Below, one piece after another: positions 1 to 64,000 of a stretch of 64,000 nucleotides of DNA. Under the pieces are notes generated by a model. The model ran no database searches. It was given only the letters and a program-made list of their open reading frames with translations, and was not told the origin of the DNA. The position numbers were made by a program, and so were the translations under genes. The DNA comes from Deltaproteobacteria bacterium (GTDB taxonomy: Bacteria > Myxococcota_A > Polyangia > DRWM01 > JAAZOP01), in NCBI GenBank assembly GCA_016218765.1, contig JACRCZ010000147.1, positions 1 through 64,000 of the forward strand. Direction: 5' to 3'. How positions within the stretch are numbered: the stretch's first letter is position 1; every line of letters begins with the position of its first letter.

Positions 1-2
1 AG

Positions 3-731
3 CCGGCACTCGCGGGGGAGCTGTTGCGCAAGGCGGTGTCGGGGACGCGGGAGGCGGTGGCGCGGGCGATCCTCGCACCCTCGTGGGCGCCCGCGACCGC
101 GCTCCGGCGGGCGGCCGAGGAGTCCGGGATGCCGGTGGGCAGGATGCTCGGCACCTACGGCGGGGCCCCCGGCGGACGCGAGTTGTCGGCGGCGATCCGC
201 GCGGCGCTGGAGGGGGCGGGCGTAGAGGTGCTGGAGGAGCGCGTGAAGGAGCTCCGGAGGGAGGGAGACTCGTGGGCGGCCTTCGGGGAGAGCGGTCCGC
301 TGGTGCGCGCGCGGGTGGCGATCGTCGCGACCGGGGGCGCGGCGGGGGGCGGGCTGCTCAAGCGGGGGCGGATCTTCGCAGAGCCGGGGGTCGGAGGGAG
401 GCTGGTCTTCGGGCGGGAAACGCTGCGACAGGAGGCCGCTCCGCTGGGACCGGGGGCGGACGCGTTCCTCCCGGCGCGGCTGTTCGGCGAGGGAGGGCCG
501 AGGTCGGTCCGCGTGGCGGTCGATGAGCGGATGCGGCCGGAGGGCGCCGAGGACGGCTTGTACCTGGCGGGGGAACTGGCGGGGGGGGAGGGCGCGGAGG
601 GGTCGGAGGGAGGGGAGGAGGGGAGAGAGAGGGGAGAGGGGGGACTGGCGTGGGCGGTGGTGTCGGGATTGCGCGCGGGGGGGGAGGGCGCGGAGGGGAG
701 GGGAGGGCGCGGAGATCCGACTGACCGCTGA
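3..731 (+). CDS. GlpB-like flavoprotein (anaerobic glycerol-3-phosphate dehydrogenase subunit B type), 5'-truncated
   Basis: The reading frame is open to the left edge, so the N-terminus with the main FAD-binding fold lies outside the window. What remains looks like the C-terminal half of a GlpB-type FAD oxidoreductase: a helical stretch (SAAIRAALEGAGVEVLEE), a VAIVATGG strand-turn, then VDERMRP and GLYLAGELAGG, which match the end of GlpB proteins where the flavin site closes. GlpB normally works with GlpA and GlpC, and neither is visible. The last 50 residues are a Gly/Glu/Arg-rich low-complexity tail interrupted by GLAWAVVSGLRAG, the expected C-terminal helix, so a purine-rich expansion seems to have inserted around a conserved end. 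Assignment is from pattern only; another FAD-dependent oxidoreductase is possible. Confidence 0.5.
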   Translation, partial: PALAGELLRKAVSGTREAVARAILAPSWAPATALRRAAEESGMPVGRMLGTYGGAPGGRELSAAIRAALEGAGVEVLEERVKELRREGDSWAAFGESGPLVRARVAIVATGGAAGGGLLKRGRIFAEPGVGGRLVFGRETLRQEAAPLGPGADAFLPARLFGEGGPRSVRVAVDERMRPEGAEDGLYLAGELAGGEGAEGSEGGEEGRERGEGGLAWAVVSGLRAGGEGAEGRGGRGDPTDR

Positions 732-774
732 GGCGCTGAGGGCGCTGAGACAAACGCTGAGAAGGCAGTTTCAG

Positions 775-830
775 GGGGGGATCGGGACCGGGGGGAAGGG
801 GAGGGGGGATCGGGACCGGGGGGAAGGGGA
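775..830. repeat. Two perfect tandem copies of a 28-base G-rich unit
   Basis: Bases 775-802 and 803-830 are identical. The unit is almost entirely purine, with runs of four to six G. It sits just before the PAP2 gene, and the end of the second copy supplies the GGGGAAGGG ribosome-binding site for the ATG at 837. The preceding 580-715 stretch inside the GlpB-like gene is similarly G-rich, so the whole segment may form quadruplexes or be prone to slippage. Confidence 0.85.
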
Positions 831-836
831 AGGGCG

Positions 837-1661
837 ATGCGGAGGCGTGGAGTGCGAGGGGCGGCGGCGGTTGCAGTGCTGACGGCGTGGGCGGCCGGGG
901 CGGCAGCGAGGGCGGACGACCTGGAGATCGACCTGGGGTGGGATCTGGGGTTGACGGGGGGCTTCGGTGCAGCCTGGATCGCGACCGAGGCGCTGAAGTC
1001 GCACCTGGCGCCGGAGGAGTGCGTCTGGTGCGGGAGCAACGCGTTCGATGACGCGGCACGCGACGCGTTCCTGTGGGCCGACACGGATGCCGCGGACGCG
1101 ACGTCGGGGGTCCTGGCGTTCGGGTTGCTTCCGGCGATCACGCTGGCGGTGAACGCGGCCTCGGCGCGGGACGAAGGGCGGGCGGTCCAAGGCGCGGAGG
1201 ACCTGCTGCTGGTCGCGGAGGCCGCGGCGCTTGCAGCGTCGGTGAACCAGCTCACGAAGTTCCTGGTCGGTCGCGAGCGGCCGTTCGTGCACGCCCTGCC
1301 GGAGGAGTGGAAGGGTCTGACGGCAAAGCCGGACGACAACAACCTGTCGTTCTTCTCCGGGCACACGACGCTGGCTTTCGCGGTCGCGGTTTCGGGCGCG
1401 ACGGTGGCCACGCTGCGCGGGTACGACTCGGCGCCGTACCTGTGGGCGATTGGGGGCACCATGGCGCTGGCGACGGGCTGGCTGCGCATCGCGGCGGACA
1501 AGCACTACCTGAGCGACGTGTTGATCGGCGCCGCGGTCGGCTCGCTGATCGGATGGCTGGTCCCCTGGCTGCACCGGCGCGACGGCGACGGGGAGGAAGG
1601 CATCCTGTCGCGCGCGTCGATCGTCGCCGGTCCGGATATCAGCTTCGCGTTCGCGTTCTAG
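837..1661 (+). CDS. PAP2-family phosphatase, exported or membrane-bound
   Basis: A 274-residue protein with an N-terminal signal or anchor (about residues 9-26). The PAP2 signature is complete in order: KFLVGRERP (KX6RP, about 146), SFFSGHT (PSGH-like with Phe for Pro, about 176) and a RIAADKHYLSDVL block (SRX5HX3D-like, about 222). Hydrophobic helices lie between them. Such enzymes dephosphorylate lipid phosphates such as undecaprenyl pyrophosphate or phosphatidic acid at the membrane. The start is chosen for the G-rich ribosome-binding site in the tandem repeat. Its stop overlaps by four bases the stop of the convergent glycosyltransferase. The substrate cannot be told from sequence. Confidence 0.85.
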   Translation: MRRRGVRGAAAVAVLTAWAAGAAARADDLEIDLGWDLGLTGGFGAAWIATEALKSHLAPEECVWCGSNAFDDAARDAFLWADTDAADATSGVLAFGLLPAITLAVNAASARDEGRAVQGAEDLLLVAEAAALAASVNQLTKFLVGRERPFVHALPEEWKGLTAKPDDNNLSFFSGHTTLAFAVAVSGATVATLRGYDSAPYLWAIGGTMALATGWLRIAADKHYLSDVLIGAAVGSLIGWLVPWLHRRDGDGEEGILSRASIVAGPDISFAFAF

Positions 1662-2959
1662 CTCCGGCGGGCGGCCGCCTCCCGACCGCGCCTCACGCCC
1701 TCGCGCAAGGCGGCGTCGAGGCGTTCGGCCGCGGCAGCCTGGGAGAAGCGCGTGCGAGCCAGGTGAAGGCCGGTGGCGACGCGATCCCCGCGCCGGGGAT
1801 CGTCGGTTGCGGCGACAAGCGCGTCGGCCAGGGCGGCGGGCGAGTCGTCACGGGCGGCGACGACGACCGATTCGAGGTCCAGGCCATGGACGGCGGTCCG
1901 CGTAGCGGCGACGGGGACGCCGGCGCCCAGCAGCGTGATCAGCTTCATCGGAAAGCCGCCGGGAATCCTGCGCGCCAGGGCGGCGACCCCGCAGCCGCCC
2001 AGGACGCACAGCGCGTTCGCCAGCGGTCCGTGGGGGACGAATCGGACCGGCACGCGAAGCTGTGCCGCACGGCCGCCGAGCTCGTCGGGCGACGAATCCG
2101 AGATGACGACCAGCTCGGCGGGGCGGCCCCGGCTGCGGACGAGGGCGACCGCGGCGACGAGCGTGTCCAGGCCCTGGTAGCAGTCGAGGTTTCCGAGGTA
2201 GGCGACGCTCAGCGCGGGAAACGCGTCCGCCGCGGCGCCCCGCGGTGCGCGGGGGCGCTCCGAGGTGGTCGGGACCACGCCGGCCGGGACGCGGATCTCG
2301 CCAACCGCCGGATCCCCGGGGCCGGCGCCTTCCGGCGACAGCGGAGCGGCCAGGTCGGCGAGGTCCGCCCCGGGCTCGACGACGCGGACCCGCAAGGGAT
2401 CGGCGCCGGCGCGGATCAGGCCGTCGCGGGTCGGCGCCGAAATCGCGATGATGAGGTCGGCGTGTGCCGGGAGCTGCGCGTCGAGCCACCGGCCGAGGCG
2501 GCCGGCGAGAGCGGCCGGGCCGAGCGTGCCATACGCGGGCAGCTCGTGCTCCATCAGGTTGTGCGCGTGGTAGACGCAGGGAACGCCGGGGCGGAAGGGC
2601 AGGAGCAACGCCGCCGCGGCCGCCTCGACGTTGTGCAGGTGCACGACGTCGGGACGCAGCACGCGCGCCAGGCGGCGCAATTCCAGCGCGAGGCGGAGGT
2701 CGAGCACCGCGCGGCGCCAGCCGGGGCCGGAACGCAGCGAACGGAAGCGTGGAAAGTCGGGCAGGCGGTGGATCGCGTACGGCGCGCGCAACGGGAACGC
2801 CCCGTGCGCGTACACGAGGAGGTGGACGTCGTGCCCGCGCTCGGCCAGGCCGCGGCAGACGGCGTCGAGCGCGACCTGGGTGCCCTGGCGCGAGGGGAAG
2901 GGCAGGGCGGCGACCTCGAGGATGCGGAGGGGGTCGGGGGCCGGGCGCGGCGGCGTCAT
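1658..2959 (-). CDS. Glycosyltransferase, GT4-like (GT-B fold)
   Basis: A 433-residue protein with a typical GT-B layout: an N-terminal domain starting RILEVAALPFPSRQGTQVAL with a Gly-rich acceptor loop, the DVVHLHN strand (about 105) and YHAHN, then a C-terminal nucleotide-sugar domain with SVAYLGNLDCYQGLDTLV (about 253) and GFPMKLITLLGAGVPVAAT (about 345). The usual Glu of the EX7E motif is Thr here (KLIT), which occurs in some divergent GT4 members but makes activity less certain. Its ATG overlaps the stop of the AP-superfamily gene upstream (ATGA), so the two are probably translationally coupled. It probably acts in polysaccharide or glycolipid synthesis; donor and acceptor are unknown. 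Confidence 0.8.
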   Translation of the reverse strand: MTPPRPAPDPLRILEVAALPFPSRQGTQVALDAVCRGLAERGHDVHLLVYAHGAFPLRAPYAIHRLPDFPRFRSLRSGPGWRRAVLDLRLALELRRLARVLRPDVVHLHNVEAAAAALLLPFRPGVPCVYHAHNLMEHELPAYGTLGPAALAGRLGRWLDAQLPAHADLIIAISAPTRDGLIRAGADPLRVRVVEPGADLADLAAPLSPEGAGPGDPAVGEIRVPAGVVPTTSERPRAPRGAAADAFPALSVAYLGNLDCYQGLDTLVAAVALVRSRGRPAELVVISDSSPDELGGRAAQLRVPVRFVPHGPLANALCVLGGCGVAALARRIPGGFPMKLITLLGAGVPVAATRTAVHGLDLESVVVAARDDSPAALADALVAATDDPRRGDRVATGLHLARTRFSQAAAAERLDAALREGVRRGREAAARRS

Positions 2960-4755
2960 CCGTCGTCCTCGATGTAGCCGAGGGCGCGCAGGCGGGCGGC
3001 CAAGGCGCGGCGGTCGGCGGGGGAAAGGCCGTCGGACGCGTCGGGCGAGGCCGCGGAGGCGGCCGGCGGTCGGGAGTCGGCGGCCGGCCCCTCGACATGC
3101 TCAGGGCGGGCCGGACGGCGGGGCTTCTCGATCCACGGGGGTGCGGGGACATCGAGAAGCTCGTGGACGAGGGGGGCGACGTCGCGCAGGTCGAGAGGCG
3201 GAGGAGCGGGGCGTCCGCCGTCGTCCGGGAGCGCGAGAGGGAAGTCGCCGAGGAGAATGCCGAACGGACGGTGGCTGCCGCGCAGGAGGCCGCCCTTGCC
3301 GCCCGAGCGTTCCGCGGCCGGCACCTGCATGTGCCACGAGCCGGCGAGCGCCGCGTGCAGGTGAGGCGGGCAGAGCACGGGTGTCCGGCCCTCGGGATCC
3401 TCGGCCGGCTCGAGCAGGACGTCGGGGGCCGACTCCACGTGCGGTCCGGCGAATGCCTCCTCGCGCAGGCGCACGGTCGCGAACAGCGGATCGCCGTCGG
3501 GACGGCGGGCCGTGCGGAGGAACGCGGCGACCTTGCCGGCGACGCGCGGGCGGTCGGCGGGGGCAATCCTTCCGAGCGGCTCGCGCCCGCGAACGTTGAG
3601 CCGCACGGACGGAGCGTAGGTCAGCTCGTCGGACCAGGCGGCGGTACGCTCCAGGTCGATGCCGGCGGTGCGCGCCAGGGATTCGGCCAGGCCGGGGACA
3701 ACGGCGCCGGCCGCGCGGAAGGCGACCCGGCGGAACGAGTCCGGCAGGCCGCGCAGCGCCGCACGGCGCCCGAACAGCGCCGCGCGCGAGAGGAGGGAAG
3801 GAGGGACGGGCGTCTGGAAGCCGCCGGCGACGAGCAGGGCATTGAGCGAGACGACGAGGTCCGACGTCGGCCCCATCCCGTGGTCGGACGCGATCAACAC
3901 CGCCTGCGGACAGAGGTCGCGCACCAACCCCCCGACCACCTCGTCGACCGCTTCGTAGGTCGCGGCGATGGCCCACGGCACGACGTCCCCGGGGGCGGCA
4001 GGCTCGCGGGCAGGTTCGCGCAATCGGCCCGCCGTTCGTTTGCCGTCCCCGGCACGCGGCCACCCGTGGTGGCCTGCCGTGTCGAGGGCCTGGAGATGGA
4101 GGGCGAGCACGTCAACCGGGACGGCGTCGCAGAGGAAGCGCGCGAGATCGGCGCGCAGCCGCGACGAGCCGCGCAGTGCCCCGACCAGGACGTCCTCGCG
4201 GCCGCCGGCGCCCGCGGCGTACTCGTCGAAGGCGGCGAAGCTCAGGGCGCCCCGACCCAGCTCCCGGCGGATGCGTTCGAACAGCTCGGGCGGCCGGACG
4301 TGCCCGCGCCCCGCGGCCGTGTCGAGCGGCGTGTCCCAGCCGGCGACGTGGAAACGGAGCGGGTTTTCATCGTGCAGGCGACCGGGGAAGCCGACGGCGC
4401 CGACGCCCAGACCGGCGGCGGCCAGCGACTCGAGCCACGACGGCACCGCCGGGCGGGGCGAGCCGAAGCGCAGGCGGTAGCCGTCGGGTCGGGCGAAGTC
4501 GAAGACGCCGTGGCGCCCGGGGTTGACGCCGGCAAGGCAAGTCGCCCACGCGGGGAGGGTGGCGGCGGGGATCGTCGAGCGGAGGTCGGCGAGGAAGCCG
4601 CGTCGGGCGAGTGCCGCCAGGGCGGGGAGACGTCGCGCGGCGAGGAGCGTCCGGATGATGCGCGCGTCGGCGCCGTCCAGACCGAGGAAGAGCAGCCGGA
4701 GAGGTCGAGGGCCCACGGGCGCAACGTGTCCGTTCCCGGGGCCGGGGTCAAGCAC
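2956..4755 (-). CDS. Alkaline-phosphatase-superfamily hydrolase (type I phosphodiesterase/nucleotide pyrophosphatase-like)
   Basis: The fold markers are present: the metal-binding Asp in LLFLGLDGAD (about 25), the nucleophile Thr in ATLPAWATCL (about 67), and the SDHGMGP metal-binding block (about 305). The C-terminus ends in a small helical RALAARLRALGYIEDD motif common in this group of lipid-linked or sugar-linked AP proteins. No signal peptide is evident. The first 13 residues before VGPRPLRL may not be translated, so a GTG at that Val is an alternative start. Downstream it is coupled to the glycosyltransferase; upstream it is divergent from a cysteine desulfurase with only 34 bases between. 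A short stretch near the C-terminus (RPEHVEG) is encoded by a dispersed palindromic repeat. Confidence 0.8.
   Translation of the reverse strand: MLDPGPGNGHVAPVGPRPLRLLFLGLDGADARIIRTLLAARRLPALAALARRGFLADLRSTIPAATLPAWATCLAGVNPGRHGVFDFARPDGYRLRFGSPRPAVPSWLESLAAAGLGVGAVGFPGRLHDENPLRFHVAGWDTPLDTAAGRGHVRPPELFERIRRELGRGALSFAAFDEYAAGAGGREDVLVGALRGSSRLRADLARFLCDAVPVDVLALHLQALDTAGHHGWPRAGDGKRTAGRLREPAREPAAPGDVVPWAIAATYEAVDEVVGGLVRDLCPQAVLIASDHGMGPTSDLVVSLNALLVAGGFQTPVPPSLLSRAALFGRRAALRGLPDSFRRVAFRAAGAVVPGLAESLARTAGIDLERTAAWSDELTYAPSVRLNVRGREPLGRIAPADRPRVAGKVAAFLRTARRPDGDPLFATVRLREEAFAGPHVESAPDVLLEPAEDPEGRTPVLCPPHLHAALAGSWHMQVPAAERSGGKGGLLRGSHRPFGILLGDFPLALPDDGGRPAPPPLDLRDVAPLVHELLDVPAPPWIEKPRRPARPEHVEGPAADSRPPAASAASPDASDGLSPADRRALAARLRALGYIEDDG
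3087..3109 (-). repeat. Dispersed palindrome GCCCTGAGCNTGTCGANGGG, coding copy
   Basis: Read on the minus strand this is an imperfect palindrome of the well-known CCTGAGC-TGTCGAGGGG type. It is translated in frame as RPEHVEG inside the AP-superfamily protein. Two more copies lie in the CusB-like gene around 42637-42698. Confidence 0.75.
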
Positions 4756-4789
4756 GGCGGACGTTGACTTGGCGGAATGCGGACCGACA

Positions 4790-6028
4790 ATGGCGGGAAT
4801 GACTGTCCAAGACGGGGCGAAGACGATCTACCTCGACCACAACGCGACGACGCCGCTCCTGCCGGAGGTGCGCGAGGCCATGCTGCCGTGGCTGGGGGAG
4901 TGCTTCGGGAATCCCTCCAGCGGGCACGGCTTCGGGACCGACGCGAGGCGCGCGGTGGAGCGGGCGCGGGAACAGGTCGCCGAGCTGCTCGGCGCCCTGC
5001 CCGACGAGATCGTATTCACCGGCGGCGGAACGGAGGCGAACAACCTCGCGCTGCGCGGGCTGGCCGAAGGACGCTCGGAGCGCGGGGGTCGCATCATCCT
5101 GAGCGCCCTCGAACATCCCTCGGTCGCCGCCTGCGGCGCCTGGCTGGTGCAGCGCGGGCCGCTGGTCGGCAAGCCGGCGATCCCCGCCCGCTGCTCGGGC
5201 GGGCAGATGTGCCTGGTGCTCCAGGGCGCCTGGGAGCTGGTCGTCCTGCCGGTCGACGGCGACGGTCGCGTCGCCCCCGCCGCGCTGCGCGCCGCGCTGG
5301 AGCGCAAGGCGTTCGTGCTCAGCGTGATGCACGCGCAGAACGAGGTGGGGACGATCGAGCCCGTGCGCGAGCTGGCGGACCTCGCGCACGAGAAGGGACT
5401 CCTGGTGCACACGGACGCGGCCCAGAGCGCCGGCAAGATCCCTACCGGCGTCGGGGATCTCGGCGTGGACATGCTGACCGTCGCCGGCCACAAACTCTAC
5501 GCGCCGCAAGGCGTCGGCGCCCTGTACGTCCGCCGCGGGGTCGAGCTGGCGCCGGTGCTCGTCGGCGCCGGCCACGAACGCGGCCTGCGCCCCGGCACCG
5601 AGAACGTCGCCGGCCTCGTCGGGCTGGGCGCGGCGTGCGACGTCGCGCGACGGACCATGGACGGGGAAGGGACGCGGCAGCGCCTGCTTCGCGATCTGAT
5701 GTTCGATCTCCTCCGTGAGGCCGTTCCGGGGATCCGGCGCAACGGACATCCCACCGAGCGCCTGCCGAACACGCTCCATGTCGCCTTCCCCGGCGTCCGG
5801 GGCTCGTGCGTCCTGGCGGGCGCCCCGGAGGTGGCGGCGACCACGGGTTCGGCGTGCCACGAAGGCGACGAGTCGCCGTCCGCCGTGCTGACGGCCATGG
5901 GCGTGCCGGCCGACGTCGCGCTGGGTGCGGTCCGGCTGTCGCTGGGCCGCGGCACCACGGAGGCCGACGTGGAACGCGCCGCCGAGGCGCTGGCCCGGAG
6001 CTGGAAAGCGGCGCGCGAGGGGGAATAG
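4790..6028 (+). CDS. Cysteine desulfurase, NifS/IscS type (first of three family members)
   Basis: A 412-residue PLP enzyme that releases sulfur from cysteine as a protein persulfide. Markers: YLDHNATTPLLPEV at the N-terminus, FTGGGTEANNLAL for PLP phosphate binding, HTDAAQSAGK with the PLP-contacting Asp, AGHKLYAPQGVGALYV with the Schiff-base Lys, and TTGSACHEGDESPSAVL with the catalytic Cys. Starts at ATG 4790 or 4799 both fit. About 25 extra residues with no counterpart in usual NifS (GPLVGKPAIPARCSGGQM and following) lie between the AACGAWLVQR helix and WELVVLPVDGDG. The DNA there holds a 7-bp stem, CCCGCCC...GGGCGGG, near 5187-5207, like an inserted palindromic element. No iscU or nifU neighbour is seen. 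Confidence 0.9.
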   Translation: MAGMTVQDGAKTIYLDHNATTPLLPEVREAMLPWLGECFGNPSSGHGFGTDARRAVERAREQVAELLGALPDEIVFTGGGTEANNLALRGLAEGRSERGGRIILSALEHPSVAACGAWLVQRGPLVGKPAIPARCSGGQMCLVLQGAWELVVLPVDGDGRVAPAALRAALERKAFVLSVMHAQNEVGTIEPVRELADLAHEKGLLVHTDAAQSAGKIPTGVGDLGVDMLTVAGHKLYAPQGVGALYVRRGVELAPVLVGAGHERGLRPGTENVAGLVGLGAACDVARRTMDGEGTRQRLLRDLMFDLLREAVPGIRRNGHPTERLPNTLHVAFPGVRGSCVLAGAPEVAATTGSACHEGDESPSAVLTAMGVPADVALGAVRLSLGRGTTEADVERAAEALARSWKAAREGE

Positions 6029-6048
6029 GCGGATCCGGAGGGGGATCT

Positions 6049-6085
6049 CGCGCAGAGGCGCAAAGTCGCAGAGCCGCGGAGAGGA
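6049..6085. repeat. Dispersed GCAGAG/GCAAAG intergenic repeat
   Basis: A short string of CGC(A/G)AAG/GCAGAG-type units fills the 63-base gap between convergent genes. The same kind of string occurs at 8106-8142, and a single unit is near 50881. It is probably a common low-complexity intergenic element with no clear function. Confidence 0.5.
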
Positions 6086-6091
6086 GCGTAG

Positions 6092-6604
6092 CTACGCGTA
6101 GCCGAGCTTCTCGACGCGCTCGCGGACGCGGGCTTCTTCCTCGGGGGTGTAGACGCGGGGCGGTCGCGCGACGAGGCCGCGCGCCGCGAGCGTGCGGCGG
6201 ACCTCGTCCACGACGGAGTAGGCCGCGTCCGATGCCCGGACCTCGAGCGCGGGCTCCAGCGGCGGCTCGTAGCCGTCCGGCATCGTGCCGTGGACCAGCA
6301 CCTCGAGAAACCGGTCGCTGCCGCGGCGCGCCTCGTCGCGAACGGCTCGGCGGGGCGAGGCGGCGACGGCGATGGCGGCGCCCCCGTTGCGGGCGAGGAC
6401 CTGGCAGAGCCAGGCGAGGCGGCGCACGACCACGTCGCGGAAATCCGCGTTGCGCGGCTCGTGCGCGCACAGCCTGTCCTCCACCATCTCCGCGGTCAGG
6501 ACGTCGATCGACGGAGCCGTCCCCGTCAGGCCCGCGCGCAGGGCCTCGGCCAGCGCGTCCATGCGCACCCGGTCGCCCGTCAGCCAGATCACGTACCCGC
6601 TCAT
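6092..6604 (-). CDS. APS-kinase-like protein without a P-loop
   Basis: A 170-residue protein that begins GYVIWLTG, exactly as adenylylsulfate kinases do. The Walker A that should follow (G-x4-GKS/T) is replaced by DRVRMDALAEAL, with no Gly-Lys-Ser/Thr. Later parts still recall the family: the CAHEPRNADFRDVVVRRLAWL helix, the IAVAASPRRAVRDEAR block (ISPYRADRD in real enzymes) and FLEVLVHG. The family's KGLYK segment is missing. ATP phosphotransfer is therefore unlikely; a binding or regulatory role is inferred. Its ATG overlaps the stop of the AP-superfamily gene upstream (6601-6604), so the pair is translationally coupled. No sulfurylase or PAPS reductase lies nearby. Confidence 0.65.
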   Translation of the reverse strand: MSGYVIWLTGDRVRMDALAEALRAGLTGTAPSIDVLTAEMVEDRLCAHEPRNADFRDVVVRRLAWLCQVLARNGGAAIAVAASPRRAVRDEARRGSDRFLEVLVHGTMPDGYEPPLEPALEVRASDAAYSVVDEVRRTLAARGLVARPPRVYTPEEEARVRERVEKLGYA

Positions 6605-8028
6605 GCGCCCTGCTCCCGGACCCGCCGGACGCCTGAGAGGATGCCGGTTCCGCCCATCGTCTCCGGCGGGGCAAGCTCGAACAGCCCGAGGACGGTGCGG
6701 GCGATGTCGCGCACTTCAGCGCCGTCGATCCGGCCGATGGCGGAAACCTGGGCGCCGGACGCGACCAGGATGCCGTCCCACGAGTGGTTCGCGTCGTCCG
6801 GGCCCGTGTCGTTCCCGACGGCATGGATCGCCCCCGTGCCGACGGAGCCGATGCTGCGCCAGTCGAGGTTCCCGAAGAGCACGATGAGATCGGGCGGGGT
6901 GCCGCGCGCGACCGGGTAAAGGTCCCGCGGCCGGTGGGCGACCGTGCCGATGGGCCGGCCGTGCTCGTCGGGGATCGCCTCGAGCATCGCCTTGAGCGCC
7001 TCGCACTCGGTATCGAGCTGTTCGGGCGGGATGATGCCCTGCGGCTCGCGGCCTCGCACGTTGAGGAACACCCGGCCGTAGTACCCGCCCTCGCCCCACG
7101 CCTTGGTCCGCGACCAGTCGATCTTCAGCCGGTGCAGCGGCGTGGGACGGTCCGGGAGCTCCTCGAGTGCCAGGTAGCCGTGGCGCAGGAGCCACTCGTT
7201 GAGGCAGATGCCGCCCTTCATCGTGCGCGCACCGGGGTCGGAGACGACGAGCACGGTCGTGTCGGCGTCGGCGAACTCGGCGAGCGTGCCCAGCTCGCGG
7301 TCGAGGTAGGCGTAGTATTCGCGGCCGGCGTCGGCGAAGCGGTTGCCCGGGACGTGACGGGGATGGTCGGCGGCGATGTGCCTCCAGAACCCGTGGTGGA
7401 AGCGGTCGCAGCCCATCTCGACCATCATGAAGAAGTCCCAGTCGTCCTTGTCCAGGAGGAAGCGGGCCATGGCGAAGTGCTGGCGGCTCATGGCGTAGAT
7501 CGATTCCAGGAGCCGCGGCTTGTCGTCCGTGCGGAAGTCGGGGACGTCGACGATGTACGGGCCGAAGCTGGACTCCAGCGTCTGCTTCAGCTCCACGGGC
7601 CGCGCATAGTCGGAGTCCGCGCCGGGCGTGAGGAAGCAGGTGACCATCGAGCCGCGGAGCTCGGCCGGCGGAGGATACGTCTGCGGGACGAACAGGACGG
7701 TCGAACGGAGGCCCGCATCGCCCAGGACGTCCCACAGCCGGGGCACGCGGACCGTCCTCGCCGTCGCGAAGTCCAGCTCGTACGAGCCGTAGCCGGTGCG
7801 GTCGCGGAACCCGTAGATTCCCAGCTCCCCCGGATCGGCACCCGACACCATGGTCGTCCACGCCGGCACCGTGATCGGCGGGATCGTCGAGCGCAGCAGG
7901 CCCCAGCAGCCCTTCTTCATGAGCCGGCGGAGGTTCGGCATCACGCCCGCGTACTTGTCGAACGCGAGGCTGGGCTCGGCGCAGTCGAGCCCGATCACCA
8001 TCACCTTCCGCCTGCCCATCGTCCTCAC
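6601..8028 (-). CDS. AP-superfamily (type I phosphodiesterase-like) protein with an altered metal site
   Basis: A 475-residue cytosolic protein. It has the N-terminal metal Asp (MVIGLDCAEPSL), the nucleophile Thr (ITVPAWTTMVSG) and the EMGCDRFHHGFW block with metal ligands. The motif that is usually SDHG reads SDPGARTMKGGICLNEWL (about residue 257), so one expected metal-binding His is Pro. The rest of that block matches the family closely, so the reading frame is right. Reduced or altered catalysis is inferred. It is coupled to the P-loop-less APS-kinase-like gene. The upstream gap to the PCMT gene holds only a repeat. Confidence 0.75.
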   Translation of the reverse strand: MRTMGRRKVMVIGLDCAEPSLAFDKYAGVMPNLRRLMKKGCWGLLRSTIPPITVPAWTTMVSGADPGELGIYGFRDRTGYGSYELDFATARTVRVPRLWDVLGDAGLRSTVLFVPQTYPPPAELRGSMVTCFLTPGADSDYARPVELKQTLESSFGPYIVDVPDFRTDDKPRLLESIYAMSRQHFAMARFLLDKDDWDFFMMVEMGCDRFHHGFWRHIAADHPRHVPGNRFADAGREYYAYLDRELGTLAEFADADTTVLVVSDPGARTMKGGICLNEWLLRHGYLALEELPDRPTPLHRLKIDWSRTKAWGEGGYYGRVFLNVRGREPQGIIPPEQLDTECEALKAMLEAIPDEHGRPIGTVAHRPRDLYPVARGTPPDLIVLFGNLDWRSIGSVGTGAIHAVGNDTGPDDANHSWDGILVASGAQVSAIGRIDGAEVRDIARTVLGLFELAPPETMGGTGILSGVRRVREQGA

Positions 8029-8105
8029 CTCGCGCGGGCCTCCCCGCAGCCGGGCGCCAGTCTATCGTGCAAGCCACCGGGGTCAAGTGCGCGGTTCCCG
8101 GATTT

Positions 8106-8142
8106 CGCGCAAAGAGCGCAAAGGAACGCAAAGGACGCCAAG
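8106..8142. repeat. Dispersed GCAAAG repeat string
   Basis: About four GCAAAG(G)-like units follow each other in the 123-base gap between two minus-strand genes. The composition matches the 6049-6085 string. No promoter was recognised in the gap. Confidence 0.5.
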
Positions 8143-8151
8143 GGAGAGAGG

Positions 8152-9072
8152 TCAGGGGGCCGGGGAAGGATGCTGCGCCTCGCCGGTCATGGGGACGAAC
8201 TGCACGGGGGCGATTTCGCGGCGGCTGAGCGTGCCGCCGGCGTCCCTCTCCACCACGACCAGGACCTGCAGGTCGTCGCCGACCGGGGCGACGAGACGAC
8301 CCCCGGGGGCGAGCTGGTCGAGCAACGGCTGGGGAATCTCGGGCGGCGCCGCGGTCACCAGCACGGCGTCGAACGGCGCGTGCTCCGGCCAGCCGCGGTA
8401 GCCGTCGCCCGTCCGGAACTGGACGCGCCCGCCGTAGCCCAGTGCCTCCAGATCGCGCTGCGCCCGCTCGGCCAAAGCACCGACGATTTCGATCGTGTAG
8501 ACCGCGGCGCCCAGCTCCGCCAGGACGGCGGCCTGGTAGCCGGAGCCCGTGCCGATCTCGAGCACCCGCTCGCCCGGCGCGACCTCGGCGAGCTGCGTCA
8601 TGATCGCCACGATGTACGGCTGGCTGATCGTCTGGTCCCACCCGATGGGCAGGGGTCCGTCGTCGTAGGAATGCTCGCGGACCTCCTCCGGGACCATGAG
8701 ATGGCGGGGCACGCTGCGCATCGCCCGCAAGACGTCCGGGTCCGCGATGTCCCGGGCCAGAAGCTGGGTCTCGACCATGCGGTCACGCAGCGCGGTCCAA
8801 CGCGCCTCCTGGGGATCGGGCGAGGGTCCGGTCGCGTCGGCGAGCCCGGAGTCCGTCGCGTGCGCGGCGGCCTCGACGGTCGCGCCGGGCTCCGATGCCG
8901 CGTCGTCCGCGGCAGGCGCCGGGGCGGCCGTCTCCGCGGTTGCGGGCGCCCCGCCCCCGGTACCACGGCAGGCGAGCACCGCGGCCGTCGCCCAGGCCCC
9001 GACGGCGAGGACGATCCGCCCGGCGGGTCCGGACCCGGCAACCGACCGCGGCAGCGGCAGCACCGTCGCCAT
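8152..9072 (-). CDS. pcm: Protein-L-isoaspartate O-methyltransferase with a lipoprotein-type N-terminus
   Basis: The C-terminal 210 residues are a full [58 protein letters not shown] (substrate loop), [18 protein letters not shown] (SAM motif I) and [17 protein letters not shown]. The first 75 residues are unusual: a basic start, a hydrophobic helix ending AAVLACRG that reads as a lipobox, then an Ala/Glu/Asp-rich spacer. This predicts an exported lipid-anchored enzyme that would repair isoaspartyl residues in envelope proteins. SAM supply outside the cytoplasm is a problem for that idea, and an internal start near [10 protein letters not shown] would give a normal cytosolic enzyme. Confidence 0.85.
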
Positions 9073-9229
9073 CCGGCTTGAACCGTAACCACGTCGGGAC
9101 GGGGGTCACAACCTCGGCGGCGGCGCCGCCGCCGATCCGGGACGTGCCGATTGGCCGGACGGCGATGGGGGTGTTAGGCTGCGGCCCGGTTGCCCGGAGG
9201 CGCGCGGCCGCCGGGCCGGGAGGGAGACG

Positions 9230-10057
9230 ATGCACAACGCGTCATTCCGTCGGATGGTCGTGCCGGGCCTGGTCGCGGCGTTGTTCGGCTGCTCGGACGG
9301 CGGCGGAAGCACCGACGTCGCGGCCGACCCGGGGACGGAGGAAGACTCGGGCGGCGAGGTCGCGGCGGACGCGGACGCGGACGTCGAGCCGGAAGCCGAT
9401 GCGGAGCCGGAGGCGGACGTGGACGGGACCGACGATGCGGACGTGGAGACGGGGGCGGAGGTGGAGGCGGAAGCGGACGCGGGAGCGGAGGCGGACGTGG
9501 AGGCGGGGACGGATACGGACGCCGACGGGGGGACAAGGCCTCCCGAGTGCGTGGGCGAAGGCGGCTGTACCCTGTACACCGACTGCTGCAGCTGCCTGGC
9601 GTTGGCCGCGGGCGAACCGCCGCCGCCGTGCGGCATCACCGAGTGCTTCGTCACGACGTGCTCGGCGCGGGGAATGGACGCCGCCGACGTGACGTGCGCC
9701 GCGGGACGTTGCGCCGCGGGCTACAACTGCGACGACTCCACGGTGGTCTGCCTCACGCCGCCTCCGGCGTGCCCGGAGGGCGAGGTCCCGAGCGTGTCCG
9801 GCTCGTGCTGGGGCGCGTGCGTGCCGGCGACGGAGTGCGCGTACGTGAAGGACTGCAGCCGCTGCGATCCGGACGTCCAGTTCTGCGTGCAGTACGTCCA
9901 GCGCAGCGGGATCTTCGCGCATTGCGTCGAGCGGCTGGACGAGTGCGGGGCGGTACCGAGCTGCGCCTGCGGGGGCGCCAGCGTCTGCGTCGCGCCGTTC
10001 GATTCCTGCGGCGACGATCCGGCGGGTCCGATCTGCTCCTGCCCGACGTGCGGGTGA
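9230..10057 (+). CDS. Lipoprotein with Asp/Glu/Ala spacer and Cys-rich C-terminal domain
   Basis: A 275-residue protein. The N-terminus MHNASFRRMVVPGLVAALFGC is a lipoprotein signal peptide with lipobox LFGC. Residues 22-105 are almost only D, E, A, V, G and T (many DADVEPEAD-like repeats), a presumably unstructured acidic tether. Residues 106-275 contain over 25 Cys, in pairs such as CCSC, CSRCD, CACGG and CSCPTCG, so a disulfide-rich extracellular domain is likely. No known catalytic motif was recognised. A GGGAGGGAG ribosome-binding site precedes the ATG. It is the first of about ten lipoproteins here with the same acidic spacer. Confidence 0.7.
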   Translation: MHNASFRRMVVPGLVAALFGCSDGGGSTDVAADPGTEEDSGGEVAADADADVEPEADAEPEADVDGTDDADVETGAEVEAEADAGAEADVEAGTDTDADGGTRPPECVGEGGCTLYTDCCSCLALAAGEPPPPCGITECFVTTCSARGMDAADVTCAAGRCAAGYNCDDSTVVCLTPPPACPEGEVPSVSGSCWGACVPATECAYVKDCSRCDPDVQFCVQYVQRSGIFAHCVERLDECGAVPSCACGGASVCVAPFDSCGDDPAGPICSCPTCG

Positions 10058-10109
10058 GGGGTGGAGCGGTAGTGCGGCAGAGCGGTAGAGCGGTGGAGCG
10101 GGGACGGAG

Positions 10110-11462
10110 ATGAACGAGCGGCGGACGCGACCGGTGGGGGTGTTGCTGGCCGACGACGAGGAGGCCTCGCGGGAGGTCCTGTCGTACCACCTGGGCGGGC
10201 TGGGCCTGGAGGTCGATGCGGTGCCCGACGGGCGGACGGCGATCGGCCGTTTCGACGCCGGCCGGCACCGTCTGGTGGTGACCGATCTCAAGATGCCGCA
10301 CGCGGACGGCATGGCGGTGCTGCGCCACGTGCAGGAGCGCGCGGCGGGGACGCCGGTGATCGTGGTGACGGCGTTCGCCTCGATCCCGGGAGCGGTGGCG
10401 GCGATGCGGGCGGGAGCCTACGACTTCATCGGCAAGCCGTTCGACCGCGAGCAGCTCGGGGTGGTCGTGCGCCGTGCGCTGGAGCACGTGCGGCTGCTCG
10501 ACGAGAACTGCCGCCTGCGCGAGGAGCGCGAGGCGCGCCACGAGATCGTCTTCCGCTCGGCGGTGATGGCCGAAACGCTGGACGTCGTCGACCGCGTCGC
10601 GCCCGGCGACGCGTCGGTGCTGATCACGGGCGAGAGCGGGACGGGCAAGGAGCTGATCGCGCGGCGCCTGCACGCGCGCTCGAAGCGTGCGGACGGGCCG
10701 TTCGTCGCCGTCTCGTGCTCGGCGATTCCGGCGGAGCTGTTCGAGAGCGAGCTGTTCGGGCACGTGCGGGGCGCGTTCACGGGGGCGAGCCGCGACCGTC
10801 CGGGGCGTTTCGCGAGCGCCGACGGGGGGACGCTGTTCCTGGACGAGGTGGGGGACCTGCCGGCGCCGATGCAGACCAAGCTGCTGCGCGTGCTGCAGGA
10901 GCGGGTCGTCGATGCCGTCGGGTCCGACCGGCCGCAGGCGGTGGACGTGCGGGTGATCTCGGCGACGAACCGGGCGCTGGCGGAGCTGATCGACGTCGGC
11001 GGGTTCCGCACGGACCTGTTCTATCGCCTGAACGTCGTGGAGGTCCGCGTCCCGCCGCTGCGGGAGCGCGCGGACGACATCGAGCCCCTGGTGCGGCGGT
11101 TCGTGGCGCGGTTCGCGGGCGCGCGGGAGCTGGAGGTGCCCGAGGAGGTGCTGGCCGAGCTGCGGCGGCGGCCTTGGCCGGGCAACGTGCGGGAGCTGGA
11201 GAACGCGTGCGAGCGGGCCGTGCTGCTCTGCCGGGGCGACCGCTTGCGGGTCGAGGACCTTCCGGCCGCGGCGGGTCCGGAGCCGGCCGCGTGGCCGCCG
11301 CTGCCGCCGGACGGACTCTCGCTCATCGACCTCGAGGTCGACGTCATCCGCCGGGCACTCGAATGGCACGGCTGGAACCGGACGAAGACGGCGGCGTACC
11401 TGCGCATCCCGCGGCACGTGCTGATCTACCGCATCGAGAAGCATGGACTCCGCCAACCGTAG
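10110..11462 (+). CDS. Sigma-54-dependent response regulator, NtrC family
   Basis: A 450-residue activator. Receiver domain about 10-125 with phospho-acceptor Asp in VVTDLKMPHADGM and the TAFASIPGAVAAMRAGAYDFIGKPF ending. AAA+ domain with Walker A GESGTGKELIARRL, GAFTGA (sigma-54 contact), Walker B GGTLFLDEVGDLP and the arginine-finger region FRTDLFYRLNVVEVRVPPLRER. C-terminal Fis-type HTH about 405-450 (GWNRTKTAAYLRIPRHVLIYRI). It should bind enhancer-like sites and drive sigma-54 RNA polymerase. It overlaps by 20 bases the histidine kinase gene that follows. It is the only enhancer-binding activator visible, so it is the leading candidate for the sigma-54 promoter set at 27-41 kb, which is an inference. 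Confidence 0.92.
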   Translation: MNERRTRPVGVLLADDEEASREVLSYHLGGLGLEVDAVPDGRTAIGRFDAGRHRLVVTDLKMPHADGMAVLRHVQERAAGTPVIVVTAFASIPGAVAAMRAGAYDFIGKPFDREQLGVVVRRALEHVRLLDENCRLREEREARHEIVFRSAVMAETLDVVDRVAPGDASVLITGESGTGKELIARRLHARSKRADGPFVAVSCSAIPAELFESELFGHVRGAFTGASRDRPGRFASADGGTLFLDEVGDLPAPMQTKLLRVLQERVVDAVGSDRPQAVDVRVISATNRALAELIDVGGFRTDLFYRLNVVEVRVPPLRERADDIEPLVRRFVARFAGARELEVPEEVLAELRRRPWPGNVRELENACERAVLLCRGDRLRVEDLPAAAGPEPAAWPPLPPDGLSLIDLEVDVIRRALEWHGWNRTKTAAYLRIPRHVLIYRIEKHGLRQP

Positions 11463-12561
11463 CTTCCGCGACCTGCTGGGCGCGCGGATGTGGGTCCTGT
11501 CCTACGGCCCGATCCTGCTCGTCACCGCGCTGCACTTCGCAACCCCGACGCACGCGCACGGCGCGCACGACATCCTGCGTCGCCTCTACTACCTCCCCAT
11601 CCTGCTCGGCGCCTTCGCCGGCGGCTGGCGCGGCGGCCTGGCCGCCTCGCTGGTCACGGCGCTCTGCTACATCCCGCACGGGTTCCTCGCCATCGGGATG
11701 CACGACCCCGGCCGGCCGGTGGAGAAGGTGCTCGAGCTGGTGCTCTACCAGGTCGTGGCCGTCGTCGCCGGCGTGCTGGTCGACCGCGAGCGCGAGGAGC
11801 GGCGCCGACAGGAGCGTCTGGCGCTGCGGCTGCAGGCGACGCTGGACGAGCTGCGGGCGACGGAGCGCCAGCTCGTGCGCTCGCAGAGCCTCGCCGCCCT
11901 GGGCCAGATGACCTCCGGCCTGGCGCACGAGATCCGCAACCCGCTGCACGCCATGAAAGGGACGGCCGAGGTGCTGGGCGACTTCCTGCCGGACGACCCG
12001 CGCCCCCGCCGGATGCTCGAGCTGCAGGTCCGCGAGATCGATCGCCTCGCCGCGCTGCTCGAACGGTTCCTGGCCTTCGCCCGGCCGCGCGCGCCGGAGA
12101 AGAAGGCGCACCTCGCGGGCGACCTGGTGCGACGCGCCGCGGAGCTGCTGCGCGTCGAGGCCGCGCGGGCGGGTGTGGACGTGGACGTGCGGGTCGCGGC
12201 GGACGACCCGGCGGTCGGCTGCGACGCGGCCCAGATCGAGCAGGTCATCCTCAACGTGGGGCTGAACGCGATCCAGGCCATGGCGCCCGCGAAACGCGGG
12301 ACGCTGCGGCTTGCCACGTCCCGCCTGCGGCGCGGCGAGGTCGAGTACGGCGCGATCCGCGTGGCGAACGACGGACCGCCCATCCCCCAGGACCTGCGCG
12401 ACCGGCTCTTCGAACCGTTCGTCACCTCGCGCGAGAACGGCACCGGGCTCGGCCTCGCCATCGCGGAGCGGATCGTGGACGCGCACGGGGGGCTCCTCGA
12501 GGTGGAGCCTGGAGGCGAAGGGCGGGAAGTGGCGTTCGTGATCCACCTGCCGCAGGGGTAG
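11443..12561 (+). CDS. Sensor histidine kinase with His-rich membrane input module
   Basis: A 372-residue partner of the NtrC-type regulator, with overlapping genes. Residues 10-105 form a four-helix membrane module with clustered His (TALHFATPTHAHGAHD), then RRLYYLPILLGAFAGGWRGGL and CYIPH. A linker coiled coil (about 108-140) leads to the HisKA box with phospho-acceptor His in GLAHEIRNPLHAMKG. The ATPase domain has N box NVGLNAIQAM, G1-like VANDGPP and G2 GTGLGLAIAERIVDAHGG. The membrane module recurs with the same His and LY-PILL-RGGL pattern in the UspA protein at 39922, suggesting a shared ligand; metal binding through the His cluster is an inference. Confidence 0.9.
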   Translation: MDSANRSFRDLLGARMWVLSYGPILLVTALHFATPTHAHGAHDILRRLYYLPILLGAFAGGWRGGLAASLVTALCYIPHGFLAIGMHDPGRPVEKVLELVLYQVVAVVAGVLVDREREERRRQERLALRLQATLDELRATERQLVRSQSLAALGQMTSGLAHEIRNPLHAMKGTAEVLGDFLPDDPRPRRMLELQVREIDRLAALLERFLAFARPRAPEKKAHLAGDLVRRAAELLRVEAARAGVDVDVRVAADDPAVGCDAAQIEQVILNVGLNAIQAMAPAKRGTLRLATSRLRRGEVEYGAIRVANDGPPIPQDLRDRLFEPFVTSRENGTGLGLAIAERIVDAHGGLLEVEPGGEGREVAFVIHLPQG

Positions 12562-12594
12562 AGCGAGAAGGCTGGTCGTCCGGGTCGAGTCGTC

Positions 12595-12639
12595 GGTTGG
12601 TTGATCGGGACGAGCGGCTGGTTGGTTGATCGGGGCGAG
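12595..12639. repeat. Two 20-base direct repeats in an intergenic gap
   Basis: A 20-base unit beginning GGTTGGTTGATCGGG occurs at 12595-12614 and, with one change, at 12620-12639. It sits between the histidine kinase and the DUF4139 gene. No promoter was recognised around it. It could be a slippage product or a binding site pair. Confidence 0.7.
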
Positions 12640-12749
12640 TTGTTGGTCCGGTCGGGGGTGCTGGAACTCGGGTGAGATTGGGGATAGCCTCGCGTTCCGT
12701 TCGCACGAGCGGGACTGCCGGCGAGGGGGCCGGGTAGCGGGAGGTCGTA

Positions 12750-14231
12750 ATGAACGGTTCCATGACGGGGTGCGGGCGTTCGGCGCGGGTGCGGGCGGTG
12801 TTGGCGTTCCTGGGCGTGGTGGTCCTCGCTGCGGGCGCGGCGGCGCAGGAGCGGCCGCGGATCGACGTGCGGGGCGACGCGCAGACCAAGGTCAACGTGA
12901 CGGTCTACAACGCGGGCCTGGCGCTGGTGCGGGAGGTGCGCGAGGTCGACCTGCCCCGCGGCACGTCCGCCGTGCGCTGGCAGGACGTCGCGGCGCAGAT
13001 CCGCCCCGAGACGGTGTTCGTCGGCGATCCCGGCGACGCCGCGACCTTCGCGGTGCTCGAGCAGAACTACAAGTACGACCTGCTCACCCCGACGCGCCTG
13101 ATGGAGCTGTACGTCGACCGCCAGCTCACGCTGGTCACGGTTGATCCGGACAGCGGCGTGGAGGAGACGGAGCAGGCCACGCTGCTCTCGACCCAGGCCT
13201 ACCAGTACGTCTACCGCACGGACGAGGGGATCACCTTCAACCATCCCGGCCGCGTGGTCTTCCCGGAGGTGCCGCCGAACTTCGTCCAGCGCCCGACGCT
13301 GGAATGGCTGCTCGACAGCCGCGAGGCGGGTCGCCGGCCGGTGGAGGCGAGCTACCTGACCTACGGCATGAGCTGGAACGCGGACTACGTGCTCGTGCTG
13401 GACGACGACGAGGAACAGGGCGACCTCACCGGCTGGGTCACGCTGCGCAACGACTCGGGCATCGGCTTCTCCGGCGCCGGCCTGCAACTCGTCGCGGGCC
13501 ACGTCAACGTCGTCGCGCCGCCGGCGCCCGAGGCCGTCTACGCCCCGATCGTGATGCGCATGGCGGCGGCCGAGCCGATGGCGCCGCCGCCCCCGCCCGC
13601 GTTCGTCGAGGAGGGGATGTTCGAGTACCACCTGTACACGCTGCAGCGCCCGACCGACGTGGCGGATCGCGAGCAGAAGCAGATCGAGCTGCTGTCGTCC
13701 GACCGACTGGCGCTCGACAAGAAGTACCGCCTGGAGGGCAGCTCGTACTGGTACGTCTCCGAGCAGTCCGGGCCGTTCGAGAACCTGCCGGTGGACGTGT
13801 GGCTCGAGTTCCGCAACGTCGAGGAGTCGGGGCTGGGCCTCCCGATGCCGGCCGGGGTGGTGCGCGTGTACAAGGCCGATGCGAGCGGCGGGCAGCAGTT
13901 CATCGGCGAGGACGCGATCGAGCACACGCCGCGCGAGGAGCGCGTCAGGCTGCGCTTGGGGCAGGCGTTCGACATCGTCGCCGACCGGCGGCAGACCGAC
14001 TACGAGATCCTCACCAGCACGCTGTGGGAGACGGCCTGGGAGGTGAAGATCCGCAACCACAAGGACCAGGCGGTGGTCGTGGAGCTGCGCGAGCCGATGG
14101 GCGGCGACTGGGAAGTCGTCTCGTCGTCGCACGAGTGGTTCAAGGAGTCCTCGTCGCTCTGCGTGTTCAAGGTGTCCGTCCCGTCCGGCGGCGAGACCAT
14201 TGTCACGTACAGGGTCCGTTCCGGGTACTAA
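12750..14231 (+). CDS. Secreted DUF4139-domain protein
   Basis: A 493-residue protein with a signal peptide (about 1-30, ending AAGAAAQ). After cleavage it starts with VNVTVYNAGLALVREVREVDLPRG, the usual opening of DUF4139 proteins, followed by the ASYLTYGMSWNADYVLVLD core and a long beta-rich C-terminus with WEVVSSSHEWFKESSSLCVFKVSVPSG. The family is common in Gram-negative bacteria, is thought to be periplasmic, and has no established activity. It stands alone between a two-component pair and a minus-strand gene. A GGGAGG ribosome-binding site precedes the ATG. Confidence 0.8.
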   Translation: MNGSMTGCGRSARVRAVLAFLGVVVLAAGAAAQERPRIDVRGDAQTKVNVTVYNAGLALVREVREVDLPRGTSAVRWQDVAAQIRPETVFVGDPGDAATFAVLEQNYKYDLLTPTRLMELYVDRQLTLVTVDPDSGVEETEQATLLSTQAYQYVYRTDEGITFNHPGRVVFPEVPPNFVQRPTLEWLLDSREAGRRPVEASYLTYGMSWNADYVLVLDDDEEQGDLTGWVTLRNDSGIGFSGAGLQLVAGHVNVVAPPAPEAVYAPIVMRMAAAEPMAPPPPPAFVEEGMFEYHLYTLQRPTDVADREQKQIELLSSDRLALDKKYRLEGSSYWYVSEQSGPFENLPVDVWLEFRNVEESGLGLPMPAGVVRVYKADASGGQQFIGEDAIEHTPREERVRLRLGQAFDIVADRRQTDYEILTSTLWETAWEVKIRNHKDQAVVVELREPMGGDWEVVSSSHEWFKESSSLCVFKVSVPSGGETIVTYRVRSGY

Positions 14232-14235
14232 GCGC

Positions 14236-15852
14236 CTACAGCGGCTCGGCGAAGCGGAGCAGGCGCGGGTTGGGCTGGGCGTCGACCATGGCGCGCAGCG
14301 CCGCAAGCTGGTCCTCCCAGCGCTTCACGTCCACCTGCAAGGCCCGGCCGGCCACGACGAGGCGCGTGAGACGCAGGAACAGGGCCGAGAGCGGCGCCGG
14401 GGTCCCGGCCCCGCGAAGCAGCTCCTCGAGGTCCTGCCGCGGGATCGCGCCGGAACCCGCGACGGCGTCCCCGCCCGCCGCCCCGCCCCCGCCCGTCGTG
14501 CCCTCCCCGTGCAGCGCCCGGAACGTCGTGCGGAGCGTCTGCGGCAGCGTCCAGCCCGGACGAAGCGACGCGGCGCGCGCCAGCGTCTCCTCCAGGCGCG
14601 GGTCCCAGCGGACGCCGAGCCGCACGCCCAGGAGCACCAGCAGACCGGCCGCGGCCTCGCGCGCGCCGGGCGCGTCGAGGCCCGCGAGGACGTCGATCGC
14701 GGCGCGCAGGCGCGGCTCGTCGAGCGGCGGGAACGACCGATCGTCGAAGAGCCGCTCCGGGGAAGGGCCGGTCTCGAGCGCGTGCAGCTCGCGCTCGACG
14801 GCCGGCGACCTCGCGGCGGCGAGCAGCTCGTCCGGCGTTCCGTCGAGCGCGGCCAGCGCGAGGGGGAGGAACCGGTCGTCGAGCGTCGTGCGCTCGAACG
14901 CGGGATCCTGCTCGAACGGCGGGCCTCCGTCGACCGGGGAGGGCAGGCGTTGCTCTCCCAGCTCGGCGCGGTAGCGGGCGGCCAGGGCGGCGCCCAGGCG
15001 GGTCCGCGGGACGCCGGCGAGGAACCGTTCGAGCGCTTCCAGGTCCCCGGCGCGCAGCGCGCATTCCGCGGCGGCGCCGAGGAACTCCGCGCGCCAGGTG
15101 GCGCCCGGGTCGCCCGTGACGTGGGCCCTCCACGTCGCATCCAGCTCGAGCAAGGCCGCGTCGTATTCGCCGGCGAGGCAGAGGACGATGCCCTTGCCGA
15201 GGTGGGTGGCCGCCGGGGCGCTGGTGCCGGCGCCGGGCGCGCGCCACGCATCCGCCGCGCCGCTCGGGTCGCCCAGTCGCAGGTGGGCTCGGACGCGCCG
15301 CTCGACGTCGCCGCCGTGCGGCAGTCGTTTTGCGAGCGCGAGCAGCTCCTTCTCGCGGCCGGAGGCGAGGAGGAACTCCTCCACGCGGCGGCGCACGGCG
15401 GGCGGATCCGCGGCCGCGCCGTACACCTCGGGCAGCCGCGCGACGACGAACTCCACGCCGCGTTCGGTCAGGCCGTCGGGGGGCGGGCCGCGGCGGCGGC
15501 AGGCTTCGATGCTGGCCGCGACCTGCGCGACCAGCTCGGCGCGGCGCGGCGCAGCGCGCGGCTTCCAGAACGGGAACCACGATTCGACGCGGAAGAGGGT
15601 GTCCGCCGTCGCGGCATCGTCGAGTCCCGCGAGGCCGGTGGTGCGGCATTCGGCGAGCTCGTCGGTGACGTCGTCCTGGTAACGCCCGCCGATCCAGCCC
15701 AGGACGGCGGGGACCACGAGCAGGACGACCCCGGCGAGGAGCCAGGAGACCAGGCCGATCCACACCCAGCGCGGGAACCGCCCGCGGAACGCGCCGCGCG
15801 CGTAGTCCCCGCCCTCCAGTCCGCCGGAAGCGTCGCCCACCGCAAGCTCCAT
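14236..15852 (-). CDS. Membrane-anchored protein with TPR-like helical repeats, unknown function
   Basis: The ATG at 15852 (MELAVGDASG) is preferred over upstream possibilities. Of 538 residues, one transmembrane helix lies near residues 31-52 (WIGLVSWLLAGVVLLVVPAVLGW), leaving most of the protein on one side. The rest is a long run of Ala/Leu/Arg/Glu helices with TPR-like pairs (for example GIVLCLAGEYDAALLELDATW and ECALRAGDLEALERFLAGV). No enzyme motif was found. It faces the DUF4139 gene convergently with a four-base gap. A scaffold role is only a guess. Confidence 0.55.
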   Translation of the reverse strand: MELAVGDASGGLEGGDYARGAFRGRFPRWVWIGLVSWLLAGVVLLVVPAVLGWIGGRYQDDVTDELAECRTTGLAGLDDAATADTLFRVESWFPFWKPRAAPRRAELVAQVAASIEACRRRGPPPDGLTERGVEFVVARLPEVYGAAADPPAVRRRVEEFLLASGREKELLALAKRLPHGGDVERRVRAHLRLGDPSGAADAWRAPGAGTSAPAATHLGKGIVLCLAGEYDAALLELDATWRAHVTGDPGATWRAEFLGAAAECALRAGDLEALERFLAGVPRTRLGAALAARYRAELGEQRLPSPVDGGPPFEQDPAFERTTLDDRFLPLALAALDGTPDELLAAARSPAVERELHALETGPSPERLFDDRSFPPLDEPRLRAAIDVLAGLDAPGAREAAAGLLVLLGVRLGVRWDPRLEETLARAASLRPGWTLPQTLRTTFRALHGEGTTGGGGAAGGDAVAGSGAIPRQDLEELLRGAGTPAPLSALFLRLTRLVVAGRALQVDVKRWEDQLAALRAMVDAQPNPRLLRFAEPL

Positions 15853-15940
15853 CGCCGCCGGCACACCGGCGACGGGCGGAATGTACCACGCGGGCACTCC
15901 GTGCCGACCGCCTTCTCCTGCCGCAAGAGCGGCACGGCCC

Positions 15941-15970
15941 GCCGGGCTGAAGCCCGCGGTTCGGATCCGG
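15941..15970. repeat. REP-like palindrome (GGGCTGAAGCCC type), intergenic copy
   Basis: The CCGGGCT-GA-AGCCCG core followed by CGG(T)TCGGATCCGG matches, almost base for base over about 30 bases, the copy at 42544-42574 inside the CusB-like gene. It lies in the 150-base gap between two minus-strand genes and could also act as a weak terminator hairpin. Confidence 0.75.
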
Positions 15971-16002
15971 TAGTCAGGCGTCGTACCGGGTCGTTGATCT
16001 CC

Positions 16003-18441
16003 CTACCGCTCGTCCAGCACGGCGCGGACCTTGCGGGCCAGGGCTTGCGGCGTGAACGGTTTCTCGAGGAACGGGGTGCCGGGCTCGAGCACGCCGTGAT
16101 GGGCGATGACGTTGTCCGTGTAGCCCGACATATAGAGGACGCGCAGGGCGGGGCGCGCCGCGCAGAGCACGGCGGCCAGCTCGCGACCGCTGTGCCCCGG
16201 CATGACGACGTCGGTCAGCAGGAGGTGGATGTCGCCGGCATGCGCCGCGGCCAGGCGCAGGGCAGCGTCGGGGTGCGGGGCGTCGAGCACGACGTAGCCC
16301 TGGGTGCGCAGCACGCGCACGGCGAGGCCGCGGACCAGCTCGTTGTCCTCGACGACCAGCACTGTCTCGCTCCCCGTCGGCCACTCGCCCTCCGCCACCG
16401 GCGGCCCGGCCCGGGCCGGCTCCGCGGCCGCCTTGACCCGCGGCAGGTACAGCTTGACCGTCGTGCCGCGACCGACCTCCGAGTACACCTGCGCGTGGCC
16501 GCCGAACTGCCGGATGATGCCGTGGACCATCGGCAGGCCCAGGCCCGTACCGCCGTCCTTCGTGGTGAAGAACGGCTCGAACATCCGCGCCAGCACCTCG
16601 GGCGGCATGCCCACGCCGCTGTCGCCGACGGACAGCATGACGTGGCTCCCCGCGGTCGCCTCGGGGTGCGTCTCCACGTAGCTCGCGTCGAGCTCCGCGT
16701 TCGCCGTCTCGAGCATCAGGCGGCCGCCGCGCGGCATCGCCTCGCGCGCGTTGAGGGCGAGGTTGAGCAGCACCTGCTCCATCTGGGCCACATCGACGCG
16801 GACGTTGCCGGTGTCGGGCGCGTGGACGACGCGGAGGTCGATGTCCTCGCCCAGCACGCGGTGCAACGTCTTCTCCACGCCGCCCAGGACGTCCGCGAGG
16901 GATACGACGCGGAGCTCGAGCACCTGCCGTCGGCCGAAGGCCAGCAGTCGGCGCGTGAGCGTCGCGGCACGATCCGCGGCGCCGCGGATCGCCTCGACCT
17001 CGGACCGCGCCGGATGCTCCGCCGGCAGCGCCCCGAGCAGGAACGCGCCGTGCCCGGTGATCGCGGTGAGCAGGTTGTTGAAGTCGTGCGCGATGCCGCC
17101 CGCGAGCCGTCCCACGGCCTCCATCTTCTGCGCCTCGCGCAGCCGCTCCTCGAGACGCCGCCGTTCCGTCACGTCCCGCACCGCGGTCACCCGCACGCTC
17201 CGGCCCCCGTACGGCAGCGCTCGCCCGGTCAGCTCCCCGAGGAACGTCGAGCCGTCGGCGCGCAGCCCCTCGGCCTCGTACGGCTCCTCGACCCCGGCCA
17301 GGAAGTTGCCGCGCACCCGCTCGACCGACGCGGGCGCGGCGAACTCCAGGACACTCCGGCCGACGACGCGGTCCGGCGGCACGCGGAACAGCCGGGCGAA
17401 GGCGTCGTTGGCGTCGAGAATCACGCCCCGGTCGTGGATCGCGATCGCCTCCGACGTGGCCGCGGCGAGACGGCGGAAGCGTTCCTCGCTCTCGCGGAGG
17501 GTCTCGAGGGCGTGCGCGCGGGCGATGGCCTGGGCCAGGTCCTGCGCGACCGCGCGCAGGAAATCGACCTCGGCCCGCTCCCAGCTCCGTGGGGCACGAC
17601 ACGCGTCCAGGCCGAGGAAACACTCGCACCCGCCCTGGACGGCCAGCGGCAGGAGAAGCAGCGAGCGGACGTCCTGGGATTCCAGCAGCGGGCGCTCGGA
17701 CTCCGGAAACCCGGCGACGTGGCCCGCGACCGGCTCGCCACGGCGCAAGAGGTCGATCCAGCGGGCGAAGCCGGCCTCCGCGAGCGGAAGCTCCCGGAGC
17801 CGCGGGTCGGCGAGCCGGGGTTCCACCCCCGGCGCGGCCCACTCGGCCGTCCGCGACAGGAGAAGGCCGCCGCCGGCGGCGGTACGGGTCTCGGAAAAGT
17901 GGCAGCGGTCGACGCCGGTCGCGCCGCCGATCGAAGCGAGCACGCCGGGCAGCACCGCGCGCGGATCCGGGGCGGCGAGCAGAAGCTGCGCGACGTCCGC
18001 GACGCACGTGAGATAGCGCGCCTGGCGCTCCGACCGCTCCTCGACCTGCTTGCGCTCGGTGGCGTCGCGGATGACCACCACGACGACCGGACAGGCATCG
18101 CCGGCCGCCAGCATCGGCGACAGCCGCGCCTCGAACCACATCTCCCGCCCCGCGATCGGCAGCGGGTACTCGATCGTGCGCGACCTCCCGTCCCGGCAGA
18201 CCCCGGTGATCGCGGCCTCGAACTGCGCCGCCCGCTCCGGCGCGAACACTTCGCGCACCGTCCGTCCCAGAAGCGCGGGCGGCGGACGGTACAGCAGGTC
18301 CGGACGGCTGGGTCCGATCTCGAGGTAGCGTCCCGCCGCATCGACGACGAGAACGACGTCGTGCATCGCCTCGAGCATCGCGCGCAGGCGCCGCTCCTCG
18401 CCGGCCGGACGCGGCGAAGATCCGTCTTCCGCTCGGCTCAT
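16003..18441 (-). CDS. Hybrid sensor histidine kinase (PAS-GAF-PAS-HisKA-HATPase-REC)
   Basis: An 812-residue cytosolic protein with no transmembrane segments. In order: a PAS domain (about 18-135), a GAF-like domain (about 150-320, with SLLLLPLAVQGGCECFLGLD), a second PAS (about 335-455), HisKA with phospho-acceptor His in GRLAGGIAHDFNNLLTAI, HATPase with NLALNAREAMP, VGDSGVGMP and GTGLGLPMVHGI, and a C-terminal receiver with acceptor Asp in LLLTDVVMPGHSG and a YMSGYTDN switch region. The domain order is common in environmental deltaproteobacteria. No partner regulator is adjacent. The signal is unknown; soluble PAS and GAF input suggests redox, gas or small-molecule sensing. Confidence 0.92.
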   Translation of the reverse strand: MSRAEDGSSPRPAGEERRLRAMLEAMHDVVLVVDAAGRYLEIGPSRPDLLYRPPPALLGRTVREVFAPERAAQFEAAITGVCRDGRSRTIEYPLPIAGREMWFEARLSPMLAAGDACPVVVVVIRDATERKQVEERSERQARYLTCVADVAQLLLAAPDPRAVLPGVLASIGGATGVDRCHFSETRTAAGGGLLLSRTAEWAAPGVEPRLADPRLRELPLAEAGFARWIDLLRRGEPVAGHVAGFPESERPLLESQDVRSLLLLPLAVQGGCECFLGLDACRAPRSWERAEVDFLRAVAQDLAQAIARAHALETLRESEERFRRLAAATSEAIAIHDRGVILDANDAFARLFRVPPDRVVGRSVLEFAAPASVERVRGNFLAGVEEPYEAEGLRADGSTFLGELTGRALPYGGRSVRVTAVRDVTERRRLEERLREAQKMEAVGRLAGGIAHDFNNLLTAITGHGAFLLGALPAEHPARSEVEAIRGAADRAATLTRRLLAFGRRQVLELRVVSLADVLGGVEKTLHRVLGEDIDLRVVHAPDTGNVRVDVAQMEQVLLNLALNAREAMPRGGRLMLETANAELDASYVETHPEATAGSHVMLSVGDSGVGMPPEVLARMFEPFFTTKDGGTGLGLPMVHGIIRQFGGHAQVYSEVGRGTTVKLYLPRVKAAAEPARAGPPVAEGEWPTGSETVLVVEDNELVRGLAVRVLRTQGYVVLDAPHPDAALRLAAAHAGDIHLLLTDVVMPGHSGRELAAVLCAARPALRVLYMSGYTDNVIAHHGVLEPGTPFLEKPFTPQALARKVRAVLDER

Positions 18442-18548
18442 CGTTCCCCCATCCCGGTCTCCGACTCCGCGACCGTGCGCCCGTGTGCGTCAAGGGGAAA
18501 CATACACCCCGAGCCGCGGGATCGTCCAGGACCCCCCGCACGGCGGGC

Positions 18549-18824
18549 GTGCTCTGGGGCATCGGGCGCCTGGCGCATGCGCGGCCCCGGCACGCCCAGG
18601 ACGCGCCGCCGCACCTTCCGCCGTACCTGGAGTCTCCCGACCCTGCGATTCGGGGCACGGCGGCGTGGGCTGCGCTGGCGCTGCCGGCGGCGGCGACCGC
18701 CGCACACCTGGCGCGATTGCGCGACGACCCCGCCGCGTTCCCGCTCTACGAGGGCGGCGCGCTCGCCGACGTGCGCATCGGCGAGCTGGTCGAGCGGGAG
18801 CTTGCGCGACCCGCGCCGACGTGA
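18549..18824 (+). pseudogene. C-terminal fragment resembling DVU0298-family HEAT-like protein
   Basis: From GTG 18549 the frame reads VLWGIGRLAHARPRH, then LPPYLESPDPAIRGTAAWAAL, then a helical end with ADVRIGELVERELA. This matches the C-terminal part of DVU0298-type HEAT-repeat proteins, which are normally about twice this length. The upstream frame to 18483 has no family character, so the N-terminal half seems lost, perhaps when the adjacent kinase region arrived. It could also be an intact small protein. The assignment is from memory of the family pattern. Confidence 0.35.
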
Positions 18825-18877
18825 TGCACTCCCCGGGTCGCAGGGGTCGCCCCTGCCGTCGTCACAGGAGGTGGGCC

Positions 18878-20050
18878 GTGGCGAGGATTCCGAGCAAGGA
18901 AAACGAGTCGCACGCGGGCGCCGATCGGGCGCCCGAGCCGTCCCTGCCGCCGGTGCCGGTGGGGCTCCACCGGCTGCTGCGCCTGGCGGCGGTCGATGCG
19001 GACTTCCGGGAGCGGTTGATCGCGCAACGGGACGCCGCGGCCGCGGCGGCGGGCGTCGGCCTCAACGCGAGCGAGAAGGCGATCCTGCGAGCGGCCGACG
19101 CCGGGCAGCTTCTGCAGCTCGCCGAACGGATGCCGGCGCCCCGACCCGAGCAGGCGTCGCGCCTGCGCCAGATCGCGGCGAACGCCGTGCTGCTCCTCGG
19201 CGGCGCGGCGCTCCTGGACGGCGTGGCGTGCCGCAAGGCCGAGCCCGCCGCGCCGGGCGAGGCCCCGGACGCGGCGATGTCGGCCGAGGCGGTCCCGGCG
19301 CCCGGGCGCGTTCCGCGCGCGGACGTCGCGGGCTCGGGCGGCGACGCCGCGGAGCCCGCTCCCGACGCCGCGGTGGAAGCGGCCGCGGCCGAGGGCGGTT
19401 CTCCGCCGGACGCCGAGGACGATGCGGCAACCCTGGCGGCCGAGACATCGGGCGTGGCGGCGCAGGACCTCGCCGCCTCGGACGCGGCTGCGACGGCCGA
19501 GGGCGAGGGTGAGGAAGACGCGCCGCCGGCGGGCCGCGAGACAGCGTCGCCGGTCGCCTTGCTGGCGAACGACCTCGACGAGTACTGCCGGCGGCAGGAA
19601 GAACGCCTGATGCAGACGGGCGGCGGCGCGGCGCCGGACCTGCCCGAGTGCTATCCGCCGCCGGACGTGAGCGCGACGCTCGGCGCGGTCGCCATCGACG
19701 GACCGCTGGCGGAGGAGCAGGTGCGTACGGTCCTGCGCCGCGTGACGTCGGTGCTCCCCGACCTCGTGCGGAAGGCGGCTGCCGGGGTGCACAATCTCCC
19801 CGGCGATCCGTGCGAGGACCGGCGCTTCCGGCAGCAGTACGACGAGTGTCCGCCCGTCGCCGCGGGCGAGGCGACCGTCGTGCTTCTGGTGGCGCCCGAC
19901 GGGACCGTGGACGGCGTGCGCCCCCAATCGGTGAGCGCGCTGGGCGACGACTGGAGCGAGGCCGCGAGGAGATTCCACGGCCTCCGCTTTCCCGAGGCCG
20001 ATGCGCCGTCGCAAGTGACCGCCACGTGGAGCCTCCGGCCGGGGCGCTGA
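18878..20050 (+). CDS. Protein with Os1348/Nif11-like N-terminal domain, acidic linker and TonB/AgmX-like C-terminus
   Basis: GTG 18878 follows a strong AGGAGG six bases upstream. Residues 20-85 (LHRLLRLAAVDADFRERLI, RDAAAAAAGVGLNASEKAIL) look like the helical domain of the NHLP/Os1348/Nif11 clan, usually seen in RiPP leader peptides or small structural proteins. Then comes ANAVLLLGGAALLDGVACRK, a possible membrane or lipobox-like stretch placed late (about 95-115), about 110 residues of Ala/Glu/Asp/Pro linker, and a C-terminal globular part (ATVVLLVAPDGTVDGVRPQS to the end) resembling TonB or AgmX C-terminal domains. No RiPP enzymes are nearby, so a leader-peptide role is unlikely. Function unknown. 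Confidence 0.5.
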   Translation: MARIPSKENESHAGADRAPEPSLPPVPVGLHRLLRLAAVDADFRERLIAQRDAAAAAAGVGLNASEKAILRAADAGQLLQLAERMPAPRPEQASRLRQIAANAVLLLGGAALLDGVACRKAEPAAPGEAPDAAMSAEAVPAPGRVPRADVAGSGGDAAEPAPDAAVEAAAAEGGSPPDAEDDAATLAAETSGVAAQDLAASDAAATAEGEGEEDAPPAGRETASPVALLANDLDEYCRRQEERLMQTGGGAAPDLPECYPPPDVSATLGAVAIDGPLAEEQVRTVLRRVTSVLPDLVRKAAAGVHNLPGDPCEDRRFRQQYDECPPVAAGEATVVLLVAPDGTVDGVRPQSVSALGDDWSEAARRFHGLRFPEADAPSQVTATWSLRPGR

Positions 20051-20067
20051 GACGTCGCGGAAACTCG

Positions 20068-20766
20068 CTACTCGGTGCAGGCGCAGGCGCGGCGGGCCAG
20101 CAGGTACGTCGCGGCCGGGGTCGTCGGCGTGTCCTGCACGCGGTAGCGCGAATCGACCATGTTCATGAGGAAACACCCGACGCCCGCGCCGCTGCCGGAG
20201 AGCGTCGACGTGGCGGAGCCTCCCGCGCCGAGCGCGTCGAGGACGGCGTCGCAGTTCGCGTCCGTGCCCGAGCTGCCGGCGTAGGTCCGCGTCGCGTCGT
20301 CGTACCCGCCGTGGGCCGCGCAGGCGTTGTCGCAGCTCCGTTCCTCGCCGGAGAGGTACCAGCAGTGCCCGCCGACGCGCGCGCCGGCGCAAGGACCAGG
20401 CGGGGTGTCCGCTTCCGCCTCCACTGACGCCTCGGCGTCAGCTTCGGCGGACAGGTCCGACTCCGAGGAGACGTCTGCGTCATGCGGGGAATCGTCCGAC
20501 GAGTCGGCGTCGAAGACGTCGGGAGCGCCGTCGCCGGCGTCCGCCCCGTCGGCGCGGTCGGTCCCGTCGTCCGGGCCAGCGTCGGCCTCCGTCGCCGCGT
20601 CGGAATCCGCGTCCGCGAGCACGTCCCCGGGCGCGTCACCATCCGTGCGGTCGGCACCGTGATCGCGCACCGTCGCCTCGTCCTCCTCGTCCGGGCTCTC
20701 CGCGGTGGCGCATGCGCCCGTCGCGAAGAGGGCGACGAGAAGCACGGCGTGGTTCGGACCCGTCAT
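20068..20766 (-). CDS. Lipoprotein with acidic spacer and lectin-like Cys domain
   Basis: The ATG at 20766 gives MTGPNHAVLLVALFATGACA, a signal peptide with lipobox TGAC; upstream in-frame residues have no signal character. Residues 20-128 are an Asp/Ala/Ser/Glu-rich tether. The C-terminal 100 residues begin GGHCWYLSGEERSCDNACAAHGGY and end in a CACTE motif, a pattern also seen in extracellular domains of myxobacterial surface proteins (C-type-lectin-like wording, not proven). It is convergent with the 18878 gene. A TAGTCTCCAG element at 20786-20800 on this strand recalls the enhancer-like element described below but is too close to the start to act the same way. Confidence 0.65.
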   Translation of the reverse strand: MTGPNHAVLLVALFATGACATAESPDEEDEATVRDHGADRTDGDAPGDVLADADSDAATEADAGPDDGTDRADGADAGDGAPDVFDADSSDDSPHDADVSSESDLSAEADAEASVEAEADTPPGPCAGARVGGHCWYLSGEERSCDNACAAHGGYDDATRTYAGSSGTDANCDAVLDALGAGGSATSTLSGSGAGVGCFLMNMVDSRYRVQDTPTTPAATYLLARRACACTE

Positions 20767-20868
20767 TCCAGGTTGCTCCCGCCGGCTGGAGACTACCGCG
20801 GACGGCGGGCGGGCGGAAGTCGGCTCACGCACTCCCCCGCTTCCCGCACTCCGCCGCACTCGGCCGGC

Positions 20869-21858
20869 TCAGTCCAGCAGCTGATCGATGCGGGCGATCT
20901 GCTCGCGGATGTCCTGCATCTGGAGCTGCCAGTACTGGAGGGTGCCGAAGTGGGGGAACGTGCGGGGGAAGATCGGGTCGTGGCGCCGGCGCGCGATCCA
21001 CGTGGCGTAGTGGATGTAGCGCAGCGCGCGCAGCGGCTCGACGAGGCGCAGCCAGGCCGAGGGGAGATCGCGGAACTGGCGATAGGCCTCGAGCAGCAGC
21101 TCGCGCTGCCGCCGCCCCTCGTCGTCGGCGCTGGGCACGATCATCCAGACGTCCTGCACGGCGGGGCCGACCAGGGTGTCGTCGAAGTCGAGGAACGTCG
21201 GGCCGCGCGGAGTCCAGATCAGGTTGCCCAGGTGGCAGTCGCCGTGGATGCGGTGCACCGGCACGTCACGGAAGAGCGGCTCGATCCGCTCGAGCAGCGC
21301 GCGGACGCCGGCGGCGTAGCCCTCGCGGGCCTCGACCGGCAGGACGTCCTCGTCGAGCAGGTACTGGAGGTTGTCCAGGCCGTAGGTCTGCGGCGTGAGG
21401 CGCATGCGCGCGGGGGCGTCGTTGCGTGCGCCGACGTTGTGGATGCGCCCGAGGAGCCGGCCCAGGATGCGGACCTGCTCGTCGTCCAGCTCCTGGGGCG
21501 CGCGCCCGCCGATGCGCGGGAACAGCGCGTACAGGATTCCCTGTACCTCCGCCAGCGTTTCGCCCTCGCGCAGCTCGACCGGCGCGGCGACCGGCACCTC
21601 CTCGGCCTCCAGCTCGCGCAGGAACCGGTGCTCGGCCAGGATCGCCTCCCGGCTCCACCGCCCGGGCCGGTAGAACTTGCCGACGACCCACGTCCCGTCC
21701 TCCAGCTCGAACTGCCACACGCGGTTCTCGTAGCTGTTGAGCACGAGGAACCGGCCGGAGCAGCGCCGCCCGCCGGCCTCCAGCGCGTCGAGCACGTGCT
21801 CGGGCGTGAGCTTGTTGAACAGGCCGGACAGCGGATGTTTGGCAAACGAGTCGCTCAT
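20869..21858 (-). CDS. srkA: SrkA/YihE-type stress response kinase
   Basis: A 329-residue kinase of the choline-kinase-like fold. Features of SrkA: NSYENRVWQFELEDGTWVVGKFYRPGRWS (P-loop and ATP Lys), ILAEHRFLRELEAEEVPV (helix C Glu), HRIHGDCHLGNLIW (catalytic HGD...N), and FLDFDDTLVGPAVQDVWM (metal-binding DFDD). The length matches E. coli SrkA. The enzyme phosphorylates Ser/Thr and protects against envelope and oxidative stress in E. coli. No dsbA follows it here, unlike the E. coli operon. Confidence 0.88.
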   Translation of the reverse strand: MSDSFAKHPLSGLFNKLTPEHVLDALEAGGRRCSGRFLVLNSYENRVWQFELEDGTWVVGKFYRPGRWSREAILAEHRFLRELEAEEVPVAAPVELREGETLAEVQGILYALFPRIGGRAPQELDDEQVRILGRLLGRIHNVGARNDAPARMRLTPQTYGLDNLQYLLDEDVLPVEAREGYAAGVRALLERIEPLFRDVPVHRIHGDCHLGNLIWTPRGPTFLDFDDTLVGPAVQDVWMIVPSADDEGRRQRELLLEAYRQFRDLPSAWLRLVEPLRALRYIHYATWIARRRHDPIFPRTFPHFGTLQYWQLQMQDIREQIARIDQLLD

Positions 21859-21962
21859 CGGGCCGGGATATGCGCACGGGGGGTACGGGCGGTCAACCGG
21901 CTGCCAGCGACCAGCAATTCGCTGTTGGCCTCGGGCGCGGGCGAGGATAGGATGCGCCCGCC

Positions 21963-23177
21963 ATGACGGACCGGGATGAGAAGGACGAGGATTTCGGAGC
22001 GCTGCTCAAGGAGTACGAGAAGGCGGGCGGGTTCGCGCCCAAACGCCGCGGGCCGCAGGTCGGCGACGCCGTGAAGGGCCGCATCGTCTCGATCGGCAAG
22101 GAAGCGGTGCTCGTCGATCTGGGGCTGAAGTCCGAGGGCATCATCGATGCTGCCGAGGTGCAGGACGCGGAGGGGAAGCCGGCGGTGAGGGTGGGCGACG
22201 AGATCGAGGCGCGGGTCGCCCAGATCGACGGCAAGGCCGGGAGCCTCGTGCTCCGCTACCGCATGGGCCGCGGGCCCGTCGGCCGCGACGAGCTGTCGGA
22301 GGCGTTCGAGAGCCAGGTTCCGGTGCAGGGGACCGTGACCGGGGTCAACAAGGGCGGGGTCGAGGTGCTGGTGGCGGGCGTACGCGCGTTCTGCCCGATC
22401 TCGCAGCTCGACCTGCGACACGTCGCCGACGCCGCGGCCTTCGTCGGACAGAAGCTGACGTTCCACATCACGAAGTACGAGCCCGGTCCGCGGGGCAAGA
22501 ACCCGAACATCGTGCTCAACCGGCGCGTGATCGTCGAGGAGGAGGCGCGGGCGAAGGCGGCCGAGGCGCGGGCGCGCCTGCAGCCGGGACTGGTCGTGCG
22601 GGGCAAGGTCACCGCGCTCAAGGACTACGGCGCCTTCGTCGACCTGGGCGGGCTGGAGGGCATGCTGCACGTGAGCGAGATCGGCTTCGCCCGCGTGACC
22701 CGCGCCGCCGACGTCCTGGCGGTGGGGCAGGAGGTCGAGGTCCAGATCCTGCGCATTGAGAAGTCCGACGACCCGCGGCGGTCCGAGCGCATCTCGTTGT
22801 CGCTCAAGTCGCTGGCCAAGGATCCGTGGGACGAGGTGCCGGCGAGGTTCGCGGTCGGGGCACGGGCGTCGGGCCGGGTCGTGCGCGTCGAGAGCTACGG
22901 CGCGTTCGTCGAGCTGGCGCCCGCGATCGAAGGGCTGCTGCACGTCAGCGCGCTGGCGCCGGGCAAGAACGTCCGGCACGCGCGCGAGGTGGCCAAGGTC
23001 GGCGACACGGTCGAGGTGGTGGTGCGCGAGCTGGACGTCGAGCGCCGGCGCATCTCGCTCGAGCAGGCCGATCTGGAGGAGGAGGGGGGGCGCGCGTACG
23101 TCGCCGCCCGCGGCGGCACGGTCGTCGATGACGGGAAGCACGACACGCTCGGCGACCTCCTGCGCGCCAAGCGGTAG
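21963..23177 (+). CDS. S1 RNA-binding protein with four S1 domains
   Basis: A 404-residue protein. S1 repeats start at about 38 (VGDAVKGRIVSIGKEAVLVDLG), 118 (VQGTVTGVNKGGVEVLV), 205 (VRGKVTALKDYGAFVDLGGLEG) and 295 (ASGRVVRVESYGAFVELA). The last two have the best FGAFV and LLHVS signatures. It is shorter than ribosomal protein S1 (six repeats) and resembles the RpsA-related S1 proteins of deltaproteobacteria. It probably binds mRNA during translation or decay. It stands alone, divergent from srkA. Confidence 0.85.
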   Translation: MTDRDEKDEDFGALLKEYEKAGGFAPKRRGPQVGDAVKGRIVSIGKEAVLVDLGLKSEGIIDAAEVQDAEGKPAVRVGDEIEARVAQIDGKAGSLVLRYRMGRGPVGRDELSEAFESQVPVQGTVTGVNKGGVEVLVAGVRAFCPISQLDLRHVADAAAFVGQKLTFHITKYEPGPRGKNPNIVLNRRVIVEEEARAKAAEARARLQPGLVVRGKVTALKDYGAFVDLGGLEGMLHVSEIGFARVTRAADVLAVGQEVEVQILRIEKSDDPRRSERISLSLKSLAKDPWDEVPARFAVGARASGRVVRVESYGAFVELAPAIEGLLHVSALAPGKNVRHAREVAKVGDTVEVVVRELDVERRRISLEQADLEEEGGRAYVAARGGTVVDDGKHDTLGDLLRAKR

Positions 23178-23231
23178 GTCGATAGGCTCGCGGGGCCGCG
23201 CAGGACTCCTCGCAGGCGGGGGAACGACGAC

Positions 23232-24422
23232 ATGACGGTTCCGGCAGGGGAAGGCGAGGCGCGGATCCGGGCCATTCTGGCCCGGCGCTCGTACCGCAGC
23301 TTCCGGTCCGAGCCGCTTCCGGCGGACGCGAGCGCGGCGCTTGCCGGAATCCTGTCGGGCGCGCCGTCCCTCTTCGGGCGGCGGTCAGGGTATGCGGTGC
23401 TGGTGGACGACGAGCGGGCGGCCGAGCTGCCCGGCGCGGTGATGTCCGGGCTCGTGGGGAAGATCAACCCGTGGCTCCTCCGCTCGCGGCCTCCCGCGTT
23501 CCTCGTCGCCGCCGGGGATTCCTCGGGCGGCCTGCGGGACGGCGAGCGGCACTGGTACAACGCCGACGCGTCCGTTGCGGCGCAGCTCGCGGTGCTGGAA
23601 GCCGCCGGACGCGGCATCGGGAGCTGCTGGGTGGGGGGGTTCCACGAGCGCTCGGTGGCGGAGGTGGTGCGGCTGCCGGCCGGCCACCGGCCGCTGGCGG
23701 TCATTCCGCTCGGTTTCCCCGCCGTCGGACCCGACGTGCCGTTCTCGCTCCTGGGGCGGGGCTGGGACGTGATGACGCAGAAGCTGGTCTCGGGGCGGCG
23801 CAAGCCGCTGGAGAAGATCGCGTACAGGGGCCGTTTCGGCGAGCCGTTCGTCGGGCCCGGCGCGGTGCGCAGCGCGTCGCGGGGCGTGGAAGGCGGGGGC
23901 GACGGCGGGTGGACCGGCATCGGCGCGCCCCGGCCTTGCAGTCGCTTCGGCGACCGGACGATCGAGCCGGCCGGGGTTCGGCTGCTGCTGGAGTGCGCGC
24001 GCTGGGCGCCGTCCGCGGAGAACTCGCAGATCGCGCGCCACGTCGTCGTCGAGGGACGCGAGGCGGTGCGCGCCTTGTGGGCGGCGGCGTTTCCGGAGGC
24101 ACCGGAGCCGCGGGCCGACGAGCTGCCGCCCCTCGCGCTGCTCGAGCTGGGGGCGCCGTTTCCGGTCAAGGCGCGCACGCGCGAGCAGCCGTTCTTCCTG
24201 ATCGACGTGCCGATCGCGATGACCAACGTGCTCGTCGCCGCCGCGGACTTCGGCCTGGGATGGCAGGCGGCGTTCCGCTTCGACCACGTGCGGGCCGCCG
24301 CGCACCTGGGAGTGCCGCGCGACCATCAGGTGGTCGCGTTCCTCGGGCTGGGGGAGCCGGTGGAGGCGCCGGTGGGAGCCGCGGCGTCGCCGCTCGATCA
24401 GCTGCGCGTCGCTGCCGGCTGA
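23232..24422 (+). CDS. Nitroreductase-like protein with two tandem nitroreductase-type halves
   Basis: A 396-residue protein, about twice the usual length. The first half (about 8-190) opens IRAILARRSYRSFRSEPLP, the FMN-binding start of nitroreductases, and contains AAGRGIGSCWVGGFHERSV and PLAVIPLGFP. A 45-residue linker follows. The second half (about 235-390) has LLLECARWAPSAENSQIARHVVV, MTNVLVAAADFGLGWQAAF and VVAFLGLGEP. Nitroreductases are dimers with FMN at the interface, so this may be a fused pseudo-dimer. Electron acceptor unknown. The following 210 bases to 24636 hold no recognised gene. Confidence 0.7.
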   Translation: MTVPAGEGEARIRAILARRSYRSFRSEPLPADASAALAGILSGAPSLFGRRSGYAVLVDDERAAELPGAVMSGLVGKINPWLLRSRPPAFLVAAGDSSGGLRDGERHWYNADASVAAQLAVLEAAGRGIGSCWVGGFHERSVAEVVRLPAGHRPLAVIPLGFPAVGPDVPFSLLGRGWDVMTQKLVSGRRKPLEKIAYRGRFGEPFVGPGAVRSASRGVEGGGDGGWTGIGAPRPCSRFGDRTIEPAGVRLLLECARWAPSAENSQIARHVVVEGREAVRALWAAAFPEAPEPRADELPPLALLELGAPFPVKARTREQPFFLIDVPIAMTNVLVAAADFGLGWQAAFRFDHVRAAAHLGVPRDHQVVAFLGLGEPVEAPVGAAASPLDQLRVAAG

Positions 24423-24636
24423 CGCGGCCCGGTTTCACGCCAGGGGTGCAAGGAGGCAAGGCCCGCCAGGGGGAAGAAAGACCGGGGCGGCGCCTGACAT
24501 GCGGGGCGGCGGTCGTTAGACAGTATGGTTGACCGGGATCGGAGCGGCGGCCTCCCTCCCGTCCGCCCCGAAAAAGCGTGGGACTCCGACCCGGCCGAAG
24601 AATTCCGCGGACGGGAGGGGGGCGGGGCGGTCGCCC

Positions 24637-24981
24637 ATGAGTCGTCCATTCCCGAAGGCATCGAATCTCGCCGTGGTCGCGGGGGTCGCCCTGGCGGTTC
24701 TCGGGGCGACGGCGGCGGTCGCACGAGCGGCGTCGTCGCGGGCGAACTGCGTCGAGGTCCGGACCGAGGCGCCGTACCGCAACGCCGGATACGATCACAT
24801 CGTCCACCTGACGAACGACTGCGGCGTCGCCGTCTCCTGCACCGTGACGACGGATGTCAACCCGGAGCCGACCACGGTCGAGGTCGCGGCGGGCGAGGCG
24901 GTCGACGTCTTGACCTGGCGCGGCTCGCCGGCGTGGGAGTTCGCGGCCACGGTCGAGTGCCGGTACGGCGCGGCGCCGTGA
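24637..24981 (+). CDS. Small secreted protein, unknown
   Basis: The ATG at 24637 gives a signal peptide (ASNLAVVAGVALAVLGATAAVARA) and an 80-residue mature part with four Cys (NCVEV, NDCGV, SCTVTT, VECRYG), enough for two disulfides, and a beta-rich look (HIVHLTNDCGVAVSCTVTTDV). No family was recognised; a small beta-sandwich is likely. It lies 80 bases before the kinase-like gene on the same strand. Confidence 0.6.
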   Translation: MSRPFPKASNLAVVAGVALAVLGATAAVARAASSRANCVEVRTEAPYRNAGYDHIVHLTNDCGVAVSCTVTTDVNPEPTTVEVAAGEAVDVLTWRGSPAWEFAATVECRYGAAP

Positions 24982-25027
24982 ACGAACGCCCCGCCCGCTC
25001 CTCCCGGCGGTTCCTCGCCGTTCGGGC

Positions 25028-25055
25028 TTGACAGCGTCGTTCACTATACTAGACT
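25028..25055 (+). promoter_or_regulatory. Sigma-70-type promoter, near-leaderless, with operator-like half-site
   Basis: TTGACA (25028-25033), 16 bases, then TAGACT (25050-25055), followed by ATG at 25064, so the transcript would start almost at the start codon. Bases 25039-25054 read GTTCACTATACTAGAC, 13 of 16 identical to the perfect palindrome over the cysteine operon promoter (50985-51000). Confidence 0.6.
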
Positions 25056-25063
25056 TGTAACCC

Positions 25064-26041
25064 ATGATAGCGAACGCGACGACGAACGACCCTCGTGCCG
25101 CCGCCCCGCCCGCGGCGCAACGGATCGGTCCGGCCGCGGCCATCGACCTGTGCACGGTCGCGGAGCGCCACCTGGGTTTCCGTCCCGCCGCGGTGCGGGT
25201 GTACGAGGAGACCGGCTCGTTCGTCGCCATCGACCGGGGCGACGCACTGCGGTTGGGCGGCCGGACGTATCTCGTCACCGGGACGGTCCGCGAGGAAGGC
25301 TTCGGTCTCGAGGAGCAGCCCAAGTACTGGGTCAAGCGTGCGGTCGACCTGGCGACGGGCGTCGAGAAGATCGTGAAGCTCGTGTTCCTGGAGCAGTTCG
25401 ACCTCCCGTTCGGAGGGCGGCGGGTCCGCTGTTTCCGCAGTCCGGCCAAGGAGGCGCGGCTGCTCGACGTGGTTCGCGGGCATCCGCAGTTCATGGCGGG
25501 TTCGAGCGTGCGCGACCGGGTCGGGAACCTGGTGCGGGTCATCGATTTCATCCCGGGGCCGTCGCTGGAGCGTGTGGCGTCGAGCCCTCCCGGTGGCGAC
25601 GAGGCGTACGTCCGGGAGGAGCTGCCGCGGTTGTTGTGGAGGTATCTGCCCTGCATGGAGGGGCTTCGTTTCCTCCACGAGCGGGGGGAGCGGCACGGTG
25701 ACGTGCGGGCGGACCACGTGATCGTCGATCGCGGGTCCGGCCTCCTGCGCTGGATCGATTTCGACTACGACTTCGAGTGTCCCGGGGCGCCGTTCGTCCT
25801 GGACGTCCACGGGGCGGGGAGCATCCTGGCCTCCCTCGTGGGCCGCGGGGCGGTGGATTGCCATCCGGGGCTGGGGCGCTTCGCCGCCGGGTCCCGGCGG
25901 TCCTATGCCGGCATCGGCGAGCTGATCGACGACCTGGGCGACGCGTTGTCGGGCCTGGTTTCTCCCCGCGGGCTCGATGGTTTGCCGGCCGATTCCGCGG
26001 GGAGTGTAGCTCGGTCGGAGTGGAGGGCGCGTCATGACTGA
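25064..26041 (+). CDS. Kinase-like protein, paralogue 1
   Basis: A 325-residue cytosolic protein. A kinase core can be traced: ATP-site beta strands (YLVTGTVREEGFGLEEQ), the Lys strand EKIVKLVFLEQFDL (about 105), a helix C-like SPAKEARLLDVV, the hinge VRVIDFIPGPSLE, catalytic loop HGDVRADHVIVDR (about 215) and metal motif LRWIDFDYDFE. Its N-terminal 60 residues (ERHLGFRPAAVRVYEETGSFVAIDRGDALRLGG) are shared only with the paralogue at 38912. HGD instead of HRD and DFD instead of DFG place it with the SrkA/choline-kinase-like group. The target is unknown; protein phosphorylation is inferred. Its stop overlaps the next gene by 8 bases. Confidence 0.65.
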   Translation: MIANATTNDPRAAAPPAAQRIGPAAAIDLCTVAERHLGFRPAAVRVYEETGSFVAIDRGDALRLGGRTYLVTGTVREEGFGLEEQPKYWVKRAVDLATGVEKIVKLVFLEQFDLPFGGRRVRCFRSPAKEARLLDVVRGHPQFMAGSSVRDRVGNLVRVIDFIPGPSLERVASSPPGGDEAYVREELPRLLWRYLPCMEGLRFLHERGERHGDVRADHVIVDRGSGLLRWIDFDYDFECPGAPFVLDVHGAGSILASLVGRGAVDCHPGLGRFAAGSRRSYAGIGELIDDLGDALSGLVSPRGLDGLPADSAGSVARSEWRARHD

Positions 26042-26813
26042 CGGAAACTACGGTGCGAGAAACGGCTGGATCCGTCTCGCGGCGCTGCTCGTGGCGACGC
26101 TGCCGGCCTGCGGGGGCTCGGTGGTCGCCGACGACATGGACGGCGACGCCGTTGTTGGCGAGGACTCTGCCGGCGAGACCGGCGCGGACGGGGACGGTGA
26201 CGAGGACGCGGCGGGCGGGGACGCGGATGCGGACGGGGACGCGGACGAGGACGGGGGTCCGGACGCGGGCAGCCCGCCGGCGTGCACGATCACGGCGCCG
26301 CTCGACGGATCGAGCGCCCCGTACGACGCGGACCGGACGTTCGTGGCGTCGGCGACCGATCCGGAGGACGGGGCGTTGTCGGGAGCCTCGGTGGTCTGGA
26401 CGACGGACCGTGACGCCGTGCCGCTGGGGACGGGCCTGTCGGTCACCGTCGTGCTGCCCGCCTCGGGCTCGCATCGAGTGACGTGCACCGCGACCGACTC
26501 CGACGGCAACGTCGGAAGCGGTTCGATCACGGTGGTGGCGCAGTCGCCGGTCGTCGAGATCTGGCATCCGGGCGACGGCGAGGTCCGGGTGGCGGGCTCC
26601 TCGATTCCGTTCGTCGGCAACGCGCGCGATCGGGAGGACGGCGCGCTGTCGGGCGGGGCGCTCGTCTGGACCAGCAGCATCGACGGCACCATCGGGACGG
26701 GCGGGTCGTTCAGCGCCGCGCTCAGCGCCGGCACCAATGTGATCACCCTCACCGCGACCGACTCCGTGGGCAACACCGGCACGGAGACGATCACGCTCAC
26801 GATGACGCCGTAG
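26034..26813 (+). CDS. Lipoprotein with acidic spacer and two Ig-like repeats
   Basis: A 259-residue protein with lipoprotein signal (RLAALLVATLPAC) and a tether of D, G, A and E to about residue 82. Two related beta-sandwich repeats follow (about 84-170 and 175-258), each with an ATDPEDGALSGASVVWTT or RDREDGALSGGALVWTS core and a CTATDSDGNVGSG or LTATDSVGNTGTE end, typical of bacterial Ig-like/PKD surface modules. The ATG overlaps the kinase-like gene, so they are co-translated. A surface target or partner of the kinase cannot be decided. Confidence 0.65.
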   Translation: MTDGNYGARNGWIRLAALLVATLPACGGSVVADDMDGDAVVGEDSAGETGADGDGDEDAAGGDADADGDADEDGGPDAGSPPACTITAPLDGSSAPYDADRTFVASATDPEDGALSGASVVWTTDRDAVPLGTGLSVTVVLPASGSHRVTCTATDSDGNVGSGSITVVAQSPVVEIWHPGDGEVRVAGSSIPFVGNARDREDGALSGGALVWTSSIDGTIGTGGSFSAALSAGTNVITLTATDSVGNTGTETITLTMTP

Positions 26814-26820
26814 TGCCGCA

Positions 26821-26860
26821 CCGTAGACTATCCGCCGGTCGACTGGAGACTATTCTCCAG
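26821..26860. promoter_or_regulatory. Paired enhancer-like palindromes, site A
   Basis: On the minus strand CGGATAGTCTACGG (26821-26834) and GGAGAATAGTCTCC (within the 18-base palindrome 26843-26860) lie 22 bases, or two helical turns, apart. The sigma-54 promoter at 27015 is about 165 bases downstream. They belong to a set whose consensus is (C/A)GAATAGTCTTC(G/A). Confidence 0.6.
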
Positions 26861-27014
26861 CAAGTGGTGTCGCCGAGGGGCTCGGGCGCCGGCGTTCCGC
26901 CCCGGCGACCCCGTGTGCCGCACGTGGGGACCTCGCCCCGGGCCGGGAGGATTGGGCTTGACGGCACCGGTCGCGGGACGGCGCCGGCCCGGCGAAGGCC
27001 GGGCGACGGCGGTC

Positions 27015-27030
27015 GGGCACGGGACTTGCT
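27015..27030 (+). promoter_or_regulatory. Sigma-54 promoter P1
   Basis: GGGCACG-GGAC-TTGCT gives GG and GC ten bases apart and matches TGGCACG-N4-TTGCW except at the first base. The predicted start site is about 55 bases before the small lipoprotein gene at 27094. Confidence 0.7.
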
Positions 27031-27093
27031 CAGGGCATGCGTCGTCTTGCGCCGGCGCCGCCGGACGGCCGGCGCAAGGCAACGAGGTGAAGG

Positions 27094-27321
27094 ATGCGTG
27101 GAATTGGATGGGTGGTGGTCGCGCTGATGCTCGCACTGGGTTGCGCGACGACGGGGTCGTCGGGGGGGGGCGTGGAGCACGGAGGCGTCTCGCACGCGGA
27201 GCGCGGTGGTGGCGGCTCGGGCGTCGATCGCGGCGGCGGCGGGACGGAACGCACCAGCGCCGACCGCGGCGACTCGCGCGGCGGGCGTTCCGGCGGAGGG
27301 GGCGGAGGCGGGTGCCACTGA
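27094..27321 (+). CDS. Small Gly/Ser/Arg-rich lipoprotein
   Basis: A 75-residue product. Signal peptide MRGIGWVVVALMLALGCATTG with lipobox LALGC, then a mature part almost wholly Gly, Ser, Arg, Asp and Glu, ending in a run of Gly and CH. Three His and the C-terminal Cys are the only possible ligand residues. It is the first gene after sigma-54 promoter P1 and leads an operon-like string to 31246. An AACGAGGTGAAGG ribosome-binding region precedes the ATG. Function unknown. Confidence 0.6.
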   Translation: MRGIGWVVVALMLALGCATTGSSGGGVEHGGVSHAERGGGGSGVDRGGGGTERTSADRGDSRGGRSGGGGGGGCH

Positions 27322-27374
27322 CGGCCTGACCGCCGGCGTTGGCTGCCCCGGACAGTCGTGGTAGATGCCCGATC

Positions 27375-28463
27375 GTGCGTGTGGCCGTCCGAGGGTGCGG
27401 CTGGGCGGCCGGCATTGCCGCCTGCGTCGCACTGCACTCGCCGGCCGCCGCCGCGGCCGAGCCCGATCTGATCCTCGGTTCGTGCGAGCCCCTTCCTGCG
27501 AACGAGCTTGCCGGCGCGCTGAGCGCGCGGCTCGGCCGGACGGTCCAGGTGTCGGAGGCGCGTGAGGCTCCGGGTGGGGCCAGCGGGGACACCTGGGTGG
27601 TGAAGGTGTTCGCCGCACCCGGCGGGGCGGTCGTCACGCTCGAGTCGCCTGCGGGCGGGGTCTGGCGCCGGGAGGTTGCCTGGGCGGGGGATGCCGGGCC
27701 GGTCGACCGCCTCCGCTCCACGGCCTTGGCCATCGAGTATCTCCTGGCGCTGGCCGAGTCGCCGTTCGTCGAAGGCCCGCCGACCGATGGGGAGGTCCCG
27801 CGGGAGGCGTCCGAGCCGCCGCCGGCCGAGGTGCCGCTCACGCCGGGGCCACTGCCCGTGCCCGCGGCGGAGGCAGGCGGCTCGACGGCGTCACCGGCTC
27901 CCGCAGGGGATGCGACCGGCAGCCCCTTGCCGTGGCCGGAACAGCCCGGCACGAACGGTCCGTGGATGGGCGTCGCCGTGCGTGCAGGTGGTGCGGGGGA
28001 TCTTTCGGACCGATCGCCCGGCCGGAGCCGCGCCCTGTTGCTGGGCCTGCGGCTGGACGTCGAGTGGCCGTGGGGGGTGTGGTTGGAGGGGGAGGTCGAC
28101 TGGCACTTCGGCGAGGAGTCGAACCCCGAGACGCTTCGCCTGTACCAGGTGCCCGTCCGGGTTGGTGCGGGGGCGAGTCTGGCGGCCGCGGACTGGCGGA
28201 TTCGGATCGGGTTGCAGGCCGTCGTGGAGGCCTGGTGGACTTCCGGCGGCACTCCTCGATCCGGGTGGCGCCCCGGCGGAGGGCTCGTGCTTTCGGTGGC
28301 CCGCCACCTGCTGCCGTGGCTCGTCGTGGGCGCGGAGTTCGGCGTCGACCTGTTGCCGCCCGGTGTCGTGCTGATCTACGGGGAGACGTCCGTGTTCTCC
28401 CTGGGAGCGTGGCGGTGGTGGAGCGGCGTCTGGGTGGGCTTCGGTTCACGCGCCGGGGTGTAA
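27375..28463 (+). CDS. Secreted, probably outer-membrane beta-barrel protein
   Basis: GTG 27375 gives a clear signal peptide (VRVAVRGCGWAAGIAACVALHSPAAAAAE); the upstream TTG at 27339 does not. The mature N-terminal part (about 30-140) is a compact domain with ELAGALSARLGRTVQVSEA and VTLESPAGGVWRREVAWAG. A Pro-rich linker follows (about 140-200). The C-terminus alternates hydrophobic residues in strands and ends in aromatic-rich segments (GAWRWWSGVWVGFGSRAGV), suggesting a small barrel. Its place before an ECF sigma factor and FecR-like gene recalls the layout of cell-surface signalling clusters. No homologue was named with confidence. Confidence 0.5.
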   Translation: MRVAVRGCGWAAGIAACVALHSPAAAAAEPDLILGSCEPLPANELAGALSARLGRTVQVSEAREAPGGASGDTWVVKVFAAPGGAVVTLESPAGGVWRREVAWAGDAGPVDRLRSTALAIEYLLALAESPFVEGPPTDGEVPREASEPPPAEVPLTPGPLPVPAAEAGGSTASPAPAGDATGSPLPWPEQPGTNGPWMGVAVRAGGAGDLSDRSPGRSRALLLGLRLDVEWPWGVWLEGEVDWHFGEESNPETLRLYQVPVRVGAGASLAAADWRIRIGLQAVVEAWWTSGGTPRSGWRPGGGLVLSVARHLLPWLVVGAEFGVDLLPPGVVLIYGETSVFSLGAWRWWSGVWVGFGSRAGV

Positions 28464-28515
28464 GGAAACGGCGGGTGTTCGGGAACTGGCGGGGGGACGA
28501 TCGGGCGGCGCGAGG

Positions 28516-29088
28516 GTGACGGAGAGGGACGGACAGGATGGAGACGACGGGCCTGCCGAGGCCTCGGTGTCATCGCTGCTGGTCGCCCAGGTGGACGACC
28601 TGTCGGGCTACGCCCGCTTCCTGGTCGGCCGTTCGTCCCAGGCCGACGATATCGTGCAGGAGACGCTGGTGCGCGCACTGACCTCGTTCGCCCGGTACGA
28701 TCCCCGCCGCCCGCTGCGTGCCTGGCTGCGCGGGATCGCGTTGAAGGTGGCGCACAAGTACTGGGATTCGGCCCGGCGTGACGGGAGCGACGGGCCGGCG
28801 CACCGACGGGCCAGGGTGTCGAGGGAGGAGGTGCCCACGCCGGAAGAGAGCCTCGTACGGCGCGAGCGCGCCGACCTCCTCTACCGGGCGATGGACACCC
28901 TCCCGCTGCGCCTGCGCGAGGCGCTCGTCCTGCACGTCGGCGAACAGCTCCCGGCGGAGGAAGTGGCGCGCATGACCGGGACTTCGGTCACCAACGTCTA
29001 CACCCGCGCGAGTCGCGCACGGGCGATGGTCAGGGCCTTTCTCGCGGAACAGCGCCGGGAGCAGGCCGGGGAGGAGGAGACGCGATGA
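28516..29088 (+). CDS. ECF-type RNA polymerase sigma factor
   Basis: A 190-residue protein from GTG 28516. Sigma region 2: LSGYARFLVGRSSQADDIVQETLVRAL and RPLRAWLRGIALKVAHKYWDSARR. Region 4: RERADLLYRAMDTLPLRLREALVLHVGEQLPAEEVARMTGTSVTNVYTRASRARAMV, including the HTH. It redirects RNA polymerase to a small target set. It overlaps the following FecR-like gene by four bases (ATGA), as usual for sigma/anti-sigma pairs. No conventional ECF promoter was recognised upstream. Confidence 0.9.
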   Translation: MTERDGQDGDDGPAEASVSSLLVAQVDDLSGYARFLVGRSSQADDIVQETLVRALTSFARYDPRRPLRAWLRGIALKVAHKYWDSARRDGSDGPAHRRARVSREEVPTPEESLVRRERADLLYRAMDTLPLRLREALVLHVGEQLPAEEVARMTGTSVTNVYTRASRARAMVRAFLAEQRREQAGEEETR

Positions 29089-30362
29089 CTGTTCCGGACG
29101 TGCCGTCCTCCCGCGAGGCGCGCGACGAGGTTGACGAGCTGTTCGACGAGGCTCGCCGGCTGGCAGCGCCGTCCCGGCACGGGTCGCAGCCGGACTGGGG
29201 GGTGGTGTGGGCGGAAGCGCGCCGCCGCCGGCTCCGGCGCGTCGCCCTGGCGATTGCGGCCGGCGGGCTGGCCGCCGCCGCCGCCATGGCCTTGATCCTC
29301 GCGCCGGTCTTCTCGGAGCCGACGGCCCGCACGCCGCCCGGGCCTGCCGCGTCGTCGCCGGGCCCGGCCGCGGCACGTCCGGCGGAGTACCGGTTCCTGT
29401 TGCCGTCGCCGCGGGTGCGGATCGTGGCCGAGCGGGATGCCTCGTTGCGCGTGGTGTCGGGCGGGGAGGTGTCGCTGGCCGCCGGGGCCGTGTGGGTCCA
29501 TGTGGATGGCCGGCACGGGCGGGTTCCGTTCGAGGTGGTCACTCCGGACGTCCGGGTTGCCGTGGAGGGCACGCGTTTCGCGGTAGCCGCCGGGGGCGGT
29601 GCCGGCTCCACCGTGGCGGTCCTGGACGGCGTCGTGCACGTGCGAGCCGCCGGCCGGGAGGTCGTCGTCGGCGCGGGCGGACAGTGGCGAAGCGGTCTCA
29701 CGGCGCCGGGCCGCCTCGACCCGGTCTGGCGGGCGTCGCTGGCGTCGTTCTTCCCCGACGGCAACGAATCGGCGCCGGAGCCGCCGGGAGTCCGGCCGCC
29801 TCCCGCGCGACCGGTGGATGGTGCAGCGGTCGCCGCGCTGCCGGAGTCCGGCGGCGATTCCCGCGTCGGACCGGAGCCGGCGGCGCCGGCCGTGGCGGCG
29901 AACGATGGCGGCGACCCTCGCGAGGACGCGCGAGAGGGCGGGGATTCGGGCGGGTCACGGCCGCCCCCGAACGCTGCCGACGAGCTCTTCCGCCGGGCCG
30001 AGGAGGCGATGGCGGCCGGGCGTGCCGAAGAGGCGATGGACCTGCTGCGGCAGGCGGCGGACGTCGCCCCGGGGTCGGCGCTGTCCGGTATGGCGCTGCT
30101 GGAGCTGGCCGCGCAGGCCCGGCGCCTCGGCCGGCCGGAGCTCGCCGGTCCGGCGTGCGAGCGGTACCTCGCCGAGCAGCCCGCGGGGGAGTTCCGCGGC
30201 GAGGCGCGCATCGCGCTGTGCCGGATCCACGCGGGGACCGGACGTCCGGACCGGAGTCGGGAGTGCTATGCGGCGTATCTCGCCGAGGAACCGGACGGAA
30301 ACTACGCGGCCGAGGCTGCCCGGGGTGTCGAGGCTGGCGCCGGGGAGGATGGCGTCCCGTGA
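29085..30362 (+). CDS. FecR-domain anti-sigma-like protein with C-terminal TPR region
   Basis: A 425-residue protein. The cytoplasmic N-terminus (about 1-50, DEVDELFDEARRLAAPSRHG) is followed by a transmembrane helix (about 60-80, ALAIAAGGLAAAAAMALILAP). The periplasmic FecR domain (about 125-205) has RIVAERDASLRVVSGGEVSLAAGAVWVHV and VTPDVRVAVEGTRFAV. After a Pro/Ala/Asp linker, residues 295-420 form TPR-like helices (AEEAMDLLRQAADVAPGS). It should hold the ECF sigma factor until an envelope signal arrives. The stop overlaps the next start (TGATG). Confidence 0.85.
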   Translation: MTVPDVPSSREARDEVDELFDEARRLAAPSRHGSQPDWGVVWAEARRRRLRRVALAIAAGGLAAAAAMALILAPVFSEPTARTPPGPAASSPGPAAARPAEYRFLLPSPRVRIVAERDASLRVVSGGEVSLAAGAVWVHVDGRHGRVPFEVVTPDVRVAVEGTRFAVAAGGGAGSTVAVLDGVVHVRAAGREVVVGAGGQWRSGLTAPGRLDPVWRASLASFFPDGNESAPEPPGVRPPPARPVDGAAVAALPESGGDSRVGPEPAAPAVAANDGGDPREDAREGGDSGGSRPPPNAADELFRRAEEAMAAGRAEEAMDLLRQAADVAPGSALSGMALLELAAQARRLGRPELAGPACERYLAEQPAGEFRGEARIALCRIHAGTGRPDRSRECYAAYLAEEPDGNYAAEAARGVEAGAGEDGVP

Positions 30363-31246
30363 TGCCCCTGCGCCGCTTCCGCCGCCCGCTGGTCGCTGCC
30401 GGCGTCGCCGCGTCGTGCGTGGCGGCCGTCGCTTGGGGCTGCTTCGACCCCGAGCGGATCCACATCGAGCCCGAGCCCCCCAACGACACGTGCGCCGGCG
30501 CGAACGACCTCGGCGAAGGCGGCGTCTTCGCGGGCGACACCGGGCCGGCCGGCGACGACCACGAGCCCGTCGCGGGGTGCGGAGCCCCGGGCGGCCGGGA
30601 CGTCTGGTTCCGCTTCACGCTGGACGCGCCGGAGGTGGTCTACCTGGACACGGTGGACGGCAACACGTGGGACAGCGTGCTCGTGCTCTACGGCGGGACG
30701 TGCGGCGACCTTGCTCGTCCGCCGCTCTGCGCCGACGACCAGTGTCCGGGCGAATCAGGCGGCCGCCGCTCGCAGCTCGTGGAGCGGCTCGAGGCCGGTT
30801 CGTACGTCGTCGTCGTCGACGGCCGGGACGCGGCGGCAGCAGGCCCGTTCGCGCTGCGATTCCAGCGCGCGGCGTGCGCGGGCGCGATCGGTCTGCCCGG
30901 CAACGGTGCGTACGACGGAAATTCCATGGGCTGGGACGATCGGTTCCGCGGAAGTTGCGGAGAACCGGGGGTCCCCGACACGACCTACTACCTCGGCCTG
31001 TGCGCGCCGCGCGAGGTGACCGCATCGACCTGCGGCTCGATGGAGCGCTGCGACTCGATCCTGACGTTGGCCGCAGGTGGCTGCGAAGCGGCGGACGAGC
31101 TCGCGTGCAACGACGACGACGACACCTGCCGTTTCGGGATGGGCCGCTCGACGGTCACGGCGACGCTGCCCCAGGGCTTGAACTTCCTGATCCTGGAGAG
31201 CCGCTCGCCGCCCGGTCCGTACCGGCTGACGGTTTCCGGGATGTAG
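30362..31246 (+). CDS. Lipoprotein with two PPC-like beta domains
   Basis: A 294-residue protein with lipoprotein signal (RRPLVAAGVAASCVAAVAWGC). Two beta-sandwich units resemble bacterial pre-peptidase C-terminal domains: about 40-165 (PNDTCAGANDLGEGGVFAGDT, DVWFRFTLDAPEVVYLDTVDG, LEAGSYVVVVDG) and about 166-294 (TYYLGLCAPREVTASTCGS, LTLAAGGCEAADELACNDDDD, FLILESRSPPGPYRLTVSG). Several Cys pairs suggest disulfides. It is likely the exported product of the ECF/FecR operon, reaching the surface as a binding or scaffolding protein. No catalytic residues were seen. Confidence 0.65.
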   Translation: MPLRRFRRPLVAAGVAASCVAAVAWGCFDPERIHIEPEPPNDTCAGANDLGEGGVFAGDTGPAGDDHEPVAGCGAPGGRDVWFRFTLDAPEVVYLDTVDGNTWDSVLVLYGGTCGDLARPPLCADDQCPGESGGRRSQLVERLEAGSYVVVVDGRDAAAAGPFALRFQRAACAGAIGLPGNGAYDGNSMGWDDRFRGSCGEPGVPDTTYYLGLCAPREVTASTCGSMERCDSILTLAAGGCEAADELACNDDDDTCRFGMGRSTVTATLPQGLNFLILESRSPPGPYRLTVSGM

Positions 31247-31339
31247 GCCGATGGTAGTGCAAGGAAACTCCGGCCATTCCGGAATAGGCAGGCGCGGGGC
31301 GAAGCGACCCGGGCCGGGGCGCACAGCGTTCCGGCGGCC

Positions 31340-31355
31340 GGGCTTCGAGATTGCC
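31340..31355 (+). promoter_or_regulatory. Possible sigma-54 promoter P8, weak
   Basis: GGGCTTC-GAGA-TTGCC keeps GG-N10-GC and TTGC but misses ACG in the -24 box. It lies 35 bases before the ATG at 31390. The only nearby enhancer-like sequence is a partial ATTCCGGAATAG around 31276-31287, so this member is doubtful. Confidence 0.3.
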
Positions 31356-31389
31356 GGGCGAGCGGCGAGCGAGGGCCCAGGAGGCACGG

Positions 31390-33414
31390 ATGGGAAGGGC
31401 AGGACGCGGGACAGGTTGGCTTTCGGCGTGGGCGATCGTGCTGGTCGCGAGCGGTTGCGGCGGACGGTCGAGCCTGCTTTCGGGCGATGCGCCGGATCCG
31501 GATTCCGGGGGTGACGCATGGGAGGAATCGACGGACGTGCCCGGGGACGGGGACGAGGACACCCCTCCGGACGACGGCCGTGAGGGTGACCTCGCGGGCG
31601 GGGACGCGGACGCGGGCGCGGATGCGGACGCGGACGGCGACGCGGACGGGGACGATGCGGGCGACGTGCCGTGCCTCTGCCTGGACGACCTGGATTGTGC
31701 CGACCTGGAGCCCTGCAACGGCGCGGAACAGTGCATCGATTGCGCCTGCCGTCCGGGCATTCCGCCGGCCGATGGTTTCCCCTGCGATGACGGCGACGCG
31801 TGCACCGCGAGCGAGTCGTGCGCGGGTGGCGTTTGCGGGGGCGGCGAGCCGGTCTGCGTGTGCGAAGTCGACGACGACTGCCTCGCCTACGATGACGGCG
31901 ACCGGTGCAACGGGCGACCGCTGTGTGTCGGTCGTGCGTGCGTCTTCGATCCCGCCACCGTCGTGACCTGCGATTCGTCGGGCGACACGGCGTGCCTGGT
32001 GAACCGTTGCGTCGCGGTGTCGGGGGAGTGCGTGCCGATGCCGGTCGCGGACGGTACGGCGTGCGACGACGGCAATGCCTGCACGACCGGCGAGGCCTGC
32101 GGCGGCGGAAGCTGCGGCGGGGGAGTTGCGACGTGCGAGTGCATCGTGGACTCGGACTGCGCCGCCTACGAGGACGGGGATTCCTGCAACGGGACGCTGC
32201 GGTGCGACCTCAACGTCTGCGCGGTCGATCCGGCCACCGTCGTGACGTGCGATCCGTCGGGCGACTCCGCGTGCCTGGCCAACCGCTGCGCGCCGGCGAC
32301 GGGGACGTGTGCGCCGCAGCCGCGTTCCGAGGGCGCCTCGTGCGACGACGGCGACGCCTGCACGACGGGCGACGCGTGCGCCGCCGGGGTCTGCACGGGG
32401 CCCGCGCGGAGCTGCGCCGACGGGAACGCCTGCACCGACGACTCGTGCGACCCGGCAACCGGCTGCCTCAACGTGCCGAACGCGGCGCCGTGCGACGACG
32501 GCAACGCCTGCACCGTGACGGACGTCTGTGCGGCGGGATCGTGCGGCGGCGTCGCGCGGAGCTGCACGGACGGGAACGCCTGCACGGACGACACCTGCGA
32601 CCCCGCGACGGGCTGCGTCTTTCCGCCGAACACGGCGGCCTGTGACGACGGCAGCGCCTGCACCGTGGGGGACGTGTGCGCCCGGGGCGTCTGCACGCCC
32701 GGCGCCGCGCGCGCGTGCGACGATTCCAACGTCTGCACGGACAACGCGTGCGACCCGGTGACGGGGTGCGTCTACCCGCCGAACACGGCGGCCTGCGACG
32801 ACCGCAATGCCTGCACAACCGGCGATCGGTGTCGCGACGGGGCCTGCGCGTCGACGGGCTCCCTGGTCTGCGCGGACGCGAACCTCTGCACCGACGACAC
32901 GTGCGATCCGGCCGCGGGCTGCGTCTACCCGCCCAACGCGGCGCCGTGCGACGACGGCGACGCCTGCACCAGCCCGGACGTCTGCTCGGGCGGGGTGTGT
33001 ACCGGAACGGGCCTGCGCTCGTGGTACCTGGACGACGACGGTGACGGCTACGGCGACGCGCTCGTCGCCGTGTGCGCCGCCGCCGCGCCGCCCGGCTATG
33101 CCGACAATCCGGACGACTGCTGCGACACCGACTTCCGGGTCAATCCGGCCCAGACGTCGTTCTTCACGGTGGGCTTCACCTGCGGCAGCATTCCGTTGCT
33201 GCGCTTCGACTACAACTGCGACGGGAGGAACGAGCAGCAGTACACCGCCGCCGGCTCGTGCGCTCCATCCGGAAGCACCTGCGACTACGTGGCGGGGTGG
33301 ACGGAGGATGCCGTGCCGGCCTGCGGCGCCTCTGCCACGTTCCTGACGAGCTGTCGCTCGATGATGGGCTCGTGCAACGAGATGACCGGCGCCCGCGTCC
33401 AGGCCTGCAGGTAG
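31390..33414 (+). CDS. Large Cys-rich lipoprotein with Dickkopf-like repeats
   Basis: A 674-residue protein. The ATG at 31390 gives signal peptide WLSAWAIVLVASGC with lipobox ASGC. An acidic spacer (about 20-95, D/G/A/E) is followed by about ten repeats of around 45 residues each built on C-DDGNACTTGD-C-GGVC-G and CTDDTCDPATGC-PPNTAAC, with the spacing of Dickkopf/EGF-like extracellular modules. The C-terminal 130 residues are different: a CCDTDFRVNPAQTSFF and FDYNCDGRNEQQY domain with a Ca-binding-like DDDGDGYGD stretch before it. Likely an adhesive or structural surface protein. The Gly/Cys/Asp repeats are also repeated at DNA level and may vary in number between strains. Confidence 0.7.
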   Translation: MGRAGRGTGWLSAWAIVLVASGCGGRSSLLSGDAPDPDSGGDAWEESTDVPGDGDEDTPPDDGREGDLAGGDADAGADADADGDADGDDAGDVPCLCLDDLDCADLEPCNGAEQCIDCACRPGIPPADGFPCDDGDACTASESCAGGVCGGGEPVCVCEVDDDCLAYDDGDRCNGRPLCVGRACVFDPATVVTCDSSGDTACLVNRCVAVSGECVPMPVADGTACDDGNACTTGEACGGGSCGGGVATCECIVDSDCAAYEDGDSCNGTLRCDLNVCAVDPATVVTCDPSGDSACLANRCAPATGTCAPQPRSEGASCDDGDACTTGDACAAGVCTGPARSCADGNACTDDSCDPATGCLNVPNAAPCDDGNACTVTDVCAAGSCGGVARSCTDGNACTDDTCDPATGCVFPPNTAACDDGSACTVGDVCARGVCTPGAARACDDSNVCTDNACDPVTGCVYPPNTAACDDRNACTTGDRCRDGACASTGSLVCADANLCTDDTCDPAAGCVYPPNAAPCDDGDACTSPDVCSGGVCTGTGLRSWYLDDDGDGYGDALVAVCAAAAPPGYADNPDDCCDTDFRVNPAQTSFFTVGFTCGSIPLLRFDYNCDGRNEQQYTAAGSCAPSGSTCDYVAGWTEDAVPACGASATFLTSCRSMMGSCNEMTGARVQACR

Positions 33415-33548
33415 GTACGCACCGTGCAGGTGCGCGGACGCCGGTCGCTTACGTCCCATGGCGCCTGCCGGGGCGCCCTTTCCGGCCGGGGCGATCCGGT
33501 CGCGTCCGCGGGACGCGGCCCCGGTGCGACGAGTCGGGAGGAAGAAGA

Positions 33549-34052
33549 ATGAACGATCGCAATCCGAATGGTATCAGGACGAGTTGCCTGTCGCCGGGGG
33601 CGGTCGTTGTCCTCGTGCTGGCCGGGTGCATGGGCGACGGGGACATGGGCTCGGCGGGCCGCGCCATGTCGGACGGGCTGGAGCAGGTCCGTCAGGCCGG
33701 CGGGGTCGTGCGGAGCGGCCTGGAGGCGTATCGGTCGGGCCGGGCGGACGAGGGCATGACGATGGTGAGCGAAGGACTGGATCGGATGCACGGCGGCATG
33801 GAAGGCATGCGCGGCGGCATGACCTCGATGCACGGCTCCGGCTCGATGGACTGCTGCATGGAGGCGATGGACTCGGCCATGTCCATGATGAGCGGCGGGA
33901 TGGACATGATGGACGCCGGCGCGGGAATGATGGACGACGGCGACATGGGCAACGACGCGTCCGGCATGTCGATGATGGAGTCGGGCATGGGGTCGATGGA
34001 CAGCGGCGCCGACGCGATGGACGGCGCGTTGGGTTGCGGCGCGATGATGTGA
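33549..34052 (+). CDS. Met-rich lipoprotein, possible copper binder
   Basis: A 167-residue protein with lipobox VLAGC (signal CLSPGAVVVLVLAGC). After a helical segment (about 45-85) the remaining 85 residues contain more than 30 Met, in clusters such as MSMMSGGMDMMDAGAGMMDD, with one CC pair. Periplasmic copper and silver proteins (CusB, CusF, PcoE/SilE types) use Met clusters of this kind to bind Cu(I) or Ag(I), and a CusBA-like efflux system lies 7 kb downstream. Binding is inferred; no fold is known for this protein. An Asp/Met protein follows 46 bases later. Confidence 0.55.
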   Translation: MNDRNPNGIRTSCLSPGAVVVLVLAGCMGDGDMGSAGRAMSDGLEQVRQAGGVVRSGLEAYRSGRADEGMTMVSEGLDRMHGGMEGMRGGMTSMHGSGSMDCCMEAMDSAMSMMSGGMDMMDAGAGMMDDGDMGNDASGMSMMESGMGSMDSGADAMDGALGCGAMM

Positions 34053-34098
34053 GGTCCGCTTCCGTCGAGGCTCGTGGAGCAGGGCCAAGGAGGTCCGC

Positions 34099-34473
34099 AT
34101 GAACCGCTTGTTGCTGGCCGGATGTGTACCGTGTGTCGTCCTCGCCTTCGGTTGCGACGGTGGCGGCGAGACCGGGGACGCGGGGGAGGAGACGATCGTC
34201 GACGAGACGGCCGACGGCGGTTCCGACGTCGAATCGTCCGACGCGCCGCTCGAGGACGATGCCGCGGCGGCCGAGGACGCCATGGGCGAGGACGGGATGG
34301 ACGGCGTCGATGTGATGGAGGAAGGCGGGATGGAAGTCGCCGACGCCATGGAGGAGGGCACGATGGACGCCGGCGACGCGATGTCCGACGGGATGGACGG
34401 CGCCGACGGGATGGGCGAGGGCGGGATGGAGGGCGGCGGGGGCGACGGCATGATGGGCGAAGGCGGAATGTGA
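34099..34473 (+). CDS. Asp/Met-rich lipoprotein
   Basis: A 124-residue product with signal LLAGCVPCVVLAFGC and lipobox AFGC. The mature part is nearly all Asp, Glu, Ala, Gly and Met (over 20 Met), as repeated EDGMDGVD and DAMSDGMDGAD units. Its last 11 residues, GGDGMMGEGGM, are identical to the C-terminus of the lipoprotein at 36648. The acidic Met pattern could bind metal ions. It probably shares a transcript with the Met-rich gene before it. Unknown otherwise. Confidence 0.5.
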   Translation: MNRLLLAGCVPCVVLAFGCDGGGETGDAGEETIVDETADGGSDVESSDAPLEDDAAAAEDAMGEDGMDGVDVMEEGGMEVADAMEEGTMDAGDAMSDGMDGADGMGEGGMEGGGGDGMMGEGGM

Positions 34474-34597
34474 CGCTCCCGCCCCCGACTCGAGCCTGAC
34501 GAAGATCCTCCCAGGCTCCGGGCGCCATTCTTGACTGCCTACCGATGGGCCGATCGGCGTCCGGCACCGGCCACTGCGCAAGATTCGCGCAGCGAAC

Positions 34598-34614
34598 GGC
34601 GAATACTCTTCGGC
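34598..34614 (+). promoter_or_regulatory. Enhancer-like palindrome, site B
   Basis: GGCGAATACTCTTCGGC is palindromic at CGAA...TTCG. A weaker inverted partner (GCGAATCTTGC on the minus strand) lies about 25 bases before it. The sigma-54 promoter P2 starts about 150 bases downstream. Confidence 0.55.
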
Positions 34615-34749
34615 CTGCCGCCGGCGTGCCGTCCACCCGCACGGTGGCTGGGTTCACGATCCGCACGCCTGCTGAAAACACCCAGCGAATCCCCAAGGCT
34701 CCTGCGTGACCACAGCGTCGGTCTCCGGGACGCGCCTGTGCGCGCACCG

Positions 34750-34765
34750 TGGCACGAAAGACGCA
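34750..34765 (+). promoter_or_regulatory. Sigma-54 promoter P2
   Basis: TGGCACG-AAAG-ACGCA: a perfect -24 box and GC at -12, ten bases apart. It lies about 80 bases before the YHS-like gene. Confidence 0.65.
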
Positions 34766-34857
34766 CAATCCCGTCGAGCAATGAACGCGCCGGTGTACCG
34801 GATGAAGGCGTGGGACGGCAACGGCCGGCCGGCGCGCCGGCCGGGAGGAGGGAATTC

Positions 34858-35370
34858 ATGAGATACTCGATCGTCGACACCGTCCTGGTCGCGGGTGCCG
34901 TCGTGCTGGCCGGGGGTGCGGTGGGGGCCGCGGTTGTGGTTGCCGGGGGGGCGGATTGCGGGGGCAAGTCCGGTGACTCCCGCCCGGAGACTCCGCAGCC
35001 GAGTGCGGTCGCCTGGACTGGCGGCGGGCGTGGGGGCGGCGCGTCGAGCGCGTGCTCGGCGGCCGACGGGCCGTGGCCGGCCTTGGCTTTGGGCGCAACT
35101 TCGGCCTGCACGGTGGGGTCGGCGGAAACGCCGATCCAGACCTCGTTCCAGACGGCCGAGCCGACGGTCGGCACCGCGAAGGACCTCGATCCGGGGAAAC
35201 TGGGGCAGTGGGCGGTGTGCGGCGTCACCGGCAGCACGTTCCTCGTCGGCAGCGGCACGCCCGCGGTCGAGGTCCGCGGCAGCGTGCACACGTTCTGCTG
35301 TGACACCTGCGCGACCCGCTTCCTGACCGGTCTGCTGGTCGCGAGCGGCGAACCTGTGGGGGGCACCTAG
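34858..35370 (+). CDS. Secreted or membrane-anchored YHS-like protein
   Basis: The ATG at 34858 follows GGAGGAGGG. Of 170 residues, an N-terminal hydrophobic helix (VDTVLVAGAVVLAGGAVGAAVVVAG) is followed by a Cys-containing, Gly/Ser-rich middle and a C-terminal domain like that of the lipoproteins at 47733, 48139 and 54583: TAKDLDPGKLGQWAVCGVTGSTFLVG, then VHTFCCDTCATRFL. YHS domains bind soft metals through Cys, and the FCC-xx-C segment is the likely ligand site here. It is more divergent than its relatives and has lost the NPQ(Q/R)FGAP end. Controlled by sigma-54 promoter P2, by position. Confidence 0.6.
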   Translation: MRYSIVDTVLVAGAVVLAGGAVGAAVVVAGGADCGGKSGDSRPETPQPSAVAWTGGGRGGGASSACSAADGPWPALALGATSACTVGSAETPIQTSFQTAEPTVGTAKDLDPGKLGQWAVCGVTGSTFLVGSGTPAVEVRGSVHTFCCDTCATRFLTGLLVASGEPVGGT

Positions 35371-35520
35371 CCGGGTCGGATACGGCGACGCCGGCGACGT
35401 GCCGCCGCAGTACCGGAAGCCACCGGCCGTCGAAGTGACTGGATTCCCGGACGACGAGGCCGGCGCCGTGGAGGGCGGCGAGCGGATCGCTCGTCGGGTC
35501 GCACCCTCCTGCCTCCCGCC

Positions 35521-36135
35521 TCACGGCCCGCAAGTGCCCCACAGCCCGCGGTTCGCACTCCGGGCCTCGCGCTCGGCTCCCTCGAAGGTGCTCCGGTACG
35601 TCTCGTTGTCCGAGAACACGTAGGCCCGCGCGTAGCCCTCCAGCACCAGCTCGAGGTTGACCCAGTCCGGCGGAACAGGAGCCGGCGCGTCGCCGGCGAA
35701 CACATGGGCCAGGAGCCGGCCATAGCGATCCCGCTCGGTCGTGTCGAACGTGAGCCAGACCGGGGACCCCGGCGGCGTCAGCTCCGTGGCCCGCACGCGG
35801 GCCTGCGCCGCAAGACACTCCGGCGCTCCGCTGCTCGGGTACAACTCGGGGGCGTCGATGCTCAGGAAGCGGACGTGTGAGGTGCTGCCGTCCTCGAAAC
35901 GCACGTTGAAGGTGTCGCCGTCGATGACCGAGATGACGACAGCATTGGCCGGCGCCCGGGCCGGGGGACGACCTTGCGGAAGCGATGCCGGGTCGAAGGG
36001 CGACGCGTCGGGCGCATCCGGCGCGCTCGCGTCACCGCCGTCCGGTGTCTCGCCGACGTCGCTCTGCGGTCCGGCAGGGACGACGCACGCGGCGAGCCAG
36101 ACGCACGCCGGCAGGAGGACGAACCCGCTTCGCAT
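35521..36135 (-). CDS. SNase-like lipoprotein nuclease
   Basis: The ATG at 36135 gives a lipoprotein signal (LLPACVWLAAC) of a 204-residue protein; a longer upstream frame has no signal. A short acidic spacer precedes a staphylococcal-nuclease domain (about 65-200): VVISVIDGDTFNVRF (Ca-binding Asp), HVRFLSIDAPEL (catalytic Arg and Asp), TERDRYGRLLAHVF (catalytic Glu and Arg) and LVLEGYARAYVF. All key residues are present, so a surface-exposed Ca-dependent DNase/RNase is likely. Sigma-54 promoter P6 and site C lie upstream on this strand. A 150-base tail to 35371 separates it from the YHS-like gene. Confidence 0.8.
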   Translation of the reverse strand: MRSGFVLLPACVWLAACVVPAGPQSDVGETPDGGDASAPDAPDASPFDPASLPQGRPPARAPANAVVISVIDGDTFNVRFEDGSTSHVRFLSIDAPELYPSSGAPECLAAQARVRATELTPPGSPVWLTFDTTERDRYGRLLAHVFAGDAPAPVPPDWVNLELVLEGYARAYVFSDNETYRSTFEGAEREARSANRGLWGTCGP

Positions 36136-36202
36136 CACCCTCGAACCTCCATTCCGCGCCGGGGAGTGGTCTCGATCCCGACGCCGAGCCGCCGGTGGGC
36201 GA

Positions 36203-36218
36203 TGCACGGTCCGTGCCG
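36203..36218 (-). promoter_or_regulatory. Sigma-54 promoter P6, minus strand
   Basis: Read on the minus strand: CGGCACG-GACC-GTGCA, with GG and GC ten bases apart. It drives the SNase-like lipoprotein 68 bases away. Site C is about 150 bases upstream. Confidence 0.65.
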
Positions 36219-36345
36219 GCAAGCGTGAGCCGGCCGCACCGCCCCGGTCGGGACCGCCGGAGACCGGCTTGCGCCCCAACGCCACCGCGCATCGCGCGCG
36301 GGACCCCCGACGTCATGCGGGTCGGCGGGGCCGGCGTCGCATCGG

Positions 36346-36380
36346 CGAGAATACCGCAGTCCGGTGGAGAATAGTCTTCA
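36346..36380 (+). promoter_or_regulatory. Paired enhancer-like elements, site C
   Basis: GAGAATACCGC (from 36347) and GGAGAATAGTCTTC (36366-36379) have GAATA cores 20 bases apart, about two helical turns. P3 begins about 210 bases downstream. Confidence 0.55.
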
Positions 36381-36588
36381 AGCGTCGGTCGGACTGCCCG
36401 CGGATGCTCGGCTCGTCCGTCATCCAGTCGCGCGTCCCTGCCGGCTCGGCCACTTCGGCCGGGGGATCGAACGGTGCGCACCCGGACCGTGCATTCGCCG
36501 GGTTGCGCTTCCGCTGCGGGCGACCCCGGCCGCACCGAAGCGGCTTGGGACCGGGGGGGCCTGGCCGCCCGAGGTGCAACCGCGAGTC

Positions 36589-36604
36589 CGGCACGAAAGT
36601 CGCT
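36589..36604 (+). promoter_or_regulatory. Sigma-54 promoter P3
   Basis: CGGCACG-AAAG-TCGCT: GG-N10-GC and the same AAAG spacer as P2. It is 44 bases before the lipoprotein gene at 36648. Confidence 0.6.
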
Positions 36605-36647
36605 CGGGCTTCCGGCCTGTCCGGGGGGTGGGCAAGGAGCGCGACGG

Positions 36648-37262
36648 ATGGAAACGAAGATCCTGGTGGCGACGGTCCTGCTGGCCTGGGCGGAATTGGG
36701 GTGCGACAACGGCGGGGCGTCGGACGAAGACGGGATGCCGTTCGACGTTGTGGCGGACGCGGATGAGGGCGACCCGGAAGCGGATGCGGTGGACGAGACG
36801 GCCGACGGCGGCGATGAGGCCGCCGAGGACGGGCCGGAGGAGGCGGCACCGGACCTCGCCGGAGACGGCGGTGCGGGCCGCGTCGGCGACCCGTGCACGG
36901 AGTCGGCCGACTGCCCCGCGGGCGGTTCGGGCTCGGCCGTCTGCCTGACGGACTGGCCGGGCGGCTACTGCGCGGTGGAAGCCTGCGCCGATCACGGCCA
37001 CGACTGCCCGGAGGACCCGGGGCTGGGCGGCACCGCCACCACGGGCGGGAAGTGCGTCCTCGATCCCACGCAATTCTGCCTTGCCTTGTGCGCGAGCGAC
37101 GGCGATTGCCGGCCGGGCTACGTCTGCTCGCCCCAGCCCGACGCCGCCGGGCACGGCACCGCGAACGTCTGCGTCCCGAGCGCGCCCGGTGGCGACGCCG
37201 GCATGGACGGCTCGGGCGATGCGATGGGCGGTGACGGCATGATGGGGGAGGGCGGGATGTGA
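36648..37262 (+). CDS. Lipoprotein with acidic spacer and Cys domain, paralogue of 49800
   Basis: The ATG at 36648 follows CAAGGAG. A 204-residue product with lipobox ELGC. Acidic spacer to about residue 78, then a Cys-rich domain (GDPCTESADCPAGGSGSAVC, DWPGGYCAVEACADHGHDCP, TGGKCVLDPTQFCLALCASDGDCRPGYVC) that is about 75% identical to the C-terminal domain of the lipoprotein at 49800. The 49800 relative ends after that domain, but this protein carries an extra Met-rich tail, GDAMGGDGMMGEGGM. Its sigma-54 promoter P3 has no counterpart at 49800. Unknown function. Confidence 0.65.
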   Translation: METKILVATVLLAWAELGCDNGGASDEDGMPFDVVADADEGDPEADAVDETADGGDEAAEDGPEEAAPDLAGDGGAGRVGDPCTESADCPAGGSGSAVCLTDWPGGYCAVEACADHGHDCPEDPGLGGTATTGGKCVLDPTQFCLALCASDGDCRPGYVCSPQPDAAGHGTANVCVPSAPGGDAGMDGSGDAMGGDGMMGEGGM

Positions 37263-37280
37263 GCCGGCGGGGGCGATCGC

Positions 37281-38309
37281 TCAGGGCTTTCGGCGGCGAA
37301 ACGTCAGGACGAAGAGGAGAACGGCGCCGGCGAAGGCGGGCGAGGCGAGCGAGGCGCCCGCGGTGGAGCAGGAGCAGCCGGTGGCGGAATCGGCGCCGGG
37401 GTCAGGTTCGATCGCATCGCCGGACCCGTCGTCGTCGAGCGCCGGGATGTCCGACGGGTTGTCGACGTCGCCGCCGTCCGCGGCGATGTCGTCGCCGTCC
37501 CCGGCATCCGGGGACGGCTCGCCGCTCTCGTCGCCCGGCCCGATCGTCGCGTCGCACCGCCCCGCTTCGGTGATGTCGTCCACGACGAGCTTGTCGATGC
37601 GAGCGCGACCGGCCGCCTCGTCATGCACCCACAGGTTGGCTCCATCCCAGGCGACGCCGGTCGCCAGGTGTCCGGGCCCTCCGGGACCGGCGAACGAGGA
37701 GATGACTTCCCCGGTCGCGGGATCGAGGTGGTAGACCAGCCCGTCCTCGGTCGCATCGGTGACCCAGAGGCAAGCGCCGTCCCAGGCCAGTCCGCAGGCG
37801 CCGGCGGCCGGGGCTGGGATGGTCCGTCGCACGTCGCCCGTGGCCGGGTCCAGCTCGAAGATCAGGCGGTCCCACGGGTCGACGTTCCAGAGGCTGCCGG
37901 CCGGCGCGGCGAGGCCCATGGGGTACTGGGAGCGTCCGGGGGCGTCGAAGCTCTCGAGGATCCGGCCGTCCGCGGGGTCGACGTGGTACAGGCGCGGGGG
38001 AGGCGCGCCCATCCCGGGCATCTCGGTCGCCGTGTGATCGCTGACCCACAACGCGGCGCCGTCCCAGGCCAGCTCGTCCGAGAAGACGCCCGTCACGTCG
38101 ATGCTCTCGAGCACTTCTCCGGTCTCGGGGTCGATCTTGTCAATCCGGGTGCTGCCGCAGTCGGTGGCCCACAGGGTTGCACCGTCCCAGGCCAGCCCGT
38201 CTGGCGACGGGAAGGACGAGGGGAAGCTCGTGACCACGTCCCCCGTGGCACCGACGGCCGCCGCGGGGATCAGACCGGCGAACAGGACAATCAGACACGA
38301 TCGATTCAT
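37281..38309 (-). CDS. Secreted beta-propeller-like protein with MYXO-CTERM-like C-terminus
   Basis: A 342-residue protein with a signal peptide (SCLIVLFAGLIPAAAVGA). About five repeats contain WDGATLWATDCGS, DPETGEVLES, WDGAALWVSDH and similar, the WDG-LWV-D pattern of six-bladed propellers. Residues 240-310 are an acidic spacer. The end is GCSCSTAGASLASPAFAGAVLLFVLTFRRRKP: a Cys/Gly motif, one hydrophobic helix and a basic tail, the layout of MYXO-CTERM sorting signals. It would be held at the surface after sortase-like processing. Its sigma-54 promoter P7 lies 30 bases upstream. Confidence 0.7.
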   Translation of the reverse strand: MNRSCLIVLFAGLIPAAAVGATGDVVTSFPSSFPSPDGLAWDGATLWATDCGSTRIDKIDPETGEVLESIDVTGVFSDELAWDGAALWVSDHTATEMPGMGAPPPRLYHVDPADGRILESFDAPGRSQYPMGLAAPAGSLWNVDPWDRLIFELDPATGDVRRTIPAPAAGACGLAWDGACLWVTDATEDGLVYHLDPATGEVISSFAGPGGPGHLATGVAWDGANLWVHDEAAGRARIDKLVVDDITEAGRCDATIGPGDESGEPSPDAGDGDDIAADGGDVDNPSDIPALDDDGSGDAIEPDPGADSATGCSCSTAGASLASPAFAGAVLLFVLTFRRRKP

Positions 38310-38339
38310 GACACACTCCCTTCCGCGGCCGGCCGCTCC

Positions 38340-38355
38340 TGCACGCGTCGTGCCG
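38340..38355 (-). promoter_or_regulatory. Sigma-54 promoter P7, minus strand
   Basis: Minus strand: CGGCACG-ACGC-GTGCA, with GG-N10-GC. It is 31 bases before the propeller gene. Site D lies about 175 bases upstream. Confidence 0.65.
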
Positions 38356-38503
38356 TCCCCCCGCTCCGGAATGCCTGACGCGGCGAGCGCGCGGTGTGCG
38401 GGCTCCGAGCCCGGGTGCTGCGACGATCACGACGATTCCCCAGGTCGACAGCGGGCCGCCGCGGTCGCGTCACGCTCGAGCGGCCCCTCCTGCGCACGGA
38501 GAC

Positions 38504-38543
38504 TGTCGAGTATTGCGCACGCGGGCGCTGAATAGTCTTCGGT
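38504..38543. promoter_or_regulatory. Paired enhancer-like elements, site D
   Basis: TGAATAGTCTTCGG (38529-38542) has a weaker inverted partner (GCAATACTCGAC on the minus strand, 38505-38516) about 25 bases away. It is central between P7 and P4, at 150-175 bases from each. Confidence 0.55.
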
Positions 38544-38681
38544 CGGTCGTGGCGCCCCCGTGGTGCCGGGCTTCGATCGTGGAGCGGGAGGCGGCGCGAG
38601 TATCACTGGATGGGCGCGGAACCGCTCCGGCCCCCGCGTGGGTCGTGCATCGCGCGCGGGTCGGTCGCCGTCAGCCCGCTG

Positions 38682-38697
38682 TGGCACGCAGCTTGCT
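38682..38697 (+). promoter_or_regulatory. Sigma-54 promoter P4, perfect consensus
   Basis: TGGCACG-CAGC-TTGCT is a full match to TGGCACG-N4-TTGCW. The kinase-like gene starts 215 bases later, so there is a long leader. Confidence 0.8.
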
Positions 38698-38911
38698 CCT
38701 GGCGCACGTGCGCCGTCGGCGCGGGCGCTCGACGGTCAGGCCACGGCGGCCGCGTCGGCCGCGGCCGAGCGTCCCGCGCACCGGCACGGCGGCCCTCCGG
38801 GACGGGCCTCCCACGATCGGGACGTCGCGCCGTCGGAGCGGCACGGTCGCCCGATGCCCGGCGACCTGCGTGGCTACCGCTGCTGGTGACCGTCGCGCGG
38901 GAGGGTGGGGC

Positions 38912-39970
38912 GTGGATCACGGGATGAACGTGCTGGGGCCGGGGACCGCGTTCGAGTTGTCCGCCGATGTGGAGCGCCACCTGGGCTACCGGCCCGGGGC
39001 AGTACGCATCTTCGCCGACACGTCGGCGTTCAGCAGCATCGACCGGGGCGATGCGCTGGAGCTGGGCGGCCGGTACTACCTCGTGACGGGAACGGTCCGT
39101 GAAGAGGGGCTCGGCCTGGACGAGCAGCCCAAGTACTGGGTCAAGCGTGCGGTCCTGTGCGGGAGCGGAGCCGAGAAGATCGTCAAGCTCGTGTTTCTCG
39201 AGCAGTTCGACCTGCACTTCGGGGAGAGCGTGGTCCGTTGCTTCCGCAGCCCGGCCAAGGAGGCGCGCGTGTTGGACCGCGTGCGCCGCCATCCACAGTT
39301 CATGACGGGCACGAGCCTGCGCGACCGGGCCGGGAACAACGTCCGGGTCATCGATGTGATCCCGGGACCGTCGCTGGAACACCACGTCGGGAATCTCCCG
39401 GTCGGTCACGAGGAGTACTTCCACCGCGAGGTCCCCGCCCTGCTCTGGCGATTCCTGCCGTGCCTGGAGGGATTGCGCTTCCTGCACGAACACGGCGAGC
39501 GGCATGGCGATGTCCGACCGGATCACATCATCCTGGATCGCAACTCCGGCCTGCTGCGCTGGATCGACTACGACTACGACTACGACTATCCGGAGGCGCC
39601 TTTCGGTCTCGACATCCTGGGTGCGGGCCACGTCCTGGCGTTCATCGTGGGCCAGGGCGTGATGGACCGGCGCCGACTGCTCCGCGAGCCCGGCCTGGCC
39701 CGTACCCTCGACCGGATCGGCCCCGGCGACCACTCGGTGGTCGATCGCCGCCGGGTCGTCAACCTGGGCGCGTGCTTCCGGTACATCCCGGCTTCCCTGA
39801 ACCGTGTTCTCATGCACTTCTCGGCGGGAGCTGAGGTCTTCTACGAGCGCATCGCGGAGCTGGCCGAGGACCTGGGGGAAGCGCTGTCGGGCATGATCGC
39901 CCCGGCGCCGGGAGAGGTCACATGGGCTTGTCGCGCGCGGAGACGAAGCGGGTCCTGGTCGTCGCCCTGA
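38912..39970 (+). CDS. Kinase-like protein, paralogue 2
   Basis: GTG 38912 (after GGAGGG) or ATG 38924 both align with the start of the 25064 paralogue. The 352-residue protein is about half identical to it: YYLVTGTVREEGLGLDEQPK, EKIVKLVFLEQFDLHFGE, RDRAGNNVRVIDVIPGPSLE, HGDVRPDHIILDRNSGLLRW, IDYDYDYDYP. It differs by about 55 extra residues near 255-310 (MDRRRLLREPGL and ACFRYIPASLNRVLMHFSA). HGD and DYD stand in for HRD and DFG. Its last 49 bases overlap the UspA gene. With sigma-54 promoter P4 in front, it is likely stress-induced, while paralogue 1 has a sigma-70 promoter. Confidence 0.65.
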   Translation: MDHGMNVLGPGTAFELSADVERHLGYRPGAVRIFADTSAFSSIDRGDALELGGRYYLVTGTVREEGLGLDEQPKYWVKRAVLCGSGAEKIVKLVFLEQFDLHFGESVVRCFRSPAKEARVLDRVRRHPQFMTGTSLRDRAGNNVRVIDVIPGPSLEHHVGNLPVGHEEYFHREVPALLWRFLPCLEGLRFLHEHGERHGDVRPDHIILDRNSGLLRWIDYDYDYDYPEAPFGLDILGAGHVLAFIVGQGVMDRRRLLREPGLARTLDRIGPGDHSVVDRRRVVNLGACFRYIPASLNRVLMHFSAGAEVFYERIAELAEDLGEALSGMIAPAPGEVTWACRARRRSGSWSSP

Positions 39971-40827
39971 CGATCGGCGCGGTCACGGCGCTCCACTACG
40001 GCACCGACGCTCACCACCTCCACCTGCACGTCGTGTTCCGGGAGCTGTACTTCGTTCCCATCCTCCTGGCCGTGGTCGGCTTCGGCCTGCGGGGCGGTCT
40101 GGTGGCGGCGGCCGTGATCACGGCGGTCTACGCGCCCCATGTCGCCACCAGCATCCATACGGCCGAGTCGACCGTGGGTAATGCGCTCCAGCTCGTGTTC
40201 TTCCACCTGATCGGCGCGGCGGTCGGGGCGTACACGGACATGCGCCGCCGCCACCAGGCCGCCGACCAGGGCGATCCGGACCCGACGCCGGGGCGGTTTC
40301 CCCAGCAGGTCCTCGTCGTCGTCGATCACGGGCCCGCGGGAATGCAGGCGGCCGAGTTCGCGGGCGCACTCTTCGCCAAGGACGACGCGGCGGGCTTGAC
40401 CCTGGCGTCCGTGTGCGAGGAACCCAAGGCCGACTATTTCGCCAGCGCCGAGGCTCATGCGGCGGAGGCGGCCTGCGCGGCGGCGCGGGCCGAGGCGGGG
40501 GTGCAGCGCGCGGCGATGGTCCTGGCGAAGCGCGGCGTGCCGGAAGAGCGGATCGCGACGCGGGTCCTGCGGGCCGACGGACGGCCGTCCGATGCGATCC
40601 TGCGCGAGCAGGACCACGGAGCGTACGATGTGATCGTGGTCGGACGGCGCCGGTTGACGCGCGCGGAGGAGTACCTGTTCGGCGACGTGGCGGTGCGACT
40701 TACGCGGCGGGCCTCCTGTCCCGTGATCGTCGTAAGCGGTCCTTCGGAAGGCGGAGGGACGCCGGCGCACGAGGGTGCCGCCGCCCAGGCCGACCCGGGT
40801 CCCGCGACCGGCGCTCGGGGAAGTTGA
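39922..40827 (+). CDS. Membrane protein with His-rich input module and cytosolic UspA domain
   Basis: A 301-residue protein. Four transmembrane helices (about 8-115) carry the module shared with the histidine kinase at 11443: TALHYGTDAHHLHLHVVFRELYFVPILL, GLRGGLVAAAVITAVYAPHV. A linker leads to a UspA domain (about 128-285): QVLVVVDHGPAGMQAAEFA, GAYDVIVVGRRRLTRAEEYLFGDVAVRLTRRASCPVIVVSG, with the G-x2-G-like ATP-binding end partly altered. It is translationally linked to the kinase-like gene, suggesting the pair acts together: membrane sensing, UspA-type nucleotide binding and phosphorylation. That link is an inference. Confidence 0.7.
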   Translation: MGLSRAETKRVLVVALTIGAVTALHYGTDAHHLHLHVVFRELYFVPILLAVVGFGLRGGLVAAAVITAVYAPHVATSIHTAESTVGNALQLVFFHLIGAAVGAYTDMRRRHQAADQGDPDPTPGRFPQQVLVVVDHGPAGMQAAEFAGALFAKDDAAGLTLASVCEEPKADYFASAEAHAAEAACAAARAEAGVQRAAMVLAKRGVPEERIATRVLRADGRPSDAILREQDHGAYDVIVVGRRRLTRAEEYLFGDVAVRLTRRASCPVIVVSGPSEGGGTPAHEGAAAQADPGPATGARGS

Positions 40828-40842
40828 CCCTCTTCCGGCTCG

Positions 40843-40878
40843 GCGAATAGTCTTCGGTACATTCATGGTTATTCTCCG
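40843..40878. promoter_or_regulatory. Paired enhancer-like elements, site E
   Basis: GCGAATAGTCTTCGG (40844-40858) and the inverted GGAGAATAAC (minus strand, 40868-40877) are centred about 22 bases apart. The sigma-54 promoter P5 lies 110 bases downstream. Confidence 0.6.
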
Positions 40879-40954
40879 GCGGGCCGTTGAAGCCGAGTCG
40901 GGCGATGGGTGGTAATGCCGGTGATTCCTTGGGGTTCGTGGCGGCGACGTGGAC

Positions 40955-40970
40955 TGGCACGGGAGACGCT
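40955..40970 (+). promoter_or_regulatory. Sigma-54 promoter P5
   Basis: TGGCACG-GGAG-ACGCT: perfect -24 box, GG-N10-GC. It lies 66 bases before the TolC-like gene, so it would drive the whole efflux operon. Confidence 0.65.
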
Positions 40971-41035
40971 TCTGCCCCCGGTTGGACCCGGCGACGGACG
41001 TGGCGACCGGGGGCGATCGGGGGGAAGGAAGCTGG

Positions 41036-42436
41036 ATGTTGACGCGCTTCGCACGACCTGACGCTCCGCCCACCGTGGTCATCGGACTGGCGGTTGCGGC
41101 ATTGCTGGTGTCGGGCCCGGCAACGGCGCAGGAGGCCGCCGGATCCGAGGGGACCGGCACGGCGGAGGAATCGGCCGAAGCGGATGCCGCGACCGCCGAG
41201 ACGCCGCCTCCCGCCGTTGCCCTGCCGCTGCCCGCCCTCCTGCAACGTGCGGTCGACGGCTCACCGATGGTCTTCGCCGCCGAGGCGCGGATCGACGCGG
41301 CGCGCACCGTCGGCGATCAGGTCTCCGCCTATCCCGTGCCGACCGTGGGCGTCACCGCGATGGGCTTTCCAGGCGACGAGATGAACGGCTACGGCGAGCT
41401 CTGGTACACGGCGAGCCAGATGTTCCCGCTCGGCGATGCGCGCGACCGGCGGGCCGAAGCGGCGCAGGCCGGCGCGGACGAGGCCGTTGCCGACCGCGCG
41501 ACCCTGCAGCTCGACCTCGTCCTGCAGATTCGCCTCGCCTGGGTCGAGCTGGCCCGCTCGCTGGCCGATGTCCTGGTGGTCGACGACCAGACCGACACGA
41601 TGAGCCGCATGTCGCGCATCGCCAACAACGCCTACGCCGCCGGCGTCGGCATGGGCTCGCAGGCCGACACCCTGCGCGCGCGGGCCGAGATCCCGATGAT
41701 GGAGGATGAGCGCCGGATGGCCGAGGCGATGGCGACGTCCGCACGCGCGATGATCGCGGCCATGGCGGCGCTGGTGAGCTCCGAGACGCCCGCCGATCCG
41801 CCGGCGATCGACATCGAGGAGTACGAGGCGCCGGCGTTGCCGACGCTCGAGGAGCTGTTGGCGGGCGCGGTCGAGCGGCGGCCGGAGTTCGCGGCGCTGG
41901 AGGCGCGGGCGGACGCGGCGGAGTCGATGGGGCTGGTGGCGGCCGAAGAGCGGCTGCCCGACCTGATGCTGGAGGGCGGCGTGCAGCAGCGGCTCGGCGG
42001 GGACATGCCGCCGGTCGCCTTCATGGTCGGCGTGTCAATCACGCTGCCGTGGGCCTCGCCGGACCAGTTCGACGCGATGGAGGCCGAGGCCCGCGCGATG
42101 GGCCGGATGATCCGCGCGGACGGCGACGGCCTGCGCTTCGCGATCGAGTCGGACCTGCGGCAGCAGCTCGCGCGCTACGAGCAGCTCGCCGGGAGCCTCG
42201 AGCTGGTGCGCAAGACGATCCGCAACCTGCGCCAGGCGGAGAACGCGGCGGTCGCCGCGTACACCGCGGGCAACGGCGACTTCGACGCGATCCTGAACCT
42301 GGAGTCACGCCTGCTGGAGTCCCGCCGCGCCCTGGTGCGCAGCATCTACGAGATCCAGGCCGTGCGGGCGCGCATCGATCGCATCATCGCCCTGCCGATC
42401 GACGAGCAGATCGAGGCCGCGGAGGGGTGGTCATGA
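41036..42436 (+). CDS. TolC/CusC-like outer-membrane efflux protein
   Basis: The ATG at 41036 follows GGAAGGAAG. Of 466 residues, a signal peptide (VIGLAVAALLVSGPATAQ) and an Ala/Glu/Pro stretch precede the OEP fold: VDGSPMVFAAEARIDAARTVGDQVSAY, coiled-coil halves with regular Ala/Leu/Glu heptads, and FDAILNLESRLLESRRALVRSIYEIQAVRARIDRI. Met-rich positions (MNGY, PMMEDERRMAEAM, MEAEARAMGRMIR) are noticeable, as in CusC partners. It forms the exit duct for the RND pump that follows; the stop overlaps the CusB-like start (ATGA). Confidence 0.8.
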   Translation: MLTRFARPDAPPTVVIGLAVAALLVSGPATAQEAAGSEGTGTAEESAEADAATAETPPPAVALPLPALLQRAVDGSPMVFAAEARIDAARTVGDQVSAYPVPTVGVTAMGFPGDEMNGYGELWYTASQMFPLGDARDRRAEAAQAGADEAVADRATLQLDLVLQIRLAWVELARSLADVLVVDDQTDTMSRMSRIANNAYAAGVGMGSQADTLRARAEIPMMEDERRMAEAMATSARAMIAAMAALVSSETPADPPAIDIEEYEAPALPTLEELLAGAVERRPEFAALEARADAAESMGLVAAEERLPDLMLEGGVQQRLGGDMPPVAFMVGVSITLPWASPDQFDAMEAEARAMGRMIRADGDGLRFAIESDLRQQLARYEQLAGSLELVRKTIRNLRQAENAAVAAYTAGNGDFDAILNLESRLLESRRALVRSIYEIQAVRARIDRIIALPIDEQIEAAEGWS

Positions 42437-44211
42437 ACGACGAAGAGAACCGACCGAAGCCCGAACCGGAGACTCCCGACGCGGAGCCGAACCGCACCCT
42501 TCAGGGTGCGGCGGGCGGTACCGGACCTGCCGAGTCGAGCACGCCGCGGGCTGAAGCCCGCGGGTCGGATCCGGAATCCACCAGCGACTCCCCGCCCGAC
42601 CCCTCGCCCGCCGACCAGCCTGCCCTGAGCCCCGCCCGCCCCGAGCTTGTCGAGGGGTCGAAGGGCCCACCGGCTCGCCCTGAGCCTGTCGAAGGGCCGG
42701 CCGCCGACCCCGCGTCCGACGCCCTGCTGCCGCACGCGACGGCGGAGGACGACCCGCGCCTCCAGGCGATGGCGGCGCGAGGCGGAGGCGGCGTCTGGCG
42801 CGTCGTTGCCGTCGTCCAGTTCCTGCTCATCTTCCTGCTGGGCGGCGGCGTGGCCATGATGGCGGTGCTCAAGGTCGGACCGTTCGCACCCGTGGTGGCG
42901 GGCGCGCAGACCGGCGAGACCTGGACGTGCCCGATGCACCCGCAGGTGCGCCAGGATCATCCCGGCGATTGCCCCATTTGCGGCATGACGCTGGTGAAGG
43001 AGAAGCCCGCGGAGCCGCAGGGCGGGGAGCACGCCGAACACGCGGTCCCGGGGACCGCGCCGGTCACGGTGCCCACCTCGGTCCTCCAGCACGGCTCCGT
43101 CCGGGTCGCGCGCGCGGCCCGCGCGACGATGGGGGACGAGCTCCTGACCATCGGACGGGTCGAAGCGGACGAGACCCGCGTGGCCCACGTCCACTCGCAG
43201 GTCATGGGCTGGGTGACCGTCGTCAACGTGAACCAGACGGGCCAGTTCGTGGCGCGCGGCGACGTCCTCCTGGAAATCTTCAGCCGCGACATCCTCCAGA
43301 CCCAGCAGGAGCTGCTGGCCGTCGGCGGCCGGCGCGGCGGCGCCGCGGGCGCGATCGGCGACCCCATCCGCACGCTCGCCGATGCGGCCCGGCAGCGCCT
43401 CCTGGTCTACGGCGTTCCCCCGGACGTGATCGAGGACATCGAGCGCACCGGCAAGCCGCGGGCGACCATCCCCATCCGCAGCCCGTCCTCCGGCTTCGTG
43501 CTCATGAAGAACGTCTTGGACGGCATGTTCGTCGAGCCCGGGATGGAGATGTTCGTCATCGCCAGCCTGTCGAACGTGTGGGTCTGGGCGGACGTCTACG
43601 AGCAGGACTTGCGGAAGGTGCACCTGGACGACCGGGCCGAGGTCCGGACGCTGGCCCTCGGCGATCGGCTGTTCGACGGCCGCGTGACGTTCTTCAGCCC
43701 CGAGGTCGACATGATGACGCGCACGTTGCGCGTGCGGATCGAGATCCAGAACCCGGACCTCGCCCTGCGCCCTGGCATGTGGGCTTCGGTGCGCATCGTC
43801 GGCGGGGAGAACGAGGTGCTCGCGGTGCCCTACGATGCCGTCGTCGACACCGGCACCAGCACGTACGTCTTCGTGCAATCGGGCACCGACATGTTCACCG
43901 CGCGCCACGTCGTCGCCGGACGCTCGTCCGGCGACCTCACGGAAATCCGCGAGGGCCTGGCGGTGGGCGACGTCGTGGTCGCTTCCGGCACGTTCATCGT
44001 CGACTCCGAGAGCCGCATCCGCGGCGGCGACACGGGCGGCGGAGCCCACGCCGGGCATGGGGAACAGGCGGCGAATGGGGAAGCCCCCGCAACCGAACCG
44101 CGCCCTTCCGGGGGCGGAAACCCGCCGCGGTCTGACGACCGCGGTTCGGGTGCACAGCCTACGCCCCCGACTCCCCCGGCCGGCGGGCACGCCGGACACG
44201 GAGGGACCTAG
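42433..44211 (+). CDS. CusB-like membrane fusion protein with N-terminal heavy-metal-binding domain
   Basis: A 592-residue periplasmic adaptor. The N-terminal 115 residues are a Pro/Ala/Glu-rich low-complexity region partly encoded by palindromic repeats. Then a membrane anchor (VVAVVQFLLIFLLGGGVAMMAVLK) and a heavy-metal-binding domain, TWTCPMHPQVRQDHPGDCPICGMTL, precede the adaptor core: RVEADETRVAHVHSQVMGWVT, IPIRSPSSGFVLMKNVLDGMFV (lipoyl/hairpin halves), VDMMTRTLRVRIEIQNPDLALRPGMWASV, and GLAVGDVVVASGTFIVDSESRI. The tail is a His-rich HAGHG, again with palindromic repeats. Cu(I)/Ag(I) handling is likely. Confidence 0.85.
   Translation: MNDEENRPKPEPETPDAEPNRTLQGAAGGTGPAESSTPRAEARGSDPESTSDSPPDPSPADQPALSPARPELVEGSKGPPARPEPVEGPAADPASDALLPHATAEDDPRLQAMAARGGGGVWRVVAVVQFLLIFLLGGGVAMMAVLKVGPFAPVVAGAQTGETWTCPMHPQVRQDHPGDCPICGMTLVKEKPAEPQGGEHAEHAVPGTAPVTVPTSVLQHGSVRVARAARATMGDELLTIGRVEADETRVAHVHSQVMGWVTVVNVNQTGQFVARGDVLLEIFSRDILQTQQELLAVGGRRGGAAGAIGDPIRTLADAARQRLLVYGVPPDVIEDIERTGKPRATIPIRSPSSGFVLMKNVLDGMFVEPGMEMFVIASLSNVWVWADVYEQDLRKVHLDDRAEVRTLALGDRLFDGRVTFFSPEVDMMTRTLRVRIEIQNPDLALRPGMWASVRIVGGENEVLAVPYDAVVDTGTSTYVFVQSGTDMFTARHVVAGRSSGDLTEIREGLAVGDVVVASGTFIVDSESRIRGGDTGGGAHAGHGEQAANGEAPATEPRPSGGGNPPRSDDRGSGAQPTPPTPPAGGHAGHGGT
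42487..42574. repeat. REP/BIME-like composite palindromes inside the CusB-like gene, copy 1
   Basis: CCGCACCC-TTCA-GGGTGCGG is a perfect hairpin, followed by CCGCGGGCT-GA-AGCCCGCGG. The second half is nearly the same as 15941-15970, and the first half resembles 44093-44149. All are translated in frame as linker residues. Confidence 0.8.
42637..42698 (+). repeat. Two CCTGAGC-TGTCGA palindromes in the CusB-like linker
   Basis: CCCCGAGCTTGTCGAGGGG (from 42640) and GCCCTGAGCCTGTCGAAGGG (42677-42696), translated RPELVEG and RPEPVEG. They are the same family as 3087-3109. Confidence 0.75.
44093..44149. repeat. REP/BIME-like composite palindrome near the CusB-like C-terminus, copy 2
   Basis: CCGAACCGCG...CGCGGTTCGG forms a long outer stem with CCGCGGTC-TGAC-GACCGCGG inside. 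It encodes the GGNPPRSDDRGSG tail before the His-rich end. Confidence 0.75.
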
Positions 44212-44214
44212 CGC

Positions 44215-47200
44215 GTGCAGCTCGAATCCTCCAGCCGCGGCTACGGGCCCGTCGAGAAGCTGATCGTCTGGTGCGCGCACCACCGCGTGACGGTCGTGCT
44301 GCTCGCCGCCGGCGTCGGCCTCGCCGCGTTCTTCTCTCTGAGATTCCTCCAGCTCGACGCGATTCCCGATCTGTCGGACACGCAGGTGATCATCAAGGCC
44401 GAGTGGATGGGCCGGTCGCCGGACCTGGTCGAGGACCAGGTGACCTACCCCATCGTCTCGGCGCTCGTGGCGATGCCCAAGGCCAAGACGGTCCGCGGCT
44501 TCTCGATGTACGGCATGTCGTACGTCTACGTGGTCTTCCAGGACGGGACGGACATCTACTGGGCGCGCTCGCGCGTGCTGGAATACCTCTCGCGCATCCA
44601 GGGCAACATGCCCGAGGGCGTGATGCCGACGCTCGGCCCGGACGCGACCGGCGTCGGGTGGGTCTTCCAGTACGCGCTGGTCGACGAGACGGGGACGCGG
44701 TCGCTGGCCGACATCCGGGCGTTCCAGGACTGGACGCTGCGCTACTGGCTGGAGAGCGTGCAGGGCGTCGCCGAGGTGGCTTCGATCGGCGGCTTCGAGA
44801 AGCAGTACCAGGTGCAGGTCGACCCGGACAAGCTGCGCGGACGCTCGATGTCGCTCATGCACGTCGTCGACGCCGCGCGTGACGCGAACTCCGAGGTCGG
44901 GGCTCGCGTGGTGGAGCGCGGCGGGCGCGAGTACTCGGTCGTCGGGCGCGGATACGTCAAGCGCCCCGAGGACCTGGCGACGTCGGTCGTCGGGACCGAC
45001 GACCGCGGGACGCCGGTGCTGGTGCGCGACGTGGCCGACGTGCGCCTCGGCCCGGAGATGCGGCGCGGCACCGGCGACCTGGACGGGCGGGGCGAGACCG
45101 TGGGCGGCATCGTGATCATGCGCCACGGCGAGAACGCGCTCGCGGTGATCGAGCGCGTGAAGGCGCGGCTGGCCGAGGTCGAGAAGGGCTTTCCGGCGGG
45201 TCTCAAGCTCAAGATCGTCTACGACCGCTCGGGCGTCATCCTGGACAGCATCGAGACGCTCCAGGACAGCATCATCGAGGAGATGATCGTGGTGGCGATC
45301 ACGATCATCATCTTCCTGCTGCACTTCCGCAGCGCCCTCGTCCCGATCCTCGCCCTGCCGCTGGCCGCCCTGATCGCCTTCCTGCCCATGGTGCTGCTCG
45401 GCATCTCGTCCAACATCATGAGCCTGGGAGGGATCGCGATCGCGATCGGCGCGATGGTGGACGCCTCCATCGTGCTGGTCGAGAACGCACACAAGCGTCT
45501 CGAGCTGCCGCCCCCCGGCGTCTCCCGCCTGGACATCATCGCCTCGGCGGCGGCCGAGGTCGGGCGGCCGATCTTCTTCGCGCTGCTCATGGTCACGGCG
45601 TCGTTCCTCCCGGTGTTCACGCTGTCGGGCCAGGCGGGCCGGCTGTTCGCCCCGCTCGCCTGGACGAAGACCTTCTCCATGTTCTTCGCCGCGATCCTCG
45701 CCGTGACCCTGGCACCGGCGCTGATGGTCTGGTTCGTGCGCGGGAAGATCCTGCCCGAGCACCGGAACCCGACCAGCCGAGTGTTGATCGCGATCTACGA
45801 GCCGATCATCCACTTCGTCCTGCGCTTCCGCTACGCCGCCGTGCTGGTCGCGCTGCTGATCCTCGCGGTGACGGTGCCGATCCTGCCCAGGATCGGCTGG
45901 GAGTTCATGCCGCCGCTGGACGAGGGCTCGCTGCTCTACATGCCGACGACCCTGCCGGGCGTGTCGATCGAAGAGGCGCGGCGGTCGATGATCGAACAGG
46001 ACCGCGTGCTCAAGTCGTTCCCCGAGGTCGTCTCGGTCTACGGCAAGGCTGGACGCTCGACGACGTCCACCGATCCGGCCGGGCTGGACATGATCGAGAC
46101 GGTGATCCAACTCCGCCCACGGGACGAGTGGCGCAAGGTCCGCGAGGACCGCTGGTGGTCGTCCTGGGCCCCGGACTTCCTGGCGGGGGGGTTCGACTGG
46201 GCCTGGCCGGAGGAGCGGCCGATCACCACCGAAGAGCTGAAGACGCTGATGTACGACGCGCTCGAGGTGCCCGGCTGGGTCGACTCCCTGTCGCCGCCGA
46301 TCAAGACGCGGATCGACATGCTGACCACCGGCGTGCGGACGCCGGTGGGCGTGAAGGTCCTGGGGCCGTCGCTGGCCGAGGTCGACGAGGTGGCGCGCAT
46401 CGTCGAGGCCGCGCTCAAGGACGTGTCGGGGACGCAGGCTGTCTTCGCCGACCGCGTCTCCGGCGGGTACTACATCGATGTCGTGCCCAAGCGCGAGGAG
46501 ATCGCCCGCTACGGCCTGCGCGTCGCCGACGTCCAGGCGGTCGTCGAGACGGCCATCGGCGGGATGGTGGTCGGCACCACGGTCGAGGGCCGGCAGCGCT
46601 TCACGATCCTGGTGCGCCTGGCCGAGGGCTATCGCGGCGACCCGGCGGCGATCGAGCGCATCCCGGTCGACCGGCCCGGTGAAGGACCACCGATCCCGCT
46701 GGGACAGCTCGCCGACGTCCGGCTCACGAACGGCCCGCCGATGATCAAGGACGAGAACGGGTCGCTCGTCGCCTACGTCTACGTCACGGTCGACGAGTCC
46801 AAGCGCGACATCGGCGGGTACGTCGACGAGGCGAAGGTCGTGGTGGCCAAGGCCGTGGGCGAGCGTCCGGGAATCCACCTGCAGTGGACGGGCCAGTACG
46901 AGCTGATGGAGGAGATGTGGTCGCGGCTCAAGTACGTCCTGCCGCTGACCATCGTGCTCGTCATCGTGTTCGTCTACTTCAGCTTCAAGGGCGTGACGCA
47001 GACCGTGCTCAAGCTCCTGTCGCTGCCCTTCGCCGCCGTCGGCTCGATGTGGCTGATGTACCTGGCGGACTACAACTTCTCCACCGCCGTGATCGTCGGG
47101 CTGATCGCCCTCATGGGGGTCGGCGCCGAGACCGGCATGGTGATGATCCAGTACATCGATGACGCGTACTACCGGCGGCGCAAGGCCGGCCTGATGCGCG

Positions 47201-47736
47201 GCCTGGGGGACATTCTCGAAGCGCACGCCGAGGGTTCGATCCGGCGCGTCCGGCCGAAGATCATGACCGTCGGCACGACGATCGTCGGCCTGGTGCCGCT
47301 GCTGTGGTCCGAGGGCACGGGCGCGGACGTGATGAAGCGCATCGCGGCACCAATGGTCGGCGGGCTGCTCTCCTCGACGATCCTCACGCTGATCATCATC
47401 CCGTCCGTCTACACGATCTGGCGCGACCTGGAGCTGCGCAACCTCTGGCGCCGCACGGTCGTGCTGCTGTTCTCCTTCCTCGCGGCCGCCGGACTGGTCC
47501 TGTCGGCCGCGCTGTGGCCCCGGTGGCAGGAGAGCGTTCCCGCCCCCTGGGTCGTGTCCGTCGCCGGCGCGGCGCTGCTCGTCGCGCTCGGCATCCTGGT
47601 CCGAGCAGGGGCGTTCCGCGGCCGATGGCTCGCCGATCCCCTGCGCCTGGAAACCGCACCGCGCGCGCCCGACGCTCCGGCCGCGCCCACCGGCGCCCCC
47701 GGCGGTCCGGCGGCGCCCGAAGGAGACAAGTCATGA
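44215..47736 (+). CDS. CusA/CzcA-family heavy-metal RND efflux pump
   Basis: A 1173-residue protein from GTG 44215. Usual RND layout: first helix VTVVLLAAGVGLAAFFSL, large periplasmic loop with AEWMGRSPDLVEDQVTYPI, helices 2-6 with MVDASIVLVENAHKRLE (proton-relay Asp), the second loop starting GWEFMPPLDEGSLLYMPTTLPG, and helices 7-12 with the final VGTTIVGLVPLLW and GGLLSSTILTLIIIPSVY. The Met-rich positions near FMPPLDEGSLLYMPT agree with the Cu/Ag branch. The C-terminus has about 90 extra residues with two helices and a Pro/Ala tail, longer than E. coli CusA. It follows the CusB-like gene by three bases and is coupled to the next by ATGA. Confidence 0.9.
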   Translation: MQLESSSRGYGPVEKLIVWCAHHRVTVVLLAAGVGLAAFFSLRFLQLDAIPDLSDTQVIIKAEWMGRSPDLVEDQVTYPIVSALVAMPKAKTVRGFSMYGMSYVYVVFQDGTDIYWARSRVLEYLSRIQGNMPEGVMPTLGPDATGVGWVFQYALVDETGTRSLADIRAFQDWTLRYWLESVQGVAEVASIGGFEKQYQVQVDPDKLRGRSMSLMHVVDAARDANSEVGARVVERGGREYSVVGRGYVKRPEDLATSVVGTDDRGTPVLVRDVADVRLGPEMRRGTGDLDGRGETVGGIVIMRHGENALAVIERVKARLAEVEKGFPAGLKLKIVYDRSGVILDSIETLQDSIIEEMIVVAITIIIFLLHFRSALVPILALPLAALIAFLPMVLLGISSNIMSLGGIAIAIGAMVDASIVLVENAHKRLELPPPGVSRLDIIASAAAEVGRPIFFALLMVTASFLPVFTLSGQAGRLFAPLAWTKTFSMFFAAILAVTLAPALMVWFVRGKILPEHRNPTSRVLIAIYEPIIHFVLRFRYAAVLVALLILAVTVPILPRIGWEFMPPLDEGSLLYMPTTLPGVSIEEARRSMIEQDRVLKSFPEVVSVYGKAGRSTTSTDPAGLDMIETVIQLRPRDEWRKVREDRWWSSWAPDFLAGGFDWAWPEERPITTEELKTLMYDALEVPGWVDSLSPPIKTRIDMLTTGVRTPVGVKVLGPSLAEVDEVARIVEAALKDVSGTQAVFADRVSGGYYIDVVPKREEIARYGLRVADVQAVVETAIGGMVVGTTVEGRQRFTILVRLAEGYRGDPAAIERIPVDRPGEGPPIPLGQLADVRLTNGPPMIKDENGSLVAYVYVTVDESKRDIGGYVDEAKVVVAKAVGERPGIHLQWTGQYELMEEMWSRLKYVLPLTIVLVIVFVYFSFKGVTQTVLKLLSLPFAAVGSMWLMYLADYNFSTAVIVGLIALMGVGAETGMVMIQYIDDAYYRRRKAGLMRGLGDILEAHAEGSIRRVRPKIMTVGTTIVGLVPLLWSEGTGADVMKRIAAPMVGGLLSSTILTLIIIPSVYTIWRDLELRNLWRRTVVLLFSFLAAAGLVLSAALWPRWQESVPAPWVVSVAGAALLVALGILVRAGAFRGRWLADPLRLETAPRAPDAPAAPTGAPGGPAAPEGDKS

Positions 47737-48068
47737 AGAAGGTCCTCGTCGTCCTGTCCGTCGTGTTCGCCGTCAGTGCCTTCGCCGGGCTTGCCTGCAC
47801 CCGCGAGGACGGGCCGGGGGCCCAGGGCCAGGGCGCCGCGGCGCCGGCCGACGCGACGCTCGGCACCGCCGCCGAGCTGGCGCCCGAGCGGGTGGGGACG
47901 GAGGCCGTCTGTCCCGCGACCCAGGAATCGTTCACGGTGGAGGCCGCGACCGAGGCGGCAGTCTACCAGGGCCAGCTCTACCTGTTCTGCTGCCCGGGAT
48001 GCCGCGGCCGGTTCCTCGGCAACCCGCAGCAGTTCGGGGCGCCGGCACCGGCCGGCGGAGGAACGTAG
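47733..48068 (+). CDS. Small YHS-like lipoprotein
   Basis: A 111-residue product from an ATG overlapping the RND stop. The lipobox is GLAC (VVFAVSAFAGLAC). A short Ala/Gly-rich stretch precedes one YHS-like domain: TAAELAPERVGTEAVCPATQESFTV, VYQGQLYLFCCPGCRGRFLGNPQQFGAP. Usual YHS reads CPVCGM...YYFCS..C..F..P; here CPxTxxxFTV and FCC-xx-C replace these. Cys positions are kept for a metal or persulfide site. Likely a periplasmic metal chaperone for the pump; untested. Confidence 0.7.
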   Translation: MKKVLVVLSVVFAVSAFAGLACTREDGPGAQGQGAAAPADATLGTAAELAPERVGTEAVCPATQESFTVEAATEAAVYQGQLYLFCCPGCRGRFLGNPQQFGAPAPAGGGT

Positions 48069-48138
48069 TGCGGCACGCGCCGCCGGCGGCTCGAGCGCGT
48101 CGAGCGCCGTTCCGCGCGCGCCGGAAGGGAGACGTGTC

Positions 48139-49056
48139 ATGAGCAAGGTCATCGCGTGGAACATCGCGATCGGCGCCGCCGCCGTCCTGGCCGGCGCCGC
48201 CTGCGCGAAGAAGGAGCAGCCGGGCCCGCCGGTCGTCGGCGGGGAGTCGCCCGTCGCGACCCAGGCCGGCGAGGCCGGCGCCTGGTATCGCTGTCCGATG
48301 CCCGAGGACAACTACTGGCAGAAGGGGCCCGGCCGGTGTCCCAAGTGCGGCATGAACCTCGAACGCGCCCCCGAGGGCTGGGCGCCGCCGGGGGAGCCGA
48401 CCGGCGCGTGCGCCGGCGACGCTTGCGTCGCCGGTGAAGATGCGGGGCATACGCACGATCCCTCCGGTGGGACGGCCGGGATGGCCGGGATGGAGCACGG
48501 AGCTTCCGGGGAGAGTCCCGGGACGGGCGGGATGGCTGGGATGGAGCACGGTTCGGCCGGAGCGCCGGCCGACCCGCACGCGGGTCACGTGCATGGTCAC
48601 GCGGCCGCGGGCGAGCCGCACGCCGTCGCGGGCGGTGCGACCGCGACGACCCCGGCCGCCGCGGACGCGGGCACGTCCGTCGCCCAAACCACCGACCAGG
48701 AGAAGACCTGGTTCACGTGTCCGATGCACCCCGAGGTGTACCAGGATCGCCCGGGTGACTGCCCCATCTGCCACATGCACCTCGTGCCCGCGCCGTCCGG
48801 GTGGACTCCCCCCGCCGGCGCCGGTGCTTCGGCCGCGACGCAGACGCCCGCGGTCCGGACGGCGAAAGACCTGGCGCCGGAACGGCTGGGTCAGCAGGCG
48901 ACGTGCCCGGTGACCGGCGACACCTTCACGGTCATGGACGAGACACCCGCGGTGGAATACCAGGGCACCGTCTACCTCTTCTGCTGCGCCGCCTGCCCGC
49001 CGCGCTTCCTGGCCGACCCGCAGCGGTTCGGCGCGCCCCCGCCGGCGGCGTCGTGA
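48139..49056 (+). CDS. Lipoprotein with two heavy-metal-binding segments, Met/His linker and YHS-like domain
   Basis: A 305-residue protein with lipobox AGAAC. The first metal segment is unusual: WYRCPMPEDNYWQKGPGRCPKCGMNLERAP, where the usual HP...DxPGDCPICGM is WQKGPGRCPKCGM. A linker has GMAGMEHG repeats and His-rich PHAGHVHGH, able to bind copper. A standard WFTCPMHPEVYQDRPGDCPICHMHL follows, and the YHS-like end has ERLGQQATCPVTGDTFTV, VYLFCCAACPPRFLADPQRFGAP. Together a three-module metal-binding protein in the efflux operon. The 54583 gene carries a related first segment. Confidence 0.75.
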   Translation: MSKVIAWNIAIGAAAVLAGAACAKKEQPGPPVVGGESPVATQAGEAGAWYRCPMPEDNYWQKGPGRCPKCGMNLERAPEGWAPPGEPTGACAGDACVAGEDAGHTHDPSGGTAGMAGMEHGASGESPGTGGMAGMEHGSAGAPADPHAGHVHGHAAAGEPHAVAGGATATTPAAADAGTSVAQTTDQEKTWFTCPMHPEVYQDRPGDCPICHMHLVPAPSGWTPPAGAGASAATQTPAVRTAKDLAPERLGQQATCPVTGDTFTVMDETPAVEYQGTVYLFCCAACPPRFLADPQRFGAPPPAAS

Positions 49057-49072
49057 GGGGGAAGGCGGGGCG

Positions 49073-49750
49073 ATGAGGTTCCTTCCGGCGGTGCTGGTCG
49101 CGGTCCTGGCCACGTCGTCGATGGCCGACGAGCCGTCCCCGGCGCCGGCGGCCGGACCAGGTTCCACCGATCAGGAACCCATGGCCCCCCCACCGCCCGG
49201 ACCAGCCGTCACCAGCGTGGAGCCAATCGTTCCCTCTCCGTCGGAGCCAACAACCGACGACCGACAACCGACAACTCCCCTCGCCCCCGAGCTGGGCACG
49301 TTCGGCATCGGCGTCCTGCTCGGCCGACCGCTCGGCGCCACGGCGAAGGTGTTTCTCGCGCCGGCCCACGCGCTGCAGTTCGGGCTGGGTTACGACCTCG
49401 TGCTCCTGGACGCCGCGACGGTCACGATGGACTACGTCTGGCACCCCACCTCCATCTTCGGCAACAGCGTGTTCGAGTTCACCTGGCACGTGGGGATCGG
49501 CGCGTCGCTGGGCGTGTGGCCGGCCGGGAGCGAATACGACTGCAGCGGCGGCGACCCGATGACGGGAGGCGTCCCGTCGGAGTGCAGTACGGCCTGGGTC
49601 CAGCCCGGCGCGCGGGTGCCCTTGGGCATCGAGATGATCTTCCGCGAGGTACCACTCGAGCTGTTCGCCGAGTTCGCTCCGGGCGTGATCGCGTATCCGG
49701 AGGTCGGGTTTCTGGGGCAGGGGGGATTCGGCGCGCGCTGGTACTTGTGA
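49073..49750 (+). CDS. Secreted outer-membrane beta-barrel-like protein
   Basis: A 225-residue product with signal LPAVLVAVLATSSMA, a Pro/Thr/Ser linker (about 20-75) and strands of alternating hydrophobic residues (GTFGIGVLLGRPLGATAKVFLA, ALQFGLGYDLVLLDAATVTMDYVW, LFAEFAPGVIAYPEVGFLGQGGFGARWYL), ending in an aromatic residue as barrels do. It resembles small DUF3996-type barrels. Being in the efflux operon suggests an envelope role in metal resistance; not proven. Confidence 0.55.
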   Translation: MRFLPAVLVAVLATSSMADEPSPAPAAGPGSTDQEPMAPPPPGPAVTSVEPIVPSPSEPTTDDRQPTTPLAPELGTFGIGVLLGRPLGATAKVFLAPAHALQFGLGYDLVLLDAATVTMDYVWHPTSIFGNSVFEFTWHVGIGASLGVWPAGSEYDCSGGDPMTGGVPSECSTAWVQPGARVPLGIEMIFREVPLELFAEFAPGVIAYPEVGFLGQGGFGARWYL

Positions 49751-49799
49751 GGCCGCCGGCCGGGCCAGCCGACCGACGCTGGGGGAAGGAGAAGCTGAG

Positions 49800-50486
49800 A
49801 TGAAAATGGCGCGACTGGCGGTTCCGCTGCTGGCGGCGGGGATGGGCTGGGGCTGCGGCGACGGCGTCGGGGCGGGGGAGGGTGACGCCGTTCCTCCGGA
49901 CTTCGTCGCCGAGGCGGATGGTCCGGGAGGCGAGGACGACGCGGGGGAGGCCGACGGCGCCCTGACCGATGGGCTCGCCGACGGGCCCGTCGAGGACGAG
50001 ACGGTGGACCCGGATGGCGGCGATGCGGACGACGGAGGGACGGACGCGCCGGCCGACGAGTCGATCGATGCACCGGCCGACGAGTTTCCGGACGAGGCCG
50101 CGGCCGACGGTCCCCTGGACGCGCCGCCCGGGGATGTCGCGTCCGACGGGCCGGCGGACGAGGCCGCGGGAGCGGCGCGGATCGGGGACCCGTGCACGTC
50201 GGCGGCGACTTGTCCCGAAGGGGGATCCGGATCCGCGGTGTGCCTGACGGCGTGGCCGGGCGGGTACTGCGCGGTCGCGGCGTGCGCGGAGCACGGCCAC
50301 GACTGTCCGGACGACCCGGGGCTCGGGGGGACGGCGACGACGGGCGGGAAGTGCGTGCTCGACCCGACGACGTACTGCCTGGCGTTGTGCGGCGGCGACG
50401 GGGACTGCCGTCCCGGCTACGTGTGCGCTTCGCGTCCCGACGCGGCGGGCCATGCCACGGCCGACGTCTGCGTGCCGGCGGGTTGA
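49800..50486 (+). CDS. Lipoprotein with acidic spacer and Cys domain, paralogue of 36648
   Basis: A 228-residue protein with lipobox GWGC. A longer Asp/Glu/Ala/Pro tether (about 20-125) leads to the domain shared with 36648 (GDPCTSAATCPEGGSGSAVC, CVLDPTTYCLALCGGDGDCRPGYVC), ending directly with CVPAG and lacking the Met tail. It is embedded in the efflux operon and its stop is two bases before the thioredoxin-like gene. The pair probably arose by duplication. Function unknown. Confidence 0.65.
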   Translation: MKMARLAVPLLAAGMGWGCGDGVGAGEGDAVPPDFVAEADGPGGEDDAGEADGALTDGLADGPVEDETVDPDGGDADDGGTDAPADESIDAPADEFPDEAAADGPLDAPPGDVASDGPADEAAGAARIGDPCTSAATCPEGGSGSAVCLTAWPGGYCAVAACAEHGHDCPDDPGLGGTATTGGKCVLDPTTYCLALCGGDGDCRPGYVCASRPDAAGHATADVCVPAG

Positions 50487-50488
50487 CC

Positions 50489-50833
50489 ATGGCGCATACC
50501 ATCGACATCCTGTTCTTCGACGGCTGTCCGCACGTCGAGCGCGCGCGCCGGGTCGTGCGGCTGGCCATCGCGTGGGCCGGGGTTGCCGAGCCGGTGGCGA
50601 TCCGCGAGATCCGGGTCGCGGACGACGGCGAGGCGCGTTCGCGCCGGTTCCTCGGGTCGCCCACCGTGCGGGTCGACGACTGCGACGTGGACGCGACGGG
50701 CGGTCGTCGCGACGACTTCGGCATCCAGTGCCGGATCTACGAGACGGACGGGCGGCTGGTGCCGGCGCCGCCCGTGGAGTGGATCGTGGCCGCGCTCTGC
50801 CGGCAGGTCGTTCGCTCCTGCGCCCGGCCGTGA
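50489..50833 (+). CDS. Small thioredoxin-fold-like protein of the mercury/arsenic neighbour type
   Basis: A 114-residue cytosolic protein: IDILFFDGCPHVERARRVVRLA, GEARSRRFLGSPTVRVDDCDVD, GIQCRIYETDGR. This pattern matches small proteins found beside alkylmercury lyase or arsenic genes, which have a thioredoxin-like fold with a single Cys (C-P-H-V-E) in place of CxxC and a conserved QCRxY. It could be a monothiol thiol-disulfide or metal carrier. It closes the efflux operon; a 230-base regulatory region follows. Confidence 0.6.
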   Translation: MAHTIDILFFDGCPHVERARRVVRLAIAWAGVAEPVAIREIRVADDGEARSRRFLGSPTVRVDDCDVDATGGRRDDFGIQCRIYETDGRLVPAPPVEWIVAALCRQVVRSCARP

Positions 50834-50870
50834 GCGGAGCGGGCGTCGACGCCGCCGGCGGGGATGGATC

Positions 50871-50919
50871 GGCGGCCAAGGACGCAAAGGTATCTTCGAG
50901 CGGGTCCTTCGTGGCCGCC
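50871..50919. terminator. Hairpin after the efflux operon
   Basis: GGCGGCC and AAGGAC at 50871-50883 pair with GTCCTT and GGCCGCC at 50904-50919, with a three-base bulge and a 20-base loop. No T-run follows, so intrinsic termination would be weak. Confidence 0.4.
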
Positions 50920-50944
50920 GCTGCGCTCCGGCCGCTCGCCCCAT

Positions 50945-50960
50945 GTTCACGATAACGAAC
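50945..50960. promoter_or_regulatory. Upstream operator O1 of the cysteine operon
   Basis: GTTCACGATAACGAAC matches the perfect palindrome O2 at 13 of 16 positions. The centres are 40 bases apart, about four helical turns, so two repressor dimers could sit on the same face. Confidence 0.6.
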
Positions 50961-50967
50961 ATACCGC

Positions 50968-50996
50968 TTGACGAAGCACGCAGCGTTCACTATAGT
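50968..50996 (+). promoter_or_regulatory. Sigma-70 promoter of the cysteine and sulfite operon
   Basis: TTGACG (50968-50973), 17 bases, TATAGT (50991-50996). The -10 box is inside operator O2. The cysteine synthase gene starts at 51064. Confidence 0.7.
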
Positions 50997-51000
50997 GAAC
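50985..51000. promoter_or_regulatory. Operator O2, perfect palindrome over the -10
   Basis: GTTCACTATAGTGAAC is its own reverse complement and covers the -10 box, a position where bound repressor would block polymerase. Regulator unknown; a sulfur- or metal-sensing dimer is possible. A 13/16 match lies at 25039-25054. Confidence 0.75.
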
Positions 51001-51063
51001 ACAGTGCGGACGCGCCCGGGAGGGCGAGCGGACGCGGCGACGGAAAGGGGACGGCGGCAGGAC

Positions 51064-52119
51064 ATGGACGAGCATCACGGACTCGACGGAGGCGGCGACG
51101 CGCGGGCGCAAGGGCAGGACCGCACGCCGGGCGACCGGCGGCGCAGAGGCGGGGAGCTGCTCGCCGACGACCGCCTGCGGCGCTACGACGACGTGCGCGC
51201 GCTCATCGGCAATCCCGACAACCCCACGCCGCTGGTCCGCGTCCGGCGTGTCGTGCCGGCAACGCGGCTCGAGCTGTTCCTCAAGCTGGAGTGGTTCAAC
51301 CCCTTCGGCTCGATCAAGGACCGCACCGCCCTGTTCCTGCTGCGCGGCATGGCCGAGCGCGGCGAGCTGGACGGCAAGGAGCTGGTCGAGCCCAGCTCGG
51401 GCAACACCGGCATCGCCCTGGCGGCCCTCGCCGCGCTGATGGGCCGGCGCCTCACCGTCACCATCCCCGACGGCGTGCCCGACGAGAAGAAGGTCCTCCT
51501 GCGCATGCTCGGCGCCGAGGTCTGGACGACGCCCGACGACCTCTGCCCGGTCGACCACCCCAAGGACGGCGCCATCGCGCTCGCGCACTCCTTCGTCCGG
51601 AGCGAGCCCGAGCGCTTCGTCATGCCGAACCAGTACGAGAACCCGGACAACGTGCGCGCGCACTACGAGACGACCGGTCCGGAGATCTGGCGGCAGACCG
51701 AGGGCCGGGTCACGGCCTTCCTCGCCGGGTACGGCACCTGCGGCACCCTCACCGGCGTCGGTCGCTACCTGAAGGAACGGAACCCGGCCGTCCGCATCGT
51801 CGCGGTCGAGCCGCAGCGCGGCCACCGGCTTCCCGGCCTCAAGAACCTCGAGGAGTCCAAGACGCCCGCGATCCTCGACCGCGAGCTGATCGACGAGGTC
51901 GTGCGGGTCGATGACGCGCCGGCCTACGCGATGACCAAGCGCCTGTACCGGGAGGAAGGGCTGATGGTCGGGCCGTCCACGGGAGCGATCGTGCACGCGG
52001 CCGCGCAGTGGGGCGCGGGCCGCGAGGGCCTGGCGGTGGCGATCTCGCCCGACGGCGGCATGAAGTACGCAAGCTTCTTCGCCGACGTGCTGGGCGACGA
52101 AGGCAAGCCGGCGGAGTGA
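51064..52119 (+). CDS. Cysteine synthase-family PLP enzyme
   Basis: A 351-residue protein. After a 40-residue charged N-terminus comes the OASS/CBS fold: IGNPDNPTPLVRV, LELFLKLEWFNPFGSIKDRTALFLL (PLP Lys), ELVEPSSGNTGIALAALAALMG, FLAGYGTCGTLTGVGRYLKER, and EEGLMVGPSTGAIVHAA. It forms cysteine from O-acetylserine and sulfide (or a related thiol). The PSSGNTG substrate loop and GYGTCGT phosphate loop are intact. First gene of a five-gene operon with sulfite reductase and serine acetyltransferase, so the cysteine route is complete from sulfite and serine. Confidence 0.85.
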   Translation: MDEHHGLDGGGDARAQGQDRTPGDRRRRGGELLADDRLRRYDDVRALIGNPDNPTPLVRVRRVVPATRLELFLKLEWFNPFGSIKDRTALFLLRGMAERGELDGKELVEPSSGNTGIALAALAALMGRRLTVTIPDGVPDEKKVLLRMLGAEVWTTPDDLCPVDHPKDGAIALAHSFVRSEPERFVMPNQYENPDNVRAHYETTGPEIWRQTEGRVTAFLAGYGTCGTLTGVGRYLKERNPAVRIVAVEPQRGHRLPGLKNLEESKTPAILDRELIDEVVRVDDAPAYAMTKRLYREEGLMVGPSTGAIVHAAAQWGAGREGLAVAISPDGGMKYASFFADVLGDEGKPAE

Positions 52120-52127
52120 GGAGCGGG

Positions 52128-54500
52128 ATGGACGAGCGGCAGGAAATCGAGCGGGTCGCGGCGGCCGTGGAGAAGTTCCGGACCGGCGCGCTCGGCGAGG
52201 TGCAGCTTCGGGCGATCCGGGTGCCGATGGGCGTCTACGAGCAGCGGGAGCCGGGAACCTACATGCTCCGGGTCCGCTGTCCCGCCGGCGTGCTGGAGCC
52301 CGCGCAGCTCGTCGGGCTGGCGCGTACCGCCGCCTGCCGGGGCACGGGGCTGCTGCACGTGACCTCGCGCCAGGGCGTGCAGGTGCACGGCGTGCCGCTG
52401 GACGGCATCGTGCCCGCGCTCCGGGACCTGGCCGCCGCCGGCCTGTCCACGCGCGGCAGCGGCGGCAACTCGGTGCGCAACGTGACCGCCTGCGAGAGCG
52501 CGGGCGTGTGCCCGGACGAGGCGTTCGACGTCTCGCCGCTGGCCCGGCGCTTGACCGCGCTGCTGCTTTCCGATCCCGCGGCGCGCAACCTGCCGCGCAA
52601 GTTCAAGGTCGGCCTCGCCGGCTGCGGCTGCGACTGCGGCGGCGCACTGGCGAACGACCTGGCGTTCGTGGCCCGCCTCCGCGACGGCGTGCCCGGGTTC
52701 GCGGCCTACGCCGGCGGGGGCATGGGCGCGGGAAGCCGCATCGCCGACCCGCTCAAGTCCTTCGTGCCGGTCGAGGAGCTCGACGTCGTCGCCGTGGCCG
52801 TGATGCGGGTCTTCGCCCGCTTCGGCAACCGCAAGGACAAGCGCCGCGCACGGCTGCGCTTCCTCGTCGCCGAGCTCGGCGCCGCTCGCTTCCGCGAGCT
52901 GGTGCGCGCGGAACGCAGCCTCCTGCACACGACCCGGCCGATCCCGGAGCCTGCCGTGCCGGACGACGGCATCGAGGACTTCCTTCCGACTCCCCCCCGG
53001 CGCCCCTGCGCCCCGGAGCGCGCCGCCGGACGCCCTCCGGAAGGAGATGCCGGGACGGGGGAGGGCGCAGAACGCGACTTCGCCCGCTGGCGGTCCCGCT
53101 CCGTCTTGCCGCAGAAGCAGCCCGGGCTCTGCCAGGTGACTCTGCCCCTGCCGCTGGGGGATCTCGAGGCCGATCGCGCGCTGGCGCTGGCCCCCCTCGC
53201 GGCGCGTTTCGGCGACGGGCTCCTGCGCGCGACGCAGGAACAGAACCTGCTCCTGCGCTCCGTCCGCGAGCAGGACCTTCCCGGGCTGCACCAGGCGCTG
53301 GGACGGATCGGCCTGGGCGAGGGCGCGCCGCCGGTGCTGCGCGACCTCGTGTCGTGCGCCGGGGCCGACTGGTGCAAGCTCGGCCTGTGCCGCTCCCGGG
53401 GGCTCGCCGCGGCGCTGGCCGACCGTCTGGAGTCGAGCGGCCTGGATCTCGACGCCCTGGGGTCCGTGCGGATCGCCGTGGACGGATGTCCCGATTCCTG
53501 CGGCCGGCACCCGCTCGCCGACATCGCGCTGGTGGGTGCCGCGCGCCGCGTGGCGGGCCGCCTGGTGCCGCACTACGAGCTGGCCCTGGGAGGCAGGCTG
53601 GGCGAGGGCCGGACGCGTCTGGCCCGGCGGGTGGGGATCGTGCCCGCGCGGGACGTTCCGGACGTCGTCGTGGAGCTGCTCGCGGCCTGGCGGGAATCGG
53701 GCACGGCGGCGGGGTTCCGCGCGTTCGTGGACGGCGAGGACGAAGCCCGCGAAGCGGCGCTCGCCGCGCTCCACACCCCGCGCAGCGGCGCGTCGAGGGC
53801 CGACGACCTGGCGGTCGATTGGGGCGCCCGGGAGCCGTTCTCGCTGGCGGGGCGGGGACCCGGGGAATGCGGCGCGGGGGTCATGGATCTCATCGAGGTG
53901 GACCTGGCGAGCGCCGCGGAGGCGCTCCGCTCGGGCCGGCTCCTCGCGGCCACGGCGCTGGCGGCGCGCGCGCTGCTCGTGACGCGCGGCGAGCAGCCGG
54001 AGAGCGACGTCGAGGGGCTGCGTGCGTTCGAGCGCGAGTTCCTGGAGCACGGGCCGGCGGATCCGAGGTTCCGGCCGCTCGTGCGGTCCGCGATCGACGT
54101 CGCGGCGGCGGATCCGGACGGCGGCTTCGCCGCGGCGGGTCGGGAGGTCGAGGCGTTCGTGGACGAGGTGCGGGCGCTGTACGGCCGGATGGACGGGACG
54201 TTGGGCTTTCCCGCGGCGGAGCCGGTGGCGGCCGAGGTCCCCGCGCCCGTCACCGCTCCGTCGTCCTCGTCGCCCGCGGAGGTTCGCGACTTCCGCGGCG
54301 TCGTCTGCCCGCTGAACTACGCGAAGACGCGGCTGGCGCTCTCCCGCCTGGCGAACGGCCAGGTCCTGGCCGTGCTGCTGGACGCGGCGGGCGCCCGGAA
54401 CGTCCCGGCGAGTGCGGCGGCGGACGGCCAGCAGGTTCTGGGCGTGATGGCCGAGGGCGACGCCTTCCGGGTCCTGATCCGCAAGGTTGCGCGTCCGTGA
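52128..54500 (+). CDS. Nitrite/sulfite reductase with C-terminal TusA-like domain
   Basis: A 790-residue protein. Half one: RVRCPAGVLEPAQL, SVRNVTACESAGVCPDEAFD, KVGLAGCGCDCGGALANDL. Half two (about 330-540): CSFC-type motifs SCAGADWC and DGCPDSCGRHP, which hold the siroheme-4Fe4S pair. A helical spacer (about 560-700) follows, and the C-terminus (about 715-790) is a TusA-like domain with EVRDFRGVVCPLNYAKTRLALSRL and VLGVMAEGDAFRVLI. It should reduce sulfite to sulfide. The CPLN Cys could pass the sulfur on as a persulfide. A Pro/Arg linker of about 25 residues interrupts the middle near 285-310. Confidence 0.85.
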   Translation: MDERQEIERVAAAVEKFRTGALGEVQLRAIRVPMGVYEQREPGTYMLRVRCPAGVLEPAQLVGLARTAACRGTGLLHVTSRQGVQVHGVPLDGIVPALRDLAAAGLSTRGSGGNSVRNVTACESAGVCPDEAFDVSPLARRLTALLLSDPAARNLPRKFKVGLAGCGCDCGGALANDLAFVARLRDGVPGFAAYAGGGMGAGSRIADPLKSFVPVEELDVVAVAVMRVFARFGNRKDKRRARLRFLVAELGAARFRELVRAERSLLHTTRPIPEPAVPDDGIEDFLPTPPRRPCAPERAAGRPPEGDAGTGEGAERDFARWRSRSVLPQKQPGLCQVTLPLPLGDLEADRALALAPLAARFGDGLLRATQEQNLLLRSVREQDLPGLHQALGRIGLGEGAPPVLRDLVSCAGADWCKLGLCRSRGLAAALADRLESSGLDLDALGSVRIAVDGCPDSCGRHPLADIALVGAARRVAGRLVPHYELALGGRLGEGRTRLARRVGIVPARDVPDVVVELLAAWRESGTAAGFRAFVDGEDEAREAALAALHTPRSGASRADDLAVDWGAREPFSLAGRGPGECGAGVMDLIEVDLASAAEALRSGRLLAATALAARALLVTRGEQPESDVEGLRAFEREFLEHGPADPRFRPLVRSAIDVAAADPDGGFAAAGREVEAFVDEVRALYGRMDGTLGFPAAEPVAAEVPAPVTAPSSSSPAEVRDFRGVVCPLNYAKTRLALSRLANGQVLAVLLDAAGARNVPASAAADGQQVLGVMAEGDAFRVLIRKVARP

Positions 54501-54582
54501 GCGAATCCGTCTAGTGGTGCCGTGCGGTTCTGCTATCCTGCGCTCTTCGGGCGCGGCCTGGCGCCGGCCCGGGAGGAGATCG

Positions 54583-55416
54583 ATGGACGCGAAGAAACTG
54601 CTTTGGGGAGTTGCCTCGGTGACGGTCGCCCTCGCGGTTGCGTTTGCCGCGTGCAAGAAGACGGAGGCGGCCGCCAGCTCGGCGCCGGCCCCGGCCGCCG
54701 CGGACGCGGCGGCGGCGCAGGCCGGCGATCCCGAGGCCTGGTATCGGTGTCCGATGGAGGAGTGCGCGGTCTGGCAGAAGGGGCCGGGTCGGTGCCCCAA
54801 GTGCGGAATGAACCTCGAGGCGGCGCCCGCGGGTTGGACCCCGGAGGCGGCGAAGGTCGAGGGTCCGGCGAGCGCGGCGGGGGCGGCGGCGCCTGCCGTC
54901 GTCGCGGCGGCGGGCGATCCGCCGGCGGCGCCCGCGGGGCACGCGTGCGCCGAGGGCGGGGCCTGTCGTTGTCCCGGCGAGGCGGGTGCGGGTGTGCAGA
55001 CGGCGAAGGACCTCGCTTCCGACAAGCTGGGCCAGCAGGCGACCTGTCCGGTGAGCGGCGAGACCTTCACCGTGATGGAGAACACGCCCGCCGTGAAGGT
55101 CGGCGAGCAGGTCTACCTCTTCTGTTGCGCCGGCTGCGCGCCGCGCTTCCTGGCCAACCCGCAGCAGTACGGCGCGCCCGCGGCGCCGGCGCCCGCGGCC
55201 GGGGGGCTCGAGATCAAGACGGCCGCCGAGCTGGCGCCGGAGCGGATCGGACAGTCGGAGACGTGCGAGGTCGGCGGCGACAGCTACACCGTGTCGGCGC
55301 AGACGCCGGCGATCACGCACGAGGGCAAGGTGCACCTGTTCGGCTGCATGGGCTGCGCCAGCGCGTTCGCGGCCAACCCGGCCGCGCCGCAGGCGCCGGA
55401 CTGCGGGCACCACTAG
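54583..55416 (+). CDS. Lipoprotein with variant metal segment and two YHS-like domains
   Basis: A 277-residue protein with lipobox FAAC. The metal segment WYRCPMEECAVWQKGPGRCPKCGMNLEAAP matches the first segment of 48139 but not standard heavy-metal-binding domains. An Ala/Pro stretch with CAEGGACRCPG precedes YHS-like domain 1 (KLGQQATCPVSGETFTV, VYLFCCAGCAPRFLANPQQYGAP) and domain 2 (ERIGQSETCEVGGDSYTV, VHLFGCMGCASAFAANP), in which FCC has become FGC. It sits within the sulfur operon, 82 bases after the reductase. A carrier of copper or sulfur in the envelope is inferred. Confidence 0.7.
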   Translation: MDAKKLLWGVASVTVALAVAFAACKKTEAAASSAPAPAAADAAAAQAGDPEAWYRCPMEECAVWQKGPGRCPKCGMNLEAAPAGWTPEAAKVEGPASAAGAAAPAVVAAAGDPPAAPAGHACAEGGACRCPGEAGAGVQTAKDLASDKLGQQATCPVSGETFTVMENTPAVKVGEQVYLFCCAGCAPRFLANPQQYGAPAAPAPAAGGLEIKTAAELAPERIGQSETCEVGGDSYTVSAQTPAITHEGKVHLFGCMGCASAFAANPAAPQAPDCGHH

Positions 55417-55454
55417 CGCTCCCCGGAGCGGACGAGCGCGGGAGGACGACGGCG

Positions 55455-56417
55455 ATGAGCGCGACGGACAAGGGGAACCCGACGCCGCTCTGCGACGGTC
55501 CGGAGAAGGACCTCGAGCTGTGCGACGTGGTCGCGGCGCTGGCCGACGCGCGCAACGGAATGGCCCTGCCCCTGCGCGGGCCGGGGCGCCGCGGCGTCCT
55601 GCCTTCGAGTGCCGTGGTGATCGAGGCCGTGGAGGGGTTGCGCTCGGTGCTCTTCCCCGGCTACTTCGGCTTCTCGGAGGTGCCCGAGGACAACCGGGGC
55701 TACCACGTCGGCGCGACGCTGGACCACGTGCAGCGCCTGCTCCAGGAACAGATCTGGCGGGGGCTGTGCTTCGCCTGCGAGCGGTCGAGCGAGCACTGCG
55801 AGGAGTGCGAGCAGGGCTCGCTGGACATCACCCGCCGCTTCCTGTCGCGGCTGCCCGAGGTGCGGCGGCTGCTGGCCACGGACGTGCGGGCGGGCTACGA
55901 GGGTGATCCGGCGGCGACGAGTCCCGACGAGGTCGTGTTCTGCTATCCCGGCCTGCGGGCCATCGTCAGCTACCGGCTGGCGCACGAGCTGTACGAGCTG
56001 CGGGTGCCGATCATCCCGCGGATGATCACCGAACACGCCCATTCCCTGACCGGCATCGATATCCACCCCGGCGCGCGGATCGGCGAGTTCTTCTTCATCG
56101 ATCACGGCACCGGGGTCGTCATCGGCGAGACCACCGTCATCGGCAACCGCGTCCGGCTCTACCAGGGCGTCACGCTCGGCGCCCGCAGCTTCCCGCTGGA
56201 CGAGCACGGCAACCCGATCAAGAACGTGCCCCGCCATCCCATCGTCGAGGACGACGTGATCATCTACTCCGGCGCCACCATCCTCGGGCGCGTGACCATC
56301 GGCCGCGGCTCGACCGTCGGCGGCAACGTCTGGCTCACGACGGGCGTCCCGCCCGGGAGCCGGGTGACGCAGGTCGAGGTGCGGCAGGAGACGTTCCTCT
56401 CCGGCAGCGGGATATGA
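55455..56417 (+). CDS. Serine O-acetyltransferase (EpsC/CysE-like)
   Basis: A 320-residue enzyme. The N-terminal helical region (about 1-160) has GYHVGATLDHVQRLLQEQIW and CFACERSSEHCEECEQG, a Cys cluster not usual in CysE. The catalytic domain is a left-handed hexapeptide helix: GIDIHPGARIGEFFFIDHGTGVVIGETTVIGNRVRLYQGVTLG, PIVEDDVIIYSGATILG, GSTVGGNVWLTTGVPPGS. HGTG and the DH pair of the active site are kept. It supplies O-acetylserine to the cysteine synthase. Its stop overlaps the desulfurase start by four bases. Confidence 0.88.
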   Translation: MSATDKGNPTPLCDGPEKDLELCDVVAALADARNGMALPLRGPGRRGVLPSSAVVIEAVEGLRSVLFPGYFGFSEVPEDNRGYHVGATLDHVQRLLQEQIWRGLCFACERSSEHCEECEQGSLDITRRFLSRLPEVRRLLATDVRAGYEGDPAATSPDEVVFCYPGLRAIVSYRLAHELYELRVPIIPRMITEHAHSLTGIDIHPGARIGEFFFIDHGTGVVIGETTVIGNRVRLYQGVTLGARSFPLDEHGNPIKNVPRHPIVEDDVIIYSGATILGRVTIGRGSTVGGNVWLTTGVPPGSRVTQVEVRQETFLSGSGI

Positions 56418-57565
56418 GCCGGGTCTACCTCGATCACAACGCGACCACGCCCGTGGCGCCCGAGGTCCTGGACGAGCTGCTCCCGTACCTGCGGGACGAG
56501 TTCGGCAACGCGTCCAGCACGCACTGGTGGGGCCAGCGGGCCCGGGCGGCGGTGGAGCGCGCGCGCGAACGCGTCGCGGAGCTGCTGGGCGCCGACCCCG
56601 CGGAGATCGTCTTCACCTCCGGCGGCACCGAGGCCGCCAACCAGGTCCTGCGCGGCGCGAGCGAGGCGGCCGGCGGTCCGGGCGCCGCCGTGGTCGCGTC
56701 CGCGGTCGAGCACCACGCCGTGCTGGCGCCCTGCGCGCGGCTCGAGGAGCTGGGCACGCGCGTCGTGCGGGTCCCCGTGGACCGCGAAGGCGTCGTCGAC
56801 GTCGACGCCCTCGCCGGAACGCTGGGCGAGCGCACCGCGCTGGTCGCGGTGATGCTGGCCAACAACGAGGTGGGGACGATCCAGCCGGTGGACCGCGTGG
56901 TCGAGGCGGCGCGGGCGCGGGGGGTCCCGGTGTTCACGGACGCCGTGCAGGCGGTGGGCCGCATCCCGGTCGACGTCCGTGCGCTCGGCGTGGACTTCCT
57001 CTCGCTGTCCGGGCACAAGCTCTACGGACCGAAGGGCGTGGGGGCGTTGTACGTGCGCCGCGGGACGCGCGTCGCGCCGCTGCTCCGGGGCGGGGAGCAC
57101 GAGGGCGGCCGCCGGGCGGGGACCTCCAACGTCCCGGGCATCGTCGGTCTGGGCCGCGCGTGCGAGCTGGCCCGCGCGCGGCTGGACGGGGACGCCGCGC
57201 GGCTGCGCGCGCTGCGCGACCGGCTGGAGGCCGGCATCCGCGCGCGGCTCCCCGACGCCCGCGTCCACGGTCATCCGTCGCTCCGGCTGCCCAACACGCT
57301 CTCCGTCGGGTTTCCCGGAGTGGAGGGCGAGTCGCTGCTCATGAACCTCGACCTGCTCGGCTTCGCCGTCTCCACCGGCTCGGCCTGCAACGCCGGCTCC
57401 CTGCGTCCCTCGCACGTGCTCCTGGCGATGGGCCGCACGCCCGAGGAGGCCCACGCTGCGGTGCGCTTCTCGCTGGGCCGCGGCAACACCGAGGCGGAGA
57501 TCGACCGCGCGATCGGCGCCGTCGCCGAGGCGGTGACGAAGCTGCGCGCGTCCATTGCGTCCTGA
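56414..57565 (+). CDS. Cysteine desulfurase, NifS/IscS type (second)
   Basis: A 383-residue enzyme of normal length and without the insertion found in the first desulfurase. VYLDHNATTPVAPEVLDELLPYL, FTSGGTEAANQVL, LSGHKLYGPKGVGALYVRRG (Schiff-base Lys), FTDAVQAVGRIPVDV, and TGSACNAGSLRPSHVLLAMG (catalytic Cys). As the last gene in the cysteine operon it can turn newly made cysteine into persulfide sulfur for TusA- or DsrC-like carriers or Fe-S clusters. Confidence 0.92.
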   Translation: MSRVYLDHNATTPVAPEVLDELLPYLRDEFGNASSTHWWGQRARAAVERARERVAELLGADPAEIVFTSGGTEAANQVLRGASEAAGGPGAAVVASAVEHHAVLAPCARLEELGTRVVRVPVDREGVVDVDALAGTLGERTALVAVMLANNEVGTIQPVDRVVEAARARGVPVFTDAVQAVGRIPVDVRALGVDFLSLSGHKLYGPKGVGALYVRRGTRVAPLLRGGEHEGGRRAGTSNVPGIVGLGRACELARARLDGDAARLRALRDRLEAGIRARLPDARVHGHPSLRLPNTLSVGFPGVEGESLLMNLDLLGFAVSTGSACNAGSLRPSHVLLAMGRTPEEAHAAVRFSLGRGNTEAEIDRAIGAVAEAVTKLRASIAS

Positions 57566-57756
57566 AGCACGAATCCCTCGGTGCGTGACGGCGCGTCGGG
57601 CCTTTCCGGACGGGGGACGGGGAGAGGTGGAGAGTCCGGCTGGAGAGGTGGGGAAGCTCCGGGCCCGGTGCCCCGGGCGCGGCGCCCCCGATTGCCGGTC
57701 CCTTGCGCCGATGGTACCTTTCCCGTTGTTTCCGGACGGGAACCAGGAGGATTGGG

Positions 57757-59670
57757 ATGTCTCTTCGATTCTCGGGATGGGTGGCCGCGGCGGTCGCGGT
57801 GCTCGCGCTCGGATGTTCGCCTGCCGACGACACGACCGGCGACCCGGACGCGCGCGACGGTGTCGACGACGGGCGGGACGGCGCGGACGCCGACGCCGAC
57901 GTGACGTGGGACGACGGCACGGCCGAGACGACGGATCGCTGCACGCCGGGGGCGATCGAGTGCGAAGGCTCGCGGATGCAGGTGTGCAACGCCGCGGGCA
58001 CGGGCTGGGAGGCGCCGGTGGCGTGTGCCGATCCGACGCCGGCCTGCACGCCGGGGTTCGGCTGCACGGTGTGCGCCGGCGGCACGGGAGGGTGCGAGGG
58101 CGACACCGCCCGGATGTGCACGCCGGACGGCTCGGGCTGGTTCGCGGACGACTTCTGCGATCCCGCGCTGGGGGAGCGCTGCGACGGCGGCTACTGCACG
58201 GACCTGAGCGGCGCGTGCGAGGACGCGCGGCGGAACCGCTCCTACGAGGGCTGCGATTACTTCGTCACGGAGACCGTGAACTCCACCATGCTCGGCCCCG
58301 ACGTCTTCCGTTTCGCCATCGTGGTCGGCAACCGCAACGTCGCGGCCGCGCACGTGCAGGTGTTCGACGGGGACGTCGAGGTGGGGAGCGCGGACGTGGC
58401 GTCGAACGGCACGGCGTCGATCGAGCTGGACTGGAAGCCGGCGCTGCGCTCGCCGCGCGGCAGCAGCATCGTGGCCGGCGGCGCCTTCCGCGTGCGCAGC
58501 GATTTGCCGGTGACCGTCTACCAGTTCAACCCGCTGCGCTACTGGGAGGAGTCGCGGCCGATCTACCCCGGCTCGTACACCAACGACGCCTCGCTGGTCC
58601 TCCCCCGCAACGTCCTCTCGGGCCGCTACGTCGTCGCGGCACGCGAATCGTTCAAGAAGGTGGAGGTCGACAGCGAGGGCATCGAGTCGACGACGCCGAT
58701 CCCGGGCTTCGCGGCCATCGTCGCGACGCGCGACGACACGCGGGTGACCGTGACGTTCTCGGCGCACACCCAGGGCATCGGGGTCGCGGCGCAGTCGCCG
58801 GGAGACACGGCGGAATACACGCTGCACAAGGGCGACGTGCTGCAGCTCCTATCGCAGATCCCGGACGACTGCCCGGGCAGCAACTGGGCGTACACGCCGG
58901 CGGGCGTGCAGGCCCACTACTGCGAGGTCGGACCCGAGTACGACCTCACGGGGACGACGGTCGCGGCGAACAAGCCGGTCTCGGTGTTCGGCGGCCACGA
59001 CTGCACGTTCGTGCCCCACGACCGCTGGGCCTGCGACCACCTGGAGGAGCAGATCTTCCCCGCCGAATCGCTCGGACGCCGCTACATCGGCTCCGCGTCG
59101 CAATCGATCCGCGGCGAAGGGAACGTCTGGCGCATCGTCTCGGCTGCGGAGGGCAACGAGGTGACCTTCACGCCGGCCGCCGCCCACGCGCCGATGACGC
59201 TGGGGCACGGCGAGCACCGCGAGTTCGAGTCCACCGACGATTTCCTGGTGACCGGAACGGGACCGCTCCTGCTGGTGCAGTACCTGACCGGCGAGGGCGA
59301 CGACATGGACTCGATCGGCGATCCCTCGATGGGCCTGGCTGTGCCGATCGAGCAGTTCCGCACGGACTACAACTTCCTCTCCCCGGAGGACTATCGCGAC
59401 GAGGGTCCGCGGCAGGTGGGGCAGAACTGGATCAACCTCATCGTGCCCGCGGGGGCGACGACGTGGCTGGACGGCGTGGAGCAGACCGACTTCACCGCCA
59501 TCGGCGCCTCGGGCTACGGTGTGGCGCGCATCCAGGTCCCGGGCGGCTCGCACACGCTGACCGGCCCGGAGAAGATCGGCGTCATGTGCTATGGCTACGG
59601 CAACTACACGTCCTACCTCTACCCCGGCGGGCTGAACGTCGATCCGATCAACACGGTGATCATCTTCTGA
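57757..59670 (+). CDS. Lipoprotein with IgGFc-binding-like domain
   Basis: The ATG at 57757 follows AGGAGG. A 637-residue product with lipobox ALGC (VAAAVAVLALGC). A short acidic spacer is followed by a Cys-rich section (about 52-150, CTPGAIECEGSRMQVCNAAG, CVCAGGTGGCEGDTARMC) and an IgGFc-binding-like domain (about 175-637): FRFAIVVGNRNVAAAHVQVF, PVTVYQFNPLRY, YVVAARESFKKVEVDS, VSVFGGHDCTFVPHDRWACDHLEEQIFP and FLVTGTGPLLLVQYLTGEG. Common in myxobacterial surface proteins; true IgG binding is not implied. Its end overlaps the convergent GNAT gene by 11 bases. Confidence 0.8.
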   Translation: MSLRFSGWVAAAVAVLALGCSPADDTTGDPDARDGVDDGRDGADADADVTWDDGTAETTDRCTPGAIECEGSRMQVCNAAGTGWEAPVACADPTPACTPGFGCTVCAGGTGGCEGDTARMCTPDGSGWFADDFCDPALGERCDGGYCTDLSGACEDARRNRSYEGCDYFVTETVNSTMLGPDVFRFAIVVGNRNVAAAHVQVFDGDVEVGSADVASNGTASIELDWKPALRSPRGSSIVAGGAFRVRSDLPVTVYQFNPLRYWEESRPIYPGSYTNDASLVLPRNVLSGRYVVAARESFKKVEVDSEGIESTTPIPGFAAIVATRDDTRVTVTFSAHTQGIGVAAQSPGDTAEYTLHKGDVLQLLSQIPDDCPGSNWAYTPAGVQAHYCEVGPEYDLTGTTVAANKPVSVFGGHDCTFVPHDRWACDHLEEQIFPAESLGRRYIGSASQSIRGEGNVWRIVSAAEGNEVTFTPAAAHAPMTLGHGEHREFESTDDFLVTGTGPLLLVQYLTGEGDDMDSIGDPSMGLAVPIEQFRTDYNFLSPEDYRDEGPRQVGQNWINLIVPAGATTWLDGVEQTDFTAIGASGYGVARIQVPGGSHTLTGPEKIGVMCYGYGNYTSYLYPGGLNVDPINTVIIF

Positions 59671-60109
59671 CGCGCAGGCGCATGCGCCGGTGCGGGATGC
59701 CGGCGTCCTGGAACTCGTCGCCCTCCGCACGGAAGCCCAGCCGCTCGTAAAACCCGATCGCACGCACCTGCGCGTCCGCCACGGCCTCGGGCATCCCCCG
59801 CTCCCCCGCCAGCTCGATCAGCTTGCGCACGATCGCGGCGCCCACGCCGCGCTTGCGCCACGCCGCGATCACCGCGACGCGACCGACGTGTCCGTCGTCG
59901 AGCAGCCTGCCGGTTCCGATCGGCCGCGCAGCCGCGTCCCGCGCCAGGACGTGGACGCAGACGGGATCGTGCTCGTCGACTTCCAACTCCGGCGGCACCG
60001 CCTGCTCGACGATGTAGACCTCCCGACGGATCTCGAACAGCTCCGCCCGGGACGTCGCCCAGTCGGTGACTGCGAGGGTGAAGCGGGACTGCGAGGGTGG
60101 TCCGTCCAA
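59660..60109 (-). CDS. GNAT N-acetyltransferase
   Basis: A 149-residue protein if TTG 60109 is the start. No good ATG or ribosome-binding site was found, and the longer frame upstream is Arg/Pro-rich noise. GNAT motifs: ELFEIRREVYIVEQAVP, PIGTGRLLDDGHVGRVAVIAAWRKRGVGAAIVRKLIEL (acetyl-CoA R/Q-x2-G-x-G/A loop), AVADAQVRAIGFYERLGFRAEGDEFQDAGIPHRRM. It resembles the ElaA/AAC-like group acting on small amines or peptides. Substrate unknown. Confidence 0.75.
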   Translation of the reverse strand: MDGPPSQSRFTLAVTDWATSRAELFEIRREVYIVEQAVPPELEVDEHDPVCVHVLARDAAARPIGTGRLLDDGHVGRVAVIAAWRKRGVGAAIVRKLIELAGERGMPEAVADAQVRAIGFYERLGFRAEGDEFQDAGIPHRRMRLRVRR

Positions 60110-60525
60110 GTGCGTCGTCCCGTCGAAGCCCGCACGCCGCGGCCCAAGCCGGCACGCTGCAGTGCAGCGGCTTCGTTCGGGAGGGCTTCTACGACACGGG
60201 GCAACGCGGCGCAAGGACGTCCCAAGGAGTTCGGGCGGTGACGGAGAGTCCACCACAGGGCTCGACTGACGAACCCCGGCTGACCCTGCGCCCGCGATAC
60301 CGCGACGCACGATCTCGCCCCGTCATATTCAACGGATCGCATCTGTTGTATTTCACGGATAGCCGTCATTGGACACGGTTGATCTCCAAGAACGGTTCTC
60401 GGCTTGATGCAGTATTGTGTAAATACGGAGCATTGTGACGATGGCATGTAATACGCTGTAGGTGCAAGACACATGTCCGGAACCCATTATGCAAGGGCCG
60501 GAGGGGCGGGAGAGGGAGGAAGAAG
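60110..60525. other. Gene-free leader with a locally AT-rich core before the desulfurase-family gene
   Basis: No coding pattern was found. From about 60320 to 60490 the sequence is clearly less GC-rich than anywhere else here. It includes the palindromes GTATT-GTGTA-AATAC (60412-60426) and CGCTGCA-G-TGCAGCG (60155-60169), and a GG-N10-GC pair (GG at 60479, GC at 60491) that could be a weak sigma-54 site. No confident promoter was fixed. Confidence 0.5.
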
Positions 60526-61882
60526 GTGGACCAAGTCAGGCAGTCCGTGACGTCGTCCGACGGCCGTTCGGGTCGCGACCGGTACCTTATCTACCTCGAC
60601 AACGGTGCCACATCGTTTCCGAAGCCGCCCGCGGTAATTGCCGCCATGGAGCACGCATGCCGGGTGCTGGGCGTCAACCCCGGCCGGTCGGGCTATGATC
60701 TCTGCCGCGAAGCCGGGTGGATGATCGAGGAAACGCGCGCGTTGCTGGCCCGCCTCTTCGGCGGGCGGGATCCCGATCGCCTTGTCTTCTGCGGCAACGC
60801 CACCGATGCCCTCAACCTTGCCATCTTCGGGCTCCTCGCCCCCGGCGACCACGCGATCTCCTCGGCGCTCGACCACAACTCCACCCTCCGGCCGTTGTGG
60901 CACTTGGCGGAGCAGGGCGTGGAGGTCGAGCACGTCGGGTTCGACGCTCGAGGCTATCTCGACCCCGACGACGTGGTCCGTCGCTTCCGGACGAACACGC
61001 GCGCCGTGATCCTGAATCACGGCTCCAACGTCATCGGCACCGTTCAGCCGCTCGCCCCCATCGGTCGCGCCTGCCGCGAGCGCGGCATCCACCTGGTCGT
61101 CGACGTCTCGCAGACGGCCGGCGTCGCTCCCGTGGACCTGGACGACCTGGGTGCCGACGTCCTCTGCTTCACGGGCCACAAGTCGCTCCTGGGGCCCATG
61201 GGCACCGGCGGGATGTACGTGCGCGAGGGCGTCGACATCCGGCACACGCGTGCCGGTGGCAGCGGCGTGAGCTCGATCGAGCGCCGGCACTTGGATGCCT
61301 ACCCGTTCCGCATGGAGTACGGCACGCCGAACCTCCCCGGCATCGCCGGCCTGCGCGGCCGGCGTGACCTGGCTCCAGAGCCGCACGCGCGAGGCCATTC
61401 TGGCGCACGAGATGCGCTTGTGGCGCCTCTTGCGCGACGGCCTGCGGGAAACCCCCGGCGTCGTCCTCTATTGCCAGGACTCCGACGCGGACCGGATCCC
61501 CGTGCTGGCTTTCAACATCGAGGGGCTCGAGGCGGCCCACACCGGCGCGTTGCTCGACGCCGACCACGACGTCGCCGCGCGCACGGGCCTGCACTGCGCG
61601 CCGCGCGTGCACGAGGCTCTCGGCACCGACCGCATCGGCGGCGCCGTCCGCTTCGTCCCGGGTCCGTTCAGCAACGAGGACGAGATGTGCGCGGCCGTGG
61701 AGGCCGTACGCCGTATCGCGGCCGCCCGTTTCCGCTCGCGCTCGCGCCGCTCGCCGCGCCCCACGGCGCACCGGGCCGCGCCGTCCGAGCATTCCCCGCG
61801 ACGGGGCCTCGTCGCCGGAGGAGAGGAGGAGGACCATGGCGCTCACGTTGATCGTCGGATCGAACGTCCTGGAGACCGATGA
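60526..61882 (+). pseudogene. Cysteine desulfurase-family gene (TIGR01977-like) broken by a one-base frameshift
   Basis: GTG 60526 after GGGAGGA. The first 280 residues are intact: YLIYLDNGATSFPKPPAVI, NPGRSGYDLCREAGWMIEETRAL, FCGNATDALNLAIFG, CFTGHKSLLGPMGTGGMYV (Schiff-base Lys). At about 61357 one extra G (CGCGGCCGG where CGCGCCGG would read LRAGVTWL) shifts the frame. The rest continues in the +1 frame: REAILAHEMRLWRLLRDGL, VPVLAFNIEGLEAAHTGALLDADHD, ARTGLHCAPRVHEALGT with the catalytic Cys. Without the G a normal protein of about 410 residues results. It may be a real lesion, a programmed shift or an assembly error. The end overlaps the dsrC start. Confidence 0.75.
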
Positions 61883-62156
61883 GGACGGGTTCCTTCAGAG
61901 CCCCCAGCTCTGGAACCTGGACGTCGCCCACGCCCTGGCCATTTCCGAAGGAGTCGATGACCTGACCGGCGAGCATTGGAAGGTCGTCAACTTCATCCGC
62001 GACTACTACCTGCAGCACGGCATGGCACCCATGTTGCGCATGCTCATGCGCTCGACCGGCCACACCTTGTCGGAGATCTACGACCTGTTCCCCACGGGCC
62101 CCGCGCGCGGCGCGTGCAAGATTGCCGGCCTGCCCCGTTCCGTGGGGTGCGTGTAG
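61836..62156 (+). CDS. dsrC: DsrC/TusE-family sulfur carrier with both C-terminal cysteines
   Basis: A 106-residue protein matching the family end to end: VLETDEDGFLQSPQLWNLDVAHALAISEGVDDLTGEHWKVVNFIRDYYLQHG, APMLRMLMRSTGHTLSEIYDLFPTGP, then the flexible arm GACKIAGLPRSVGCV. Both arm Cys are present ten residues apart, as in true DsrC; TusE-type proteins keep only the last. It carries trisulfide or persulfide sulfur. DsrAB and DsrEFH are not in this window, so its partner here is unclear. The sulfite reductase-TusA fusion and the broken desulfurase upstream are candidates. Confidence 0.9.
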   Translation: MALTLIVGSNVLETDEDGFLQSPQLWNLDVAHALAISEGVDDLTGEHWKVVNFIRDYYLQHGMAPMLRMLMRSTGHTLSEIYDLFPTGPARGACKIAGLPRSVGCV

Positions 62157-62235
62157 GGCCGGGCGTCGCGGTCGGACTTGCCGGCATCGCTAGGGCGCGG
62201 GTACCCACGGTCGCAGAATCGTGTAGGATGTCCCC

Positions 62236-63411
62236 GTGAGGCGGATCCGGACCCGGCTGGTCGTGGTGGGTGGTCTGTTCGTTGCCGGCTGCAGCCTCTC
62301 CGCCGGCGGGCTCGCCGAGCCGGATGACGGCGCCGGCGGCGACGTTGCGGACCTCGACGAGGTCGTCGACGTTCGTTCGGACGCGGACGTGCGGGAGGAC
62401 GGGCGGGACGGCCGCGACGCCGATGCGGACCTCGACGTACCGCCGGACGCGGACTCCGACCCTGCAGAGGACGGCGAGCCGCTCGAAGATGGTGGTCCGG
62501 AGGCGGAGGAGGACGGGAGCGGGTCCGAGGACACGCTGCCGGATGCCTTCGACGGCGATGACCTGCCGCCGGACGCGGACGCGGTCGAGGACGCGGCGGT
62601 CGAGGACGCGGCCGACGAAGGGGTTGTCGAGGACGTCGCGGATATCGCCGACGAGGCGACGGACGTCTCGTGCCCCGCGGACTGCAGCGGCCACGGCGTC
62701 TGCGCGGCGGGCACCTGTGCCTGCTACGGCGGTTACGCGCCGCCGGCGTGTGACGCCTGCCTGCCGGGCTTCGGCGGGTACCCGGCGTGCGCGCCGTGCG
62801 GGACGCCGACCCTGGCGTGCTGCGACGGCGGGGCGTGCTCGACCCCGGGCTACGAGTGCGTCGGCGGCACGTGCGCCCTGGCCTGTCCCGCCGACATGAT
62901 CCGCATCGGGACGACCGGCGTCTGCATCGATCGCTACGAGGCGTCGCGCTCGGGCTCGCTCGCCGTCTCCGCCTCCGGCGCCGCCCCGTGGCGCAACATC
63001 GACCGCTGGAATGCCGAGACCGCGTGCCTGGCGGCTGCGAAACGCCTCTGCACGGCGGCGGAATGGCAGTCGGCCTGCCGCGGGCCGGCCGCGTGGCCCT
63101 TCCCCTACGGCGCCGCGTTCGGTACCGGGTACTGCAACGACCGCAACGGGATGAGCTGCCCGCGCGACGGCTCGGGGGTCGTCGGAACCGGGACGTACCC
63201 GCTGTGCCAGGGCGGCTTCCCCGGCATCTTCGACATGAGCGGCAACGTCTGGGAGTGGGTCTGGGACTACGTCGGCGGCCGCTGCGGCCTGCTCGGCGGC
63301 TCCGTCGATTGCTGCAGCGACCCCGTCTGCCTCGGCTGCGCCAACCTGCAGTACCAGGAGTGCGACCTCGAGTGGCCCGCGCTCGGCTTCCGCTGCTGCC
63401 TGACCCGGTAG
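62236..63411 (+). CDS. Lipoprotein with acidic spacer and formylglycine-generating-enzyme-like domain
   Basis: A 391-residue product with lipobox VAGC. A long Asp/Glu/Ala spacer (about 25-150) and a small Cys-rich module (about 150-215, CSGHGVCAAGTCACYGGYAPP) precede an FGE/SUMF1-like domain: ADMIRIGTTGVCIDRYEASR, APWRNIDRWNAETACLAAAKRLCTAAEWQSACRG, GTYPLCQGGFPGIFDMSGNVWEWVWDYVGG, LGFRCCLTR. Catalytic Cu-binding Cys of true FGE were not located with confidence, so a non-catalytic structural fold is possible. No sulfatase gene is near. Confidence 0.75.
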   Translation: MRRIRTRLVVVGGLFVAGCSLSAGGLAEPDDGAGGDVADLDEVVDVRSDADVREDGRDGRDADADLDVPPDADSDPAEDGEPLEDGGPEAEEDGSGSEDTLPDAFDGDDLPPDADAVEDAAVEDAADEGVVEDVADIADEATDVSCPADCSGHGVCAAGTCACYGGYAPPACDACLPGFGGYPACAPCGTPTLACCDGGACSTPGYECVGGTCALACPADMIRIGTTGVCIDRYEASRSGSLAVSASGAAPWRNIDRWNAETACLAAAKRLCTAAEWQSACRGPAAWPFPYGAAFGTGYCNDRNGMSCPRDGSGVVGTGTYPLCQGGFPGIFDMSGNVWEWVWDYVGGRCGLLGGSVDCCSDPVCLGCANLQYQECDLEWPALGFRCCLTR

Positions 63412-63474
63412 GGCGGAGACCCGCGGTTCCGCGAGTCCTCCCGTCCGGCGGCGCGGCGCCGCCCGCGGCCACCT

Positions 63475-64000
63475 TCAGCTCCCGCCGGCCGCCCACCAGT
63501 GGAACGAGACGTGGACATGGTGGTGGTGGTACGGCCAGCCGTCGCCCGAGGCGAGCCGGCCCTTCGTGCGGTCGCGGAGTTTCTCGGTGATGAGGCCGTC
63601 CGCGGCCAGGCGGTCGAGCTCTTCCGCGAGCGGCGGGGCGAGCACTTTGTCCACGCCGATGACGCGCAGGCGGTTGCCGTCGTCGAAGTCGGCGAGCATG
63701 GCGAGGAAGTAGGCCTCGCGCCGCAGGTCCACGGTGTGCAGGGTGGCGGCCTCGTCGGAACAGTACCCGTCCTCGTGGACCGAGCCGTCGCCGCAGACGA
63801 TGCGGGAGCGGTTGTCGGGAGAGGTCTGGAAGTACGCGAGATCGATGTTCCCGCCCTGCGAGTGGCTCGAGGCCGGGTGTCGCGGGTCGCCGGCGTCCGT
63901 CCCCGGCGTCATCCCGTCGGCCTGGGACGCGTCGAGGATCCCCAGCGGCGCGTCGAACGGGAAGACCTCGTTGGTCCCGTGCAGGGCGTGCCGCACCGCC
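63475..64000 (-). CDS. LAS-type metallopeptidase-like protein (M15/M74-like), truncated by the window edge
   Basis: The frame is open to the right edge. The visible 174 residues have the LAS zinc motif: SSHSQGGNIDLAYF (His and Asp ligands, H-x6-D) and, near the end, YHHHHVHVSFHW (the H-x-H pair). Between them lie a VCGDGSVHEDGYC loop and a helix EELDRLAADGLI. These enzymes cut cell-wall cross-links, as MepA does. The N-terminus with any signal peptide is missing. Confidence 0.7.
   Translation of the reverse strand, partial: AVRHALHGTNEVFPFDAPLGILDASQADGMTPGTDAGDPRHPASSHSQGGNIDLAYFQTSPDNRSRIVCGDGSVHEDGYCSDEAATLHTVDLRREAYFLAMLADFDDGNRLRVIGVDKVLAPPLAEELDRLAADGLITEKLRDRTKGRLASGDGWPYHHHHVHVSFHWWAAGGS

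Follow-up and report, generated by a model that had tools for sequence, protein, structure and literature searches.

The window analysed here, the whole stretch of 64,000 nucleotides, comprises bases 1-64000 of a 143,655-bp contig (C117), has a GC content of about 73% and belongs to the 5.9-Mb assembly (80% complete) of an uncultured groundwater bacterium. Genome-wide tests were pattern searches of this assembly together with fetched DNA stretches, and the comparison set included the window genome and three congeneric genomes, G001, G002 and G003. The relevant G003 contig is JACRCX010000117.1, from a groundwater MAG deposited as a Deltaproteobacterium. The genes considered in the window are:

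10110-11462, + strand: candidate activator, an NtrC-type response regulator (Response_reg, Sigma54_activat and HTH_8, a Fis-type HTH)
11443-12561, + strand: candidate sensor, a histidine kinase with a His-rich membrane domain
27094-27321, + strand: small Cys lipoprotein, the first gene after promoter P1 (orthologue after P1 in congener G003)
28516-30362: ECF sigma/FecR genes, downstream of the small Cys lipoprotein
34099-34473, + strand: Met-rich lipoprotein (11% Met, tail DGMMGEGGM), a possible copper binder, without an element of its own
34858-35370, + strand: YHS/TRASH-like Cys-motif protein (FCCDTCATRF), predicted P2 target (weak Pfam zf-FCS/TRASH matches)
35521-36135, - strand: staphylococcal-nuclease-type lipoprotein, predicted P6 target (Pfam PF00565, E 1.6e-14)
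36648-37262, + strand: Cys-rich lipoprotein with the tail DGMMGEGGM, predicted P3 target (paralogue of 49800-50486)
37281-38309, - strand: repeat (propeller-like) protein with a MYXO-CTERM anchor, predicted P7 target (NCBIfam TIGR03901)
38924-39970, + strand: kinase-like protein, predicted P4 target (weak Pkinase match; 58% identity to its paralogue 25064-26041)
39922-40827, + strand: UspA protein with an N-terminal His-rich membrane domain, P4 operon (Pfam Usp)
41036-42436, + strand: CusC-type efflux gene (OEP)
42433-44211, + strand: CusB-type adaptor gene (HlyD_D23 and HMBD)
44215-47736, + strand: CusA-type pump gene (TIGR00914 over cut-off)
47733-48068 and 48139-49056, + strand: two YHS/heavy-metal-binding-domain proteins (Pfam YHS, HMBD)

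The kinase-like gene listed from 38924 could equally well begin at a GTG at 38912.

Promoter P5 probably drives the genes for the outer-membrane factor, the CusB-type adaptor and the CusA-type pump. In E. coli CusA the Cu/Ag-binding methionines are M573, M623 and M672. All three align with Met in the pump encoded in the window, which reaches 1028.5 bits with TIGR00914 (cut-off 701.5) and has E. coli CusA (PDB 3k07, the structure used for the alignment) as its best solved relative. The CusCBA-type pump, the YHS/HMBD proteins and the Met-rich and Cys-rich lipoproteins point to copper or silver as the metal that the predicted products handle, while the nuclease, the repeat protein, the kinase-like protein and the ECF/FecR operon have no obvious or direct copper role.

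The earlier note listed seven sigma-54-type promoters, each with GG-N10-GC, and all of them are present at the places and on the strands given there:

P1, 27015-27030, + strand: GGGCACGGGACTTGCT (in congener G003 GGGCACGATGCTTGCT)
P2, 34750-34765, + strand: TGGCACGAAAGACGCA
P3, 36589-36604, + strand: CGGCACGAAAGTCGCT
P4, 38682-38697, + strand: TGGCACGCAGCTTGCT, perfect sigma-54 consensus
P5, 40955-40970, + strand: TGGCACGGGAGACGCT (in congener G003 GGGCACGGAAGGCGCT)
P6, 36203-36218, - strand: CGGCACGGACCGTGCA
P7, 38340-38355, - strand: CGGCACGACGCGTGCA

Each has the -24 GG and -12 GC within a TGGCAC-N5-TTGC core and differs from TGGCACG-N4-TTGCW at zero to two of the 12 fixed positions; P4, described as a full consensus, is indeed a perfect TGGCACG-N4-TTGCT with 0 mismatches. 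The predicted 5' leaders are plausible, with 21-83 bp between start site and start codon at all promoters but P4 (about 205-217 bp). A strict pattern common to all seven, BGGCACGNNNNNYGCW, which was derived from P1-P7 after the fact, has nine matches in the window, two inside genes and seven intergenic, the latter being exactly P1-P7, whereas a loose sigma-54 score was uninformative there (53 matches in 64 kb). Genome-wide the strict pattern is not enriched, with 133 matches against 236 for the reversed control, and its density of about one per 44 kb would give 0.3 matches in 14 kb, where seven are seen. Since the pattern is no commoner in the genome than chance would have it, the promoters alone are no evidence, but the cluster of seven is, with the caveat that the pattern was drawn from these seven.

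The palindromes that had been noticed at five loci near these promoters are there, though the element has to be widened from the 11-mer GAATAGTCTTC, which covers 11 of its 14 positions, to the 14-bp palindrome GRAGAMTAKTCTYC (GRAGA-MTAK-TCTYC). The copies, listed without strand, are:

A1, 26823-26836: second palindrome copy, GTAGACTATCCGCC (11/14 match, centre 22 bp from that of A2)
A2, 26845-26858: full palindrome GGAGACTATTCTCC (14/14 match)
B, 34598-34611: GGCGAATACTCTTC (12/14 match)
C, 36366-36379: full palindrome GGAGAATAGTCTTC (14/14 match), between divergent P6 and P3
D, 38527-38540: GCTGAATAGTCTTC (12/14 match, exact 11-mer), between divergent P7 and P4
E1, 40842-40855: GGCGAATAGTCTTC, identical in congener G003
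E2, 40864-40877: CATGGTTATTCTCC, centre 22 bp from that of E1, conserved in congener G003

The full palindrome is thus seen twice, at 26845 and 36366, and the position of C and D between divergent promoters is as originally described. The exact 11-mer has three copies in the 5.9-Mb assembly, all within the island, and its reversed control none. The five best sites of a position weight matrix in the window are the five loci, the matrix having been built mainly from the same sites; the partial match previously placed near 20790 found no support. The doubling that had been called frequent is clear at 26823/26845 and 40842/40864, with centres exactly 22 bp, or two helical turns, apart, while the other loci have at most half-sites, one being found at a third locus.

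At all five loci the element lies upstream of its promoter at 100-210 bp edge to edge, and each of the seven intergenic strict matches faces away from an element at that distance. The distance first given as 110-220 bp is corrected to 113-223 bp start to start, and a palindrome roughly 80-250 bp upstream, placed for looping as in enhancer-binding-protein regulons, is found at 5/5 loci. Allowing up to two mismatches, 35 copies of the 14-mer were found in the assembly, and the DNA around all of them was fetched and searched for strict sigma-54 promoters that face away from the palindrome at a distance of 60-300 bp. Five of the 35 are paired in this way, all five being the island loci, which lie in 0.24% of the genome, and none of the remaining 30 has a strict promoter at 60-300 bp. 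The genome-wide enrichment of pairs upstream of lipoprotein and metal genes that the earlier note had anticipated was looked for and not seen. As all five pairs fall within the 14-kb cluster, a genome-wide regulon was rejected in favour of a local island.

Among the three congeneric genomes, the pump and the paired element occur together only in G003, and both are missing from G001 and G002. G003 shares the gene order around the island and keeps the P1 and P5 elements inside diverged intergenic DNA. Its P1 site has two strong palindromes, GGAGACTATGCTCC and GAAGACTATTCTTC, 22 bp apart, and its P5 site retains the doublet with the 22-bp period and the same 113 bp to the promoter. Over the first 100 bases of the P5-region alignment, identity is 32/36 in the 36-bp doublet against 32/64 in the flanks (Fisher 6e-5); the -24/-12 cores of P1 and P5 are conserved as well. 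A lipoprotein with the tail DGMMGEGGM precedes P5 in G003 too, and the protein encoded at 34858-35370 is related to YHS proteins of that genome. The remainder of the island is missing from G003, so that the footprint is seen in two species; since remnants of the window genes 31351-33414 and 33458-34473 are still present immediately behind the G003 P1 gene, a deletion in G003 is suggested rather than a late gain in the window genome. Of two contig scans made with the outer-membrane gene, the first gave no match and the second matched the G003 contig only. In the more distant class members inspected, none of the exact 11-mer matches was accompanied by a convincing promoter at the distance of an enhancer. 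In several of these genomes the 11-mer counts were at the level of the reversed control.

The presence of rpoN in the genome is implied by its approximately 42 sigma-54 activators: PF00158 has 48 matches, 42 of which gave an activator ORF for comparison. The protein encoded at 10110-11462 has a Walker A motif (GESGTGKE), a GAFTGA loop and a Fis-type HTH, and no other activator is encoded on the 143-kb contig. The 10110 protein has a 95% orthologue in G003, and functional orthologues of 10110 and of the neighbouring kinase 11443 are found in G003 only, at the end of contig C72 and arranged as they would be if C72 bordered on the island contig C68; the nearest G001 protein (57%) is degenerate, lacks GAFTGA and is not accompanied by such a kinase. 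Genome comparison by itself does not single out the activator, as about a dozen of the 42 activators, 10110 included, are represented by an orthologue in G003 but in neither G001 nor G002.

A second line of evidence comes from the membrane domain of kinase 11443, which is homologous to the N-terminus of the island UspA protein (36% over 94 aa, E 7e-16) and shares with it the conserved histidines of ALH, H..RxLY and PH. Across the four congeners this sensor domain is found only in kinase 11443, the island UspA protein and the G003 kinase; searches of G001 and G002 did not find it, and the assembly contains no copy other than that of the UspA protein beyond the kinase itself. The common domain ties the 10110/11443 pair to the island in a way that does not depend on distance, the two genes being situated 15 kb from the nearest element and having no element of their own. 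The proposal that 10110 is the regulator is thus backed by circumstantial evidence, namely species distribution, proximity and the shared sensor domain, with the reservation that about a dozen activators share this distribution, and the 10110/11443 pair is, on balance, the leading candidate for the cognate system of the island. Nearly as plausible, though somewhat less so, is the explanation in which a different enhancer-binding protein of the genome binds the palindrome of the same sigma-54 island, with 10110/11443 having other target genes; it would fit the dozen or so activators of equal distribution and the distant, element-free 10110 locus, but leaves unaccounted for the lack of any other activator on the contig and a sensor domain common to an island gene and to nothing else in the assembly.

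Whichever activator is involved, the island is real and probably functional, and it is quite likely that one NtrC-type activator switches on a copper/silver envelope set jointly from these 14 kb. With 10110 in this role, a signal, be it copper/silver or the state of the envelope, would reach kinase 11443, whose His-rich membrane domain would act as the sensor of metal or membrane state, and the kinase would phosphorylate 10110. Dimers of the enhancer-binding protein would bind the palindrome at the five intergenic sites and oligomerize there, and looping of the intervening 100-210 bp of DNA would let sigma-54 polymerase open P1-P7. The joint targets would be the CusCBA pump, the YHS/HMBD metal-binding proteins, the lipoproteins, the ECF/FecR operon and the UspA protein, through which a copy of the sensor domain would come under the regulon's own control. 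The model is built on what was observed of the DNA parts, their rarity, pairing, orientation and conservation in a second species, and of the protein families and the Met triad. That copper is the signal is somewhat more likely than not. A bolder version is offered only tentatively: a Cu/Ag two-component system in which the His-rich domain, present in the kinase and in the regulon-made UspA protein, provides signal feedback, and sigma-54 rather than CusR/CueR controls a Cus pump together with an envelope island.

It is improbable that the palindrome serves an ordinary, non-activator transcription factor as its operator, with the GG-GC boxes being incidental. Regulators of many types could use a 14-bp palindrome, and the promoter pattern by itself is at background frequency, but a repressor or sigma-70 activator site would be expected on or beside the promoter, not 100-210 bp behind seven out of seven intergenic strict matches that all face away from it, and the -24/-12 cores of P1 and P5 are kept in the congener while their neighbours change. 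Recent local duplication, which would have spread one intergenic region and left repetition without function, is largely refuted and very improbable: the island does contain local gene paralogues, but the five intergenic regions resemble one another essentially only in the element and in short patches and hence are not copies of a single promoter, spacing (113-223 bp) and orientation vary by locus, and both shared loci are conserved in another species. Least credible of all is chance clustering picked out by a motivated reader, which the conservation of the footprint in G003 refutes. GC-rich DNA does yield many weak sigma-54 look-alikes, such as the 53 at the loose score, but against this reading stand the genome-wide rarity and the pairing of 5 of the 35 palindromes, all five in 0.24% of the genome. 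With promoters packed so densely into the island, a random intergenic position in the window has a 0.16 chance of such a promoter neighbour, and 5/5 then has a probability of about 9e-5. Strong support for the sigma-54/enhancer arrangement comes from where the sites lie and how they are oriented, from their rarity and from their conservation in a second species.

The control logic of the sigma-54 island is of a known type. Regulons of NtrC-family enhancer-binding proteins with sigma-54 have been reconstructed in Desulfovibrio vulgaris, where, as here, palindromic upstream activating sites lie at least about 100 bp away from -24/-12 promoters, one activator serves several operons and divergent operons share one site, whereas no metal-efflux regulon is described (PMC4641369, the text of which contains neither 'efflux' nor 'heavy metal'). 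In the zinc-related ZraSR-ZraP system, an NtrC-type two-component activator and sigma-54 likewise control metal/envelope-stress genes (PMC12316311), though the target genes differ from those of the island. The pair stays below the curated cut-offs of the ZraSR models, 10110 scoring 357 against 760 bits for ZraR and 11443 scoring 149 against 479 bits for ZraS. The E. coli CusCFBA system, controlled through CusRS by an OmpR-type regulator, has in common with the island the CusA-type pump with its Met triad, CusB and the outer-membrane factor, but differs from it in that the island has sigma-54-type promoters with distant palindromes. Searches of open-access papers gave no match for GAATAGTCTTC as a bacterial regulator site and no direct precedent for sigma-54 control of copper genes or Cus pumps, and, as far as these papers go, the 14-bp element, the island and a sigma-54-controlled Cus pump appear to be undescribed.

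Myxobacteria-like genomes contain dozens of sigma-54 activators with unknown targets, and for this island the sequence alone is enough to name the binding site, the promoters and the genes and to draw up a short list of regulators. If copper is the signal, a sigma-54-controlled Cus pump would join the forms of control known mainly from CusRS and CueR.

Two pairs of paralogous genes, namely 25064-26041 with 38924-39970 (58% identity) and 36648-37262 with 49800-50486 (70% identity; all window coordinates), are located within and just beyond the limits of the island, the 14-kb cluster of predicted sigma-54 promoters P1-P7 and putative copper/silver genes, suggesting that it grew via local duplication. 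The greater part of the island is absent from the congeneric groundwater genome G003 (L092 14539-15507, contig C68), where gene fragments remain between P1 and P5 which appear to be a deletion remnant.

Two lipoproteins have identical tail ends:
window 34099-34473, lipoprotein, tail ends DGMMGEGGM
window 36648-37262, lipoprotein, tail ends DGMMGEGGM
The former contains 11% Met, resembling copper-binding Mets motifs. The protein encoded at window 31351-33414, possibly within the P1 transcription unit, matches PF00526 (Dictyostelium Cys repeat), which is unusual among bacteria. A His-rich membrane domain, which may be a module that senses metal or the membrane, is common to the histidine kinase adjoining the 10110 activator gene (window 11443-11820, with a weak DUF4118 match) and the UspA protein (window 39922-40270), with no further copy in the assembly.

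The congener G001 possesses a degenerate sigma-54 activator (L176 6828-8147, contig C9) with 57% identity to 10110, lacking GAFTGA, the usual phospho-acceptor Asp context and a partner kinase, and is a decayed or repurposed relative. In another activator (L177 ~2724-4050, G000:C118) the receiver and AAA+ domains are apparently in different reading frames, possibly due to a frameshift or assembly error.

Several REP-like palindromes (CACCCTTCAGGGTG, GGGCTGAAGCCC, GAGCYTGTCGA and CCGCGGTC..GACCGCGG) lie at window 42495-42700 and 44125, within the coding frame of the CusB-type adaptor gene downstream of P5, in the parts coding for the N-terminal linker and the C-terminus.

Follow-up and report, generated by a model that had tools for sequence, protein, structure and literature searches.

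A histidine-marked membrane module shared by a histidine kinase and a Usp protein: a predicted copper receptor with several outputs

Described systems and the locus

Among described metal-linked two-component systems, ZraSR of E. coli pairs its kinase with a sigma-54 activator, as is the case here, whilst its input domain is a different one and its metal is Zn or Pb. CusS and CopS, which provide periplasmic copper sensing for cus and cop genes, are alike in the task that we propose below and differ in build: they hold a periplasmic domain between two helices, for which the module described here has no room. A further point of comparison is the K+ sensor kinase KdpD, whose membrane domain (DUF4118) resembles our module in length, helix pattern and distant sequence homology. 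KdpD, too, combines the fold with Usp and kinase domains; in KdpD the Usp domain comes first and the membrane domain follows, the reverse of the order in our fusion. MASE1 is likewise a membrane-embedded input module combined with several outputs, and differs in its longer profile (299 positions). PMC3673472 lists DUF4118 among the domains that occur with Usp, and PMC3707914 describes CorSR of Myxococcus xanthus, in which a copper kinase and a sigma-54-dependent NtrC-type regulator serve a copper operon, CorS having a periplasmic sensor domain and HAMP rather than a helical module.

The window (the whole 64,000-nucleotide stretch of DNA that was analysed) encodes two proteins that begin with the same helical module. 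One is a histidine kinase (11443..12561, plus strand), in which the module, at about residues 18-120, is followed by HisKA and HATPase_c; the gene of an NtrC-family response regulator (10110..11462, plus strand; Response_reg, Sigma54_activat and HTH_8) overlaps that of the kinase, and, with rpoN in the genome, the pair is a two-component system of the NtrC/sigma-54 kind. The other is a Usp fusion (39922-40827, plus strand; both ORFs are confirmed), whose module (residues 1-115; 39922..40266, plus strand) precedes a Usp domain at residues 129-271 (40306..40734, plus strand; PF00582, 3.2e-21) that scores 76.8 bits against a cut-off of 24. The Usp ATP-binding motif, G-2x-G-9x-G(S/T), is not present in all Usp proteins, and here it is degenerate by eye in glycine and Ser/Thr, reading G2xR9xGD (G-RR-R-LTRAEEYLF-G-D). 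In neither protein does Pfam detect the KdpD layout, with KdpD and Usp domains before the membrane domain and the kinase after it, nor a CusS/CopS-type periplasmic domain (about 150 residues) or a HAMP domain; instead, the module is all-helical in the models, at about 115 residues.

The Usp gene directly precedes a cusCBA-type operon on the plus strand, composed of an outer-membrane efflux protein of the CusC/TolC type (40949..42436), a CusB-type adaptor with a heavy-metal-binding domain (42049..44211, the true start being later, near 42.43 kb) and a CusA-type RND pump (44215..47736). The pump residues M576/M626/M702 align with the methionine triad of E. coli CusA, M573/M623/M672, and this places it among the Cu(I)/Ag(I) RND pumps. 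A protein with two HMBD stretches follows (47776..49056, plus strand), for which YHS scores 28.3 bits, below its cut-off of 30.3. The window kinase lies about 28 kb from the pump, and no metal genes are found among its scanned neighbours.

On its other side, the Usp gene is overlapped at its start by a protein-kinase-like gene (38924..39970, plus strand), which has no Pfam match and reads HGD...WIDYD by eye; a paralogue at 25064-26041 is 68% identical to it and reads HGD...WIDxD by eye. We considered this gene as a conserved partner of the Usp protein and abandoned the idea, as relatives occur in only three other genomes out of 282; no Usp ORF is apparent by eye near them in the ORF lists of the three loci. 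A 14-bp direct repeat stands before the kinase-like/Usp pair (GAATAGTCTTCGGT; 38530..38543, plus strand) and again upstream of the efflux operon (40845..40858, plus strand), where 13 of its 14 bases are kept in the sister species. An exact match to its first 13 bases is found at these two places and nowhere else in the genome, bracketing 38530-40858, and the repeat is possibly a shared promoter element. Near-copies with ATAGTCT are seen at 26820, 26842 and 36370, and a looser one at 34601.

A search for the sigma-54 -24/-12 consensus, TGGCA(C/T)-N5-TTG(C/T), returned an exact site (TGGCACGCAGCTTGC; 38682..38696, plus strand) upstream of the candidate operon that includes the Usp gene and a second at 62023-62037, two in the window against 0.04 expected. 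That the window kinase drives the pump through the former site was entertained, and we do not put it forward as established: the sister species G283, a congener whose pump is 93% and whose kinase and regulator are 92-95% identical, has no such consensus upstream of its pump operon, and genome-wide the exact motif is enriched only about twofold (13 sites versus 6 for the reversed control).

Conserved residues and outputs of the module

The sequence-only reading had claimed a common N-terminal module in the two window proteins, and this holds: 32 of 80 residues are identical (40%; BLASTP, E 7e-14), and a six-frame search of the organism's own 5.9 Mb genome with residues 1-115 of this Usp protein retrieves the query itself and the kinase (3.2e-14), with no third strong copy (next match E 1.04). 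R-x-LY-x2-PILL, G-x-RGGL and Y-x-PH are present in both proteins, as it had stated. T-x2-H-x2-H, also given as shared, is found in the Usp protein and is absent from the kinase, which reads THAHGAH; the form actually common to both is TALH-x2-T-x2-H-x4-H. The module end that it gave, 40230, falls inside the last helix, and the homology extends to about 40263.

Residues are numbered here as in the Usp protein, and were followed through an alignment of 53 rows and then one of 126 rows, with divergent members added. H25, H36, R40, L42, Y43, P46, G58 and P72 are invariant in the 53 rows, and H73, R41, Y44 and E90 are kept in 52 of them; in the larger alignment, R40 and E90 are each kept in 123 rows. 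What had been described as clustered histidines narrows to three that are conserved family-wide: H25 at the end of helix 1 (codon 39994..39996, plus strand; 53/53 and 119/126 rows), H36 at the start of helix 2 (40027..40029, plus strand; 53/53 and 123/126) and H73, in Y-x-PH, at the end of what we predict to be helix 3 (40138..40140, plus strand; 52/53 and 118/126). H31, H32, H34 and H79 show no conservation in the 53-row alignment, and its listed columns hold no conserved Cys or Met. Some variants were noted in passing. The module kinase L165 (998-2035, in genome G589) has by eye apparently lost its phospho-accepting His, VADEV replacing AHEVRN, and its last helix has G-N-A-L-Q in common with that of the window Usp protein; in L199 and L201, a related helix module (THLFYIPI) is C-terminal to a cytoplasmic domain, a reversed order.

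Relatives were gathered with the N-terminal 115 residues from 282 phylum-sample genomes (38 with a match), with the full Usp protein from 317 class genomes (matches at E<=1e-12 in 26, one being Usp-only), and by an alignment scan of 84,980 species genomes, which gave 147 stretches and of which the best 80 of 136 relatives were kept. The scan used a single peptide pattern with R-R-L-Y/F-Y and is therefore unable to detect the R-E-L-Y-F form that the Usp protein has; a profile of R-E/D-L-Y-F members was searched against 395 Desulfobacterota-side genomes (94 with a match). The 136 ORFs read from the loci reduce to 114 non-redundant proteins, 113 with HisKA as output and one, the window protein, with Usp.

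Members of odd length, inspected in 17 regions that were picked by frame length and not at random, have further outputs. Proteins with HisKA and no ATPase domain are L161 (2129-2755), L162 and the plus-strand one of L197, HisKA being confirmed by Pfam for L161 and assigned by eye in the rest; in L197 this gene and that of a complete module kinase are divergently oriented. HD-GYP proteins are L198, L202, L204 and L205, with HD confirmed by Pfam in all except L204, which was assigned by eye. The plasmid collection yielded a single record, pPRO1 of Pelobacter propionicus, on which the first 116 residues of an annotated HD phosphohydrolase match the module (E 5.7e-23) with the His kept; this HD-GYP gene lies about 4 kb from a module kinase, within one metal-resistance island. 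Nine non-kinase members were thus seen, window protein included. The profile search that had been proposed as a check turned up HD-GYP and HisKA-only proteins, and the claim of a portable membrane input module with unrelated outputs is supported: nearly all members are kinases, yet HisKA-only, HD-GYP and, once, Usp outputs exist.

For the Usp protein itself, it has to be considered that a recent chance fusion may have left the module as a membrane anchor with no sensing role, within a strain-variable segment before the pump operon. No second Usp fusion was found in the 282 phylum-sample genomes, nor among the limited candidates scored per genome in the 317 class and 395 Desulfobacterota-side genomes. 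G283 has no Usp gene, and at the corresponding position it has nothing equivalent to the stretch of about 34.1-40.8 kb in which the Usp and kinase-like genes lie; the Usp protein also departs from the common form at R41, E90 and Y94, and has E41, F44, Q90 and F94. On the other hand, H25, H36, H73 and R40 are all intact, whereas several other R-E/D-L-Y-F members in the 126-row alignment have no H25 or no H73, the gene stands directly before cusCBA, and the copper-cluster protein L161 is among those placed near the Usp protein in the tree. The Usp protein groups there with the R-E/D/K-L-Y-F subset (support 89/82, an open fork) on a long branch of its own; as it does not stand beside the window kinase, a recent duplication of the latter does not appear to be its origin. 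We regard a chance fusion as a substantial possibility, if short of probable, and a copper-responsive tethered Usp as plausible.

Copper genes around the relatives

The genes around 80 kinase loci were grouped into clusters, with 6 kb flanks where present. An NtrC-type regulator occurs in 61 of the 80, CusA in 16, an adaptor in 18 and an outer-membrane factor in 17. With known CusA, CopA, multicopper oxidase and CopB as queries, CusA or CopA is detected within the flanks of 22. For CusA, the 16 loci compare with about 0.6 expected by chance, a rough yardstick given that taxa differ and that kinases in general may favour efflux genes; its basis is the density of CusA in 39 relatives (136 family matches over 236 Mb), with split genes counted repeatedly, and it is as such an over-estimate. 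The Cus-linked rows spread across several branches of the tree and across phyla, and the Cu/Ag methionine triad is present in all six neighbouring CusA proteins that cover its three positions, the other ten of the 16 being too short or covering the first position only.

Of 20 regions lying immediately before efflux operons in these loci, 5 contain the sigma-54 consensus, against 0.11 expected from its density and none for the reversed control. At L079 the consensus is upstream of a cupredoxin gene that precedes another efflux gene, and at L212 it is present in both directions between the regulator and pump genes.

Copper clusters accompany four of the nine non-kinase members, the window protein counted; the remaining five have no copper gene recognised by these queries in 4.5-7.5 kb. 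The HisKA-only L161 adjoins CopB, a multicopper oxidase and CopA/HMBD fragments, the HD-GYP protein L205 adjoins CopA, and the pPRO1 island holds a metal P-type ATPase, a metal-sensitive regulator and a CusA pump with its three substrate methionines. Among the divergent kinases, L163 adjoins CopB and an oxidase. The earlier suggestion of a metal, perhaps copper, remains the best guess that these neighbourhoods allow, with binding itself a prediction.

The association is uneven. CusA or CopA was found in none of the 30 loci of a Desulfuromonadales-rich group versus 22 of the other 50; overall, 58 of the 80 loci have no CusA or CopA in the sequence examined. Among them are all 30 of the Desulfuromonadales-rich group, which keep the His, so that some members may have a ligand other than copper. 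The Desulfuromonadales-rich loci (L034, L036, L041 and others; 30 of 80) have a conserved synteny of their own, with AEC permease and PrmA genes and with HtrA-, TlpA- and CcdA-type genes, these last three names being assigned by eye from sequence. Kinases of this group may sense envelope redox state or misfolding. Could the module as a whole then sense the membrane redox state, or bind a cofactor such as haem b or a quinone through its His, copper stress being one source of envelope redox stress and bringing copper genes into the neighbourhood? The HtrA-, TlpA- and CcdA-type neighbours of a group without copper genes would fit this, and helix-end His with tyrosines and R40 would suit a cofactor site too. 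However, copper detoxification genes, CopB and multicopper oxidase included, recur beside four outputs (kinase, HisKA-only, HD-GYP and Usp), and we consider redox or cofactor sensing an unlikely general explanation.

Fold, predicted mechanism and meaning

The module had been called new, and it is so only in a relative sense, as a distant and mostly sub-threshold relative of Pfam DUF4118 (PF13493). Against a gathering score of 28.4, the Usp protein scores 19.1 bits (21.5 in a second run), the kinase 25.7-25.8 (28.8 with neighbours in frame) and the relative L161 30.7. DUF4118 is matched at E<=0.01 by 91 of the 114 members and at E<=1.5e-6, roughly the curated cut-off, by nine. Between a 34-sequence module profile and the KdpD-type membrane domain encoded in this genome, hhalign gives an alignment of 72 columns (probability 92%, E 6.5e-7); in that KdpD-type domain, no counterparts of H25, H36, R40 and H73 were seen by eye. 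Judged by these sequence comparisons, the module is a distinct, compact, His-marked branch of the KdpD membrane domain (DUF4118) fold, related by distant homology. MASE1 (PF05231) overlaps weakly in Pfam in 30 of 114 members (in one example 17.2 bits against a cut-off of 29.8), and nothing further on the module came from PHROGs or NCBIfam. In the open-access library searched, none of the listed titles or openings of abstracts describes a His-marked module of this kind. That we are dealing with an ordinary DUF4118-type domain, its conserved residues serving folding or dimerisation and its signal being ion strength, K+ or membrane state rather than bound metal, has the hhalign alignment and the 91 matches in its favour, and is nonetheless improbable given the missing counterparts of the three His and R40, the mere nine members that pass about the Pfam cut-off and neighbourhoods of copper rather than potassium genes.

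AlphaFold models the Usp fusion with a mean pLDDT of 89-98 over residues 1-110 and the kinase with 92.5 over the whole protein, with the same helix pattern in the module; the Usp part of the former model is low-confidence because the alignment had no Usp rows beyond the protein itself. Helices in the Usp model cover residues 5-27, a short 30-41, a run at 44-76 and 81-115, and in the kinase model the last module helix continues into the kinase as one helix (92-181). By DSSP, residues 44-76 (50-81 in the kinase model) form an unbroken helix; the run contains the conserved G-x-R-G-G and a hydrophobicity dip at 56-59, from which we infer a tight turn between two membrane helices, giving four helices with both ends inside. 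As DSSP shows no break in 44-76, the exact topology stays at the level of inference; on the four-helix reading, the outer face would hold H25, H36 and H73. Sequence searches of solved structures returned no match to the module, its profile gives only weak, unrelated ones, and Foldseek returned none at E<=0.001. A fold-family assignment from VIA-align was discarded, the best hit being a designed helical repeat at Z 7.9, in a range common for helical bundles; its 95-residue overlap is a hint only that residues 44-76 may hide a tight turn.

We think it probable that the module is a receptor for copper (or silver). It would be a compact, membrane-embedded unit of about 105 residues, probably of four helices, with both ends cytoplasmic. 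The histidines at the outer ends of helices 1 and 3 (H25 and H73) and at the outer start of helix 2 (H36) would form a site to which R40, several tyrosines and usually E90 may contribute, and it is here, on the outer side of the inner membrane, that periplasmic copper (or silver) would bind. Binding would shift the last helix, which leads straight into the cytoplasmic output. In the kinases, the shift would switch autophosphorylation and, through the NtrC-type activator, the sigma-54 promoters of cusCBA and copA genes. For the window protein, the scheme predicts a membrane-tethered Usp under copper control, encoded beside the pump, with the Usp output serving most probably as adaptor or stress effector and not in phosphotransfer.

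More tentatively, the module may be an unnamed, all-helical membrane copper receptor with a three-His outer-face site that serves as the front end for four outputs: a sigma-54 phosphorelay, ATPase-less HisKA proteins, HD-GYP cyclic-di-GMP enzymes and Usp. One type of copper site could then drive efflux, second-messenger and stress-adaptor responses, sometimes with two of them in one resistance island; we hold this wider scheme to be possible and give it clearly less credence than the receptor prediction.

The copper kinases compared here (CusS, CopS and CorS) all sense via a periplasmic domain. If our prediction is true, copper sensing inside a membrane bundle of about 105 residues would be a new way of sensing this metal, and a minimal part for biosensors. 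It would also provide a likely signal for many NtrC-coupled kinases of Myxococcota and Desulfuromonadales that are without one, whilst the Usp and HD-GYP versions would tie copper directly to stress-adaptor and cyclic-di-GMP control.
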